Shown here in pieces: positions 1 to 64,000 of a stretch of 64,000 bases of DNA (within the stretch, counting starts at the first letter, position 1; the number at the start of each line of letters is the position of its first letter). The stretch comes from Erigeron canadensis (Eukaryota; Streptophyta; Magnoliopsida; Asterales; Asteraceae): assembly GCF_010389155.1 (NCBI RefSeq), contig NC_057769.1, positions 1,984,001 to 2,048,000 of the forward strand, in the 5' to 3' direction. The notes under the pieces are model-generated. The model saw nothing but the letters and a program-made list of their open reading frames with translations. It was not told the DNA's origin and did no database searches. A program made the translations under genes and the position numbers.

Positions 1-616
1 CAATGGGCGACATAAGTTTTTAAAAACGTTTGCGTTTATGGGTGGGGTTAAAAAAACCACAAATTTATGGGAGACAAAAAATTTTGAAACGCAATTTAAA
101 AAAATTACAAAAGGAATATACTCAACCAAAAAATAAAAAAGAGAACAAAAAAAAATATAAAACTAAATGAATAAGTTATATAAAAAAACAAATGTTACAT
201 GTGAAAAAGGTATAAAAACGAAATGTTTAAAAGAGTAAAAAGAAATACAACGTAACAAAAAAAATTTTAAAAAAGAACAAAAAAAAACATAGTAAATAAC
301 AAAATATATAGTATTTTAAAAAGTTATAAAAAAATGTTAAATGTGATAAAGGTATAAAAAAACAAAATGTTACAATATATTAAAAAAAACATAAATTATA
401 TAAAGTTAGGTGGTTAAAGTAATAAAAGAGAAACAGGAGAGACTGAAAAGTAAAAAGCAAAAAAAGGAGAGGCTAAAATGCAAATACTTTACTATTAAAA
501 AAAACAAAAAAAAATAAGGTGGGAAAGGCTTGAACCAAGACCTTCACCACCTAAGCCATAGAGATCAACCACTTTACAAAATCCACTTTTATTGTTATAA
601 TTGCTAATTCTATTAT
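1..616. other. A-rich gene-free stretch
   Basis: Very A-rich sequence with many runs of A and no open frame or splice-consistent exon. The first 480 bases read like low-complexity intergenic DNA. It ends at the left target duplication (612-616) of the LTR that follows. Confidence 0.5.
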
Positions 617-3031
617 TGTAACACCACATCGTTGGCGGAAACATGAGGTGTCATGAAAAGTACAGTACGACATGGTATTACATAGATACTGTTAAATGAA
701 ATAGAATATAATAAATATATTCCCAAAAACATGAGTTCAAAGTCATAACAGCGCTAAAAATAGCTTATTACAACCAAGTCCAAAAAGAAATAATCCAAGG
801 CATGTAGCCGTAAAGTCTAACAATAAATAAGGAGCACTAATCTCCGAAGTCCAGTCTAGCATAGCAGTCTTTATCCCTGATTAACCTGAGCACCTGAAAA
901 GTATACTAAAACGTGTCAACACAAGGTTGGTGAGTTCATAGGTTTTAGTCAAAAAGTCTAGTCAAAGAAATAAGTCTTTTGTCGATTCTTTTAAGTCTAA
1001 ACAAGTAATAGTTCAATATGTAACGAGCAGAGTTACGCCATAATAAGTCCAAAAGTCTCAATGTCTCAAAGTCCGGCCTTACGGTACCTGCCTTAGTCCA
1101 AAGTCTCAAGTCTTAACTCATGCAATAAGTACGTCTACAACACAACAAACAAACACATAATCACACACATATAAACAAGATCAAAGCAAGTCAAATGGCA
1201 CAAGTAACTCTATACGCACAGGCTCAATATTGAACATAAAACAGAAATCGACAAAACTGTTTGAAATATCAGTATACTTTCCACCCCAAAACTTGTAATA
1301 AAAAGGGGCTATGAAACTCACCTGAAAGCAGCACAAGTACAAGCACACTAGAATCAACGAAAAAGAACTTGAACAGTCAAGTACACCTGAAACACGTACA
1401 CTATCTGTCCAAAAGTCCTACACTGTCCACAAGTCAACCAGTAAGTACTCACTCAATTGTACACGTCTATGTCTTATACTAGTGACTTAAGAAATGTCAT
1501 CATGTCTTGTATAATGTCGTATTATATATATAATGACTTAGTTGTTCTTGAAACACTTGAAATGTCGACGACTTAAAGTTTTGTCTTTGACTACTGAATC
1601 AAGGAGTATATTTATATATCGAAGAGTTTAACTTCCAAAGAGTTTATATAGAGAACTTAGTTTTCAGAGAGTTTACTTCAGAGAACTTATTTCAAAGAAC
1701 TTATTTCGGAGGACTTAATTGCAAAGAACTTATGTTAGAGAATTTATTCAGAGAACTTATTGTGAAGAACTTGATTTAGAGAACTTAATCTAGAGAAGAA
1801 CTTATCCAAATAACTTATCCAAAGAATTTATTTAGGGAGTTTAAAGTAGGGAGTTTACTTCCTGGAGAACTTGTCGACTTGCACACAGGAAAAAAACAAA
1901 ACTAATGCAAAGAGAGTTTAAAAGAACAAAGAGTTTGTCTAGAGAACTTAGCTAGGGAATTTAAACACAGAGTTTGTACAAATAGTTTATTCTAGAGAAT
2001 TTGTACAAACAGTTTATTCCAGAGAACTTATCAAATTCTCCTCAAAGTCACGACTGATTTAGCAACTTTGGATTCAGAGAGTTTATTTTGTGAAGAGTTT
2101 ATTCAAAGAATTTAACAAAAAACCTAGCCATGCTTACGCCTAAATGAAGATCAAAAAGAAAGAAAATTTGATGAACATCTTCAATTTTGACCAAACCCTA
2201 ATTCATAATAATCAACAATCCTTGCAAGAAACTTAAGAAAAACACAAGGATTTAATCTAGACTTTTATCAAATCTCTTGAAAATCAATATTTACATACAT
2301 ATATATCTATAAATCATAAAAGTTATATGTATTTATATATATATAGATCGAATCTATATATGTTTTTATCTAAGAATTTTTTTGTAATATATATATATAT
2401 GTGTGTGTATTTATAATGAGATTTACCTAAGATAACATTTCCATATCATAATACATTGATTACCTTAACAAGAATTATGAGGAAGATGATGATTTGATGT
2501 TGTTGATGATAATCGAAATTTTGAAGAAGAAGAGGCAGAAGTCACGGCCAAAAGAGAAAGAAAAAAAGAGGAAAGAAAGGTAGAGAACTTATGGGGTTTT
2601 TGGAGAATTTAAGGGTTTTTATACCCTTTCCAAGTCTTGACCTTCTTTGACTTTTAATAAAACTCGTTTGACACGACATTTACAGAAAACCCGTGACTTG
2701 TTAGTTTACTTTCTCGACATAAATATTTGTAACTTTTAAATAGCTTTTAAACGACTATAAGCACGACCATATTTGATAATTAAATCTTTAATTGTTTTAA
2801 TTTTAAGTATTTTATTTATTTTGGCATTTTCACAAGACAACTAGTATTCCTCTTGTTCACGAGTCTATGCACAATTTTTCCAAAGTCTACCCGCTCATAA
2901 AGCCCGAACAAAACAAAAATCTAATTATTTCATGATAAAGTCTTAAGGTCTAACGACGTACATAGACGAAATAAACTAAAAATGACCGGAAAAGTACTTC
3001 AGAAAAGTTCGCTCAGATGACGGTTGTCACA
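617..3031 (-). mobile_element. Solo LTR (LTR1), 2415 bp
   Basis: On the + strand the element starts TGTAACACC at 617 and ends GGTTGTCACA at 3031, the TG...CA inverted termini of an LTR. The 5 bases before it (612-616) and after it (3032-3036) are both ATTAT, a perfect 5-bp target site duplication. No gag-pol sequence lies inside or beside it, so it is most simply a solo LTR left by LTR-LTR recombination. It is placed on the minus strand because its reverse-complement end (CATGTTTCCGCC followed by GGTGTTACA) matches the forward end of the LTR at 54264-57569. The length and termini resemble long-LTR Ty3/gypsy chromoviruses of the Tekay/Del type, but the family is inferred. Bases 1615-2105 inside it form a degenerate minisatellite. 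Confidence 0.82.
1615..2105. repeat. Degenerate minisatellite inside LTR1
   Basis: About 490 bp made of irregular repeats, roughly 15 to 20 bp apart, of a motif near AGAGAACTTATT (variants AAAGAACTTATTT, AGAGAGTTTACTT, AGAGAATTTATTC). Spacing and sequence are too irregular for a recent satellite. It looks like an old slippage-grown array within the LTR. Confidence 0.7.
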
Positions 3032-3954
3032 ATTATTTATATTAAAACTGCATGTAAAGACAAAAAAGTACTGTTCATATCTTACTCCTTTATTATAGTA
3101 GGTAATTAATGGTTTTATCTATGTGAAGAAATATCAAGTTGATTATATAAGGAGAAGAAGAAAAACGAAATAGTGTATATTGAAACATAATGACTGTTTT
3201 AAACCATGTCTAATCAATTTTCAATCAATAATTATTTCCCCACATTTGAAGCTTTTGGTTACCAATAACTTGCTTAAATGTTTTTAGTACCAAACTTAGA
3301 GTTATTGTTGAGTCTTATTTAGATTTGTTGAAACTAATTTGTAAATAATTAACTTTTGATATCTTAACTAAGTCCATTCATCATAGATAGGAGTTTAATG
3401 TTCTTTCAAGTTGAATATCTATATTTTATATTATAAAGCAGATTCTCTATGTCTAAATTTTAAGCTTCAACATTTATTTTCCTAAAATGTCTCTCATATT
3501 TATTATATATTTATCTAAAATAACTAAAAATAAGTTTTATTACTTATAAGTTATAACACGCTAGATGGGATTACATCTATTAGAGGCCACTTTGGATGCT
3601 TTTCCCAAATCAAGAGGGTTTATTTGGCTCTACAACAAAAATAGTGGGTCTAAGTGAAGACTTAGCCACACATCCCAAAGCTCTTTATAAAATACCAAAA
3701 ATCCATAACAAAATTCAAAAATCTTCTTTAACCTCCACATGTTACTCCACTTACCAACCTCGATTAATCCACTCTTAAATTCAAATTCATAATCATCAAA
3801 ACACAAATTCATCATCATCAATTCATCATCTTCTACCATTTCACTACTTGTGCCAAAACTCATAGTAACACCTTGTTACATTATTACATTGCATCATCAT
3901 GAAATAATAATCACAATAAAAATTTGTCAAAACACCAAACAAAAGTTGCATACA
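3032..3954 (+). promoter_or_regulatory. Upstream region of the LRR kinase gene
   Basis: AT-rich sequence between the solo LTR and the LRR kinase start codon. From about 3720 the base composition turns CA-rich, as is usual for a plant 5' leader. No TATA box or transcription start could be fixed with confidence, and no competing gene was seen. Confidence 0.35.
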
Positions 3955-6900
3955 ATGAATCTTATCAAAACAATATTTATCATCTTGGCATATACATACA
4001 CATTTTCTATATCTATATCTTACTCACTAACCTCCGATGGGTTATCACTACTAGCACTCAAATCCGCCATAACCAATGACCCAACCAACATTCTAACAAC
4101 ATGGTCAGAAGATGACGTCACCCCATGTCACTGGTCCGGCGTCTCCTGCAGCTCCGACCACCGTGTCACCGCCGTCTTCTTACCAAACAAAAACCTCACC
4201 GGCTACTTGCCGTCAGAACTTGGCGCCATTCTGTCTCTCAAACATCTTTCATTGTCTCACAATAACTTCTCAAACATAATTCCGACTCACTTGTTCAATG
4301 CTGTAAATCTTTTGTCTATTGATCTTTCATATAACCAGCTCGCCGGAGCTTTACCGGAAAATATCAAGAATCTTGAAGCTCTTACCTTTTTGGATTTATC
4401 TTCAAATTTGTTAAATGGGTCTCTTCCAGAATCTTTAAGTAACCTTACTAACCTTTCTGGGACTGTTAATTTGTCATTTAATCAATTTTCCGGCGAGATT
4501 CCGGCGTCTTTTGGGTTGTTTCCGGTTATGGTTAGTTTGGACCTCCGGCATAATAATCTCACCGGAAAGATTCCTCTTGTTGGTTCTCTGCTAAACCAGG
4601 TATTTTAATTATTTAACATTTACTAATCTTGTTTTTTTATTTATTTAATATAAGATTTTTTGTTTTTTTTTTTGTATTATTGTCATTTGTGCCATTTTGA
4701 TAATTATATGTTATTAGAAATCAAAGATTTTAAATGGTGATTTTGTGTGTCATTTTAAACAATTTGCGATCGTAAAAATTTAACATTTTTGTTTAGAGAG
4801 TAACAATGTATGTGATTTTATACTTTTAGTTAATTAGATTTTTAATAATATTATTTTTGTTTGTATACATTTCCTCATTGTCAAAAAAAAAAAAAGTATT
4901 GCATTATATTTGATTTTTACATTTTCATTAAATACTAACACTATGTACATTTAAATATCTTAAAACTATATTTATTGTTAAAAATGACTCAAACAAGATG
5001 AAAAAACCATGTTTTACATAGAAAATGTGCATAAAAAAAGTTACAATTACCAAAACGACAAATTTATGAATATAAGTTTGTATTTTATGCCAGAAAACAA
5101 ACTCTTCATTGTTCGATTATCATATGTAAAATTTATTGTATCGTACTAAAGTATTTTTGGTTTTTACAATACTAGGGACCAACAGCATTCACTGGAAATC
5201 CATTTCTATGTGGATTTCCTTTGGAAACACAATGCTCCGACCCGGAAGCTCAAAACCCACGAATTTTATCAAACCCGGATACCCCAAAGAACCCGGGTTC
5301 ATCATCCGGGTTATCGGGTAAGTCGGGTTCCGGTTCTGGGTCCGTTGCGGTTCCATTGATCACAGGTGTATCTGTGGTTATAGGGATAATGTTTTTTTCA
5401 ATGTGGGTTTACAATAGAAAACGGAAGTTTAATGAGGGTAAAATAGGAAAAAAAGAAATTGAAAAAGAACAAATTAATGTAGTTGTGAATGATCAAGAAG
5501 GGCAAGATGGTAAATTTGTAGTGATGGATGAAGGGTTTAGTTTGGAATTAGAGGATTTGTTAAGGGCATCAGCTTATGTGGTGGGGAAAAGTAAGAGTGG
5601 GATAGTGTATAAGGTGGTGGCCGGCCGCGGTTCGGGTGCGGCGGTGGGCGCAGTGGTGGCAGTGAGACGTTTGAGTGAGGGCGACGGTGTGTGGAGGTTG
5701 AAGGAGTTTGAGGTGGAGGTGGAAAGTATAGGGAGGGTGCAACATCCTAATATTGTGAGGTTAAGGGCTTATTACTATGCTAATGATGAGAAACTTTTGG
5801 TTTCAGATTTTGTTAGCAATGGGAGCTTGTACTCAGCGCTTCATGGTAAGTACATTACTTCATATCTAACAATTATTTTCCCTTTATTAATTAAGTTGTA
5901 AAAATGACTAAATTAGTATATTTTGGACGACTTCTAAACTGTTCAATATGATAATATTCGTTACATAGTACTCGTAGTTTTTAACCATTTAAATACGCTT
6001 GTTATGACCTAATTGTGATTTCTAACTCCTCTTGATAACTTAGAGTTTATCAGGTTATCTTAGTATAGTTTAATTTTGTATAGAAACCAATTTGACTTTT
6101 AAAAAAAATTGAACGTGGGTATTTTTTGGTACATGAGATATGAAAGATTTGGTGTATCTTGTTTTGGTAAAAACAGGATCAAATGATCAATCATGATGTT
6201 CCTTTTATAAACTTGTTGCATTCCGTTATGGTATGTACTAAGTGAAGACATGATCTCAATGCCCATCAATGTACTACATATCTACACTAGAATAGTTTGT
6301 ATTTACAAAAGTGTCCAACTTTTTTTTATCTTTTCACAAACCGACCTTGGTCCATTTTTATGATTTGATCCAAATCACTACTATCTGGTTGGTCAGTTTG
6401 TGAAAAATCGTAAAAAAGTTGGACCTTTGTAAAAATGAAGTTGCGCTTTTGGTTACCTAGGTTGCTTTATACAATTGTATCTCATGTTTGACCGAGCAAA
6501 ATAAATAGTCACCTATGTTTATACTAAAAACATATGACTTTAAATAAAAAAATTTATAAATTTTTAAACCTTTTCCTTTTTAGCTTGACTTGTTAATATT
6601 AACTATTGAGCATATGCATATGTAATTGAAATAGGACATTCTAGATGGTTAAGTGGGTTGGGGTTACCATATGAAATGGACCCCTTTTGCATGCTGGTAA
6701 GTTATTGCAGTATGAACCATGTGACCTATTTGAGAATGACCCATGAACTAAAATGGCAAGGACCACTTATACACGTTGTTTTTTAATTCTAGCGACATAG
6801 TGATTTTTAGTTTTTTTTTTTTACCCCCATGTAATTTGTCATGTATTTGTGCTTCAGATTCTAGTTTGTCTAGTTCTTCAGTTGTACAAGCTGTTCTGCA

Positions 6901-7676
6901 ACTTCTCATTGGGAAAAGCCAGTTACTGAAATGTTTTTACAGTTTTATTAGCAATTTACTTTATATTTTTACTTGTATGTCCATAATATGTTGCAAACTG
7001 TTACTGATTTTTGTTTTCTTGATTGTAAAATGTAGGTGGGCCCGCAAATCCTTTGCCGCCGTTATCATGGGCCTCAAGGCTAAAGATTGCTCAAGGAACC
7101 GCAAGGGGTCTAGCCCACATCCATGAGTGCAGTCCTCGTAAACACGTTCATGGTAACATAAAATCATCAAAAATCCTTCTTGATGATGACTTGCAACCCT
7201 TTATTTCTGGGTTTGGGCTGAACCGTCTAGTGTCAGCCACTATCTCAAAGTCCACCTCCCGGAAGCTTAGCAATTCTAGCCAACAAACGCTCACTAGCTC
7301 GAAAAGCACATCATCTGCAACATCTAATGTGTATTACGTGGCTCCTGAAGCCCGAATTTCGGGTCATAAATTTACCCCAAAGTGTGATGTGTACTCTTTC
7401 GGTATTGTCTTGTTGGAGATGTTAACGGGTCGGACTCCTGATGGTGGCGGGCTTGATAACAATGGGAAAGGGCTGGAGAGTTTTGTGCGGAAGGTGTTTC
7501 GGGAAGAAAGGCCGTTGTCCGAGATTATTGATCCGGTGCTTTTGCAAGAAGTTCGTGCCAAAAAACAAGTGGTGGGGGCATTTCATATCGCGCTCAACTG
7601 CACCGAGCTCGACCCAGAGGTTAGGCCCAAGATGCGAATGATCTCTGATAGCCTTGACCGCATAAAATTGCAGTGA
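3955..7676 (+). CDS. LRR receptor-like pseudokinase (At4g34220/At2g15300 type)
   Basis: Three exons: 3955-4599, 5176-5845, 7036-7676; splice phases 0 and 1, all GT-AG, giving 651 residues. A membrane-bound receptor-like protein. The N-terminus is a signal peptide (hydrophobic residues about 4-24), then an LRR N-cap with paired cysteines (TPCHWSGVSC) and about five leucine-rich repeats. Exon 2 gives the Cys cap (CGFPLETQC), a Ser/Gly-rich linker, one membrane helix and the N-lobe. The kinase is degenerate: the ATP lysine position reads AVRR, the catalytic HRD is HGN (HGNIKSSKILLDDD) and DFG is SGFG, while APEA and DVYSFG remain. These lesions are usual in this clade, known as probable inactive LRR kinases, so it probably signals as a pseudokinase. 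The first in-frame ATG is at 3955; the frame open upstream lacks ATG. Intron 2 carries a palindromic MITE at 6303-6433. Confidence 0.9.
6303..6433. mobile_element. Palindromic MITE in intron 2 of the LRR kinase
   Basis: Two arms of about 50 bp in inverted orientation. The left arm begins TTTACAAAAGTGTCCAACTT and includes TTTTCACAAACCGACC; the right arm, read in reverse, begins TTTACAAAGGTCCAACTT and includes TTTTCACAAACTGACC. The centre is a short unpaired loop. The target duplication could not be fixed, so the superfamily is left open. Confidence 0.6.
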
Positions 7677-9080
7677 ATTTTTTTGAACCATTTGTATGTG
7701 ATTAACTCAAGAGTAGGAGAAAAGACAAAGCTTCTTAGAAGATATATTCCTTTTGGGTTTTTGGCTAATTTTTTGAAGGTAGTAACTGTAGAAGATGTTC
7801 TTTCCTTTTTTGTACTCTTGGGATGTAAACTTTGGCTTAGCATTGGAGAAATATTAATGTTTTAGATTATGTAATTAAAGTTAACTAAAAGGGGTGTTCT
7901 TTGAAGGTAGTAACTGTAGAAGATGTTCTTTCTTTTTTTAATTTTGTTTGGCTACTTACCTTGGTATCCAACATGTTTTGCAAGCCAAATTATCTCAAAA
8001 CTAGGCTAAATTGCATACATGGCGGTCTTGGATGCCCACAGTCCTCGGACGTTTGTTTCATCTCGACCTTGGCAGCAGCAATAAGTCTTCAAGCTCAGTG
8101 ACATTTTATTGGTTTTTAAAACAAATATAACACACCTTTGGTTTGCTCAGTGCCGTTTCTGATCTAAAAGAAAAGGGAAAAAGTAATGCAGAAAAAAATA
8201 GTGCGTTCTGTACCAATTAATGTATCTCAAATTCAAATTATTTCGAAAACTAGATTAATAAATACGTTTGTAAGTTTAAATATATAGAATGGACCGAAAG
8301 TTCAATGTGGTACCATAAACAGGGGATGAAAAGGTGACATGAAGGACAAAGGTACAAAAACATAGAAAACATAAACTTTTTTTCTATATAAAAGAAAAGA
8401 AAATGACATCCCAATCCAAAAGTGCTTTTTAAATGTAAAGTTATATGTAAAGGGTCCAACCACCAGAAAACAGTTCCAAGGAGTAAGAGCATCCGGTATT
8501 GTGCTCGACTTGACATGGCATTGCATCTAGCGTTGCCCGGAACCTCCATACCAGGTCTCGTTTGAAACCTGAAGAAGTTAGAAACCAGCTTCATCTGCTT
8601 GGGCGGAACGAAAATGAAGGTAGGGTCTGATCAACTCGCAAAATGTAAAACATCACATGCAAACAAAGAAAAAGGTTGCTAGAATAAAACCATGTTCATG
8701 TGCCACTATCAATTTCAACCATGTATAATTTTCAAACTAAAATACTGCCATACAAAAATAATATCATACAGAGAACTCAAAAGGAAATGCTTAACAGCTT
8801 AAGAACACGAAGATTCAATTCCAAGATCAAAATTTGCATTACATCCCAAAATAAAATTTGCATCATCTTGATCAAGAAAACATAAGCAAATTCTTAGTAC
8901 ATGTGACCATGTATAGATTCGAATAGAACTGAAACCTACGAAGCTAAGTAACGAACCACGAGATCCACAAAATACAGTCTGAACATACATATTAAACATC
9001 ATGCTAAGATAAAAGGCGACCTTTTTTACACGGACATGCAAGTCTTGATAAAACTTGGGTAATTGTTGTAGTCTTTTGGC
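7677..9080. other. Region between the LRR kinase and MCTP genes (convergent 3' ends)
   Basis: Probably holds the 3' UTR of the LRR kinase on the left and of the MCTP gene (minus) on the right. A 33-base direct repeat (TTTGAAGGTAGTAACTGTAG at its start) occurs at 7772 and again at 7900, the second copy 128 bp downstream. No further gene is supported. Confidence 0.45.
7772..7932 (+). repeat. Direct repeat, 33 bp, in the LRR kinase 3' region
   Basis: The same 33 bases occur at 7772-7804 and 7900-7932, identical over that length and followed by T-rich sequence in both. It lies just downstream of the stop codon, so it probably falls in the 3' UTR. Confidence 0.7.
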
Positions 9081-11447
9081 TCATAGCATGCAGTCGGTTC
9101 TTGCAGGTAATCTTCTGAAGAAGCTGAGTGGCACAGAAGGCAACTTGCGACGGAATCTTGGGTGACGTAAAACATAGAAGCCTGTGAAAAGTGCGATAAC
9201 CTGAAAAGGCGTCACGTAAAGTAAGATTGCAAACAGTAAACAGAATATCACAAAGAGTGCAGTAGCTCTTGGGTCTCTCCAGCTGATCAAAGACTGAAAC
9301 CGCTCTCCCTGGGTGGCCAAATCACCTACCACTGTCTGCATCCTCCCAGCAACACTTCTCAACCGATCGTACCGCATACGGACGAGGTCAGGGTTTCGGG
9401 AAGTTGGAAACGTGTCAAATTCTTCATCTAGTTCATCTGGGTGAGCATTATCTGCACAAGAAAGTCGAGTGTCCATATGGGGCGGGTTTCTTGGTTTCCA
9501 TCTGTAGTACCAGATTCCAATCAAGAAAAGGTAAAGAAAAATCGTGGGCAGGATAAGCTCAGGGTATAGAACGAGTATCACAAATAGGACGTGAATGAGC
9601 ACGGTGGTGATCGGGTTTTTCCAATTGCAAATCTGGTCAAACCATTTTCCAATTGCAATCAGTGAGCCTAAAACCGACATGATTCTCAAGAAATTAGCTT
9701 TACTTCTTCTCATACTCCACATATGAGAACTAATATCAAGCATATACTCCACAATCTCCTTCCGTAATGGTGGTTCAGCCCGGCCCAACCTCATTGACAC
9801 AATCTGTGTAGCCTGGTGCCTCAAGCTATCAAGCTGGCTGATGGTTAACGGGTGAATGTAATGCATTTTGGGTAATAAGGGTTGTGAGTACATATGCATC
9901 ATGTTTATTAGAGATGAGCACGTAAACCGCACTGCTAAATGGATCTCACCCATTTTTTTAACCCCAGATGGGTGCAAAACCAGAAGCGGGTACGAATGGG
10001 TGTAAACACGGTCGGTTTCAAGAGTTGAGAGCCGAATCCGAACCTTCCCAATCCTCGAATCTCGAGCTCCGCCGGGTTTGTCTCCTCCACCTTGTAAATG
10101 ACAATTATCGAAAACTCCAATTGTAATAACAGTACACGGGTCGAAAACTTCCCAAGTGTATTGCTCGTTCCATTTGGGTGTAAAGCTATCAATTATGGTT
10201 CGGGTTCTGACCCATTTTGTTCCATATTTCGCAACACAATAAGCATCAGTAGTCGCTCTTCCATCTTTCGTTTTCATTGGTGACAGCCCATTAGCACTTA
10301 AGATTCCCACCTCCAGTACCCCAATACTACTTTTCCATAACTGCTTAGCTGTGGGTCTAAGATCACTACTATAATGGGTCGATTCATCAAGAACATGATA
10401 ACCGCCTTCTAAGCAAACCCGCATGTGAATCCGGCTAGCAAACTTAACTTCCTTTTTCTTTTCACCTTCAACCATTACATGTTTTTCAAGATTAAACCAA
10501 CGTGCATTAATCGCTTTATGATCTAACCTCCTGTCCACATACTGTAATGGGATTGCACACCTTCCCAGAGTATCATCTTTATTTGGCCCGACCCGATCCT
10601 CTACGCTCAAAATCAATGGTTCTTCAAATGGTTCTGATGCCACCAACATCATATCCTCATTCCATACCGGGTTTATAGTCTTGCTAACGGAAACCCGAGA
10701 CCTTACAATCTGATTCCCAAGGATGGCTTTTACATAAACTTCTGGAAACCGAGTTTTATCATTTGGCATCAAATCCTGGGCTTCGATTACATTAACTCTT
10801 AGATACCAAAGTTTAGGAGATAAATACACTTTTGACCGAATACTAGCAAGGCCGTCTGCGCTAACGGCTGCAGCATCCGAATGCCAGGCTTCAGGGAACG
10901 CTTCATCTGCTTGTGTACCCCACCAAACTGCTAACATAAGCTCACCTTTCAGCTTGTCCCCTTTTCGGTCTACTAACTTATACCACTGCGGGGCTAGCGG
11001 GCTATCAGGTGGGACCCGCTTCGGGACTTCGTTAAGATCAAATAAAACCCCACCAATAAAATCATCTTTTAGGACATCTTTATCTTTGATCGTAACCTCA
11101 AGCATAGTTGACTGAATTCGGTCTTTAGAGAATGCAAATACCTGGTTCCATTCAGGGTTAGTTTTTTTCTCAAAATGGCGGGTTGTGCCCTTGTAGTTTC
11201 CCATCCGGACCTCAACATACGGGTCACAGCTACCGGTTAGATCCTTTGCAGGTAAATCTTTGGCTTTAACCACACGAACATACAAGTACTGCATTTGTTC
11301 CACAAGGTCATAGGTGCTCGTGAGCTTATCACCGGTGACTTTACTACCACCAAGATGGGGTTTGGTCTCTTTGAGAGAATAATCATCCTGTGGAGGCTTA
11401 TTCATCATCATCTGCGGAGGTGGTCTATTTGTCATCTGGGATTCCAT
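9081..11447 (-). CDS. Multiple C2 domain and transmembrane region protein (FTIP3/FTIP4-like)
   Basis: Uninterrupted frame of 788 residues from ATG at 11447 to TGA at 9081, normal for plant MCTPs, whose coding region lies in one exon. Recalled Arabidopsis MCTP3/MCTP4 (FTIP3/FTIP4) is nearly colinear: the KPHLGG and TSTYDLVEQM block, then C2 domains near residues 50-150 (aspartates in GSCDPYVEV), 215-330 and 375-490 (TTDAYCVAKYG), and the C-terminal phosphoribosyltransferase-C region with two membrane segments, near 605-645 and 725-760, ending RLPARTDCML. MCTPs tether ER to plasma membrane, including at plasmodesmata, and affect trafficking of FT and shoot meristem regulators. Extra residues near the start (NRPPPQMMMNKPPQ) are low complexity. 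The gene is divergent from TBCCD1. Leader exons appear at 12591-12645 and about 13210-13440. Confidence 0.95.
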   Translation of the reverse strand: MESQMTNRPPPQMMMNKPPQDDYSLKETKPHLGGSKVTGDKLTSTYDLVEQMQYLYVRVVKAKDLPAKDLTGSCDPYVEVRMGNYKGTTRHFEKKTNPEWNQVFAFSKDRIQSTMLEVTIKDKDVLKDDFIGGVLFDLNEVPKRVPPDSPLAPQWYKLVDRKGDKLKGELMLAVWWGTQADEAFPEAWHSDAAAVSADGLASIRSKVYLSPKLWYLRVNVIEAQDLMPNDKTRFPEVYVKAILGNQIVRSRVSVSKTINPVWNEDMMLVASEPFEEPLILSVEDRVGPNKDDTLGRCAIPLQYVDRRLDHKAINARWFNLEKHVMVEGEKKKEVKFASRIHMRVCLEGGYHVLDESTHYSSDLRPTAKQLWKSSIGVLEVGILSANGLSPMKTKDGRATTDAYCVAKYGTKWVRTRTIIDSFTPKWNEQYTWEVFDPCTVITIGVFDNCHLQGGGDKPGGARDSRIGKVRIRLSTLETDRVYTHSYPLLVLHPSGVKKMGEIHLAVRFTCSSLINMMHMYSQPLLPKMHYIHPLTISQLDSLRHQATQIVSMRLGRAEPPLRKEIVEYMLDISSHMWSMRRSKANFLRIMSVLGSLIAIGKWFDQICNWKNPITTVLIHVLFVILVLYPELILPTIFLYLFLIGIWYYRWKPRNPPHMDTRLSCADNAHPDELDEEFDTFPTSRNPDLVRMRYDRLRSVAGRMQTVVGDLATQGERFQSLISWRDPRATALFVIFCLLFAILLYVTPFQVIALFTGFYVLRHPRFRRKLPSVPLSFFRRLPARTDCML

Positions 11448-12493
11448 AAAAACGAAACAAAAACAGTTTAGTAACTAATATTTACAATTACATATAGAAG
11501 ACCCAAAACCGATGCAAAACATTAGGAAACACACCATACACGACATATTTGCACATGGGGTTTAAAAACAGATAATCTCTAAGCAGGTAGTTCTGGCAGG
11601 TTGGGACGTTGGGTATGGATCGACACCGGTTAAGCATTTTGTACAGGTCAAAACAGGCAGCCTAACTACCGATTCAGATGAATCTTAAACGCTTTATGTC
11701 CAAAGATTCTAATTTTTTAACTTATTATACTTACACAAAAACTCAGGTAGGTATTAATAGCTTTTATGCATAAAAGTACATTTTGGGCAAACTTCAAACC
11801 GTTTAAATGGTTTACCTATTAAACTTATTTTTCTTTACCTGCGTCAACCGGCACAAATAAACCATAACCTGTCCAGACCCATAAGAGAGATAAAATGCAA
11901 CTCGCCCCAATTCACCCACTCATAAGTAGATATGTTCAAATTGCACTCGACCTATCATTACACATGTAAATGCAGAGAAATTTCTCTAACTATTGCTACT
12001 GTAATAGTCAAATCGTCTTGAACCTAGCTAGTGCTACCTTGGTCAGTATTTCTTACATAAAAACCAGTGAGAACAGAACACAGGTTAACTCTACATTTGT
12101 CAGTTTTTGGTCAAAGGGCTTTTTTAAAGACGGAAAATTCCAGCACATATTTACAATTTGTCCGCAACTGGACTACAACTAAAAACCTATTGCTTAACGG
12201 GTACTTTAAATACCGCTAGGCAATGCTTCCGTTTTTGCCACAAGTTGTTCAGCTTATAGCTAATGATTCATAAATAATCTTAACATTTTTTTCACTCTAT
12301 TTTCTTACAACTCTTTGTGTGATTATTTTGATAAAAACTGGTTATCTTTAAGTATATTTACACTTATATAACGACACTTGGTTTATCCAAAAACATACAT
12401 TCAAACAAACACTAAAGCTTAGTAATATAAATGTACAAGCCAAATAAAATCATTGTTTTAACTTGTAAGTATCCAAGAATATCAAACCAAAAA

Positions 12494-12581
12494 GGCAGCA
12501 TAACAAATATTTAATATTTAAACCAAATAATAAGTATGGCAGCATAACAAATATTTAATATTTAAACCAAATAATAAGTAT
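12494..12581. repeat. Perfect 44-bp tandem duplication
   Basis: Two adjacent copies of a 44-base unit beginning GGCAGCATAACAAATATTTA, at 12494-12537 and 12538-12581. They look identical, so the duplication is recent. It lies in the presumed leader intron of the MCTP gene, ten bases from the donor of the small UTR exon. Confidence 0.85.
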
Positions 12582-12590
12582 CATTATTAC

Positions 12591-12645
12591 CTTATAAAAC
12601 TAAAAAGGTAAAAGTTTTAAAGCTGCAGATCTGGATGTCCTTCAC
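12591..12645 (-). other. Probable internal 5' UTR exon of the MCTP gene
   Basis: On the minus strand a strong acceptor (TTGCTTGCAG before 12645) and a donor (AAG then GTAATAATG after 12591) bound 55 bp without coding potential. It sits between the CT-rich leader and the coding exon. Splicing into the coding exon may use an acceptor near 11474 (ATATTAG), which is weaker. Confidence 0.4.
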
Positions 12646-13209
12646 CTGCAAGCAATAAAACCAACAACTAAATAAGTATATTAAAAATGATAATTTTTAT
12701 TACACTTATTTAGATTTAAAACCCTAACATAAAAACATATTTTACACACAAAAAAATCTACTGTTATAGTCTTAATTAACTTTCAAAATTTTCAAAGCTT
12801 TATGGTGGGAAACTATCACATTCAAGATTTCAAAACAAGGGTAAGATACCCACCAAAAAAAAAAAACAAATATATTTTTTTACAAAAAGACAAAAATAAA
12901 TGTAAAATGTACAAAAAGATTTAATATACAAAAAAAAAAATGTAAAAATGTAGAAACAGATTAAAATTTACAACAAACTGTAAAATATAACAAAAAAATG
13001 CATATAGAAAAAGATTAAATATTAAAAAAAAAAAAAGGGCTTGTAAAATATACATAATACTATAAACATATGGAAAAGATTAAAAACCCACAAAGTATGA
13101 TAACACTGGAAGCATGATATATAAGAATATATTAATGTATATTGTCACAATGAAGCATATATATATTGAAATGGGTATATGCAGAAAGGATGTAGATGGG
13201 AGTATATAC

Positions 13210-13470
13210 CTTGAAAAGATATGGAAAATGAAAGTGAGATTTGAGGGAAGATTCTTGGGGAGATTAATTGGGTTTGTGGGTTTAGTGATAGAGAGAGAGA
13301 AAAACAAACAGAGGAAGAGGGTTTTAGAGAGAGAGAAAAAAAAAAAAGGCAAAGGTGGTGGTGGTGTAAAATGGGGATGTCTGTGCTTTTGCCTGTGTGT
13401 TGTAAGAATCTCAAGAGCGTGTCTGTCAGAGTGTTTTCTTGTGTTTATCTCTTTATTGCATGTTATATAA
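13210..13470 (-). promoter_or_regulatory. MCTP promoter and first (untranslated) exon
   Basis: Reading on the minus strand there is a TATA-like box (TTATATAA, 13463-13470), then within 30 bases a CT-rich leader with TCTCTC runs typical of plant 5' UTRs, ending at a donor (TTTTCAAG then GTATATAC) after 13210. Reading frames on either strand across this stretch are low-complexity products of the CT run and are not called as proteins. Confidence 0.45.
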
Positions 13471-16400
13471 AACTATTTTAATTTATTCTTCATAAAACAA
13501 TATAAAATCGTTTATATATTACTAACACGTTACCCGTACCATATGGTAAAAGTCGTGAAGGCAAATGTGTGGTGGTGGGGGCTATTGTTGGTGTCAGAAA
13601 CAGTGTTGTAAATTATTAATATAAAAGTAATTGATATAAATGGCTAATGAAGATATTTTAAAAAATAGTTATTCATGTTAGGAGATAGTGTATGTGAAAA
13701 AATGTTAATTGGTATCAATACACAAATTTTAACATTTTAAGAAGAAATGAGTTATTTTCTTTATAATATAGTATAGAAGTATATAAGTATAAAAATATAG
13801 ATAATGAAGTTTTGGGTTCGATTATGTAGTGTGGGTGATAAATTCGTGAGGTATTTTTAAAAATATTTGTTCATCTTCTAAATCTTACAAGAAGGGATGA
13901 AATTGACATGGCATTATTGTTATATAGTTATACAGTAAGATGTTTCTTGATATCACTATTCGACTAGCCGCTATAAAAAGTATAATCTATTTTACGATTA
14001 AAATATGCTTACAATATTGGATATTGACACACATATATCATTTCTTATTTTAATTTTGATCTGTTGTATAACAAAATTTAAATGTTACGCATTTGGGAAA
14101 AAAATGCATATTTAATTTAATTTCAACTTAAATCGGGCATATTTTCATTTAAGTCTAGTTTAACTTAAACTCAAATAAAATTCATATATATATATATATA
14201 TATATTATGATGAAGTTATGGTTCGAATTGATAATTATGTGAAATATTTTCTTTGAAATCTACACGTCAAGGGGTGAAATTGATAAAGTCGTATTTTTAT
14301 ATGTTGAAGTGTTCCTTGATGTCCATATTTGACTGACCATTTTAAAAAATGTATACTTTATTATGCTTAAAATATGTTAAAAGAATATCATATGACACGT
14401 ATTTTATTTTTTATATTAATTTCAGATTTTGATATCTTGTATAACAAAATTTGAATGTTACACATTTGGAAAGAAAAAAATAGGCTATATTTAATTTAAT
14501 TTAAACTTAAATATAATATTCATATGTAATGTTAAAAAGCTACTAAGATTCACTAGATCTCTAGCCAAAGACAAAGCTAATAAGTTTTGCCCATTGAAAT
14601 GACAAAATATAAATGGTAGTTTTTAGACAATTATTGTTATACATTAGTAAAAATAGGAGAGAAAAAATAAAGAAAAACAAAAAAACTCATTTGGTTTCAC
14701 TTTTTCTCTTAGCCACTATAGTCTCTTTGCATGCAAAAGAATCCTATGTAACACATATGTTACTTACTTGATATAATCATATGACTACCGTCACTATCCT
14801 TTTGGTGCTTTTGTTTATGTCGAGTTTAAATATTAGGGTGAAATACTTTATTACATTTAAATATCTTGGTCGAAGATGGCGAGAGATGATGGTAAGAAAT
14901 TTGTGATTGAAAGGTTAATATGATATGTAAGTTTTAATTTGATAAAAGATTTTTCCTCTTGATTGGCGTCGACAACCTACAACCCAACAATTTCAACTGC
15001 AATCATGGCGTATTTAACAATATGTATATGTTTGTGTGTGTATGTAAAATAAAACAAATCTGATTTTTTTTGTTTTTCATTTATTTTTCTTTAAATGAGT
15101 TATATTATTTTCTAAAAAAAAGACGGCTAACATGTCGGACATCAACAAGAAAATCAAGAATCTTGATGGATTCTTGATTTTGAGTTCAATAAAAAAAATT
15201 AGGGGGAATGAATGAAGTTTGGTGTCTTCAGCCATGTAACCAATCGGGTTCGCCATTTTCTCTTCATACCTATTGCTCTTATGTTATAGTACTATGGGCC
15301 TAAGTTGGGTAAGTATATAGTACAGGCCTCAGGTGTTTTATCTTTTGCTATACTTAATATATATATATATATATATATTATATGTGTGTGTATGTATTTT
15401 GGTTTATATAATGAGAAATTATTGGTGTATTGAGTGGATTAATTGTTTACCTAAAATCTTAATCTTAATTACGTTATATGTAACGTGGTTATATCAGAGG
15501 AAGTTTAAGAGGTTGTTCATCCTTAACATTAAGTAATTTTACTTAAAAAATATATATTAAACTTTTTATGGTATTTGATGATAGTAAAGTGTGCAATAAG
15601 AATAATAATAGAAAGAATTAAAATTAAAATCAGGATAAAAACCAAATTTAATTATATTTGTATATTTTAACCGCTGAAATGACAATGACATATTAATTAT
15701 ATGTGTGAGTATCCATTTAGCCTTAACACATATAAAAAATTTAATAACCAATTGTAACATTTTAATTATCCATCTTAACAAACAAATAAACATGAACATG
15801 ATTATATTATTATGTATGTATGTATATATATGAATGGATATTTGATTATTCACCATTAATTAAAACCACATTTATATTGGTTTGACTACTATGTTATTTA
15901 TAATTCATAATTACCCCCTTAAATAATAAGTAAATAGGTAATTTTATAAATTAATTTATACTGAAATCATACTCGTATAATATGCGGTAGTTGATTTTCA
16001 TATAAAAATATTTATATTTTGATGTAAAGTAAGTTTTTAAATATGTGGGTAAGAACGTTCTCACGACACCATTTAACCATATAAAATAAATGTACGTACT
16101 TTATTACATAATGTCTTATTTCGCAAAACATAAATCATTGTAAATGACCAAATGAAGTTGTGAGAATACCACGCTTCCAAATAATTTCATAAACTTTATT
16201 TAATATATATAGCTATATGTGATGGTCACAGACTATTGACTTCATTAATTGTTAAACTTGGTTATCTATCTAACATATTGATATATCTAAGTTGTATTTT
16301 TTTTCTTTTTTTTTTAATTTTATTTTCAACAAGAAGTTTATATGATATAAAATAGATACAAGCGAAAAGTTTAAAATAGAAAATGAAGAAATTACACGAA

Positions 16401-17347
16401 TATTTTATAAATTAAAATAGTACTAATTAATCATATCTAAGACCCTAAATTTGATCGTGGAGATAGTTGCATGAACGAGGTTTCTTTTATTTCCTCAAAC
16501 AACTATTGTCGGGATTGATTAATACTTTTGAAAATTCGATCATTATTTGATTTCCATATAATCTAACATGCACATATGATTATGAGTTGTATAATCTCCC
16601 TTTTTTCACTTGATATTCGTAAGTGCTATGAAGTTGTAGAAAGTCACAAACTTTAAAGACAAAAATTTGATAAATTTTACGTCAACTAATGAAATTTTAT
16701 ACTTGAAAGGCCAACTCACATGAACTGGGTTAATGGTTAACGATTTATTATCATTTTCCACATAACGAACATAATATATCTGCTATGTTAAAGTCCCCGA
16801 TTCGAAGGGCTTGTTTTGTTGGAACTTGATTTATGTTAGCTTGCCATATTTGTAGTAGCCAAGGTGTTATTCAATCTGTTAATATTTAATTAACTTTTTT
16901 TCCCAGAACATGATATCAAGGAAATCTAACCATATAATAGAGAAGCCTTGCACAAACCCTGAACAACGAGATGTTGATCATGAGTCATTACAAGTATTCG
17001 GAAAGAAAAACCCAAGGCTTGCCATCTAATGAAACTCAAAACTTTGAATAAAACCGAAATGATATCTGATCTGGTGGTTAATCATCAGTATATCTAATTG
17101 TTTCAACGAGTTGAAATTTTACATTAACCGATAATTTATCATTAATCATTAATTACCATTAACAACAATCATTGATTAACAACAAACTATAGCCATCTAA
17201 AAGAGGAAAGGTCTTCTCTTCCATTTTGACCTCACTTCCAATTTGCCACATACACCCCCCTTCACACTCAATTCTTTCAACACACACATACACACACACA
17301 AACAAGTTCACATTTCCCCCAAATTTCATAATTTCCACTCAATCACC
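13471..17347. other. Intergenic region between divergent MCTP and TBCCD1 genes
   Basis: Strongly AT-rich and without a supportable gene. It holds a diverged direct duplication (about 13800-14160 and 14203-14510), TA microsatellites near 14184 and 15358, and mononucleotide runs. The last 150 bases (from about 17200) are CA-rich and CT-rich with a CACACA run, fitting the TBCCD1 5' leader. Confidence 0.5.
13800..14515 (+). repeat. Diverged tandem duplication of about 350 bp
   Basis: Segments 13800-14160 and 14203-14515 match in order: ATGAAGTT followed by GGTTCGA; AGGGRTGAAATTGA; GTTYCTTGATRTC; CTTGTATAACAAAATTTRAATG (TTGTATAACAAAATTT is shared); CATTTGG; TATTTAATTTAATTT. Many substitutions and indels separate them, so the duplication is old. 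No known element end was recognised. Confidence 0.55.
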
Positions 17348-20300
17348 ATGACAGAATCACCACCACCACCGGAATCCCAACCACCGCCGCAGATATACAT
17401 ACACCCCCGCCGTGAGCCATTCGAACACGGCTTAATTCCTTTACAAAAACTAATCTTCACAGACGGTTCTCAAACCCTAATTCCACTCCGTGACAAATTC
17501 CTTCAATCATCAGTTTCAAATAACCGAATTAATTCAGCTATCATTTCCGAAACCCTAGGGATTTCCGACGAACACGCGCGTCTTGTGATTGATATAATCG
17601 CTTCGGTTCTGCATTCGGATTCGGATCCTGTCGTCGTTGCGAAACCGGATGAGGTTGATTCGGTTGGCGTGAATGTATATGATTTGATTATATTTTTGTA
17701 TATACAGTCTTATAAGAGATTGCTTCCTAGAGGTCATAAGGATTCTGCTGCTGTTGCTGATGTCTGGCCTTCTACTTCCGCTTTCGACGGCTTTTTATCC
17801 GCGCTTACGCCTTTGCAGGTTGATTTTTTTTTTTTTGTTATATTTATATATTGAGAATTTTACATATAATTGAATTGTTAGGAATTGTATAGTTTGTTTG
17901 GATGTGGTTTTCGTGTCTAATAATGATTGATGATTTTTTTACGGAAATTATGGATGAAATGATCGTTAAGTTTGTCGGAAATTGGTTGTATTAGTAATAA
18001 TTGGTACAGAAATGAACGCTATGTTTTGGATGATTTGTTCTTCTTAATAGTGTTATCAGTTTGTATAGGCAGATTTTGAAAAAAAGCTTTTTCTTAGCCC
18101 TTAGGTTATTGCGTCTTTGTGCCCAAAAGGATGGGTGAGTTGGGTTTGAGTGTTCATCGATCGGGTGGATCTAAATGCTCTGGGGTGGTGAGACGAGGTG
18201 TAGCGCAGGCTGGTCAGCGTATCCGTTTTGGGTACAGAGGGCTTTACCTTGATGTGAGGCATTCCGTCAGCAAATACTCAAATATCTGCCTTCTTTTAAA
18301 TGCAGTTTTAATCTATGATTGGGGACATACCCTTTAGATGTGAAATAAATCTACAATACACTAGGTTTTATAAGGTTTAAAGTCACACTTTAGAGTCTAG
18401 GTTGTAGGAAAATGCCTTTTAGGGATAGTAGTTGATACGAAATGCACATATGATTGTTTGTATACGTGATACTATTGGTTTATGAAATGTGGTGAAAGAT
18501 TTAGCTTGCTAACAGAGCTTGGGTTTTATGCAACAAAGTACATGTTTTATGACAATTTAAGAGAATAAAATTGAGAGTTATGTGTTATGTTTAATATTTT
18601 TTAATAATATAATGTGTTTGTGTGTGGCTTTTTATTTGCCCTCACGTCCTTGCAGGCTGTTTATTCTATTGAGTTTCTTACGTTTTGTTTGTAGATGTTA
18701 TATTGTGAATTAAATTATAGAACGATGCATAAAAAGATGAAACGAACGACATGTTGTGAAATGGATAAATAGGTAAATTTGTGTTACTGTTTAGGTGACA
18801 CTGTGAAAAGCATTCTGGGTTCAATTACCACTGGAGTCAAGGTGGATTTAATTTATCAGACCAACTGTTGGTGAAAGTGGGATACAACTCGGTGCTAGGC
18901 TAGATTGATTTACCTCATGAGATGGGCCTGGGCTAGTTGGGGTTGTCGGAAAATCGGAAATCTAACTTTTTGGAATTTTTCTTAGGGATGTAGGTTATAG
19001 TGTTTGGATGTGGTTATCGTTCAGGTTAAAATGACCAAAGAAGATGAGAAAAATACTCAAGAAGTGACTTTTTATATGATATCTGTTGAAATTTCTCAAG
19101 ATAGGTTAAAGGATTGGACAAGTAGGTAAATCTGTTTACCTTTCATTGTAAGTTATGTGTCTGTTATGTGAAAATGGTTGTCTAATATTGAAATTTTTTA
19201 TCGCACAACCAAAAGTTGAATCTTTTTATTAAAGGGTGTTTGGGATTAACTTTATTATAAGCGATTTTCTGCTTGAAGATACCTGCTTATAAAAAGTGCT
19301 TATTTTTACTAAAATAAGCAGATAAGCAGTTTTGGAAAGAGCGATTTTATTACTTATCTGCCTAAAATAAACAAATCGCGGATAAGTAGGCAATCCCAAA
19401 CACCCCCTTAAACAATTAGTAATTGCTATTAATGATTAGTTTTCAACGGGATGTTAATGTGATGAAAACATCCTGTTATTTCATTAATTTATGTATCTTG
19501 TTAATTACGTTACACTGTATAGCAGTGAAATGATGCCTGGGTTTGTAAGTTTTAAGCTATAATATGGAGTCTAGAACTCTAGATTAAATGCACATACCTT
19601 GTTGGGACAGATGATGATACATAACATCAAAGTAGTGTCCTTTTTTTTACAAGTGATGAAGTTAGTCAAGCATGTAAGTTACCATCAAGTTGCATTAAGG
19701 TTATCTTTATTATTCGTAAGTTTGGGGCTTGGCAGTAATACAAAATATGCATATTGTAGTGGTTAAGTTGAAGGGCGTGCCTCAAGTTTAGGCTGTGGTG
19801 CTAGACGCCCGGTGTTTAATTTTTTCTTATTTTATTACAAGTTAAGTTCAAGTTGATTCCTATGAGTCATAATAACAGTGTGGAGGTTGTTGAAGAGTCT
19901 TTTTATGGTTATTTGTGATCTATGGAATTCCAACTAATGTGAAATGCTTCATATTGAAAAGCTGTTTTTGTTTTTTAGTTTATGTGCTGGTTAGATTTGA
20001 TAAAATTTCGCTCTTACAAACATGTTTACTTGTCTTTTGACCTATTGTGGTTATTTTTTTGCTATTAATTTGGTATCATTGCTTATGAAACACTATAGAA
20101 ATGTTTAATTTTTCAATTGTTGATTAGTACATCCTACTTTTTCCCCCCCTTTTTCTATATACACGCACAAATTTAATGTTTGTTTATGTACCATATTGCA
20201 ATGAGCAGCTTGTGCGCAGCAATAGCCGGAGATCTATGCCATCACAAGCTGATGAAGAGGCTCATCAGTTATCCTATTTGCAGAAGCATCTTGGAAACAT

Positions 20301-23300
20301 AATCACTCTTTTGGCTGACTCTGTGGAAGGAGAAGAATCTTTGGTTTGTGTTTTCACTTTACTAATGTTGCAAAATCATTATATTTCGTTATGAAGTCTG
20401 GGGAAACCATTTCTTAGTTTCTTTAAAGTTTGCAGTCTTTTGATGTGATTTCAAAGTTTGCAGGTTTTGACGATGGAGAAGTTTGAGCATCTTGGGTTTT
20501 TGATCTACTTTGGTGAAAAAGGATCGGAGAAAACTCCGTTGAGCCAGAATGCACCATTTTTCGCTAATTCAGATCCAGATATGCCAGCCGCTCCAGTTCC
20601 TGCATCTCAGGTTCATGATTGGATCTTACAAAGTATTTCTGATGCATTGGATCGAATCTCGGAAAGAGTTGCTGCGAAAGAGAATGGGCAAGCCAGTCCT
20701 TCTGATCATGACGTTTTAATGACTGATGCTTCTCCTACCTTTAAGGCATCTACTAGTGCTAAGGGTCCCAGTTTTATAGAGGGAATCTCTAAACAAGCAT
20801 ACGTAAAACAGGCTCCTGAACTTAGCGGATCGTTTGTAAAGGTTAGTTTTGTTATGCCTTATATACTTGGTATAGGCACTCTTTAGGGTAATCTAATCTC
20901 TTATTATCTAGCTGGTTAGATTTCTCTTTTAGTCTTTTATGAGCTACTACTCAACAAACGCCCTCTCTTTGCATCCCTCTACATATATCTTGATAACATG
21001 TAACTTTTTGTTATCCTTTGTGTTCCGAGCTTTGAGATCTTCTGATTTAGTTCCTGTTTGCGTATGTTTATAAAATTGAATGACCTACCAGTGAAGTTGA
21101 ATTAAGTTATGGATAGGGCTTGTTGATGTAAGAGCCATAGCTACTTGAAGTTTATTTATTTAGATGCCTAACTTCATATAGAAATCTAGCTAGATTGAGA
21201 TGTGCTTATTAGGATTTATATTGTATGTTCATCAAAACGAAAAGGTCTGCATGAGGACAATTGTGAATTTGTGATTTGTCTCAATGACTGCTCTGAGATT
21301 GGGTTCAGCTTGAGTTAACATCATTATTTGATTTTGCGCAGGTTGTTAATTGCCATGAATCTGTCATTTATGTGTTAGCTCCTTTGAAATATGCCACCAT
21401 ATATGGATGCTCTGATGCGACTATAGTGCTGGGCGCTGTTGGAAAGGTATTTTTAGTTTTGGAGGATGCCCAGTACTCCTGTCATAAGTGCGTAATGTGT
21501 GTCAGAAATAATTTATATGCTTAAATGCCACCATTTGCACAAACCAAGTTATCTAAATTTAGGCTGCATTTGATAACATTGAAGTTGAATATGTTTTGCA
21601 AATCGATTTATAGTCATTGTAATCTACATTTGATCCTGGCAAAACAGTTTTCAGATTGTTTTGTAGAAGTTTATGTGTTTAAAACCTTCTTTTCATTTCA
21701 ATCAATATATTCGTTTTAGCTGTAAGTGGATTTTGGTGCAATTGGATTAAAAGTAATACGCGATCATCTGTCGATTATTATCTTTACTTACCTACCTGTG
21801 TGTATATATTATTGCTGAATGCTGCGAGAACTGTTTCTGTAACTTTCAGGCTGTAAGAGTTGAACATTGTGAGAGGGTTCATGTAATTTCAGCAGCAAAA
21901 CGAATCTGCATTGCTAATTGTCGTGAGTGTATATTCTTTTTGGGGGTAAACCAGCAACCCCTTATTGTTGGTGACAACCATAAGTTGCAGGTATGTTCCA
22001 AAGGAATCCCCAATTCTTTGTGTTTAGTAGTTAACCGGTATCTACACTTCCTGTTTGGCGTTTTTTAGGAATATATTTTGTTGTTGATTGATTTTATCAT
22101 TATTGTGACTACTTTTATTTCAACTTTGATTTGAGACAACTGAAGCACAGTTCTTTTTACCTTCTAATGTGTGAAATATAGTTCTGCGTAAATCATATAA
22201 ATATGAAAAGAAAACTAAATACTCATACAGTTGCCTTTCTAACTTTAGCTTCTCTTTTGTATTCTGGACTAATTGCCACTTCGGTACAGGTTGCACCATA
22301 TAATACATTTTACACGCAATTGGAGGAACACATGGCACAAGTTGGAATCGAGGCTACTCCAAACAGATGGGGGGAGCCTGTTGCATTGGGCCTTATTGAT
22401 CCACATGATTCTCTCTCTCATCCAGCTGGTGTATCCGATTGTCAAGCCGAGTCAGCTACTTGCATTGACCCTGATCAGTTCACAAATTTCTTAGTATGCT
22501 CCTTTTTATTTCTTGATCTGATATGTATGCATCTAGCAGTTGCAAACTACTTTCGAGAGTAGGTCAGTCCAGTTGCGTATCTTTGATAGGGGACAAATGA
22601 ATAAAATATTTCAAATGTAGATAAAATCAAGCAGGTCAAATATAGTCCAACCTCATTTAAATGCTTACAATACCCGAAACATTTTATTTACATTAAGTAG
22701 ATCATCTTTGAAACATATTATATACATTAACGATTTACTGAAATAATAAACCATGTTTTAACTTCTAATCGTGTATATGATTTACTGAAATAAAAAAGGG
22801 AATGTAGAAAAAGTGTTCGGTTGGTCAACCCGAACCATTTTGACAATACACCCTCTGCCCAAAGACGGAACTTTCAAGGGGCAGGGACCCCTCCAAAAGT
22901 TTGAGCCTTTAGTGTAAATAGTGTGGATGTAAAACATTTTTTTCACTATTGACCCCTTCAAAACCCAATCAAGAAAAATTGAGGAGCAAACAAGTGGAGA
23001 GAAAAGCTAATTTATTACCACATAAATATAAAAAATGGCGTCCGTCTGTTGTTTTTGCTTCAAATTTTAATCATCATCAATTCATCCTTATCCTTCTCAA
23101 ACTACGGGTATTTATAGTTTATTATTATTATCATTATTATTTATTATTATTAGGGAGTATATGATATGATAGGGTGATTTGTACGTAGTAGCCTTATTTT
23201 ATAGTTTTGTATTACTTAATTACAAACAATTTTTAGGAACAGAACTTTAATATCGTGAATTTTTTCTGTCGTTTAAACTTTAGAATCTCAATTTGTCTAA

Positions 23301-24112
23301 TTGTCTTTTAGATATACAGTAATATACCATTAAGGAATTGAGATGCTTAAATTTGTTGTATAATTTAACTGAAATTGTTTGCTACTATTAAATCTTTACA
23401 CCTTTTGCAGGGGTATTATGGGAAAACCTAGAACAATTGATTTAATTTGTTTTGTAAGTAAAAAAGGAAATGGATGCAAAACTGAATTGAACTTCATTTT
23501 CTTAATTCTGCTTTAAGATCTATTCTCATATTGTTACACACACACACACACACATACATTCATATATTTATAATATGCTGTTTAGGTTTTTGGTTTATAA
23601 AAATAATATTTTTTTCTAGTACAAATTGCCCCCCCCAGCAAATTTTCAAGTTCTGTTATTGCCTCTACCCCTGGCACATTTATTGATGTGTTTGATGGGC
23701 TTTACAGATTCCTAACTGGCTAGAAGGACAAGCTTCTGGATCCACAAAAGATAATCCATTTTCATTGCCCGAAGCCTATCAGTCAAGTCAGCGGAGAAAT
23801 GTATGATCATTATTTTATAGTGTCTTGATACTTGAATCGCTTTCATGGCCTTTATATCACTTTTTTTTTTCAGGAAAATAATTTGGTGGAGGTTCAACAG
23901 ATGTTGAGAGAAGCAGCACTGGAAGATGGCAGGAGAAAGGAATTGTCAAATGCACTTCATGTCTACTTTAGAGACTGGTTATATGGTAATCATCATCTGA
24001 GAGTATATTCTTTACTGAAAAACATCTACAAATATATATTAATACTTCAGTTATTTAACTATTTGCAGCCTCCGGGAACATTAGACAACTATATTGCCTG
24101 CAAGGTGAATAG
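17348..24112 (+). CDS. TBCCD1: TBCC domain-containing protein 1 (TBCCD1-like)
   Basis: Nine exons in phase: 17348-17818, 20209-20343, 20464-20841, 21342-21446, 21850-21990, 22290-22493, 23708-23800, 23874-23985, 24069-24112, giving 560 residues. TBCCD1 carries the tubulin-binding cofactor C beta-helix domain. In animals and algae it acts in centrosome/basal body positioning; the plant role is little known. Visible blocks are the N-terminal helical region (EPFEHGLIPL, PRGHKDSAAVADVWP), the family signature LVRSNSRRSMPSQADEEAHQ, and the cofactor-C fold over exons 4-6 (VVNCHESVIYVLAPLKYATI, HVISAAKRICIANCRECIFF, NRWGEPVALG). The protein ends RQLYCLQGE. The start is the first in-frame ATG. Exon 2 could begin three bases earlier, adding one Gln. 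Intron 1 (2.4 kb) holds a Tourist-like MITE and intron 6 an 802-bp hAT element, both leaving splice sites intact. I remember Arabidopsis homologues At3g57890 and At2g42230. Confidence 0.92.
19232..19407. mobile_element. Tourist-like (PIF/Harbinger) MITE in TBCCD1 intron 1
   Basis: A 176-bp near-palindrome. The left end reads AAGGGTGTTTGGGATT and the right end, reversed, GGGGGTGTTTGGGATTG, and TTA flanks both sides (19229-19231 and 19408-19410). A TTA target duplication with GGGTGTTTGG termini is typical of Tourist/PIF-Harbinger MITEs. The interior repeats AAGCAG/CTGCTTA-type segments in both orientations. Confidence 0.75.
22860..23661. mobile_element. Non-autonomous hAT-like element in TBCCD1 intron 6
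   Basis: An 802-bp insertion. The left end is CAAAGACGGAACTT and the right end, reversed, CAATAACAGAACTT, matching at most positions. The flanks CCTCTGCC (22852-22859) and CCTCTACC (23662-23669) form an 8-bp target duplication with one mismatch, as expected for hAT. There is no transposase frame. The interior holds a CA microsatellite (about 23537-23554) and a C-rich run near the right end. Confidence 0.65.
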
Positions 24113-26185
24113 AAGGGTGAAGTGTAGTTGCAATCAAGTCAAGCAAAGGATATAAAACTTTCAAGAGGGGCAAGTCGCTAATGCCGTATATGTTGCTGCT
24201 GCTACAAAGTTAAAATCAAATTTACAGCTCAACTTGTAATATCTTGTTAACTCCTTGTCCCTCTTGATGAATAGAATAAAATCTACATTTTTTATTTTTT
24301 ATTTTGTTTTGTTTAGAGTCCCCGAGCTTTGATTTATGTTTCAAATATGTATCTTTGCCTAATCCAAGGGTAACTGCCGTCTGAGTTTTTATCACTGTGT
24401 AGACCCCTTTGCAGCTTATGCATTTTTCTGAATCCAATAGGTATGTTGCACTTTTTTTCCTTCCCATTTTTATATAAGTTTTATCTTCTTCCTTACACAT
24501 GGTATGTTGCTGTTGAACATGATCAGATTTTTACATCCAATATTGGGAGCCTTTGGTTAGGAGGCCGGAATCACCATGGTCCATACGACTTTGACTTATG
24601 AGTTTGAAAGCACCTTGAAATGCCGTTAAACAATAAAAAAAAGTAGCTTTAAATGGGTTTTCTATATACCCTGATCTTGGTGGGTTTGTGAAACAGCCAA
24701 TACAGTAGGTTTTGTGCTTATTTTTTAAAGGTACAGCTGTAAGTCAGTAACCAAACATGGGTATAAGGAACTGCACACATTTTTTAGTTTTATTGCATCA
24801 GATAGTTAAAGTTTATAATCAAATAAAGGTCATTTTTGAGACGATAAGATGAAATCTGTGGTTGACGAGTCCATTTCCATGACAGACAAATTCAGGGGCT
24901 CTGGTTTCACGTTTCCTGACATAATGGCTGCATGTTTGAGAATCACCACAAACCTGGCCTCCGCAATTTCACATTTTGAATGAAAAAAAAGTGTTGAGCT
25001 CTTAATTGGATTCCTTGATATGGTTGAGTTTGAGACTTGTAACTAACATATGCGTATGTACCAACACAATGTGTTCATTTGCAGCGCCTCAATTTAAAGG
25101 AGAGTTGTCTCAATCTTGTGAACATACGAATATACGATGGTTGCTTGCCAAAATCGATTGGCAAAATGGCAAGTTTGACATATACAGAGATGATCCATGT
25201 AAAGAATTATCTTTTCATTTTCATTGGTTAATTGTTAAAGCCTTCATTTATTTGTTTTGGTTATAGAGATAAATGTATGGGTTATGCGTATTTATACAGT
25301 GTTACGTTTTATTGTTAAGCTTCAATCTTTAATTATTCATCAACATAATTCTTATTACTTACTTCATGGATATCATTTTCCAGACTCCAACCATTTAATT
25401 TATCCTTATAATTCATGTCACACTACCACTGTTACTTTTTTTTTTTTTACCTAATATAGGAAGTGATATTTGTATCATATGATTTGATTAATTTACCATA
25501 CATTAGCTATTTATACAATAAGTTGTAGCATTTGTATTTTGTGATAAGTTAATTAAGTTGGTGAATTAATCAACTTATGTGGTACAAATATCACTTACCA
25601 AAAATTATTTACCATTAATAATCTTAAACTTTATAAATAAAACGCATTTAAAATAAACGACTTACGACCACCATAACACGTAAAGAAGATTTAGTTAATA
25701 GAAGTGTGTCATTAGTGATTTACTCATAAAACATTTCTTTTTTCATTAATTTAAACATCTCCACGTAATATATCTATAATAATGTTAATGAAGTAATTTA
25801 CAACATAAACCTTCAATTCTTAAAATAACTACACTAGTTTCTTTAACATCAATTACTTTTAAATTTACCACCATAGCCGCCCCTACTACCCGTCACCATC
25901 ACACCTGTCGCTACCGCCACCACCATTCCGCCGTTCCCATCAACACCGCCGCATTGCGCGAGAATATGACTCGTTTATTTTAATATGAATTGTATTACTC
26001 GTAAAATAAGTGAATTAGACGTACCCGGTTAAGTCAATCAAATTACAGTTCTACTTTCCTTTGAAGGAAAAAAAGAAAAAGAAAAACAATACAATAGTAT
26101 CACTAGAGTCTACGGCGTTACAAATACTAGTAGGCTGAGTCACCGAACCCACAATCTCGCCGGCGGTCATCGGAAATTTTACTAA
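24113..26185. other. Intergenic region between TBCCD1 and CDK5RAP3
   Basis: Contains the TBCCD1 3' UTR (probably to about 24290), AT-rich sequence and a palindromic MITE at 25459-25599. A short GC-richer patch near 25870-25965 (GCCACC/CCGCCG runs) has no supported gene. The CDK5RAP3 leader lies just before 26186. Confidence 0.5.
25459..25599. mobile_element. Palindromic MITE, about 141 bp
   Basis: Inverted arms: GGAAGTGATATTTGTATCAT and further TTGATTAATTTACC on the left; reversed right arm GGTAAGTGATATTTGTACCA and TTGATTAATTCACC. This looks like a compact fold-back MITE. Target duplication was not resolved. Confidence 0.55.
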
Positions 26186-29100
26186 ATGCAGAATTCCGAT
26201 AACGTTCGCGACCTTCCGATCGATATAGCTTTCGCACGTCTTGGCGGTACATACATATACATATACATATACATTTACATCTATATATATATATCTGTTC
26301 AATATATGATTGATTAATAATAATGAATTAAAAATGAATGAATATAGAATGGCTGGTTGATCGGAAAAGAATACCATCAGATTGGAGAAAAAAAGTGGCG
26401 GTTATCAAATCAAAGATTTCAACTGCTTTTCAATCTCTTCCTAAAGATATTCATCCTTTTTTCCAAACCCTAGAGCTTGATGGTTAGTTTTCTTTTTACT
26501 GTAACGGTAAAACGGTATTTATTTATTTAGAAACTAATGTAAGTTATCTATGTTGTCAGGGATTGGATACTTGGAAGCTAAAAAAATATATGACATACTT
26601 TTGAAATCAACTTCAGAAAGCCGCAATATTTTCGGCCGGCTTTCGGGTGATGCTGTAAGTACCTATATACTAGTCTTGCTTATATATATATATGTATATA
26701 TATGTGTGTATGTATGTGTTTTATGTCTAGAAAGTGTTAAAACACCTTACTGTATTTCGTTTACGGTAGGGTGCTTGGGAGGCAATCGTGCGAGCTTACG
26801 AAAAGGACCATTTGTTCCTTGGGGAGGCTGCTCAGATTATGGTCCAAAATGTGAACTATGAAATGTATGAATATAATTATATAAGGAATGCATATGTATA
26901 ATAATGCTTTTACTGATTACGTTTGTTTTCTATATATAGCCCGTATCATAAAAAGCTCATTCAGAGGACACAACAACAGCTTGCTGAGCTAGAAAGAAAG
27001 GAAACTGATATCAAAAGAAATGCAGCTCTTTCAGCTGCTAAGTATGCAGAGGCATGCCAGGAGCTAGGATTGCAGGTTATTATAGATTTTGTGGTCAAAT
27101 AACATCAGTTGGTTTGATTTGATGCTTTCTCTTGACAAACAATTAATCGCTTGTGGGTTGCAGGGAATCAATGTGAAGTCGGAATTGTTGGAAACTGCAT
27201 CAAGTTCACTACCCGTCACGTTTAGCAACTTGCTAGAAGTTTTGAAATGTGATTCCGTTTCACGGGCTATTGAATATTATTCCAATTTTGTTAGAGATGC
27301 TCACACAGAAAAAGATGTAGGATCACATCAAATGTTATTGCTGTGGTTACTATAGAGGTGGCAGTTTTGGCCCAATCACTAATTAGTGGGTCGACTCGGG
27401 TTATGTTACAGTTAAATGGATAAAAATTTACCTTAAAAGGAAATGAGTCAATCCAAAGTAACTTTCTATTGAGTTAAACCTTCTATATCATTTTATACTA
27501 GAATTTAAATAATTACCCGCCATGGACTCACTAACTGCTTTTAAAGATGTTCAGGTTTTTTAAAAAAAGTGTTTTTTGTAACCTGTGTCGCCTGCCATTA
27601 TGCCACCTCTAATATTTAACATTTGATAATACCTTGGATTTCTGTTAATATAAAGCCAATTTTTTTATTGACAGAAAGTTCCAGAGACGGTATTACCAAA
27701 TTTGAGGGATATCATTGATAATCCCCCAAATCTTGAAGTTTATGTAGCTTCAGAAGCACTTACTTCTGTGAATGCTCAAACAAACCCCAATGAACCAAAT
27801 CTGTCGACTTTAGAAGCTGATCTCGCAGCTGATAGCATTGACTGGGATATTACTTTAGATAGCTCACAGATCGATTGGGATATTGGCACGGTGGAAGAAG
27901 ATGGTGGTAATGGATTAGGTTCCTATGAAATTGTCGATGCCAGTGAGATTCCACAAGGTGCTCTAAATGATGGGGTGGACCCTGATGAGATTAATAGAGA
28001 AAATATGGTGACAGAAATCTCTTGGGATATCAGTGTTGACAATCCTGAAGTTGAGTTGGCTCAAGATAGTGCTTCAACAAACATAATTCAAGGAGAAGAT
28101 GCATCAGGGATAAATGTTTTTAATGAAAGTCAAAGATCCAGCCAAGTCAGGAGCCAGCTTTTGGAGACGGAGTATAGGAGTAAGATTCTTGATGATATGT
28201 TTGAGGTAAATAAAGTTGCTCTTTTTTTTTTTTAATGTTAGTGAGTTTAAGCTGGAAATTTGGGCAGGTTGGATGCATTTGGTAATTGGGGAATATGTTT
28301 TTGTGTCTAAATGGGTACTTTTTTGTACAGTTTGAAAATGAGCCAGGTCACCTTTGTTTACAGTGTCAAATTTTTATAAATGGTCATGTCCAATATGATT
28401 AAAACTATTATGTTACTTCAATAATAACCTGAATTTTCTTAATTTCACGCATTAAAAGTACACATTAGACGAATTTTGATTAATTTGACCCCCATACTTT
28501 TTGATCTTGTTCTATAGTGATCCGTTCCTACATAAAAGGGCTGCAATTGGCACCTCTACATAGATTTGAGTTTGCAGCTGATTTATATGTTTTGATCTCA
28601 TTCTTTGTATCAGATCAAAGCTTTTCTTAATCAAAGAATTATGGAGTTGACAAATACAGAGACGTTGTCTTTACAACATCAAGTTCAAGCAGTGGCTCCC
28701 TTTGTGTTGCAGCAGTACACTTCTGATGCTATCCAATCAATGCTGTCTGATGTCTCCTCGGCCATTTCCTTGCTCACAAATAGGAAAACAAGAGACCTTA
28801 TTATGATTCTCAACTCGAAAAGGTGGGTTACATTATATTTTATTAACATATATAATAACTAAAGATTCTTCTCCAGCATGTTGGGTTTGATTTTGTTGCA
28901 AATGTTACCAATGCCATGCAAGCTTTTTGTCCTCCATCTTAATTACACTAATGTAGATGTGCAAGATGGGTGAATATGGGTTTGTGTTTGAATATGTGGC
29001 ATAATGGGCCGCAATGGGTTGACCATTTTTTAAACTATTTTTATCTGAATACCATGGTTATGGTATGGGTCGAATTGCGACATACTCTAATGCTCTGGTT

Positions 29101-30088
29101 AGGCTGGTTATTGAATAAGATTCTTCTATATGTTAACCATATGAATGGAATTTCAGATTTCTAGAAAGATTAGTGAGCACGTTGGAAGAAAAGAAGCATC
29201 ATGAGGCAAAGTTGAAGGAAGGGTTAAGTGAGTTGGTTATTAAACGCATGGAGCTACAAAACTCACTATCTTCGGTGTGGCCTAAACAAGTGAGTTCCTT
29301 ATGCTACATTGCTACTCCACCCCAACTCCCACCACACCCTCAAAATAAATTTATGTATAAAACATAACTTGTTGTTTTTAAAGGTTTACTGGTCGTATTC
29401 TTTGATTCACAGCTACGACCTTTGGGTTTGATTGTTACATATATCATGAACCGCATGAGACTTGCTACCTTAGTTAGGCGGATAATTGAATAACTGTATG
29501 GTGCCAAATCGAAGTGTTGAAAACTTGCTGAATAAGAAATTTTTGCAATTTTAGTTTCCTTCAATGAAAATTATTTCAGTTAACTCCGTATTATTTTTCA
29601 GAAAGACAAATATCAACACCACATAATATTGTACACATTTCCCCCTGGGGAGCCCACAGCCTCATGGTTGGCAAACTCACATATTGCTAGGCTAGAAGTC
29701 CTTTGGTAAGTGCACAAGTACATGGCTACCTGTGCTGTATGATTTCAAAGTTGTCAAAATATTGGAAATCCTTCTTGTGTAAGTACATGGCTACATCATT
29801 ATCTGATCAAATCATACAGTTTTCATGTGTGTGTACATTTTTATGGGATGACCTCCCCATACCCCGAATTAGAGATTGGCTCTTGTTTTTGGTGGTTTCG
29901 AGTGTGAAAGGGGAAGTTCAATTGTTGCAGAAGTTCTAATATGGTTCTTATAAATGCAGGAAGCAGCAGTTGCAAAAACAAAGGAGTTGAAGAAGCTTTG
30001 TGAAACTACACTTTCATCTATGTTTGATGGAAGGCCTGTAAAGATTATCGGAGAAATTAACAGCATGTTGAGTAACGCTGGTGCCTGA
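26186..30088 (+). CDS. CDK5RAP3-like protein (C53), UFM1/ER-phagy factor
   Basis: Ten exons in phase: 26186-26246, 26348-26482, 26560-26654, 26770-26864, 26940-27075, 27164-27316, 27675-28205, 28614-28822, 29157-29289, 29960-30088, giving 558 residues. The product aligns along its length with remembered Arabidopsis At5g06830. C53/CDK5RAP3 is a soluble partner of the UFM1 E3 ligase complex (UFL1, DDRGK1) at the ER and a receptor for autophagy triggered by stalled ribosomes. Visible parts are the N-terminal helical domain ([48 protein letters not shown]), a predicted disordered middle with IDWDI at residues 280-284 and 291-295 and ISWDI at 340-344, and the C-terminal helical domain ([43 protein letters not shown]). 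The three motifs match the shuffled ATG8-interacting motifs known for plant C53. Exon 1 is short, followed by a small intron with CATATA repeats. The start is the first ATG. Confidence 0.95.
27353..27611. mobile_element. hAT-like MITE in CDK5RAP3 intron 6
   Basis: Terminal inverted repeats TAGAGGTGGCA at both ends (27353 and, reversed, 27611), a common hAT terminus. An 8-bp target duplication was not found, so one end may be eroded. It is 259 bp without a coding frame, within the intron between exons 6 and 7. Confidence 0.5.
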
Positions 30089-32254
30089 AACATACTCTTT
30101 TGTTTTTCTAGTTAATAGCTAGTTTTGTTAATTAGTACAATTTAAGCGTTTCGTTTCTCCAAGTATCAGATATTGCCTTAAAAGCGATGCTGATGTGTGT
30201 TCTAAACAGGCTTGCTGACGTACTTTTAACTTATAATGTGTGGTTGTCACGTTGCTTTTATCGTATAAAAAGAGAGCCCATTCACAGCAAACACAAAGTT
30301 TATGTTAGGGTGTTAGACGGTTGAGCAGGAATTTACACGACCAAACTGCCGTCTCTGCTGTGTTTTATTTGGTTATCATGGGCCAGGTGTCGTTTAGACA
30401 AGAAACTTTGAAGCTCCATATTTAGATTTTATATTCTTACTTCCCACAGATCAGTTGTCACTTGTCATACTTGCATTTTAAATGTCAGAGTGCATGACTT
30501 CTGATTTGAAAATTTTGCGTTCAAAAAATGTTACAATCTCTATGTTTAGTTGTTTCAAGTAATACAACATTTTTTGGTCAAGATTCTTGTTTTGAAAGTT
30601 GTATTTCTTGAAGTAAAAGAAGTGGAATATAATATGGATATATGTTTAGCAAACACACATTTTGATATTCATGTAAACTAGATGATAGATAATGATCAGC
30701 TACACTTAAAAACATGCATAAATTATGCTAACACTCCGGAAAGTGTCTTGACGAATGATTTAGTTTTGATTTTGATTGTGTACAATAATAGTATGTTTTT
30801 GCTTAATATGTACATGGGATTAAAGAGTTTCCATCAATCTACCCTAGAAGATATAAAATTATAGAGATAATGACTGATTTTATTGATATAATCATAATCA
30901 TATAATACATAGGAGGCGTCAACCATTATATAACACTCCCCTCGGGCTATCCATAGTTCAAAAATCATGCCTTGTAAAAATCTTAATAAGTAAAACCTAA
31001 TGGTAAAACTTAATGAAAGAAAAAATTGAAGGTTTGAAACATATTTAAGGTATTCCATCTTTTACTAAATGTTGCTCTCAAACATGCTTCTAGCATTGTA
31101 AGTCACTAGAGATACTCTATGTATAATGTATTTCATATCCTTCTAAGTAATCTTGCAATTTACAGAACAAGGCATGCTTCATGTTTACCATCTAATGAAC
31201 TTTAAATCATCCATAAGACTCCGTTTACCATCTCATATTATCATGAGGTTATGCCTCCTCACAGTGACTAGTCATAATACTCTTGGATTATTTTTTAAAG
31301 ATATTATATCTTATGCATTCACATTTTTTAAGCTATTAGATGTGTCTACAGTTACGCCTCACAAATAAGTCAACTATTCTAATATATGTGATATGTGAAA
31401 AGAACAATGCTAAAGTTACAAATTATCATAAAAATATCACTAAATAGTGATATTTATAAGATTCTATAATCTACCAATATATATATAACAAGGTCCTAAA
31501 TTTTTTTTTTAAAAAAACAAAGAACGTTAGATGAATTTTAACTTTTCATCACAACCATTAGATGTAAATAATGGTATAATTACCAAATTTATTATGAAAA
31601 AACACAACATTAATTCCTTTACTTTATAAAATTAACATTTATTTATAAATTATATCATTTATTTATAGAAGTTTTAATATCAAAATCACAAATTATATTT
31701 ATATCAAATTAAACATATACGGGGTACTTGGTAACATGTACTCATTGGTTAAAAAAAGGATAAAAATTTAAAAAACATCCGAAGCTTTAATTGCACATGG
31801 CCTCTTTACCATTCTGTATAAATAGGCTATTCTATTTGTACCGATATGGTAGAGGGGCGCAAACCACACATTGCCATATTTGTCATTTGGCTTTTCCATT
31901 TATATTATTTAAATTTTTAGTTTTTTAGATATATCATAAAATCTTATTTTTATTAGTATTTTCATCTAAAAGCTACATATAAAACTAATTCAACATAATC
32001 TTTGCGTTTTTATGAATATTTAACTAGCATGGTACATGCGTGTTGCGTCGATTATTATTGATAGAGATTCTTATGTTGCGATTACCGAAAACATATAAAT
32101 TGACGATCAATTAAGCAAGATCCTATGATAGATAACGTATGAACCTTCATGTTCTAATTGAAATTGCTAAAACTAATAATTGATTCAATTTCTATCGATT
32201 GTAACCTTTGTTATATCCATATATTGATCATCCCATACCATATATAGATTATAC

Positions 32255-32950
32255 ATATAATTATCTTATAAAACCAAATAATATGACTTATTAAATAATA
32301 TAAATGAAAAGGTGAGTGTGTGTTTCTTTTTACCTAAGCTAGGTCTAGAACCTCTCGCATACTAATTTTTTAATATTTTGAATAAATAACGGGCCCATAT
32401 TTTTTTATCGATTAAAAAAATAAAATGTGAGGAGTTTTATACCTAAGCTAAATACATAACAACCACATACTCCCATCCCTCTAATATAAATATATTAATT
32501 TTAATTTGGCTATACATATGGATCTAACTTTAGATTAAAATCGTATGTTATATAGGGCTGACTGATAACGTAAATAAACATTAATTGATAGTTACAATAT
32601 TATTCGTAGTTTATCGTAATATAAATTAAAAACGTGTTAGATTACGATGCGAATAATAAGAATTTATATATGGTCAATTAAATAATATAAATATATTAAT
32701 TTTAATCTGGTTATACATGTGTATCTTATACTAAAAAATATATTTATCTTATAAAACCAAAAAATATGACTTATTAAATAATATAAATATATTAATTTTA
32801 ATATGGCTATACATATCGATCTCACATTAAATTAAAATCCTACGTTGTACAAAGCTGACTGAGAACGTAAATAAAAACAATTGATAGTTACAAAGTTTAT
32901 CATAATATAAAAAATATCATATTACGACGCGAATAATAAGATTATAATTT
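32255..32950 (+). repeat. Degenerate AT-rich direct repeats
   Basis: Two blocks, about 32484-32690 and 32765-32950, share the ordered words TATTAATTTTAAT, GGCTATACATAT, GATCT, TTAAAATC, GCTGACTGA, AACGTAAATAAA, TTGATAGTTACAA and GCGAATAATAAG. The lead-in TTATCTTATAAAACCAAA occurs at 32261 and 32748. The block is duplicated and diverged. Its origin is unknown. Confidence 0.6.
32306..32483. mobile_element. MITE with ACCTAAGCT ends, 178 bp (copy 1 of 3)
   Basis: The insertion is flanked by ATATAAAT on both sides (32298-32305 and 32484-32491). The duplicate block downstream (near 32785) shows the uninterrupted sequence AATAATATAAATATATTAA, a natural empty site. Inside it, TTACCTAAGCTAGGT, a GGGCCCAT centre and ATACCTAAGCTAAATAC match the elements at 56420 and 56664. 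Confidence 0.65.
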
Positions 32951-34382
32951 AAATATTAAATATATGATATATGTCAAATATGTTAAAACATGACTAATGA
33001 AACATAATATTTAAAAATTTTCTTTATGATTTATTTTTAGTAAATATTATATAATAAGCAATCCCATTTAAAATAGCTATATATTAAAAACTCAATGGGA
33101 CTTTGATGAAAAATATTTTATAAACTTTTGAAAGTTTATTGCATAACATAGTAATAACAGGAGTAATAATAGGAGGTTTAAAATATAGTTTTAATTGAAA
33201 ATGAAGTCGTACATAAAACTATGATTGAATATATGATATATGATACGTTATAGCATGATACAAATTAACTTGACAATTTTTGTATCATGATATTAATTAA
33301 TATATAACATTTTTTTTTATATTTGTCAATTTACGATATTGTAATATAATGTCGATAAATATATATGTCTACTCGTATATTACGCGTGATAATAATCTAT
33401 AAGTGTGCATGTGGATAATGTACAACATAGAGGGGTAGCTAGCAGTGGACTACCCTCAGATCTAGCCCACTAAAAATTAATTTTACTTCCACTAGAGCCC
33501 CAACTTATATTACCTAAATACCTAATCGGCTAATTTCTTTAACAATAAAAAAGAGCCCCCTGTTATTTTTATTTATTATTTATTATTTTTTAAGTATTTA
33601 GTTTTGTTACTTATTAAGGTATAAATGATTAAAGCTTGTCATTATGAATTTACTATAAAAATAAGTTATAGGATTTAGCGTAGAGCTTTATTATTATTAT
33701 TTTTTTATCGTGGATATATAGAAATTATGATTTATGGCATAATGATTTGAAACTATTTATTGAGTTGTAAACTAATAGTTGATGTACTAGTTATTTAACT
33801 TATAACTTGTAACTTGTTATGTGTTGTATATGGTAACCACAATTATAATTTAGAATTTGGTTCTTTTGTTTATTTATTTTTATACGCTAACTACACTTAT
33901 GTATTGTTAATGACTTAGAAATCGAATTTACAATGACTTTGAAAATGTAGATGTGGTGTTCTTTTATAATGCTTGAAATGTGAAACACTCTATTGACCAA
34001 GGTCCTCTACATAATAATTTATATTTATATCTGCAAGATGAAAACCAGGTGCTAACTGCTAAATACATCTCAAATCACACTTTAAAAAAAAAAGAATCAG
34101 ATAAAAAACTGGTTGGACATACATTTTTCAAAAGATAAAATAATAATAAAGCATATTCTTTAACATACTAGAAAAGAAAGAAAAATTGCAAGAAATCTAC
34201 ATGAATGAATATGGTTTTACCAAAAATTGGTTAATGATAAATCTGCTGCCAAAATTCTCAATGTAGATCATAAGTCTAGTAACATTACATTTCTAAGCAT
34301 TACAAAAGTTAATAAAATGCCATACAAAAATAACTCTTACCTATCATATCATTGCCCAGACCCGAAATCAGATCGAATATCC

Positions 34383-34830
34383 TCAGCTTCTGAGGACTAA
34401 CCAACTGCATACTTCACACACACTGACCCCGACTTCAGCTGCCCTCCGTGGCTTGTTCTTTCGCCTGCTTCCATTATGTCTAAACCCCACAGATTTTGTT
34501 AGACCACAATCGTTTTTTGTGGGCCCCACACCGTTTTCATCATTTGCCAGGCTTTCTTTGGTTGATACAGACGGTTTCTTTTTCTTGTTTACGTTCTCTA
34601 ACGGAGCTTCAAGTTTCGTGTCATCATTTTCACTGACCCTTTCAGACTCTTCTTCCTTTTGTGCCTTTGTGGGTCTTCCTCTACTACGCTTGGTAGGTAG
34701 CTTTTCTTCTTCCCCGCTTCCATCTTCACGATGAGCAACAATCGAACTTTTCTTTGATTTCCCCTTGTTAACCTTACCCATTGTTCAAATACTTAAACAG
34801 TACGAAATCTTGAACAAACTGTGGTGAGAT
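34383..34830 (-). CDS. Small AT-hook motif protein (34383-34781 coding)
   Basis: The coding frame runs from ATG at 34781 to the stop at 34383, 132 residues. The exon begins at about 34830 after a strong acceptor (TTTCTTGCAG), so there is a 5' UTR intron. The protein is basic and low in complexity, with an N-terminal MGKVNKGKSKKSS, an AT-hook core RGRP at residues 34-37 (KRSRGRPTKA), an acidic/lysine-rich middle and a conserved-looking SVGFRHNGSRRKNKPRRAAE. This matches a small plant family annotated as AT-hook proteins (I think of At1g48610), presumably nuclear and binding AT-rich DNA in the minor groove. The last 14 residues after RRAAEVGV look unlike the family end I remember, so the C-terminus may be altered or spliced differently. 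Function is not established. Confidence 0.7.
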
Positions 34831-36205
34831 CTGCAAGAAACGTGTAGATATATAGTCACATTTTGAGGAGTGGTAGCTAGACTCTTTGATGTATTTTACA
34901 ATCACAAATATATACGTTCTTGCAGATGGGCTGGGAAAAATGTCAAAAGTCAAAACAAGTTCAGGTCGAAGTGGGTCATGCGTATGTACTAATCAAAGTA
35001 GAGTTATTACTAGTGTAATCTAAATCTTTGAATAAAGTCATTTAGAAGGCTTTATGCATATGCACTAAAAATACACTTCAGAAGGACTCTTAATCCACTT
35101 GAACTATTGAGTTCATCAGCCCCGCAACCTTTACAGCTAATCTTTTTTATTCGACACATTGAATAATAAGAAGAATCTACTCATTTATAATGAATTGATA
35201 ATTGCCCAATGTTGGGACTAAAGAGGATGTCTGCATGCATCTTTGAATTAATTCAGAAAACCAGTTTTGTTGCACCAACTCCTTAGTTGCGTTTCAAAAC
35301 TCGAATTTCTGGGAATGACAAAAATCAAATGGTTTGGCCTGATGAGCATGCATGATGTCACACATTGCAAAATAAAATGTTATCTTTGTTCACTCTACTA
35401 ATTCACTCATTTCCAAATGGTTTTAAGTCACAAATAAGATGAAGTTTAAAAGTATACAGAAACACATTTAATTTACATGCAAGCCAAATCATTCACATTC
35501 ATTGTTAGTGTTACAAATATATTTGATCCTTACTTAAATTTCATCATATTATCAAACTGTCCAAATCTAGGACTTCCATTATTTATGTCAAAGTAGGAAA
35601 ATAATCATGAACCACTATATTTACTTCTTTGAATAAACATATAATAGTAAATAAATTTGTACGAAACAGAAGAAAAAAGGACCAAGAACAAAATCTAGCA
35701 TCATCCATCATAAAAGTACAAATCTAGATTTTCTTCATTCTAAACCTTAGCCATAGTTTGAAGAACAACTAAAAGTAGGTTTAAGCCCTTTAAAGGATTT
35801 ATAAATCTATGGTCAACAAACACTCACCAAGTATATATCAAATATTATTCTCAAAAAAAGTCAAACATATTTTTACTTGGCTTTAGAACTGTATTTGATT
35901 AAACTGGTAAACTAATGATAAAAGAAGGAAATCTAATGTTAAAAATCTCAACTTTAAATCTTATCAAGTTAAGTTTTCTTCTTTCATGGCTTGATATCAA
36001 TAAATAGCAACTACAAAAACATATAAAGATATCAAAGCTATAAAGACAACAAAAATCACAGAGCACAACAAGATTTAATCTAATAAATATATTATCAATA
36101 AAATAAATCAACAAAAATAAACATAAACAAAAATCCAGATAGATATAAGCTAAAATCCAAAGAAAGATGAAATCTTTATACAATCCAATATTAAAGAACA
36201 CATAC

Positions 36206-36250
36206 CAAATGAAGCTAAACCACCATTTGAATCTTTAACAAATACCCATT
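36206..36250 (-). other. Possible leader exon of the AT-hook gene
   Basis: On the minus strand TTTCAG precedes and GTATGTG follows a 45-bp segment. It lies upstream of the AT-hook coding exon, and a CT-rich stretch typical of plant leaders lies at about 36490-36550. It could be an untranslated exon of that gene or part of an unrelated transcript. No coding similarity was recognised. Confidence 0.3.
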
Positions 36251-37001
36251 TCTGAAACAATATAGCAATCATTAACAAATAAAATAAATCATTTGAAAAT
36301 CCATGAAAAAGATTCTGGCTTTGTTATGAAGATGATATGATTTTTGAAGCAAGTAAATAAAGGTTCTTTATTGTAAGTTGTGTTAAGAGTGAAAGATTGG
36401 AGCTTTTTGATCTAAAGATGAAGAAATAATAAATCAGATGTGAAAAAGATTAAAGATTTATGGGATATGAATAAAGGTTTTATTTATTTATCTGGTTTGA
36501 AAGAGAGATGAAGCAAACACAGAGAAGAGATGTGAGAGGGAGAGAGTTGATAAGCAGAAATCAGGACATTGTAATATAGTATACTAGTGGAGTAGTACTT
36601 GACTACTACAAATATAGTAGGGTAGAAAATAAGGGGAAAGGTGGAGGAAAACATGCAGTACTTATCTTAGGTATTTTAAGTAAAGCAGAAGTGATTATGT
36701 AAAATTTAGGGAGAATTTATGTAAAATTCAGGGGGGGTTATGTATGTTTATTAAATTCAAAGGTTTGATATGTAAGTCTTTTTTTTAATGTGGCAGTATC
36801 TAAGCTTAGGTAAAGTCTGTAGTACGGATCATTTTCTCATAAAATAAATTTATCTAAGAAATAAACATTTAATAAAAATAAATTATATAACAAAATGCTT
36901 AACAATAATAAAATATAAAAAATGATTAAGTTTACGAGCGATGTATGAAGGAGGTGAGATAGCTAGAGAGTGTAAAGAATTTTTGTATACTAACATAAAG
37001 G

Positions 37002-37258
37002 GATTAATCACGGGAAGATCAACGTACTTTCCCATTTGTACACGGTTGTCCATTATACTTTTTTATTGATGAGGTTTACCCACATACTTTTCTTTTTTGT
37101 ACACGGTTGACCAATATTACCGACTATCACAGGTAAACCGGTCAACTTTGGGTCAACCGTGTACAAAAAAAAGAGTATGTGGGTAAACCTCATCAATAAA
37201 AAGTATGATGGGCAATTGTGTGCAAATGGAAAATACGTTGGTCTTTTCATGATTAATC
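37002..37258 (+). mobile_element. Fold-back MITE, copy A
   Basis: 257 bp with arms of about 100 bp in inverted orientation: GATTAATCACGGGAAGATCA at the left and, reversed, GATTAATCATGAAAAGACCA at the right, then TTTGTACACGGTTG and GAGGTTTACCCACATACTTT in both arms. A non-palindromic core (about 37106-37161) separates them. TTAA lies at both termini and could be the target duplication or part of the element. Confidence 0.75.
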
Positions 37259-37715
37259 AAAAAAAATATGTAGTGATGTATGGCTAAAAAAAATATCTTT
37301 TGGATGATCCCGCATACTTAATACATGCGAATCTTTCTTACTAAAAAATGGATAATAACCAAATATTTCATACGAAACCCAAAATACAAAAATTTTGAAC
37401 ATTTTGACGTTGTGGATGTTGCATATCATTGCAACCCAATAATAATGAATGTTGGTGCTCGACCTCAAAACTTGTTTTTTCTTCGTAACAAGGTCTTAAG
37501 ACCCGTGCGTTGTACATCCGAGATGAATTATATTATTTTCATTTTTAACGTGTGGTTTAAAAATGATCTATATTAGAACGATGTTGAGTTATGTGTAAGA
37601 GTATAGTTATAATATGGACATAATTATGAAAATAGAAAACAAGGAAACAATTGACAATATAATATATAGCTGTCTTGATTAAAAAGTACATGTTTACGAA
37701 CGTTGATTAAAATTT

Positions 37716-37973
37716 GATTAATCACGAAAAGACCAACGTACTTTTTCATTTGTACACGGTTGCCCATCATACTTTTTATTGATGAGGTTTACCCACATAC
37801 TTTTTTTGTTGTACACGGTTGACCCAAAGTTGACCGGTTTACCTGTGATAGTCGGTAATATTGGTCAACCGTGTACAAAACAGAAAAGTATGGGGGTAAA
37901 CCTTATCAATAAAAAAATATAATGGGCAACCGTGTACAAATGGGAAAGTACGTTGGTCTTCCCGTGATTAATC
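37716..37973 (-). mobile_element. Fold-back MITE, copy B (inverted relative to copy A)
   Basis: 258 bp, with the same arms as copy A. Its core (CAAAGTTGACCGGTTTACCT, GTGATAGTCGG) is the exact reverse complement of the copy A core, so the two insertions lie in opposite orientation about 460 bp apart. Confidence 0.75.
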
Positions 37974-40782
37974 TCTAATGTAAATAACATATTATAATAT
38001 ATTTATTTATACTTGGTGTGTTAGAAAGGTCTAGGTAAAATTAAATTATAAAGATAAACAATTAAAAATGTATAATCAACGTCAAATTTGAATTAATACC
38101 GATAATAATAACAACGTACAAAAGTATACGAATCTTCAACATAATCATAAAAACAATAACAATATGCAAATAAATAAATTAAAATAATAGATTATAAATA
38201 TATATATTATTTTTAATTCATTTTAGTGTTTAATAAATCTCAATCTACAAACAAATACAAAAAGTATTGTCCTTTTGAAAAAAAAAAATCTTTTGGCTAT
38301 TTTATTTATCTCTTTTGAGTTAAAATCTTTTGGGTATGTAATCATAAATCCGGCCATTAAAAGAAAAAAGAAAGCAAAAAATGAAAACATGTAAAAAAAA
38401 GAAAAAAACATATGATCTTAACAAAATGTATAACGGGTATTTGGTAGGATGGAATGAAAATAGTGAAAAATTAATGAGAAACACTTTGCTTGTTTTGTTG
38501 CATCAAGTAATAAAATCAAAAAGGTAAAAGTGAGATCCGCTTCCATGCTCATCATTCCTCTCATTTTAGAATGGAAGGAATGATGAGAATGAAATCAAGT
38601 TACTTTTTTTTTTCACAAGTTTTTATTGTAATTAAATTTAATTGTTTATGTTACGATAGAATAATTATATTTTGTTAAATTATTTTTTCATATGAATTTG
38701 TTTATTTTTTATATTTTTTATACTTATTTTCTGTTTGTACCAAATAATGAAATTATTTCTCTTTCCTATCAATTTTTTTTGTTAGATTTTCTCAAGATGA
38801 AAAGAATGGTCAAGAATCATGACATTTGATTTTTATTCAATGACCAAGATTTTTTAGAGAAGTAACTTGAAAGAATCCTCATCAATTTTTTTTTTAATTC
38901 ATTTTTATTCTTTATGATTATTTCTTATCATACATCCCGTTAGTTCTCAAACCACGGTTCAAAGTAACTATTCAATGAATAATGAACATCGATTGTAACG
39001 AAAATATAGATTAAAGATGATAACTCCCGATTTACGACAAGGTACAAGATAATTAATCATGCTCACAGATCAATAATAAAATAAAATTTTTGCTTTAAGA
39101 TTTCTCTTAAAAAAAGTAAAATGACATCAATAACTTGTATAATTTGTTATAAGACAATAAAAAGCCTAACAATAACAAGATAAAAAAAAGTGAGAAAAGA
39201 AAGACATGTATTGTAGACATTTATTATAAGACAATAAAAAGAATAACAATACAATGTTTTTTTTTTTGAACGGTAAATCTTTGAAAGTGTTACTCGTAAT
39301 TAATATACATTAACTTGATTTGGATCACTTCGTATATGTATCATGTATGTATATTGTAGACATTTGTTGTTTTAAATGAGAGTATATAGAATTAAGTGAA
39401 ACACGGTTTTATTGATAACGTGTTGGGTGGGTGGATCAGCCGGGTGGGGTTCAATTTCAAAAAGCCCACACTTTACATTTCCCACCTGTCTGTCGGAGAC
39501 TGGACTTTCTCTAAATTGCCCCTTAGTTGCTCTTCACTTTGAACATAGACATAAAAGTGTTGCAGGGGTATTTTTGACTTTTCGTTCAAGTGGACTGAAA
39601 GCCCACAGAGAGCAATGGTGTCTAGCTGTAATCTCCAAGACCATATTCTTTGCTTGTTATTTGGGAAATTATTTCTGCGCCCATTGATTTTGGTGCCTAT
39701 GCAATGTGTACTTCTTTTACAGACCACATCGAAGTTATGAAACCCTCCCCAAATTCCACAATATCACATTTTGTTACTTTATAAGATGGAAAATGAAATT
39801 TAAAAAATAAATAAATAAATAAAAATGGAAAATGATAAATCCTTTTTTTACATACCACATTGAAGATTATTTGATTAGGAAGATTAATCATTTTGACCAA
39901 CTCTAAATGGAACTATATATTTGTTGATATTTGTATTCAGTTACATAACAATTAAATGATACGAGTATTGATAACGTGACAACCTATAATTACATAATTA
40001 TGAGTCCTGACTAATAAGTAACATCATGTAAAAAATAGTCATTAATGGTTCTCATAATGTGACCATTAACAAAATTGGCTTTTCGATGAAAAAGTAGAGC
40101 GTGTGGACGTATTACTCATGTTCTGCAAGTAACATTATATGTACGATAACACTAACCATGAAGTGAAATTGATACACACACAATATAACGTTATAAAATT
40201 TGACCTAGTTGGATATATTTCAGACTTCAGAGCACATGACCTTGAGAAATAGGCTTAAAGATGCTTACCAAAGAAGCTAATAAGTGTATGGTATTCTTTT
40301 ACTTTGTTAAAAAAAAGTGATTACTACTGAAGTCTTGCATTTCTTGTCAGAAACTTGAATAATTTTCTTGTCAAATTGTAACTAATTCAAAACAAAAAAA
40401 ATTACAAAGAAGTCTGGTCTTTACCAAACTGGCTAGTGTTATATTCTGCATACTGCATTCACCAATCTTCTAGCACTAATTGGTGCCACAGAATACATTT
40501 GTAAGTAAATATATACTCGTATAAGAAAAGACTGTAGAACTTTTATGCTTCAAGGACTAAAATCTTGTATAACCCAAATGAAAAATTGAGAGTTGCATCA
40601 ATCTTGATCTTAACAAGCAGTCTATTCGACTTCCAATCATCAAACATATACCTTCTCTTGTTTATCACATCTTTACAACAATCAAATCTGAAAGTAAGTA
40701 CAAAAGAAAGACCAAAGACGATCATATACATCAAAAAATCATCGGCGAAATAACGACGTTTTTATATAATCTAAGCAAGACA

Positions 40783-42552
40783 TCATTCAGGGAAAAACTT
40801 TTTCTTGAAGTTATTCCAAGCATACAAGCATTCAGGATCAAGGTCTACTTTACCTTGCAAAAAGATTTTATCCGAGCTAGCTATGATAGTGCTCAATGCC
40901 AAGTTCCCGTTCACTTTCCCACGACCAACCAACCAATTATACATTGCAAACCTCAACTTAATCTTCTGAATTGAGTGTGCTAAAAACGCAGGAAACGTAA
41001 CTAATGAAGATACATTATAACCTAATTCATTTACGAAAAAATCTAACTTCATTTCAATCACCTCTTTTGTCTGGTTAATAACTTGAGGTGCTAACCTAAC
41101 CATTTCTGTGACGTTTTCACGGCTTAAACCAGCGTTGACCAAACAGTCAAACCTCTCCTGAAGTTCCCCACCATTGCCTCTAAATAACTTCAGAGCTTTA
41201 GTCATTTCGCTAGAGTTTTCAACAAATCCTAAATCCATCAAAAATCTAATCTTTTTCTGGGACATTTCATTCTTTGCGTTTGGTAATGCCTTCACCTTTT
41301 TCCCAAGAACCCAATTCTTCAACTCTTGTGGGTTTTCTTTTATAGTGTCACAAAGGCGTTTTTTCCCACAATTTAATGAGTTTAGTAAGCTCCTAACAGT
41401 TTTTAGCGTGCAAGAACCGAGAACAGCTGGATTGGTGCGTATGATATTTGCAGCATCATCAGCATCCATCTCAATTGCAAGAAGGAAATCATAAGATTTC
41501 TTCAAATTCGACAGAAATGTTTGAATCTTGATTTGTGGGAACTGCTTAAACATTGATAATTTGTTATCAACAGAAGCTCCAAACTTTATCAAAAACACGA
41601 CCAATGAAATAGTTTTAGCTCCCGAATCTTCCATTAAAACCATAGGATTTTTGTTTAATAACTCTCTTATATCCTCATTGCTAAGACCAAATTTCTTAAT
41701 CAAATACAAAGTTTCAAGAATCCTGCTCCAACTATAAGTATTTTCCTCCAGGATGTTCTCTTCAAACCAACTATTTACAATCCCGGCGTTCATTAACATT
41801 TCTAAAACCTTCATGAAATCCTTAATTACTAAAATATCCGGGCATGACATCACGAGCTTAACAACACTAGGTTGACTGAAACCCTTTGCTTCAAAAAACT
41901 CAAGCACTGCTAACAATCGCCCATGATCATATCTAAAAACGTCACGAGCACCCATATAAATCCTTCCTACTTTATCAGGGGACACACCATACTCACATAA
42001 CACATGATAATTCGATAACAGCCTTTGATCATCAACTAAATAGATCATATCGCGCGGCAAAAGTGAAGCATACTCACAAGGCTTCAACCCCATACTCTCA
42101 AAAAAAGGCTCAAACTCGTTAATCGGATGGTAACAAAGCAACCTTCTTAAAGACTGTTTAACATCCTTCTCATTTTCCACATCTTTCAACAACTTTTCAA
42201 GAAATTCAGGTGAATTTCGACTAATATTTTCTGCATCCGAATACTGCAAACTTCTTGTAGAGTGCAAGTATTCAATCAGAACATCTTGTGCTTCTACAAC
42301 ACTATTGTTTTCTTCATCTAAATCATTTGACTTATTTTGACCATTTTTTAATTCATAACATGCTTTTTTACCATAAAACCTATGGTTAATGTGGGTAGTA
42401 CCCAAAAAACCTCCTGGGCACCATACACCGCTTTTGCCGGGATTGAGTATTCTTGTTGTAGCGGTTTTTACGGGGTTTAGATTATTTTTAGCCAAATTTG
42501 AAAATGCCCATTTGAAAGTAGAAAACGTTCTAACCTTTGAAAGATTGTTCAT
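40783..42552 (-). CDS. mTERF domain-containing protein (MTEF18/SHOT1-like)
   Basis: One uninterrupted frame of 589 residues from ATG at 42552 to the stop at 40783. Plant mTERF proteins are organelle-targeted, nucleic-acid-binding solenoids that affect organellar transcription and RNA processing. The first 60 or so residues are rich in Ser, Thr, Lys and Arg with few acidic residues, fitting a mitochondrial presequence. After an acidic linker come repeated helix-helix mTERF motifs with the usual proline marks (VKLVMSCPDILV, IRELLNKNPMVLM, NIIRTNPAVLG, TIKENPQELK, VTEMVRLAPQVI, VSSLVTFPAFLAHS). The block with YHPINEFEPFFESMGL and LLPRDMIYLVDDQ resembles MTEF18 (SHOT1, At3g60400), remembered as affecting heat tolerance. 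Orthology is inferred. Confidence 0.88.
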   Translation of the reverse strand: MNNLSKVRTFSTFKWAFSNLAKNNLNPVKTATTRILNPGKSGVWCPGGFLGTTHINHRFYGKKACYELKNGQNKSNDLDEENNSVVEAQDVLIEYLHSTRSLQYSDAENISRNSPEFLEKLLKDVENEKDVKQSLRRLLCYHPINEFEPFFESMGLKPCEYASLLPRDMIYLVDDQRLLSNYHVLCEYGVSPDKVGRIYMGARDVFRYDHGRLLAVLEFFEAKGFSQPSVVKLVMSCPDILVIKDFMKVLEMLMNAGIVNSWFEENILEENTYSWSRILETLYLIKKFGLSNEDIRELLNKNPMVLMEDSGAKTISLVVFLIKFGASVDNKLSMFKQFPQIKIQTFLSNLKKSYDFLLAIEMDADDAANIIRTNPAVLGSCTLKTVRSLLNSLNCGKKRLCDTIKENPQELKNWVLGKKVKALPNAKNEMSQKKIRFLMDLGFVENSSEMTKALKLFRGNGGELQERFDCLVNAGLSRENVTEMVRLAPQVINQTKEVIEMKLDFFVNELGYNVSSLVTFPAFLAHSIQKIKLRFAMYNWLVGRGKVNGNLALSTIIASSDKIFLQGKVDLDPECLYAWNNFKKKFFPE

Positions 42553-44348
42553 GATAAAAAGATTAAATCTTGAAAAAAAAGATTATAAAGATCTATAAAG
42601 ATTGCATTTTTACAAGGAATAATTGTATCTAAAGATTTGTATAATTTAAATCTAACCTTCAATTGCAGATGTGAAAAATTCAGAGCTCCAAATTTAAGTA
42701 TTATACAGCAAGTTGAACAGAGCTGGGATTTTAGTTAGGGTTTTTGGTATTCTGGCCTGTGGCGTAGGGTTTTTGCAGATGGTGGCAAATGCTTATGCTA
42801 TGAAACGTTAGGGGTACATAAGGATAATTATGTTTTCTTTGAGGGGTGTAATGATTATCTTGATTATCTTTACACATTCAACTTTTTTTTTTTTTTTTTT
42901 TTTTTTTAATAATTGCAATATTTTTAATCACTTCACTTTGATACAATAATTGTTTTAACTACTTGATTTTGAAAGGATATAATCCTAACTTTAACACAAT
43001 AATCATTTTAACCATTTAACTTTTATCTTGAATGATTTAATCATTTAATATTAAAACCATTTTACATAATTTCTTATCAAATCGATAAAAACACTTAACT
43101 TTAGTCAGAATTTATGCTTTTATCTTTTTAAACCTTCAACTAAATTAAGGCTGACAATATTCAATTTGAACAAGTAATAACCCATAAACCCATAAGCTCA
43201 TGTAATATGTTTGAAATATGAAACTAATATATGAGGTTGACGGCTTAATTTTAGGTTAAACATGTCACATGAGTATATGGAATGTGGGCTATTACGGGTT
43301 GAATTGTCAACTTAGTTCAGTTGAAGGTTTAAAGGGTAGAAACACTAATTTGACTAAAGTTTAATGTTTTTACCATTTTGAATAAAAGTAAAGTTATTTA
43401 ATTGATTTTTGGACAAGTTGGTTTCAGATCAAGACATGATATATGAGATCACGGATTGTAAGTTATTGCGGCTTGAATTCCGTCAACCCTAGTTCAGTTG
43501 AAGCTTTAAGATGTAAAAACATTATCTTAGATAAAGTTAGTGTTTTTACTATTTTAAATAAAAGTTAAGTTATTAAAACGCTTATGGTTTTAAAGTTAGA
43601 CGTTTAAATCATTCAAATTCAAAATTAAATGGTTAAAACGATTATGACGGCAAATATGTCAGCATATATTTCATTTGTGTTGGTTAATAATAGCCATATA
43701 AAATATTTTATATTATGCATTTGAAAATCATGTTAAATGATTTTATTTTTTCCCTTCCCATTTTTTTGCTTTTTTTAATAACAAAAACTAAAGAAAACAG
43801 TGCAAGGAAAAAACAATTATTTGTGAATGTTGAAAACAAAAACAAAAAAAAAAGTTAACAGAACAGGTTTTAACATTCAAAAGAAGTAAAAAGCTGCTGT
43901 TCTAAAAAAAAAAAGAAGTAAAAAGCCAATTACGTTTGTGTTATCTGAAAACGATTTTCATTAAGAGGCACAAAAAGTGAATTTTGAAATTGTGCCTAGG
44001 GGCTGGAGTTTGAGACTTCAAAGTTCTTAAACCCTTTAAAACTCCTGGTTAATTTCGCCAAAAAAAACAATGATTTAGAGATTATAATAACAGCACAAAA
44101 CCACAAGAACTTTTTTTTTAATGGCAAGTGTTAGATGTTAATAGTTCGAACCCCAACATGATATCCAAGGTGGTAGTATGCTGAAAGTTGGAATTCGCGC
44201 ACTCTTGCAGAACAAGAGCGATATAAACCAATATGCAAAAATTCTACAAGCTTCTCTATTTCCTAAACTTTACAATAATAATTTTCTCAAGCTATCTGCA
44301 AGAAACTTTTTTCCTATCTGGAGGTTGACCTGAGGCATAGGTTCCGCT
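42553..44348. other. Region between mTERF and the RNA-binding protein gene
   Basis: The mTERF promoter and leader lie on the right of its ATG. A long T run sits at about 42883-42907, then an imperfect inverted repeat (about 42920-43650). The remainder to 44348 is AT-rich and includes the probable 3' UTR of the RNA-binding protein gene. No other gene is supported. Confidence 0.45.
42920..43650. repeat. Long imperfect inverted repeat (fold-back)
   Basis: The left arm has AACCATTTAACTTTTAT, TTAACTTTAGTCAG and TTTTAAACCTTCAACTAAAT. The right side has the reverse forms: GTTCAGTTGAAGGTTTAAAGG, TTTGACTAAAGTTTAATG, ATAAAAGTAAAGTTA, and a second related set (GTTCAGTTGAAGCTTTAAG, GATAAAGTTAGTGTTTTTAC, AAATGGTTAAAACGATTATG). 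It may be a diverged MITE or nested MITEs. Confidence 0.5.
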
Positions 44349-47300
44349 CTACTTGCCACATGCCCAAATTTTAGTGTAATAGTAGGGATAAGTGGCCAAT
44401 CTTGGGGGTAGTGCAGCAGAAGGTTCCATGGTATCTTTGCGTTGAGTGTATGAAATCTGGGATTGGATGGAGTATGGCAGTGGGGAGGGGGAGGGTGATT
44501 GTTGGTTAATTGCACCAGGATAAGCGTAGCCCACATTAAGGTGTGGCTTTGGATACCCAGCAATGTGTACAGGAATAGGAATAATTCCTCTTGGTGCCGG
44601 CACCACTTTGTTCTCGAGGGTATCTGCATGTTTTACTGTGATGTTTCTGCCCTGCACTCATGAAACCGATTTTATATTAGTAATTCCATTACAGTAGTAG
44701 CATGATGCTCTCATTTGCTAGTTCTTTTCGTTTTGGAGCGTGTTTCACTGCACTAAATCTCATATGTACCCACTTTTATATACATACTTCTAAAAAAATG
44801 GGTAAAACGTTTGCACCTACAAACGTCTACCTTTATAACTACGAACAAATGTTAAAGATACTTTGTATGCACACATAAAAATGTGCAAGTGCGAACAAAG
44901 TGGCATAATTTAAGCACCTTTTAAAATGTAGGAAGTATGTACAAATAATATATTTGTTGTAGTGTTTTCATGCGGTGTGTACGAGGGTGGTTGTCAGCAG
45001 AGACATGATTTCATAATCTGGGTAGATAAACTTGGAATAAACAAAAATTGTACAAATGAAATCTTACCCCAAACATCTTTTGTGGATCATCAATAGCGTT
45101 CTTTGCAGCCTCTACAGTCTTGTAAGTAATGAAGCCGAAACCACTTGAGATGAAGCATGCAAAAGAGCAAAAACTTTTACGTATTTTAATAAAACAAAAT
45201 ATTTTATTTTCAGAAACACAATAAACAACCCACTCTTTATTTTATTATAGTCATCACTATATTGATGGATACATTTGTGAAGAATTATATACCGTGATTT
45301 GTTTATATCTTTGACATATGCAACTGAACCTTCTTCTATATCACCATGCTTTTTAAAGAAACCGAGAAGCATCTCACTTGTAATTTCAGGAGACAAACCG
45401 CCAATAAAAAGCTTCCTCTGTGCTAGATCAGTACCAGTCGTGCTACTAACACCTTCACAAGCTAGGGTGCAAACAGCCATTCGGCCCTGAGATAGAACCA
45501 TATATGAGCAACTAAAGGAATTGAAATGAAGCATAATATGTCCCTGGCCTATATCATGAGGTGCACTACACAGTAAAGGTGGCAAAATGGGCAGCTTGGG
45601 TGATGGGTCAAAACGCCAAACTCCTAGTAGCAGGTCATCATGGCCAAATCAATCATCGCCCCTCAACCAAAGAAAAACTGTCGCCCAGCACAAAATCAGA
45701 AAGAAAAGAAAATACTACAATGTCTAAAGCGTAGAGCTGCTTCAAGACCAAGAAGAAAGAAAAACATATTTCCTTTATCACAAAAAGAAATGCTACATTT
45801 GAATGGGCAAAAATTTCATCAATACTTCCCCTAATCTTTAAGTGTTGTGCTACTTCAACTTCTTTTGTGTTTTTATAGGATCATCCCATCACCTAATCTA
45901 AGCATTTAGTTTAAGATGGAAGCGATGTTTAATTTTAAGCTGTTATCAACAGGCCAAGGCATCCTAAAGAGTAGAAAATTTGTATCGCTCTGGGTTATGT
46001 TAGTTACTTAAAGAGTATTTTTAACACAAACAACCTCCTAAACTGCATTATTATAAGAGAAATGATTATATCATTCTTGCACTAATTTTATGATCTTATG
46101 ATACACATTGATTGTTTATCAAATGAAAGGATAAAATAGTGGTTGTGCATCAACCCACATAACCCGGTTTAACTCATTACTCACCTGCACAACCCTCCCA
46201 TGTTGCCGCCTTATCTCAAACATACATTAGGGAGAACAAGAGAGTGTGTATTGTAAAAGTCACTTATGGACAACTACGTAAATTTTCCAAAAAAGTTGTA
46301 TTTGATTCGGGAGTCGGGACACTCATATAGAAAATCATAGCATTTAGTTAGATGCGGAATCTAAGCTGTTGTCAGTATGAAAAGGCATCCTAAAATGTAG
46401 ATACTTACATCAATCAATTTAATTGGTGCTTCCAAAGCCCTCCGAGTAGAATCGATATCTTTATAGGTGATAAATCCATATCCACGTGATTTTCCACTTG
46501 TTCTATCGACGATAACAACACCTTCTTCAATTTCACCATGTTCAAGAAAGGCCTAAATGCAACAATAACTATAATCAGCAATTTTCAGAGGTGTTGCAAG
46601 AGCTGGTATATCCTAAATCTTCAAGAGACACAAAAATCGATATCTCAAAAAACATTATATGCAATTTCAATGCACAAATTCACACCTTGTGTAGCAGGGG
46701 CGTTCTTCATAAGGACCAATGGGGGCCCGGGCTACCGCCGTCTTTTCGCTTAATAGTGTTAATATACCCGTATTTCGTCCGAAAAAAATTATATTTATTA
46801 AGTCGGTCCCCAGGGATTATTTTTAAAAAACTTTTGATATGTTTAATAAATTTAATAGTCTAATAAAATTTACCTTTTTAGTTTTTATAGCCCACAATTC
46901 ACTTAGCCAATTAAAAATTCTTTACTTTTAGACCTGGTCTTCCTCCCTTTTTTGAGTATTTGTAGTTTTTTGTTGCTTAAAAACTATGTATTGGTAATTT
47001 GAATGGAAAACTTAAATTATTAGTGTTATTTTTATTTGACCCGACCCAAATTAGTGAATTACATGACCATGAAATAATACCCGGAACATAACGATGACAA
47101 AAAAAAAATTCAGGCCCCCACCACTAAAACTTTCAAGATCTGCCACTATTGTGTAAGCCAATGATAGATATACACAACACAATTACAACAAACACACGCA
47201 ATGCACTCACAGCACACAAATTTTCGGTAGTAGTATTCCAGGCTAAGCCACGAACAAAAAGCTTTCGGTTGGCAGGGTCAGCACTTGCAACACCTTTAAT

Positions 47301-48940
47301 TTCCTCGGCAATAAAAGGATATTGGCATCCCCTCCATTTTCAAACATGCAAACAAGCACATATCTCATCATTATTGCACACACCATATAATCATTTAAAA
47401 GAGACATCTTATGGCTTCCCATATATAAGCACAACTATTTTGTGGCGTAAACAAGATATATACATAAATAGCAGAGTCAAAGAGATATGCAAAGAAGTCT
47501 CCAGGTGTATCTAGTAGAGGTGGCAATTTAGTCTGAGTTATAAATAGAATGAAGGTTGATTTTTATCTATAACGATATGAACAGATAAAAGGAGATAAAA
47601 AGGCAAGGCTGAAACGAATATGGGTTAAGCAAGGAACACACATTAAAAGTCGTTCAAAGTATCTGTTAAACATGAGTATAAATCAACTTATTCCAGAAAA
47701 CATTTATGATGGTATATCACACACTATTTTAATAATTTTAAAGGTGAATTTCATTGATATGCACAAAGTTACAATCTGTACAAAAAACAATATACACAAA
47801 TTACAACAAAAAAACACATTCTAACTTATAACATTCAGCTCCAAGACTTAAAAATGCTGCACAAAAAACAGCAGACACCAACATCTAAAAACAACTCAAA
47901 TACACCTCAAAAATTCCAACAAAGCACATTCAGGTCAGAAATCCAAGGCAAACAAGATTAATGCTAGAATGAGACCAAGAAGCGTCATCTTTCACCGCTC
48001 TCTATTCTCATTCGCACACATTAATCCACACGCCATCCTGTCAAAAATCATCCTAGTGATTTATGGAAAAAAATCTTTCAGGTCAACCCAACAGCCAAAC
48101 CCTTTCCTACACATACAAATTTAGCTGTTTCAACCTGTTCCTATATTACCATTATTTGTATGATCCAACATCGAGACCTTAAAGTTTTATGTCGTGTTTG
48201 GACTTTGGATGTGCACCTAAAGCGATTACAATGACTTCGATAATCAAGTTTAGTCTTAGCAAAAAACAATTCTAACTCTGACTTTTTGAATTTTGATCAT
48301 TTAGGATCAAAATAATCAGAGTTGTAGCAAACAAAGAATGGTTTCAATGAAAAATATTTCAAATGTAAACTTAACCAACCCAACCATCCGTAGCCGTGAT
48401 CAATTAATTATCCGGTTTTAAGTCAATTTAATCAAGTCCAAAACACATTCTTAAAATTACTTTCACAATGTATCAATCCTTCGCGTGACGCTTATTATCT
48501 TGTGTGTGAATCCTAAGATATCCTAGGGTTTTTGAAAAAAAAAAAAAAAAAAACTCTATGAGATCACTTGCTTATTCTAATTTTCTTATAACTTTTGTCG
48601 CCTTAATTAATTTACTTGTTTATTTTATTTGAGCCAATTAACATCAGGGTGCAGCCTAGCTTATTTTTGAGCTTATTAGCTTATTTTTCATAAACCCAGT
48701 TTATAACAAAAAAATTCAAACAGCATATAGAAACATGATTCAAGCAAAACCCACATATAAAAATACAAACTTTATACAAATTAAAAGAAAAAAGATGGAT
48801 AAAAAATCTTACAACTTTGATAAAAGCTCAACAAGCTGGGTTTTGGCAAGTGGGTCTAACAAAGAACGCAACTTTTCTTTACTTTCGCCATTGTTATTCT
48901 TGGTGCTTTCTTCAAGCTTTCTTTTTGCCAAATCATCCAT
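44349..48940 (-). CDS. Two-RRM RNA-binding protein (UBP1-associated protein 2 type)
   Basis: Six exons in phase, minus strand: 48940-48813, 47331-47211, 46552-46409, 45486-45293, 45143-45068, 44651-44349, giving 321 residues. An hnRNP-like nuclear RNA-binding protein. UBA2 proteins bind U-rich mRNA with UBP1 and are linked to wounding, senescence and ABA responses. Residues 1-43 hold the N-terminal motif LRSLLDPLAKTQLVELLSKL. RRM1 has RNP2 KLFVRGLAW and RNP1 KSRGYGFITY; RRM2 has KLFIGGLS and, across the exon 4/5 junction, SRGFGFITY. The Pro/Tyr-rich tail starts after GRNITVKHAD and ends IWACGK, shorter than the tails I remember for Arabidopsis UBA2a-c. The intron 1 donor gives TT|GTAAGA, completed by G from exon 2. 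Intron 2 has a hAT element (46695-47148). A copy of part of exon 1 lies upstream at 50331-50450. Confidence 0.88.
46695..47148. mobile_element. Non-autonomous hAT element in intron 2 of the RNA-binding gene
   Basis: 454 bp. The left end is CAGGGGCGTTCTT and the right end, reversed, TAGTGGCAGATCTT, hAT-like termini. Flanks TTGTGTAG (46687-46694) and TTGTGTAA (47149-47156) are an 8-bp target duplication with one mismatch. GC-rich subterminal stretches (GGGGGCCCGGGC and GGCCCCCACC) face each other. There is no transposase frame. Confidence 0.68.
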
Positions 48941-49251
48941 TATTATTGGTATATTTTATTTTTATTATTATTTTTAAATTGAAAAGGCTTTTTGTACTAT
49001 CTTTAAATTCGATTTTATAATTGGGAAAGACAATGGGTTTGTGTTGATTTTATAATCCCTTTTATAATCGCAATTCGCAAAATTAACCCATTTGAGAATT
49101 TGTTAATTTGAAAATTGAAGAATGGGTTGAGTATTTGTTTTGGGTCAAATAAAATTGGCTTAGCATGCTTTTAATTGGGTTGGCATGGTTTTAATGTTCG
49201 ACTTTTGTTTTTTCCGTCCCATGTTAAGTTTTAAAAAATATGTAACAATAA

Positions 49252-49505
49252 GGTCGTGTTTAGTTCACAGAATCTGATGGAATTTGATGGAATTGGAATT
49301 GAATCTCATTCCATAGGAATGTAAACATTCCATAGGAATGTAAACATTCCATCATTTGATGGGGATGGAGGAAGGAATTTCATTCCTTCCATCACTTGAA
49401 TTTTCAAAAAATCAAAAACATTCCGTCAAATTTCATTTCTTCAAATTTCAATTCCTTTAAAAGATTACATTCCTTCTCAAAACATTTTGTGAACCAAACA
49501 CGCCC
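49252..49505. mobile_element. Tourist-like (PIF/Harbinger) MITE
   Basis: 254 bp. The left end is GGTCGTGTTTAGTTCAC and the right end, reversed, GGGCGTGTTTGGTTCAC, and TAA flanks both sides (49249-49251 and 49506-49508). The interior carries a short tandem repeat of ACATTCCATAGGAATGTA. No coding frame. Confidence 0.78.
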
Positions 49506-50330
49506 TAAGTTTTCTCAAATCTAATAAAGTCATGTGCTTTGTTAGCTTATATTCGTGTTCAAATAGATGATTACAAAAGCTAATACCAGTTAGTCTAATA
49601 TCAATACGGGTTATGAACAAAACTTGATTCAATTGCAACAATGATACTTTAATGATTTGTTACTCAAGATAACTTTTTTTTTAATGAGTTATTAGTTGGT
49701 TTTTAGCAGTTAACATTTAAGACACTACAATGACATCCAAATGAGCAGTATGCGAAACTTGAAGCATTCATGTCTGTGAAGAAACTCATGACTCTCGAAA
49801 CTCCCTAATAATCCATTCCTATAAATCTTCAAAAAGAAAAAAAAATAAATCCAATTTATCGTTTTATTTCTCTGTTATGTGGGTTTGTGTGCAAAAATAA
49901 CCGTTGGGGCACCGATTAGGGGTTGGTGTGCCCGAGGAGCCTTATGCGATTAGGGGGGAAGTCGCCTGGGAGAAGACGCTATTCCCTTAAGCCTTATTAT
50001 TTCTTTAAGCAAAATAAAAAATAGTCGTTCCTCCCACTATCAAATTATTTAAGGATATATGTTTATGCTATGAGTTTTGTTTTGTATCATATACACACTA
50101 CTGCAGTAGTCATTAGTCATTAGTCAACATAGTCGTGTATAGATTCATTAGTGGCATGAGCGTTTGGAAGAGTTTACTCATCGTCTCATTGATGTCTGAA
50201 TTGGTTCTAGGTGTTTGTTAAGGCCGCAGTCACAATGCCATACATTAGCGGCTAATAATACTTACTAATGACATAATTTTGGTAACCATGATTTAGTAAG
50301 TCTTACGAGAATCCCATTAAAAGGTCCCAA

Positions 50331-50450
50331 AACCAATACAAACTTTATAACAAACGAAAAGAATAAAGATGGATAAAAAATCTTACAACTTTGATAAAAG
50401 ATCAACAAGTTGAGTCCTGGCAAGTGGGTATAACAAAGAACGCATTTTTT
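50331..50450 (-). pseudogene. Partial duplicate of exon 1 of the RNA-binding gene
   Basis: On the minus strand this matches the 3' half of exon 1 at 48813-48940 together with its donor and first intron bases. It would read RSLLYPLARTQLVDLLSKL and then the same TT|GTAAGATTTTTTATCC junction. Similarity stops just upstream, before the equivalent of the start codon, so it lacks an ATG. It is probably a broken gene fragment; an alternative first exon cannot be ruled out. Confidence 0.7.
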
Positions 50451-50582
50451 CTTCTGAAGAGGATATAATTACGCCTTATAATGTGTCATTTGCGGGTATG
50501 TTTAATGAGTTTTTAAGGGGTTTTAGGAGCTTAGAGTCCCAAACTCCATGGGTGGGAATACATTATACATTGACAGATGCTC

Positions 50583-51970
50583 TTACATTGGCCGAATCTC
50601 GAGGCCGCTTACAATAAGGCCAGACATGGTTCCTTCATAAGTTATGAATTTCAGATACATTGGAATATGATTGCTTCTGAGCTGAGAATTTGAGTTAAAT
50701 TTCCACACAAGAACCTCCATCCATCCATCTTCCCTTTCTTTTGCCCCATTAGTATCAGGTCTAAAACAAATTAGTCTCGTCTCTTTGTTTTTCCACTGTA
50801 AAACATCCCTTACTCTCACAGGACAATGCAACCCGTGACATGTTTCCGAAAGCTTAAATACAAGGTAACACGTGTAATCTTTATCTGGCGACAAAAGTTG
50901 ACTTTCAATTTTGCCCTTAATACCAAACACTTGACGCTTTGAAAGCTCATTTTCCCCTTGAAATCTGCATGAACAATATATCATTAATGAAATGTACATG
51001 CTTTGCGGATTTTGACTCTTCAATTTGTGTATATTTATATATCATAACCACCTTTACATTATTACTAAGGTAGCACACAATACTAGAAATTCAACTATGA
51101 AAGATAGTCTGATAGTTTACAACACACCTCGACTCGGCTGAATATTTCAAATGAAAAGGCTTTGCTATTGAAGACTGGTGTGGAGCTTCCATATCCAAAA
51201 GCATAAAACATATCTTTTTGTAATGTACTTGTTTGAGCAAGAACCCCTGATCAGCAAATCACAAATGTATGTTAATGTTAATTATCTTTCCTATAAACAT
51301 TGTTAACATATAGATGAAGGAATTTTTAACCTCGATCGCTAATCCTGTGCTCGTCAATCTATCCTTAGAATCAGTGGGAAAGTGTTGTATTTCCTCTGGT
51401 TTCTTGATTTCTTCATGTATTTGAGTTTCCTGATATTTCTTGATCTCTTTAGAGCCGTCTTCTTCATGTTCCTGTATAAATTACCTTGTTAATTATACAA
51501 GTACGAGTATAATGCAGGGCATGAACTTGCACTTGATCTATCTACTATGTTCCAAAACGTAAAACAAAAGAATCATGAACGGAAACATAAACTTAATTAT
51601 ACTAAAACCTGCCTTTTCTATGGTCCGAAACTCTACGCCTTCAATATAGATGCTACTTCTTCCACAGTAGCTACGCGAAAAGCTCTCCAGTACAACTTTG
51701 AATTCAGTATCTTCTTTGTAATTCAGGATTTGGCACAATTCAATCGTCATCCACCCGTCTTCTCTCAATGTGGCGAAGTGTGAGTGTAAAGTATCGCTTC
51801 CACTCTTGTACGTTAGGTTCACAAACATCTGTTTAGCTAGACATTTTCCTGATTTAAACTTAAAGACTAGATGAACCCCATAGTTGTCTCCGGGAAGTAA
51901 AAGTTGAGGTTTTATCTTAATTCGGACCTTCATATTCATTGTATCCAACATTTTTGCTACTACATGAAAC
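50583..51970 (-). other. Rest of PP2 domain 1, acidic linker and PP2 domain 2
   Basis: Exon 51970-51613 completes the first PP2 domain (VRIKIKPQLLLPGDNYGVHL, VFKFKSG, LREDGWMTIELCQ, SIYIEGVEFR). Exon 51471-51331 is an acidic/Lys-rich linker. Exons 51246-51128 and 50964-50583 form PP2 domain 2 (KQVHYKKICFMLLDME, SRFQGENELSKRQVFGIKGK, YTCYLVFKL, REDGWMEVLVWKF, LIVSGLEIRPM stop). PP2-type lectins bind glycans or act in phloem and defence; binding residues were not assessed. Confidence 0.82.
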
Positions 51971-54900
51971 CTGCAGATATGGTATAAAATTATAAATATT
52001 TTGTCACTCTTTTCCCCCCATGTACAGCTTCTATCAATAATTTGGCAATTTTTTCAACCCAAAAATATGTAGTATGTATTTTATTTCATTATAGTGGCAA
52101 AGATAGCAAATTAATAATTTTAAACTTACATGTAACACCATGATTTTGACCCGTTTGACTTTACGTGTAAATTGATTTAACAAATTATAGCTAGTGATAT
52201 AGTTGGAGTCGTTTTATGATTTAATGACGTGTTATTTGGTTATACGACATTAGACGACGTTTTAACTAAACTAGAAATGTGAAACGGTTTAGCCATGGGA
52301 CTTACCCATGACCCAACTAACGTATCCCCACCCTATCTCTTCCTCCCACACAACCATCCATTCATTCCTTATCTTCTCTCTCTCTCTCTCTCTAGATTAC
52401 AAGAACACACACACACACACACACTCATATCTCACTCTCTCTCAAGAATTCTTGCGCCAAAAATTGTGTTTCAAGTTAGATTGCCACCGCTGCCGCCGCC
52501 ACCGCCGCCGCCACCACCACCACCACCACTGCCACCACATATCAAAAGTATGAGTATTTTCAAGTGCAAGAACTCCTCATCTAGCTCAAATTCGGATTTG
52601 GCACTTTGGTGGAAGTTTTGGTAAGTTAAATCCAACTCAAATTCATCATTTTATGTTGTTAATCATGTTTCTTAGTCCACTTTAAGTGTTCTTGGTCAAA
52701 TTTGGGTTCAAAATGAATTTGGGTCAAAATTAGGGTTTTGGGTGGATTAGGGGTAAAATTTGGTCTTAGATTTGTGTTTTGGAAGAGTTTAAATGATGGG
52801 TTTTGGTCAAATTTTGTTAGTAACATGTTTGATAGCATCAAAATGGGTTCTTAATGGTAAAAAATGAGTTTGGAAGTGATTTGGGTGTGTTTGGAGCCGT
52901 GTATGTGTTTTTCGGTGTGCTTGACCTGCATCGGGCAATACGCCCATTTTGGAGTAATTTACGCCCCCCCGGAAAGTGAAAAACCCTCCTTTACGGCCCA
53001 ACTCCTTGATTTACGCCAAAACGTGCAGAAAAGGCTTGTTCCAAGCAACCGTAACTTACGGTGGTCATTAGCGTAATTTACGCTAGGCCAAAATAGGCCA
53101 CCCTAACTTATGGTGGTAACCACCGTAAGTTATGGTGCTCTTTAAAGTGGGTTTTCCTGTTTTGTCTTTCCTTTAGCTCGTTGATCTTCCATGGTCCTTG
53201 GGTCGAGCCATACCTTTTTGTACACCTTCATTTGGGTCCATTAGTGTCATTTATGAGTCTCTAGAGTTGTTCAAGGGTTAGAGGTAATTCCGAATCCACA
53301 TCAACCAAGTTATCCATTTGTTTCTCGAGATCTTCCAATTCAACTCTAGTATCATCTTGATTGAAAAATTAGAGGGTTAGAGACTTGTTTTTCTTTTTTA
53401 CCTTCTCTTAACATATTAGATGGATCGCTGGACTTTTATTTAGTTAGTATGGACTATTAATAAAAAAAGTATTTATTAGTTTTGGGCCCGAAAAAAGGGA
53501 AAAGATAAGACCCTATAATACACCGTTCTAACCGAAATTTTAACAGCTAAATATCGGCAAAATAACGGTAAATACCACCGTTAATAACGGAACCTTTATT
53601 TTGACCGTTATTTTTGTGGAAGAACCGATAACCGTTATTAACAACATAGCTTATTTTTGATTTATTATGCATTCGATTTTGATTATATGATGTGATTAGG
53701 ATAGTTGTACATACATGGAAGACGATGATGCCTTTAAAGAGTTATAGATGTGGTTGGAAGGCTGCGGGTGATCCTATATATAAGCGACTATGATTCCTTA
53801 AATGTAAAGTCGTATCAAATGTATGCGCATTGTGGTTTGGTTGAATTGTGGGATATTGGACTTGTGATTGAGATGGACATGTATGTATTGATACACTTGA
53901 CGTTTGTTATGCATTTCAAACTTGTGAATCTTGAAACTAGTGACGCCACGATATGGACCAAGTATTGTGATACTTTATGACTTGAAATTATTGACGTGTG
54001 ATACTTCATGACTTCAAACTATTGACGCCATGATGACAACCATCTTTTGAAAATAAACAGTTGATGGTTACTTGCTCCGTGTGCATTTTATTCCTTGTAT
54101 TTGATGTTTGGATTCACCGAATTCCTTTCTATTCATTTAGTCTTGTTCTACGATAAGCCCATGCATACGCTATGTCTTTTCGGTAACATTAGGAGCCTAA
54201 CTCGGGGCGTTACATTACGTCATTATGTTAAATCAAGTTTTAAGACATTTCACATTTATAAAATGTAACATCCGCCGTTTTGACCACTCAACATAACGTG
54301 ACTAGTAAATTTGAAACGAGTCAAACTGAAATAAAGTAAACTTTTGTTATGAAAAGGTAGGCATATGAATATTCGTTAAAAACTTAATTTTGAAATAGAT
54401 AATAATATGTCAACGAAGTATTTGAACTAGTCTCGGGTTAAAAGTTTTAACAAAACGAATCATTTCTCGACAGAAAACGGAATTAACCGAGAGAGTGTTT
54501 TGGTGGAACAAAACTCTCCCACCCTTCCTTCCCACCTCATTTCTCCCTTCTCCTTTCTCTCTACATTGTCATTTCCTCCCCCCCTCTCTAAGTTTCAAGA
54601 ACATCACCATAATCATCTTCTTCCTCCCTTCTTTCTTTAAATTTCGGATTTCATCATCTAATGGGTTAGAAAATCATCTAATAATGGGTATAAATAATGA
54701 TAATCATTTTCAAGATTCAAGATTTCATCCATTTTCAAGTGTGTTTCATACCCTTTGAGTTCAAAACCGTGTTTCACATTTCTAGGAAGAATTGGTAGGT
54801 GATTTCCTTCTTAAAATGTTCATTTTACATTGTATGTTACTTCATTGGTATAGATCTAAACGATTAGTAGTTGATTTGGGTGAAATATGAGTGTTTTTGG

Positions 54901-56380
54901 TAAAAAACGGGTTTCGAATATATCTCAGAGATTTTGGAAGTGGGTTTGTGAAAAGAACGGATGTTTATGCTTTGTTATACTTGTATTTGGTTATGTTAAA
55001 GTTTGGAAACTTGATTTGGCTCCTAGGTTGATCGATTTTGATGTCAAAACTCGTTTCTGGTTTAAAATCTGGGTCAATGGGGCTCACTGGTTTTAGGGCT
55101 ACCCACTAGTTCATTTTTGTGGTCAGGATTGTTCTAGTGCGAAATTTCTGGTAAGGCTTACTAGCTGCTGGTGTGTAACGAGGGTTGTTCTAGTGCGCCT
55201 CGTCAGGTTTCTAGTGAGGCTCACTACCTGAAGTCCACGTTTTTGTATCATTTAACTTTCGTACTTGGTCGGTTGGGTACCAATGGGTTGCGGGAACTTA
55301 CCCAAGCTTTTTTTTATGGTTGTGGCATGGTGTCTTTAGCTAGACCTTACCGTTTGGGATACCATGTAATGAATTGATGTGATGTAATAGGTTGTGATCG
55401 TTGTTTGAGGTTGGTATTGTCAGTGGCGGCCCTGGCGGCCCTGACAATTTTAACACCCCGGCCGAGCAAAAATAATTATGCCCCTAACTTTAACCGAATT
55501 CAAATATACAAATAACCTTTTTTTTAAACGATAACTAGCATTATAACAAAAAATTATATATGCATAATAAGATCAAAATTTTAGAATTACATACCATAGT
55601 AGTTACTTATTTACCCGATGATCCATGAAACTCTCCTAGCATTCGTCATAGCAAATTGGTTAATTAGCTCTTCACAATTTATGTTCTCTAAGATTTCGTT
55701 CTCGATAGCTATTATGGCCAATCCCCTAAGTCTTTCTTGAGACATTGTTGATCGTAAATAAGATTTCAATAACTATTAACACATCTTTTAATATATTATA
55801 CATTTTATATATAACATATATATAAAAAGTTTCAAAAATTTATGCCCCTTCAAAATTTATGCTCCGGCCGGTAATCGGGTTTGCACACCCTCTAGGCCTC
55901 CTCTGGGTATTGTGCTCACTAATCTTCGGAGATTATGTTTGCTCGTTTCAGGTGAGTTTCGCAGCCCCTACTATATGTTGTATGCTTTGAGTGTGGAAAG
56001 ATACTCCCTATGTGATTATTAAGCTTATGTTTATTTTACATGCATACGTTTTTGAGCTACAATATGTCATAGGTAGACATGTATCGTGATTAGTATCGGT
56101 GTGGATGTAGTGAATGTATAAGATTTTTGTACCCTATACTAGAATGATATTGCGATATGGTATATGATATTTGATGTGTTTATATGATTAGAGATGGGTA
56201 GGTTTTCAGTATGCACCTAGGTTCGTTTGGTGATTTAGTTAATTGGAAAGTGTACACTTTGTTAAACGTGAACGTGTTGTTATGGATGCATCATTGATGT
56301 TAAACGTGAACGTGGTGTTATGTGGATGCATCATTGTTGATTAGACGTTCAATGTATTGTTATCTTGATATCGTGTTGTA

Positions 56381-56422
<42 letters not shown>

Positions 56423-56619
56423 AAAAAGGGAATATAAGGCTGTCCGACACCTAAGCTTAGGTGTGGAACCCCTCACATACTAATATTTTATTATTTATTG
56501 TTTAATGATAAAATGCCTGGGCCCCCATGACTTTTATGGTTTAAAAAAATTAATATGTGAGTGTCTGACACCTAAGCTTAGATACCTAAAAACCTTATAT
56601 TCTCATCCCCCCCCCCCCC

Positions 56620-56666
<47 letters not shown>

Positions 56667-59600
56667 AAGTGAATTTAAGGTTGTCCGACACCTAATCTTA
56701 GGTGTGGAACCCCTCACAAATTTTTTAATATTTTTTGATTAATGAATAAATGCTCGGGCCCCCATGAATTTTATGGATGAAAAAAACAATACTAGTGTTC
56801 CACAACCCTAAGCTTAGGTACCTAACAGACTTCTATTACCATCCCCTATATATATATATATATACACACACACATTATATATTAAGACGGGAAACGTAGT
56901 GGATTGACTAATCCACATTACAGATTGTTGAATCCGCGTTATACATGTAAGACGGGAAATCGTTATGGATTATTAAATCCATATTATATATATATAAGGC
57001 GGGGAACGTTACGGATTGTTGAATCCGTATTATTATTATATACGTATGTAAGATGGGAAATGCGGCGGATTATTAAATCCATATTATATATATGTTAGAC
57101 GATAAACGTTATGGATTGTTGAATCCACATTATTATATACATGATGTAAGACGGGAAACGTTACGGATTGTTGAATCCGCTTTATGTGTGTGTATCTATA
57201 TATATATATACACACGTTTATCAAAGGAATCCTTGTTGTTAATTGTTGAACGTTTGAACATGTCATGTGATCCTACGAACTCACCAACCTAGTGTTGACG
57301 TTTTTGAGTATCTTTTCAGGTAAGAGAAATCGCTTGCAAGCTAGGAGTTGATGGATGGACCCAAAGATCGTTGGATTGCATTCTAGATTTTCAGACTCGG
57401 GCATGATGCCTCGGTTGTTTTCCCTTTCATGGGATTTGTATATTGTATTTTGACTCGAGTATGACAATTTGTTGTGTTAAATTGACATCATATAGTTTCT
57501 CTCAGTAACATCTATTTGCAAGCTCGTTTCAGTTGCATCTCACGTTTCCGCCACGGGAGAGGTGTTACATAAAATCTATTTGATGGGATTGTTAATGCTC
57601 GAGGAAGAGAGAACAAATGATTTTTAGTTAAAAAGCTATATATATAATAGATATCTCATTAATGCATAATTCATTTCATGTATATTCAAAAGTAATTTAT
57701 AAGAATGTGAAAAAAGTTTAAAAATGAAAAAAAGTACACTTGCGTATAGTAGAAGGTTTAAAAGAAATACTCAGTTGCAAGTGAAAAAAGTTGATTATTG
57801 TTGGCTTAATGAAGTATTCCAATTTTAATTCTAAGTTCACCTTATCAAGAATACCTATAAAGAAAAGGAGAAAGAGAAATGAACCTTGATTCTGGAATTG
57901 ATAGCCATTTGCGTTGCCAACGATTGGTGTATGAAAGTTTTTGTGCTGATATCATCACATTTCTTTTTCCGTTGCTCCCCAAAGAAAACCACTGTTATAC
58001 ACCAAAAAATCAAACTTATTCTTCATAATAATTGGTGCATGATTGATTTATGCGCTGCTCCCTTTTAGCAAACATTTTAGTTAATTGAGACAAGTTTAAT
58101 GGCTCTTTTGGTTCACTTAGTAACAAGTAACTAGAATTCTAGAAAGTAGGTTAAGAAATATAAATTGATTGTCTGGACCATCAATCATATGATAATTTGG
58201 ACAATTAGATCAATTCATTAAATGAATTAATGGATGAATAGAGATAGTTTTTTTATCCAATAAGTCATAATAATGGATTGATATTGGATCAAGATCCAAT
58301 CTATTGAAAGGGAGCCTAACTCTGCACGACATGCAACCCATTTGGTTAAACATACATAACGCAAAACTTTGATAACGAATTTCTCTAATTTGCCTCCTAC
58401 TATAATCATCTGTATACTACATGATAATTAAATAAATGAAATGTGTTGTCAGCTTAACTTTTTCGTATTTAGTATATGTGCAAATATTATAATGTTTTTA
58501 TTAAAATGATAATTTGCAATATATATCATTATAGTACCGCTTTGCCTTCCTGAAAAAAGAATCCATCACATAGCATGTCGTAAAAATCCTTAAACCTTCC
58601 GGGAATAATAATGCCTTCACCTGACATATGAGATAGTTTTTCGTAGTCCTTAGGGAGTTTGGTCTCCCGTATCTCATGATCCTCCTATATTTTAAACAAT
58701 GAAAACATTAGTTAGTTATTTATACGCATTTCATTATACGCACCGTTTAACATGCATAAAATTTTGTTTAACTGTTTGCATTTATAGTACGAGTAGTCTA
58801 CATTAACAACTGTAAACTTAAAAGTTTCACATTTAAAAGTGTAAGAAAATTGTTTACACACTAATAAGTGTATACAATATTATATTTGTAAGCATTTTCA
58901 AGTGGAAAGATCACTTATTCCCGAGTAATTTCTATGCACTTGTCTTGTTCGTAGAAATCACCCGCGAAGAAATTGATATTTTAGAAGTGCGTACAAATAT
59001 AAAATTTGTACATATGGTGTGAACATTTTTTTTTAGCTCTTTCAAATGTAAAACTTTAAATTTGATCACGGTTATCGATGTAGAACTACCTAGTAAAGTT
59101 TAAGGAAAAATCACCCGCGAAGAATTGATATTCCCACTTAAAACTTAAATGAGCATAAAAGTATAAAATTTGTACATGAATAATTTTCTTCGCACTTTTA
59201 TATGTAGATATTTTAAAGTTGGCCGCGCTTATTGATATGGATGCTTTATACACGTTTATAAGTGCAAAAAATTCAGTAAAATTTTTATCCACTTTCTAGA
59301 AGGGTGTTAAAGAAGGGTTGAAAGGAAATTACTAACTTTGTAAATCAAAATATAAAAACAACGCACTTACTTGTTCTGTCAGTGCCAACGTAAGTTTTTC
59401 AACCACCTCACTAGCACCTGGCCAATAAGTTTTATAACCATTATCTTGTTGAAGGCATTTATAGGTGATGTCAGAATATGCATCCAATGATCGTGTCACA
59501 GTTTGTTCCTTTATACCCTCAAACATCATCTCATCAAGAGCATCTTTTTTATACCACTTTTTAGCCAAAGAAAATTTCTTAAATTCCTCTATTTCCTCTT

Positions 59601-62600
59601 CACAAGCAGATCTCCCGACCAACATCTCCAATAAAACCACGCCCAATGAATACATGTCTAACCGTGCATCATAAAATCCCAACTTTTTGTAGCTGAGTGA
59701 GCCATATGATAACTCCTCAAAATTAGAAAGTTTAGCCCTCCAATCACCGTCAAGTAATATGCTACTGCTTTTGATGTCTCCATGTATCATCGACTTACCT
59801 TTTGTGATGCCACCTGTGTGAAGATATTCCAATCCCCTTGCAACATCGAGGCCTATCTTGAGGCGTTTCATCCATGTAAGATCTGCATTGTCCAAATGCT
59901 TCTCGAGTGTTCCATTAGACGCATGCTCATAAACAATTACTTTTTCACCCATTTCGTTACAATACCCTACAAAACCAACGATGTTCTTATGCTTATGCTC
60001 AAAAAGAAATTTCAACTCTGTCATAAATTGAGAGTTTCCTTCATCGGATCCGCTATCAAATCTCTTTGCAACAGTGGGGGTACGTCCATTAGCATTTGCG
60101 AGTAAAACTTCTCCTTTATACAGCTTCCAGGATCTTCCTATTCCAGTGCAGTTGCAGACACTGAAGTTTTGTGTGCCCAATTTTATGGCTTCAAGGAGGT
60201 TGTCCTTCCTATTATTCTGTGAATCACAACACTCTCAGTTGTTATGTATAACTCAAATGATTTAAATATCCACTTCAAAATTTCGTTAAGCTTGTATCAG
60301 AAATTTTAAGCTAGATATCACCAATTCATGCCAACTATTTGCCGGTAAATGTATATTATTAAAAAAGAGTATATAAATAAAAAAAGTGAATTTATAAATC
60401 AAAATTGTTATTTACTTATAATTGACATTCAATCTTTAAGTTCGAGATAGTTTTATGATGTTTATAATACACGCAGCTATATCACCGCGCAACATCAAAC
60501 AGGCCAGGCCGAGTGTGATGATTTAGCATTCAAGAATAGCCTACAAACAACAGGCCTGTTAGGGTTTGCAAGCTTCCAAGCAGTGGTAGTTAACATATAA
60601 GGATTTTAGTCATTCAACAATTACGCTTCAAATTTCACTGAGTTTTGTCTATGTTTCACTAATTTTCAATTTTCATATAAAAAAAAGTAGGTTGATGTGG
60701 TGAACAAACTATATCCTCCGAATGATGAAATCATCATGAAAAGAAAAAAGTTAAAATGAAAACAGTTACTCACTTGAAGGTTCAAAGATTTCTCAAGCTC
60801 TTTGATGATGACTTCTATTGTTGGACGGTCAACTTGAGCTTTTGCCACACATTGACTTGCTACTTTTGCAAATGTGTATAACGAATCGTGATTGAGCCCT
60901 TCATTTAGCCCATAAATATTTTCATCAGCTTCCTTCAACTGTGGATCTACCAATTCCTCTATAGTTTTGTCATTAAAGCATTGTCTTACTATTGACGGAA
61001 GTCCCATTGTATTGTAGATATTATCATATGCCAAGTTCCCAGACATTATTTCACACAAAACTACTCCAAAAGAGTAAATATCTGAGCTAGTTTTCAGGTT
61101 ACCAGTTTTCTCGTATTCTGGATCCAAGTACACTTGGGTACCACCAATGTTAGCACTAAGGAGGGTGCTACGTTGGATATATGTAGGGTGTAGCTTGGAG
61201 AGCCCAAAGTCTGCAATCTTTGCCTGCCATCTATCATCCAATAGAATGTTTGCACTCTTTATATCCCGGTGTATTATACATTCTTTGTCTTCTGTAACTT
61301 TGTGAAGGTATTCTAACCCATATGCAATATCAATGCATATTTTTATACGTTGAACCCAAGTAAATTTAGTAATCTTATCACTCTTTCCCAGATAATCTTC
61401 GAGGCTTCCATTAGAAGCATATTCGTAAATTAGAATCATTTCTGGTTCTTCGTCACAATAGCCGGTAAGAGAAACTATATTTGGATGCTTACACTTGCTA
61501 AGCAGTTCAATTTCAGCAAGGAACCCTTTTTCTGCTAGCCCGTCTACCCTACCAAATATACGTTTGATAGCTACAGTGCTACGTCTCTTAGGCAATTCAA
61601 CTTTTTTGTCTACCCTATTGAAGAGACGTTTAATAGCTATAGTGCCACGCCTCCTAGGCAATTCAACTTTTTTCTCTCCTTTATTCACGGTCGGTGAACT
61701 GTTGCCATCAAAATGGTCAAGTTGTGCTTTGTACACCGTAGCAAATCCACCTGACCCAATGCAATATATGTCGGAAAAATTGTTCGTTGCCAACTTTATG
61801 TCACTTAATTGAATTTTTAAGTGATCTAGAGTTTTCACCTGTAATAGTTAAGGAAAGTCATGAAACATGTTTCTATCCTTTATTAATCAGCGAACTTACT
61901 ATTTCATCGGTTTCTTTTTTGTCTAATGCGCCAACAAAACTTTTTTTTTTGTCCTAATAAGATAATCCAATAACTTGATTACTTGACAACCAAATGAAAC
62001 GGTAACTTATTAATTAATTTATTTTACACGTGTCAACCTTTAATTGTTCATTTGATGTATTTTACTTTTCATCTTTTTGTAGATCGAATGTCCTTTTACT
62101 TTTATTTGCCCTTTATGCTTTAAGCGTAAAATAGACTTATACCAAACATGCATCATTTTTTTTTTCCTGGAGTGGATTTTTATTTAAAAAAATTTAAAAA
62201 TAAATAAACAAGGTAAAAAAGATATTTAAAGAACTTTCTTTCCCTTCTTTCCAAAAGCCACCTCTTGATCTCTATCATATATAGGGGTAAGTTAGACTGA
62301 GAACAACGCTTTCAAAAAGACCAAAAGAACAATTCTCATATACACATTTTCCACCCTTAATAAAATAACAAAATTCCACCTAACTCATTAAATACTTTTA
62401 TAATTTTATTTCAAGCACAGTATATCGTCAAACGAAAAAAAAAGAGTATAGTGTACGATTAGAAGAACCATGAGAACCTTTAAATTATAACTTGATGTTC
62501 ATATGTGAACGGTATATGTGAACAAATTTGTTCACATATGAATAGATCGATTTAAACTCTATATTACCTATATCTATTTGACTATTTGTGAATGGTTCTC

Positions 62601-62622
62601 ACATGAAACTTACTCTATAATC

Positions 62623-62659
<37 letters not shown>

Positions 62660-64000
62660 CATAAACTTCATATTTTTCAAACATTTAATAATGAGATATT
62701 TGGTGGTTTGAAATTTGGAGTGAATTGAAGGTAATTAGCATAGAAAAAAAGGTTACCTTAAAAGACCATTTACTAGCTAAATAGATGCCAGATAACATTA
62801 TCTACCTAACAAATTATACACACTTTTTATCATCATAATAGTCAAAATAATTGCTGTATATTTATTTTATTTTTTGAACAACTAACATACTCAAAACAAA
62901 GATAACAGGTGACAAATGAAACGACATATATAGATAAAATTAAGTTTAGTATGTCATTACCTTCAAGTGGTTTGATGATGTACCTTTTCCAGCTCTTGAA
63001 TGTTCCTATAATTAATAATTTTAATATCAATAATCACAAAATTCAAAATCATCAGTTTAATAAACTTATATGCTATTATTATGTCAAAAGTATATAATAA
63101 CAATAATAAAACAAAAAGGTGAAAACAAGAATATAACAAATTGATGGTCTTACAGGACTTTCATGTATGCGATGAAGTTCCAATGCTCGCTCAAGTCTTT
63201 GGAGAACTTTTTTCATATCTGGACGTTGTGACCGCTGTTCCTTCAAGCAAAAATATGCTGTCTCGGAAAAGATGTTTAATGATTCTGTGTTCATTTGTTT
63301 TCGTAGATTGGGATCAATCTTCTCATCCAGTTTCTTCTCTTCGTAACAGGCTCGGGCCATTCGAGCAAAATACCAATTATCATCGTGATCTGGGGTGCTT
63401 GGAACAACAGATGATGCTGTTATTCCAAACAGGACTTCAAACAGAACAACACCAAAGGAGAAGACATCTGACTTGTTAGTCAAACCTCTAGTGGTTTCAT
63501 ATGCTGGATCCAAATATAACAATGAGCCTTTGTATGTATCTATAAGGTAAACCTGGTTCCTTTTAGCTATAACAGCAAATTGAAAACCATGTAACTTGGG
63601 TTCCCAGTGGTGATCAAGTAATATTTTGGAGCTCTTGATGTTACCATGTATCACACTTTGATCCTCATCCGCATCAAAATGAAGGTAAGTCAACGCACGT
63701 GCTATCCCAACACATATATGCAGTCTCCGCATCCAACTCAGCATTGAGCTGCTACTTAGATGTTTGTCTAGACTTTCATTCACCTCGCGCTTGTATATGA
63801 TCAACCGATGAGTAGCTTTGTAATCAGTCACAGAGTATTTAAAAATAGGGACAATATTATTATGCCTGAGATTTTTTAGCATTTTGAGCTCTTGGATTGC
63901 AATGTCATATGACAGACTTGCTCGTACAATAATACTGACGAATTCTCCTGATGATTGTATGAAGAGTTGTCCTTTGTAAAGTTCAGAAGAAGTTTGTGTA
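50583..64000 (-). CDS. Triple tandem kinase with two PP2-like domains (5' end beyond window)
   Basis: Ten exons on the minus strand, partial at 64000: 64000-63154, 63005-62961, 61838-60774, 60216-59371, 58684-58538, 57991-57885, 51970-51613, 51471-51331, 51246-51128, 50964-50583. Phases match throughout, giving about 1351 residues in the window. Order: pseudokinase A, a 15-residue linker exon (EHSRAGKGTSSNHLK), kinase B with HRD and DFG, pseudokinase C, a linker (EDHEIRETKLPKDYEKLSHM onward), PP2 domain 1, an acidic linker, PP2 domain 2, stop. Kinases resemble the receptor-like cytoplasmic/CrRLK1L-related class; PP2 is the phloem-lectin fold. No signal peptide or membrane helix is seen in this part. 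One junction (51613 to 51471) needs a GC-AG intron, or an inner acceptor at 51461 with donor after 51609. Automatic annotation could split it into several genes. An immune role by analogy with cereal tandem kinases is inference. Confidence 0.8.
52131..54214 (+). mobile_element. Solo LTR (LTR2), 2084 bp, inside a kinase-PP2 intron
   Basis: Starts TGTAACACCATG at 52131 and ends CGGGGCGTTACA at 54214. Flanks are TTACA (52126-52130) and TTACG (54215-54219), a 5-bp target duplication with one mismatch. It contains promoter-like CT and AC runs (52377-52430) and CCACCG-rich codon-like repeats (52480-52540) but no polyprotein. The plus orientation is assumed from the CT-rich leader-like part, so it is less sure than the boundaries. 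The frames it contains are low complexity and are not called. Confidence 0.72.
55421..55905. mobile_element. Non-autonomous hAT element nested in LTR3
   Basis: 485 bp. The left end is CAGTGGCGGCCCT and the right end, reversed, CAGAGGAGGCCTA. GGTATTGT flanks both sides (55413-55420 and 55906-55913), a perfect 8-bp target duplication. The short GGCGGCCCTG segment is doubled at the left end. No transposase. Confidence 0.82.
56420..56620. mobile_element. MITE with ACACCTAAGCTTAGGT ends in LTR3 (copy 2 of 3)
   Basis: Bounded on both sides by TA microsatellite. It begins GGGAAAAAGGGAATATAAGG, then GACACCTAAGCTTAGGTGTG; the far end, reversed, reads GGGGATGAGAATATAAGG with CTAAGCTTAGGTGTCAGACA. The centre includes GGGCCCCCATGA. 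It is the same family as the elements at 32306 and 56664. Confidence 0.65.
56664..56846. mobile_element. MITE with ACACCTAAGCTTAGGT ends in LTR3 (copy 3 of 3)
   Basis: Follows the previous copy after a TA run of about 40 bases and is in the same orientation (GTCCGACACCTAATCTTAGG, GTGGAACCCCTCAC, GGGCCCCCATGA, CTAAGCTTAGGTACCTAA). Again it is bounded by TA microsatellite on both sides. Confidence 0.65.
56884..57200 (+). repeat. Tandem repeat of about 50-60 bp units in LTR3
   Basis: About six imperfect units of the form AAGACGGGAAACGTTACGGA, TTGTTGAATCCGTATTATAT and a TA-rich spacer. Each unit holds the small dyad GGATT...AATCC. Spacers are TA or TG microsatellites of varying length. Confidence 0.75.
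57885..58684 (-). other. Kinase-to-PP2 linker exon and first exon of PP2 domain 1
   Basis: Exon 58684-58538 (49 codons) ends DFYDMLCDGFFFQEGKA at donor GTACTA. Exon 57991-57885 follows an AACAG acceptor and reads WFSLGSNGKRNVMISAQKLS and onward to SIPES plus two bases. The stop codon met by reading past 58538 lies in the intron and is not a premature stop. The WFSLG...MISA and W..IPESRF pattern is the start of a PP2-like domain. Confidence 0.8.
59371..60216 (-). other. Pseudokinase domain C
   Basis: One exon of 282 codons: NRKDNLLEAIKLGTQNFSV, then a degenerate glycine loop (GIGRSWKLYKGEV), VAKRF with the lysine kept, HGDIKSSSILLDGD (HRD changed to HGD, aspartate kept) and KLSNFEELS where DFG is missing; the APE segment is also absent (LGFYDARLDMYSLGVVLLE). 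Activity is unlikely because the metal-binding DFG aspartate is lost. Confidence 0.85.
60774..61838 (-). other. Kinase domain B (intact catalytic motifs)
   Basis: One exon of 355 codons: LATNNFSDIYCIGSGGFATV (glycine loop), AIKR (ATP lysine, present twice because of a 66-bp duplication), HRDIKSANILLDD, ADFGLSKL, GTQVYLDPEYEKTG and SSDIYSFGVVLCEI, then the RPT-type end. All catalytic residues are present, so this is the only domain of the three expected to be active. Acceptor TTACAG precedes 61838, and donor GTGAGT follows LNLQ. Confidence 0.9.
61542..61673 (-). repeat. In-frame 66-bp tandem duplication in kinase B
   Basis: Two adjacent 22-codon units at 61673-61608 and 61607-61542. Unit 1 begins KKVELPRRRGTIAIKRLF and unit 2 KKVELPKRRSTVAIKRIF; both end RVD. 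Each unit contains the beta-3 AIK lysine. Several substitutions separate them, so the duplication is not an assembly artefact of identical reads. Confidence 0.92.
62514..62539. repeat. Perfect 26-bp palindrome in a kinase-gene intron
   Basis: Centred on AAATTT (ATATGTGAACAAA and its complement), preceded at 62497 by a further TTCATATGTGAAC that can pair with the same arm. It sits in a longer region with AGAACCATGAGAACC at 62463 and GTGAATGGTTCTCACATG at 62587, possibly a MITE. A TA run follows at about 62629-62653. Confidence 0.65.
63154..64000 (-). other. Pseudokinase domain A (exon, 5' truncated by window edge)
   Basis: Reads from ELYKGQLF through LKMLKNLRHNNIV (alphaC region), the catalytic loop HGNIKSSKILLD instead of HRD, and LHGFQFA where DFG should be, then YLDPAYETTRGLTNKSDVFS and RSQRPDMKKVLQRLE. 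Both catalytic aspartates are lost, so it should be inactive. The glycine loop is not in the window. It ends HRIHESP at a GTAAGA donor. Confidence 0.85.

Follow-up and report, generated by a model that had tools for sequence, protein, structure and literature searches.

Ten exons on the minus strand of the window (the whole 64-kb stretch of DNA that was analyzed) were found, when splicing was rebuilt from the sequence, to join with compatible phases into 1,351 codons with one terminal stop, the stop codon ending at 50583. Pfam kinase domains were detected in three large minus-strand open reading frames (ORFs; best E values, 1.1e-21, 2.7e-42, and 7.4e-21), and PP2 domains (PF14299) were detected in two small minus-strand ORFs (E values, 4.6e-13 and 1.1e-21). 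The 1,351-residue spliced model is contained letter for letter, at an offset of 42, in P0001, a 1,393-residue annotated protein listed as the window's own product, in which Pfam detected three kinase stretches and two PP2 stretches. An earlier note on this DNA had described three kinase and two PP2 modules ordered on one strand, about 1,351 codons in phase, with in-phase linker exons between the modules, and both points were borne out by the rebuilt splicing and by P0001. The same note had placed the N terminus beyond the window; examination of the sequence upstream of 64000 located the gene's ATG at window-equivalent 64125, and the 42 N-terminal residues outside the window, which begin 125 bp past its end, are part of exon 1. 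The features were as follows.

63154..64000, minus strand: exon 1, K1, the first kinase domain (pseudokinase), running past the window edge, with the donor after 63154 (Pfam and motifs).
62961..63005, minus strand: exon 2, a 15-codon linker, EHSRAGKGTSSNHLK, in phase and contained in P0001.
60774..61838, minus strand: exon 3, K2, the second kinase domain, predicted to be a catalytically complete RD kinase (Pfam, splicing, motifs, and structure matches).
59371..60216, minus strand: exon 4, K3, the third kinase domain, degenerate (HGD, NFE; Pfam, splicing, and motifs).
58538..58684, minus strand: exon 5 (L3), the linker following K3, with a GT donor immediately ahead of an intronic in-frame stop and a homologous exon at paralogous loci.
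57885..57991, minus strand: exon 6 (N1), the start of the PP2a module, WFSLGSNGKRNVMIS... (splicing and paralogous loci).
54264..57569, minus strand: LTR-like insertion in the PP2a intron, 3,306 bp, with TGTAAC..GTTACA ends and identical 5-bp flanks TTTTA (recognized by ends and flanks only).
52131..54214, minus strand: second LTR-like insertion, 2,084 bp, with flanks CGTAA and TGTAA (4/5 match; recognized by ends and flanks only).
51613..51970, minus strand: exon 7 (P1), the PP2a core, with a GC donor and an alternative GT donor after 51609 (Pfam).
51331..51471, minus strand: exon 8 (M), the linker joining PP2a to PP2b (splicing and P0001).
51128..51246, minus strand: exon 9 (N2), the start of the PP2b module (splicing and P0001).
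50583..50964, minus strand: exon 10 (P2), the PP2b core and stop codon (Pfam, splicing, and Nictaba structure match).

The 1,393 codons contained no stops, and the splice sites were usable. At the junction between PP2a and the next linker, a GC donor (GC-AG intron) is the annotated choice and is present at 17/20 paralogous loci; a GT alternative, two residues shorter, is also open. A kinase-to-PP2 exon bridge, consisting of homologous linker exons with an in-phase donor and acceptor, was found at all 20 of the paralogous loci inspected in this genome, with the first linker weak at three of them. Because this bridge recurs, the ten exons are predicted to constitute a single gene for a 1,393-residue protein, as the earlier note had proposed and as P0001 is annotated. 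Exon 6 (57991-57885) has counterparts at the 20 paralogous loci; the in-frame stop after exon 5 is therefore intronic, and an end of the gene at that stop was ruled out. No domains besides kinase and PP2 were found by Pfam in full-length P0001, in which the kinase run-up starts near residue 18. Since the start of the protein is the run-up to the first kinase and only kinase and PP2 domains were detected, the product most likely is soluble and resides inside the cell, and identity as a CrRLK1L receptor kinase was rejected on these observations.

In K1, R replaces the beta3 Lys, HGN replaces HRD, and HGF.. replaces DFG; in K2, the K, E, HRD, and DFG motifs are all present; in K3, the Lys and the HRD Asp (as HGD) are kept, and NFE replaces DFG. 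These motifs match the pseudokinase-kinase-pseudokinase order that had been proposed. Over 48 proteins, the Lys, HRD Asp, and DFG Asp were present in 6, 10, and 6 (K1), 48, 47, and 46 (K2), and 48, 39, and 17 (K3), respectively. A dead-live-degenerate kinase order, as predicted from these residues, is conserved across the 48 proteins, and retention of the Lys and HRD Asp suggests that K3 may not be dead in relatives. With at least two tandem kinase domains, one intact and accompanied by a pseudokinase as judged by sequence motifs only, P0001 is classed as a tandem kinase protein. K1, K2, and K3 are mutually only 30-31% alike, and each position forms a separate old clade (46, 47, and 46 of 48 members), which ruled out a recent tripling of one kinase. 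The nearest solved kinase to K2 by sequence and fold matches is FERONIA, followed by Pto, which, according to structure titles, acts in immunity inside the cell and is a target to which bacterial effectors bind; K2 is predicted to be a catalytically complete, FERONIA/Pto-type RD kinase. Searches around three closely related paralogs (L012, L014, and L016) and in the 6 kb farther upstream of each did not detect K1, which is therefore not essential to all family members.

PP2a and PP2b are 32% alike over 88 residues. PP2b matched the Nictaba structure with an E value of 9.7e-06, and PP2a matched Nictaba with an E value of 0.037, the first-motif stretch failing to align. Among 47 relatives, no common Trp was found in the stretch ahead of the PP2b core; PP2a has one there. 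Because no common Trp occurs where Nictaba has sugar-binding ones, lectin activity of PP2b is doubtful. Of the lectin tail described in the earlier note, the PP2 (Nictaba-type) domains stood, and the lectin activity is in doubt for PP2b. The first motif of Nictaba is reported to contain the Trp residues that bind sugar (PMC6362431). Kinases preceded the PP2 pair at 20/20 PP2-pair loci examined, the arrangement spans 11 named genera, and dN/dS values of 0.22-0.50 versus five paralogs indicate purifying selection on PP2a and PP2b; for these reasons, the PP2 tail is regarded as old and conserved rather than as a recent or variable add-on. The suggestion of an integrated sensor failed on this evidence, and a recently integrated PP2 decoy or sensor was rejected as the default reading.

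Among the best 120 homologs, the K-K-K-PP2-PP2 order was found in 47, belonging to 11 named genera, and kinase number varied. The family was seen only in Asteraceae among the homologs listed; the layout, previously called unusual, is so outside Asteraceae but ordinary within it. Domain order, position-specific kinase clades, and conserved linker exons assign the gene, at the sequence level, to this Asteraceae family. Its nearest relative is Erigeron canadensis LOC122580917 (P0002; 68% identity across the full query), and the family comprises dozens of loci in the E. canadensis genome, many of them clustered. Domain order and length class are alike in Asteraceae proteins named "protein kinase-like domain, phloem protein 2-like," whereas a 22-residue K2 duplication and the two PP2a-intron insertions are this gene's own. 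Papers describing Asteraceae kinase-PP2 proteins were not found among the titles and abstract starts of the open-licence literature matches listed.

Whole-exon averages of dN/dS versus close paralogs were 0.22-0.69 for K2, K3, PP2a, and PP2b, indicating purifying selection, with K3 the most relaxed overall of the four. The K2 values rest on three loci, the rows for L010 and L011 having been dropped (loci cut short, matches to another kinase). The hypervariability expected of effector-binding parts was not seen in these whole-exon averages (PP2 and K3 dN/dS, <0.7). The relaxation of K3 is comparable to that of the Pm57 pseudokinase, reported in the available part of its source to be under relaxed selection versus Lr9 (PMC11153570).

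Compared by description only, from partial sources, the gene resembles the wheat and barley tandem kinases RPG1, Yr15/WTK1, Sr62, and RWT4/Pm24 in having a tandem kinase and pseudokinase without a listed ectodomain, and it differs in its three kinases, its central, FERONIA/Pto-like live kinase, its PP2 tail, and its plant family. The wheat tandem kinases Lr9 (WTK6-vWA) and Pm57 (WTK-vWA), in the available part of PMC11153570, likewise bear an extra C-terminal domain after kinase-pseudokinase; theirs is vWA/Vwaint behind two kinases reported as a duplication, whereas PP2-PP2 here follows three kinases of low mutual likeness. Nictaba chimeras (F-box-Nictaba, TIR-PP2, AIG1-Nictaba, and kinase-associated Nictaba) are similarly described, in the portions available, as fusing a C-terminal PP2/Nictaba domain to a signaling domain (PMC5485960, PMC12355970), whereas here three kinases stand in front of two diverged PP2 copies. 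CrRLK1L (FERONIA) and Pto are the best solved matches of K2 only; in contrast to these, the layout here is tandem, and an ectodomain (malectin-like) was not found by Pfam in the full protein. The tandem-kinase resistance proteins covered in the partial sources belong to wheat, barley, or species related to them; some wheat ones are reported to require a helper NLR, and the Pm4 paper describes receptors of the kinase fusion type as "specifically found in cereals."

The best explanation, to which we assign just under an even chance, is a single gene in which K2 is controlled by K1/K3, a partner is bound by PP2, and release of K2 leads to a defense response. K2 would be the sole strong catalytic unit, and K1 and K3 would restrain K2 and/or offer sites for docking. 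The PP2 domains, both beta-sandwiches, would hold a protein or glycan partner and serve to position or pair the gene product. A pathogen effector or stress-made ligand would alter K1, K3, or PP2 and release K2, and the freed K2 would phosphorylate the bound partner or a helper, setting off a defense response, a course of events that has been reported or proposed for tandem kinases of wheat. Control of K2 is suggested by the conserved residues, and an immune function may be supposed by analogy with cereal tandem kinases alone. Counting for this explanation are the exact annotated-protein match, the 20/20 bridge, the catalytic-residue pattern, the position clades, dN/dS of <1 in K2, K3, PP2a, and PP2b, the nearness of FERONIA/Pto to K2, the dozens of loci, many clustered, and, as far as the partial sources go, the extra C-terminal domains of Lr9/Pm57 and the helper NLR need. 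Counting against it are the hypervariability not seen, the wording of the Pm4 paper in its available part, the possibly live K3 of relatives, the dispensability of K1 in some members, and the undefined domain packing in a whole-length structure model of the relative P0004 (pTM, 0.40). More tentatively, and somewhat doubtfully, Asteraceae may have evolved their own large intracellular receptor set, with a live kinase between two dead or dying ones and a phloem-lectin tail, a layout fixed before the main subfamilies diverged and expanded to dozens of loci in each genome, as a separately evolved dicot counterpart of the cereal tandem-kinase receptors. If so, sunflower, lettuce, and their kin possess a large receptor repertoire that is still unexplored, and the conserved dead-live-degenerate arrangement would be a clean setting for testing pseudokinase control of a neighboring kinase.

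A single gene that is not an immune receptor is a serious possibility, although one falling visibly short of even: a FERONIA-group-related intracellular kinase would be placed by PP2 on phloem components or glycosylated partners and act in growth, wound, or abiotic-stress signaling. Conservation in 11 named genera under purifying selection fits such a steady internal role, the nearest solved relative is a FERONIA-type kinase, and PP2/Nictaba proteins are reported, in partial sources, to be stress-inducible and vascular (PMC5485960, PMC12355970). Dozens of loci in one genome, many clustered, together with variable kinase number, resemble a defense-type repertoire more than a housekeeping one, which is a circumstantial objection. 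A nonimmune family would still be a lineage-specific signaling family of dozens of loci annotated by domain names only.

It is improbable that the locus is a decaying copy, with frames intact by chance and function lost through transposon-like insertions and a duplication beside the ATP site. LTR-like insertions do account for 5,390/5,914 bp of the PP2a intron. The K2 exon also carries a 66-bp in-frame tandem duplication (61542..61673, minus strand; copies 61608-61673 and 61542-61607, 85% alike), which adds 22 residues, gives K2 two VAIK-like (lysine) strands, and occurs in this gene alone of 48 proteins, being absent from the other 47. Against decay stand the 1,393 stop-free codons with usable splice sites and the dN/dS of 0.22-0.69 (K2, three loci), and a structure model of K2 keeps the second duplicate copy as a normal beta3 strand, the first forming a loop with pLDDT mostly <50. 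A reading in which gene prediction merged two to four genes (kinase genes plus one for PP2) is very improbable and was rejected on the conserved exon bridge and public annotation: exon 5 and PP2a are parted by 6.6 kb and an in-frame stop, and the family's public models are not all sound (exons of P0034 map to two different loci), but linker exons homologous to those here, their donors and acceptors in phase, occur at 20/20 paralogous loci, and the identical order recurs in 47 of the best 120 homologs, from 11 named genera and several annotation sources.

The gene on the minus strand at window 50583-64000 is rated a tandem-kinase gene whose protein has three kinases in a fixed order and a tail of two PP2 domains. 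Above Pfam cutoffs, protein kinase was detected in three long open frames (K1, K2, and K3, in order) and PP2 (PF14299) in two short ones (PP2a and PP2b). With splice sites placed on the raw sequence, ten exons with matching phases gave 1351 codons and a single terminal stop. The top match of the protein search, P0001 (the annotated 1393-residue protein of this gene), was 100% identical across the entire query and contained the spliced model as an exact substring at offset 42; the kinase-PP2 model of the earlier note, including its codon count, is correct. The N terminus had also been placed outside the window, and upstream extension located the start codon 125 bp past the window end, within exon 1.

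The weak points of the single-gene model are the 5.9-kb intron between exons 6 (start of the PP2a module) and 7 (PP2a core) and a donor immediately before an in-frame stop. Two LTR-like insertions with TGTAAC..GTTACA ends made up 5390 of the 5914 bp of this intron:

Window 57569-54264, exon 6-7 intron, LTR-like insertion 1, identical 5-bp flanks (TTTTA)
Window 54214-52131, exon 6-7 intron, LTR-like insertion 2, flanks CGTAA/TGTAA

A PP2 search of the same genome (426 Mb, 356 contigs; the window is C9:1984001-2048000) returned 153 matches, and a distance rule applied to the 150 listed gave at least 46 same-strand neighbouring PP2 pairs. Of these 46, 41 were hand-picked as PP2a-PP2b pairs, that of the window gene among them, and 20 of the other 40 were examined as paralogous loci (L002 to L021). 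A same-strand kinase exon lay within 10 kb ahead of the PP2 pair at all 20 loci, and the first linker exon was detected by tblastn at 17. A second pass on the linker exons, which takes the best local match within the interval and hence always yields one, placed a GT donor closing the first linker exon at 20/20 loci (on the exact codon at 16, displaced by three bases at the other 4) and AG acceptors at the following exon and at PP2a, each at 20/20. The counterpart of the 5.9-kb intron measured about 0.1 to 4.4 kb at these loci. Because kinase exon, linker, donor, and acceptors recur at the paralogous loci, kinase and PP2 are, as far as sequence tells, united in one gene throughout the family.

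Domains were scored in the best 120 of 4020 homologues using models built from the family. The K-K-K-PP2-PP2 order, for which the earlier note had proposed a search of other proteomes, recurred in 47 of these 120; 23 carried K-K-K-K-PP2-PP2, and the remaining 50 were mixtures with at least two kinases, some without PP2. All 118 named proteins among the 120 belonged to Asteraceae genera. With P0002 (another E. canadensis protein, its PP2a split into two matches), the 47 proteins formed a 48-protein set with 11 named genera (Erigeron, Helianthus, Mikania, Deinandra, Rutidosis, Artemisia, Tanacetum, Lactuca, Taraxacum, Cynara, and Centaurea), which span three subfamilies. The PP2-PP2 tail alone gave 90 matches. 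Of these, 87 carried Asteraceae names, one had no name, and the last two were PP2 proteins of Juncus and Bauhinia, both distant and without a listed kinase domain. The best 120 single-exon K2 relatives were Asteraceae wherever named. Distant relatives beyond Asteraceae may exist, since the searches detect only relatives with short words in common whose length lies in a given range, and two of the three lists stop at the best 120.

Catalytic residues were counted over the 48 proteins. K1 retained the beta3 Lys in 6, the alphaC Glu in 39, the HRD Asp in 10, and the DFG Asp in 6; the corresponding counts were 48, 48, 47, and 46 for K2 and 48, 45, 39, and 17 (Asn in 26) for K3. Judged by these residues, K1 is predicted to be dead in most relatives and K2 catalytically complete in nearly all, and K3 is degenerate, perhaps still active in some. 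In a FastTree phylogeny of the 144 kinase domains (three per protein), the best splits recovered 46/48 K1 domains (0 foreign, support 1.0), 47/48 K2 domains (4 foreign, support 1.0), and 46/48 K3 domains (1 foreign, support 0.99); the K1-K2-K3 order is inherited as a unit. The solved kinases nearest to K2 by sequence were FERONIA (E = 7e-53) and then Pto (E = 4.6e-52), and FERONIA was also nearest by fold.

K2 of the window gene contains an in-frame 66-bp tandem repeat (window 61542-61673, copies 85% alike), producing two successive VAIK-like lysine strands. This duplication was absent from the other 47 proteins of the set and from every paralogous locus at which the K2 region was inspected. 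In an AlphaFold model of K2 (31 sequences, mean pLDDT 80, pTM 0.82), the second copy formed the normal strand (residues 84-94), and most of the first (residues 56-73 and 76-78) had pLDDT <50.

Nei-Gojobori dN/dS between the window gene and close paralogues was 0.27-0.37 for K2 (three loci, two having been dropped where the K2 exon was cut off and another kinase matched instead), 0.22-0.45 for PP2a, 0.26-0.50 for PP2b, and 0.36-0.69 for K3 (five loci each), and 0.18-0.61 for L3, the short linker after K3 (exon 5). The aligned parts contained no stops. All five parts are under constraint, K3 least overall. Some close paralogues may lack K1, because three of these loci showed no K1, even when another 6 kb upstream was included.

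The PP2b core matched the Nictaba structure 8ad2 (E = 9.7e-06). Crucial tryptophans are placed in the first conserved motif of Nictaba in PMC6362431. Among 47 relatives, no common tryptophan was present in the stretch ahead of the PP2b core, and one was present ahead of the PP2a core; to judge from these residues, GlcNAc binding of the Nictaba type is unlikely for PP2b.

In the annotated model, the intron after PP2a (window 51612-51472) has a GC donor, not GT. The donor at this position was GC at 17 of the 20 paralogous loci (GCAAGT at most of them, and displaced by three bases at one) and GT at 3. GC-AG introns retained across a whole family are uncommon, and this one could be a regulated splice.

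All that goes beyond the anatomy of the protein we infer. The product is most likely soluble; by analogy with known tandem kinases, its middle kinase K2 would most likely be controlled by the two flanking, largely inactive kinases, and the PP2 pair would most likely dock it onto a partner. A model of a relative over its entire length has pTM 0.40 and does not define domain packing. According to PMC12830362, Sr62 and RWT4 both depend on a helper NLR, and the effector variant recognised by RWT4 becomes its phosphorylation substrate; Lr9 and Pm57 carry an extra C-terminal domain proposed, in PMC10260399 and PMC11153570, to be a decoy. The immune receptor role suggested in the earlier note is possible, and only slightly more likely than non-immune signalling. 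Public databases already list K-K-K-PP2-PP2 proteins under automatically assigned names; among the open-licence literature matches listed, no title or abstract opening described them as a system. An association of protein-kinase domains with Nictaba in various species is mentioned in PMC5485960.

Four of 13 E. canadensis proteins from the protein search were 98-100% identical to examined loci over the exons covered, including P0007, with 966 of its 1194 residues on L016. Exons of P0034, a public E. canadensis gene model, mapped at 99.7-100% to two loci about 70 kb apart (L008 and L009). Either the model or the assembly joins separate copies here, or the copies have recently exchanged sequence. 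Some copies appear to be decaying, because the best K2 match at L007 (G000:C6:8848450-8858430) carries an early in-frame stop. Four more PP2 pairs lay inside 61 kb (G000:C9:2561316-2622261) about 0.5 Mb from the window gene, and other clusters occurred on C2, C6, C7, and C9.

The window also held one receptor kinase, its kinase part only about 32% like K1 to K3, and three ordinary neighbours:

3793-7676, plus strand, receptor kinase with leucine-rich-repeat and kinase exons
9081-11474, minus strand, protein with three C2 domains and PRT_C
27672-28235, plus strand, CDK5RAP3-like exon
40783-42582, minus strand, mTERF protein

Just downstream of the stop of the gene lies a 104-bp direct repeat (window 48776-48879 and 50350-50453), its copies 89% alike.
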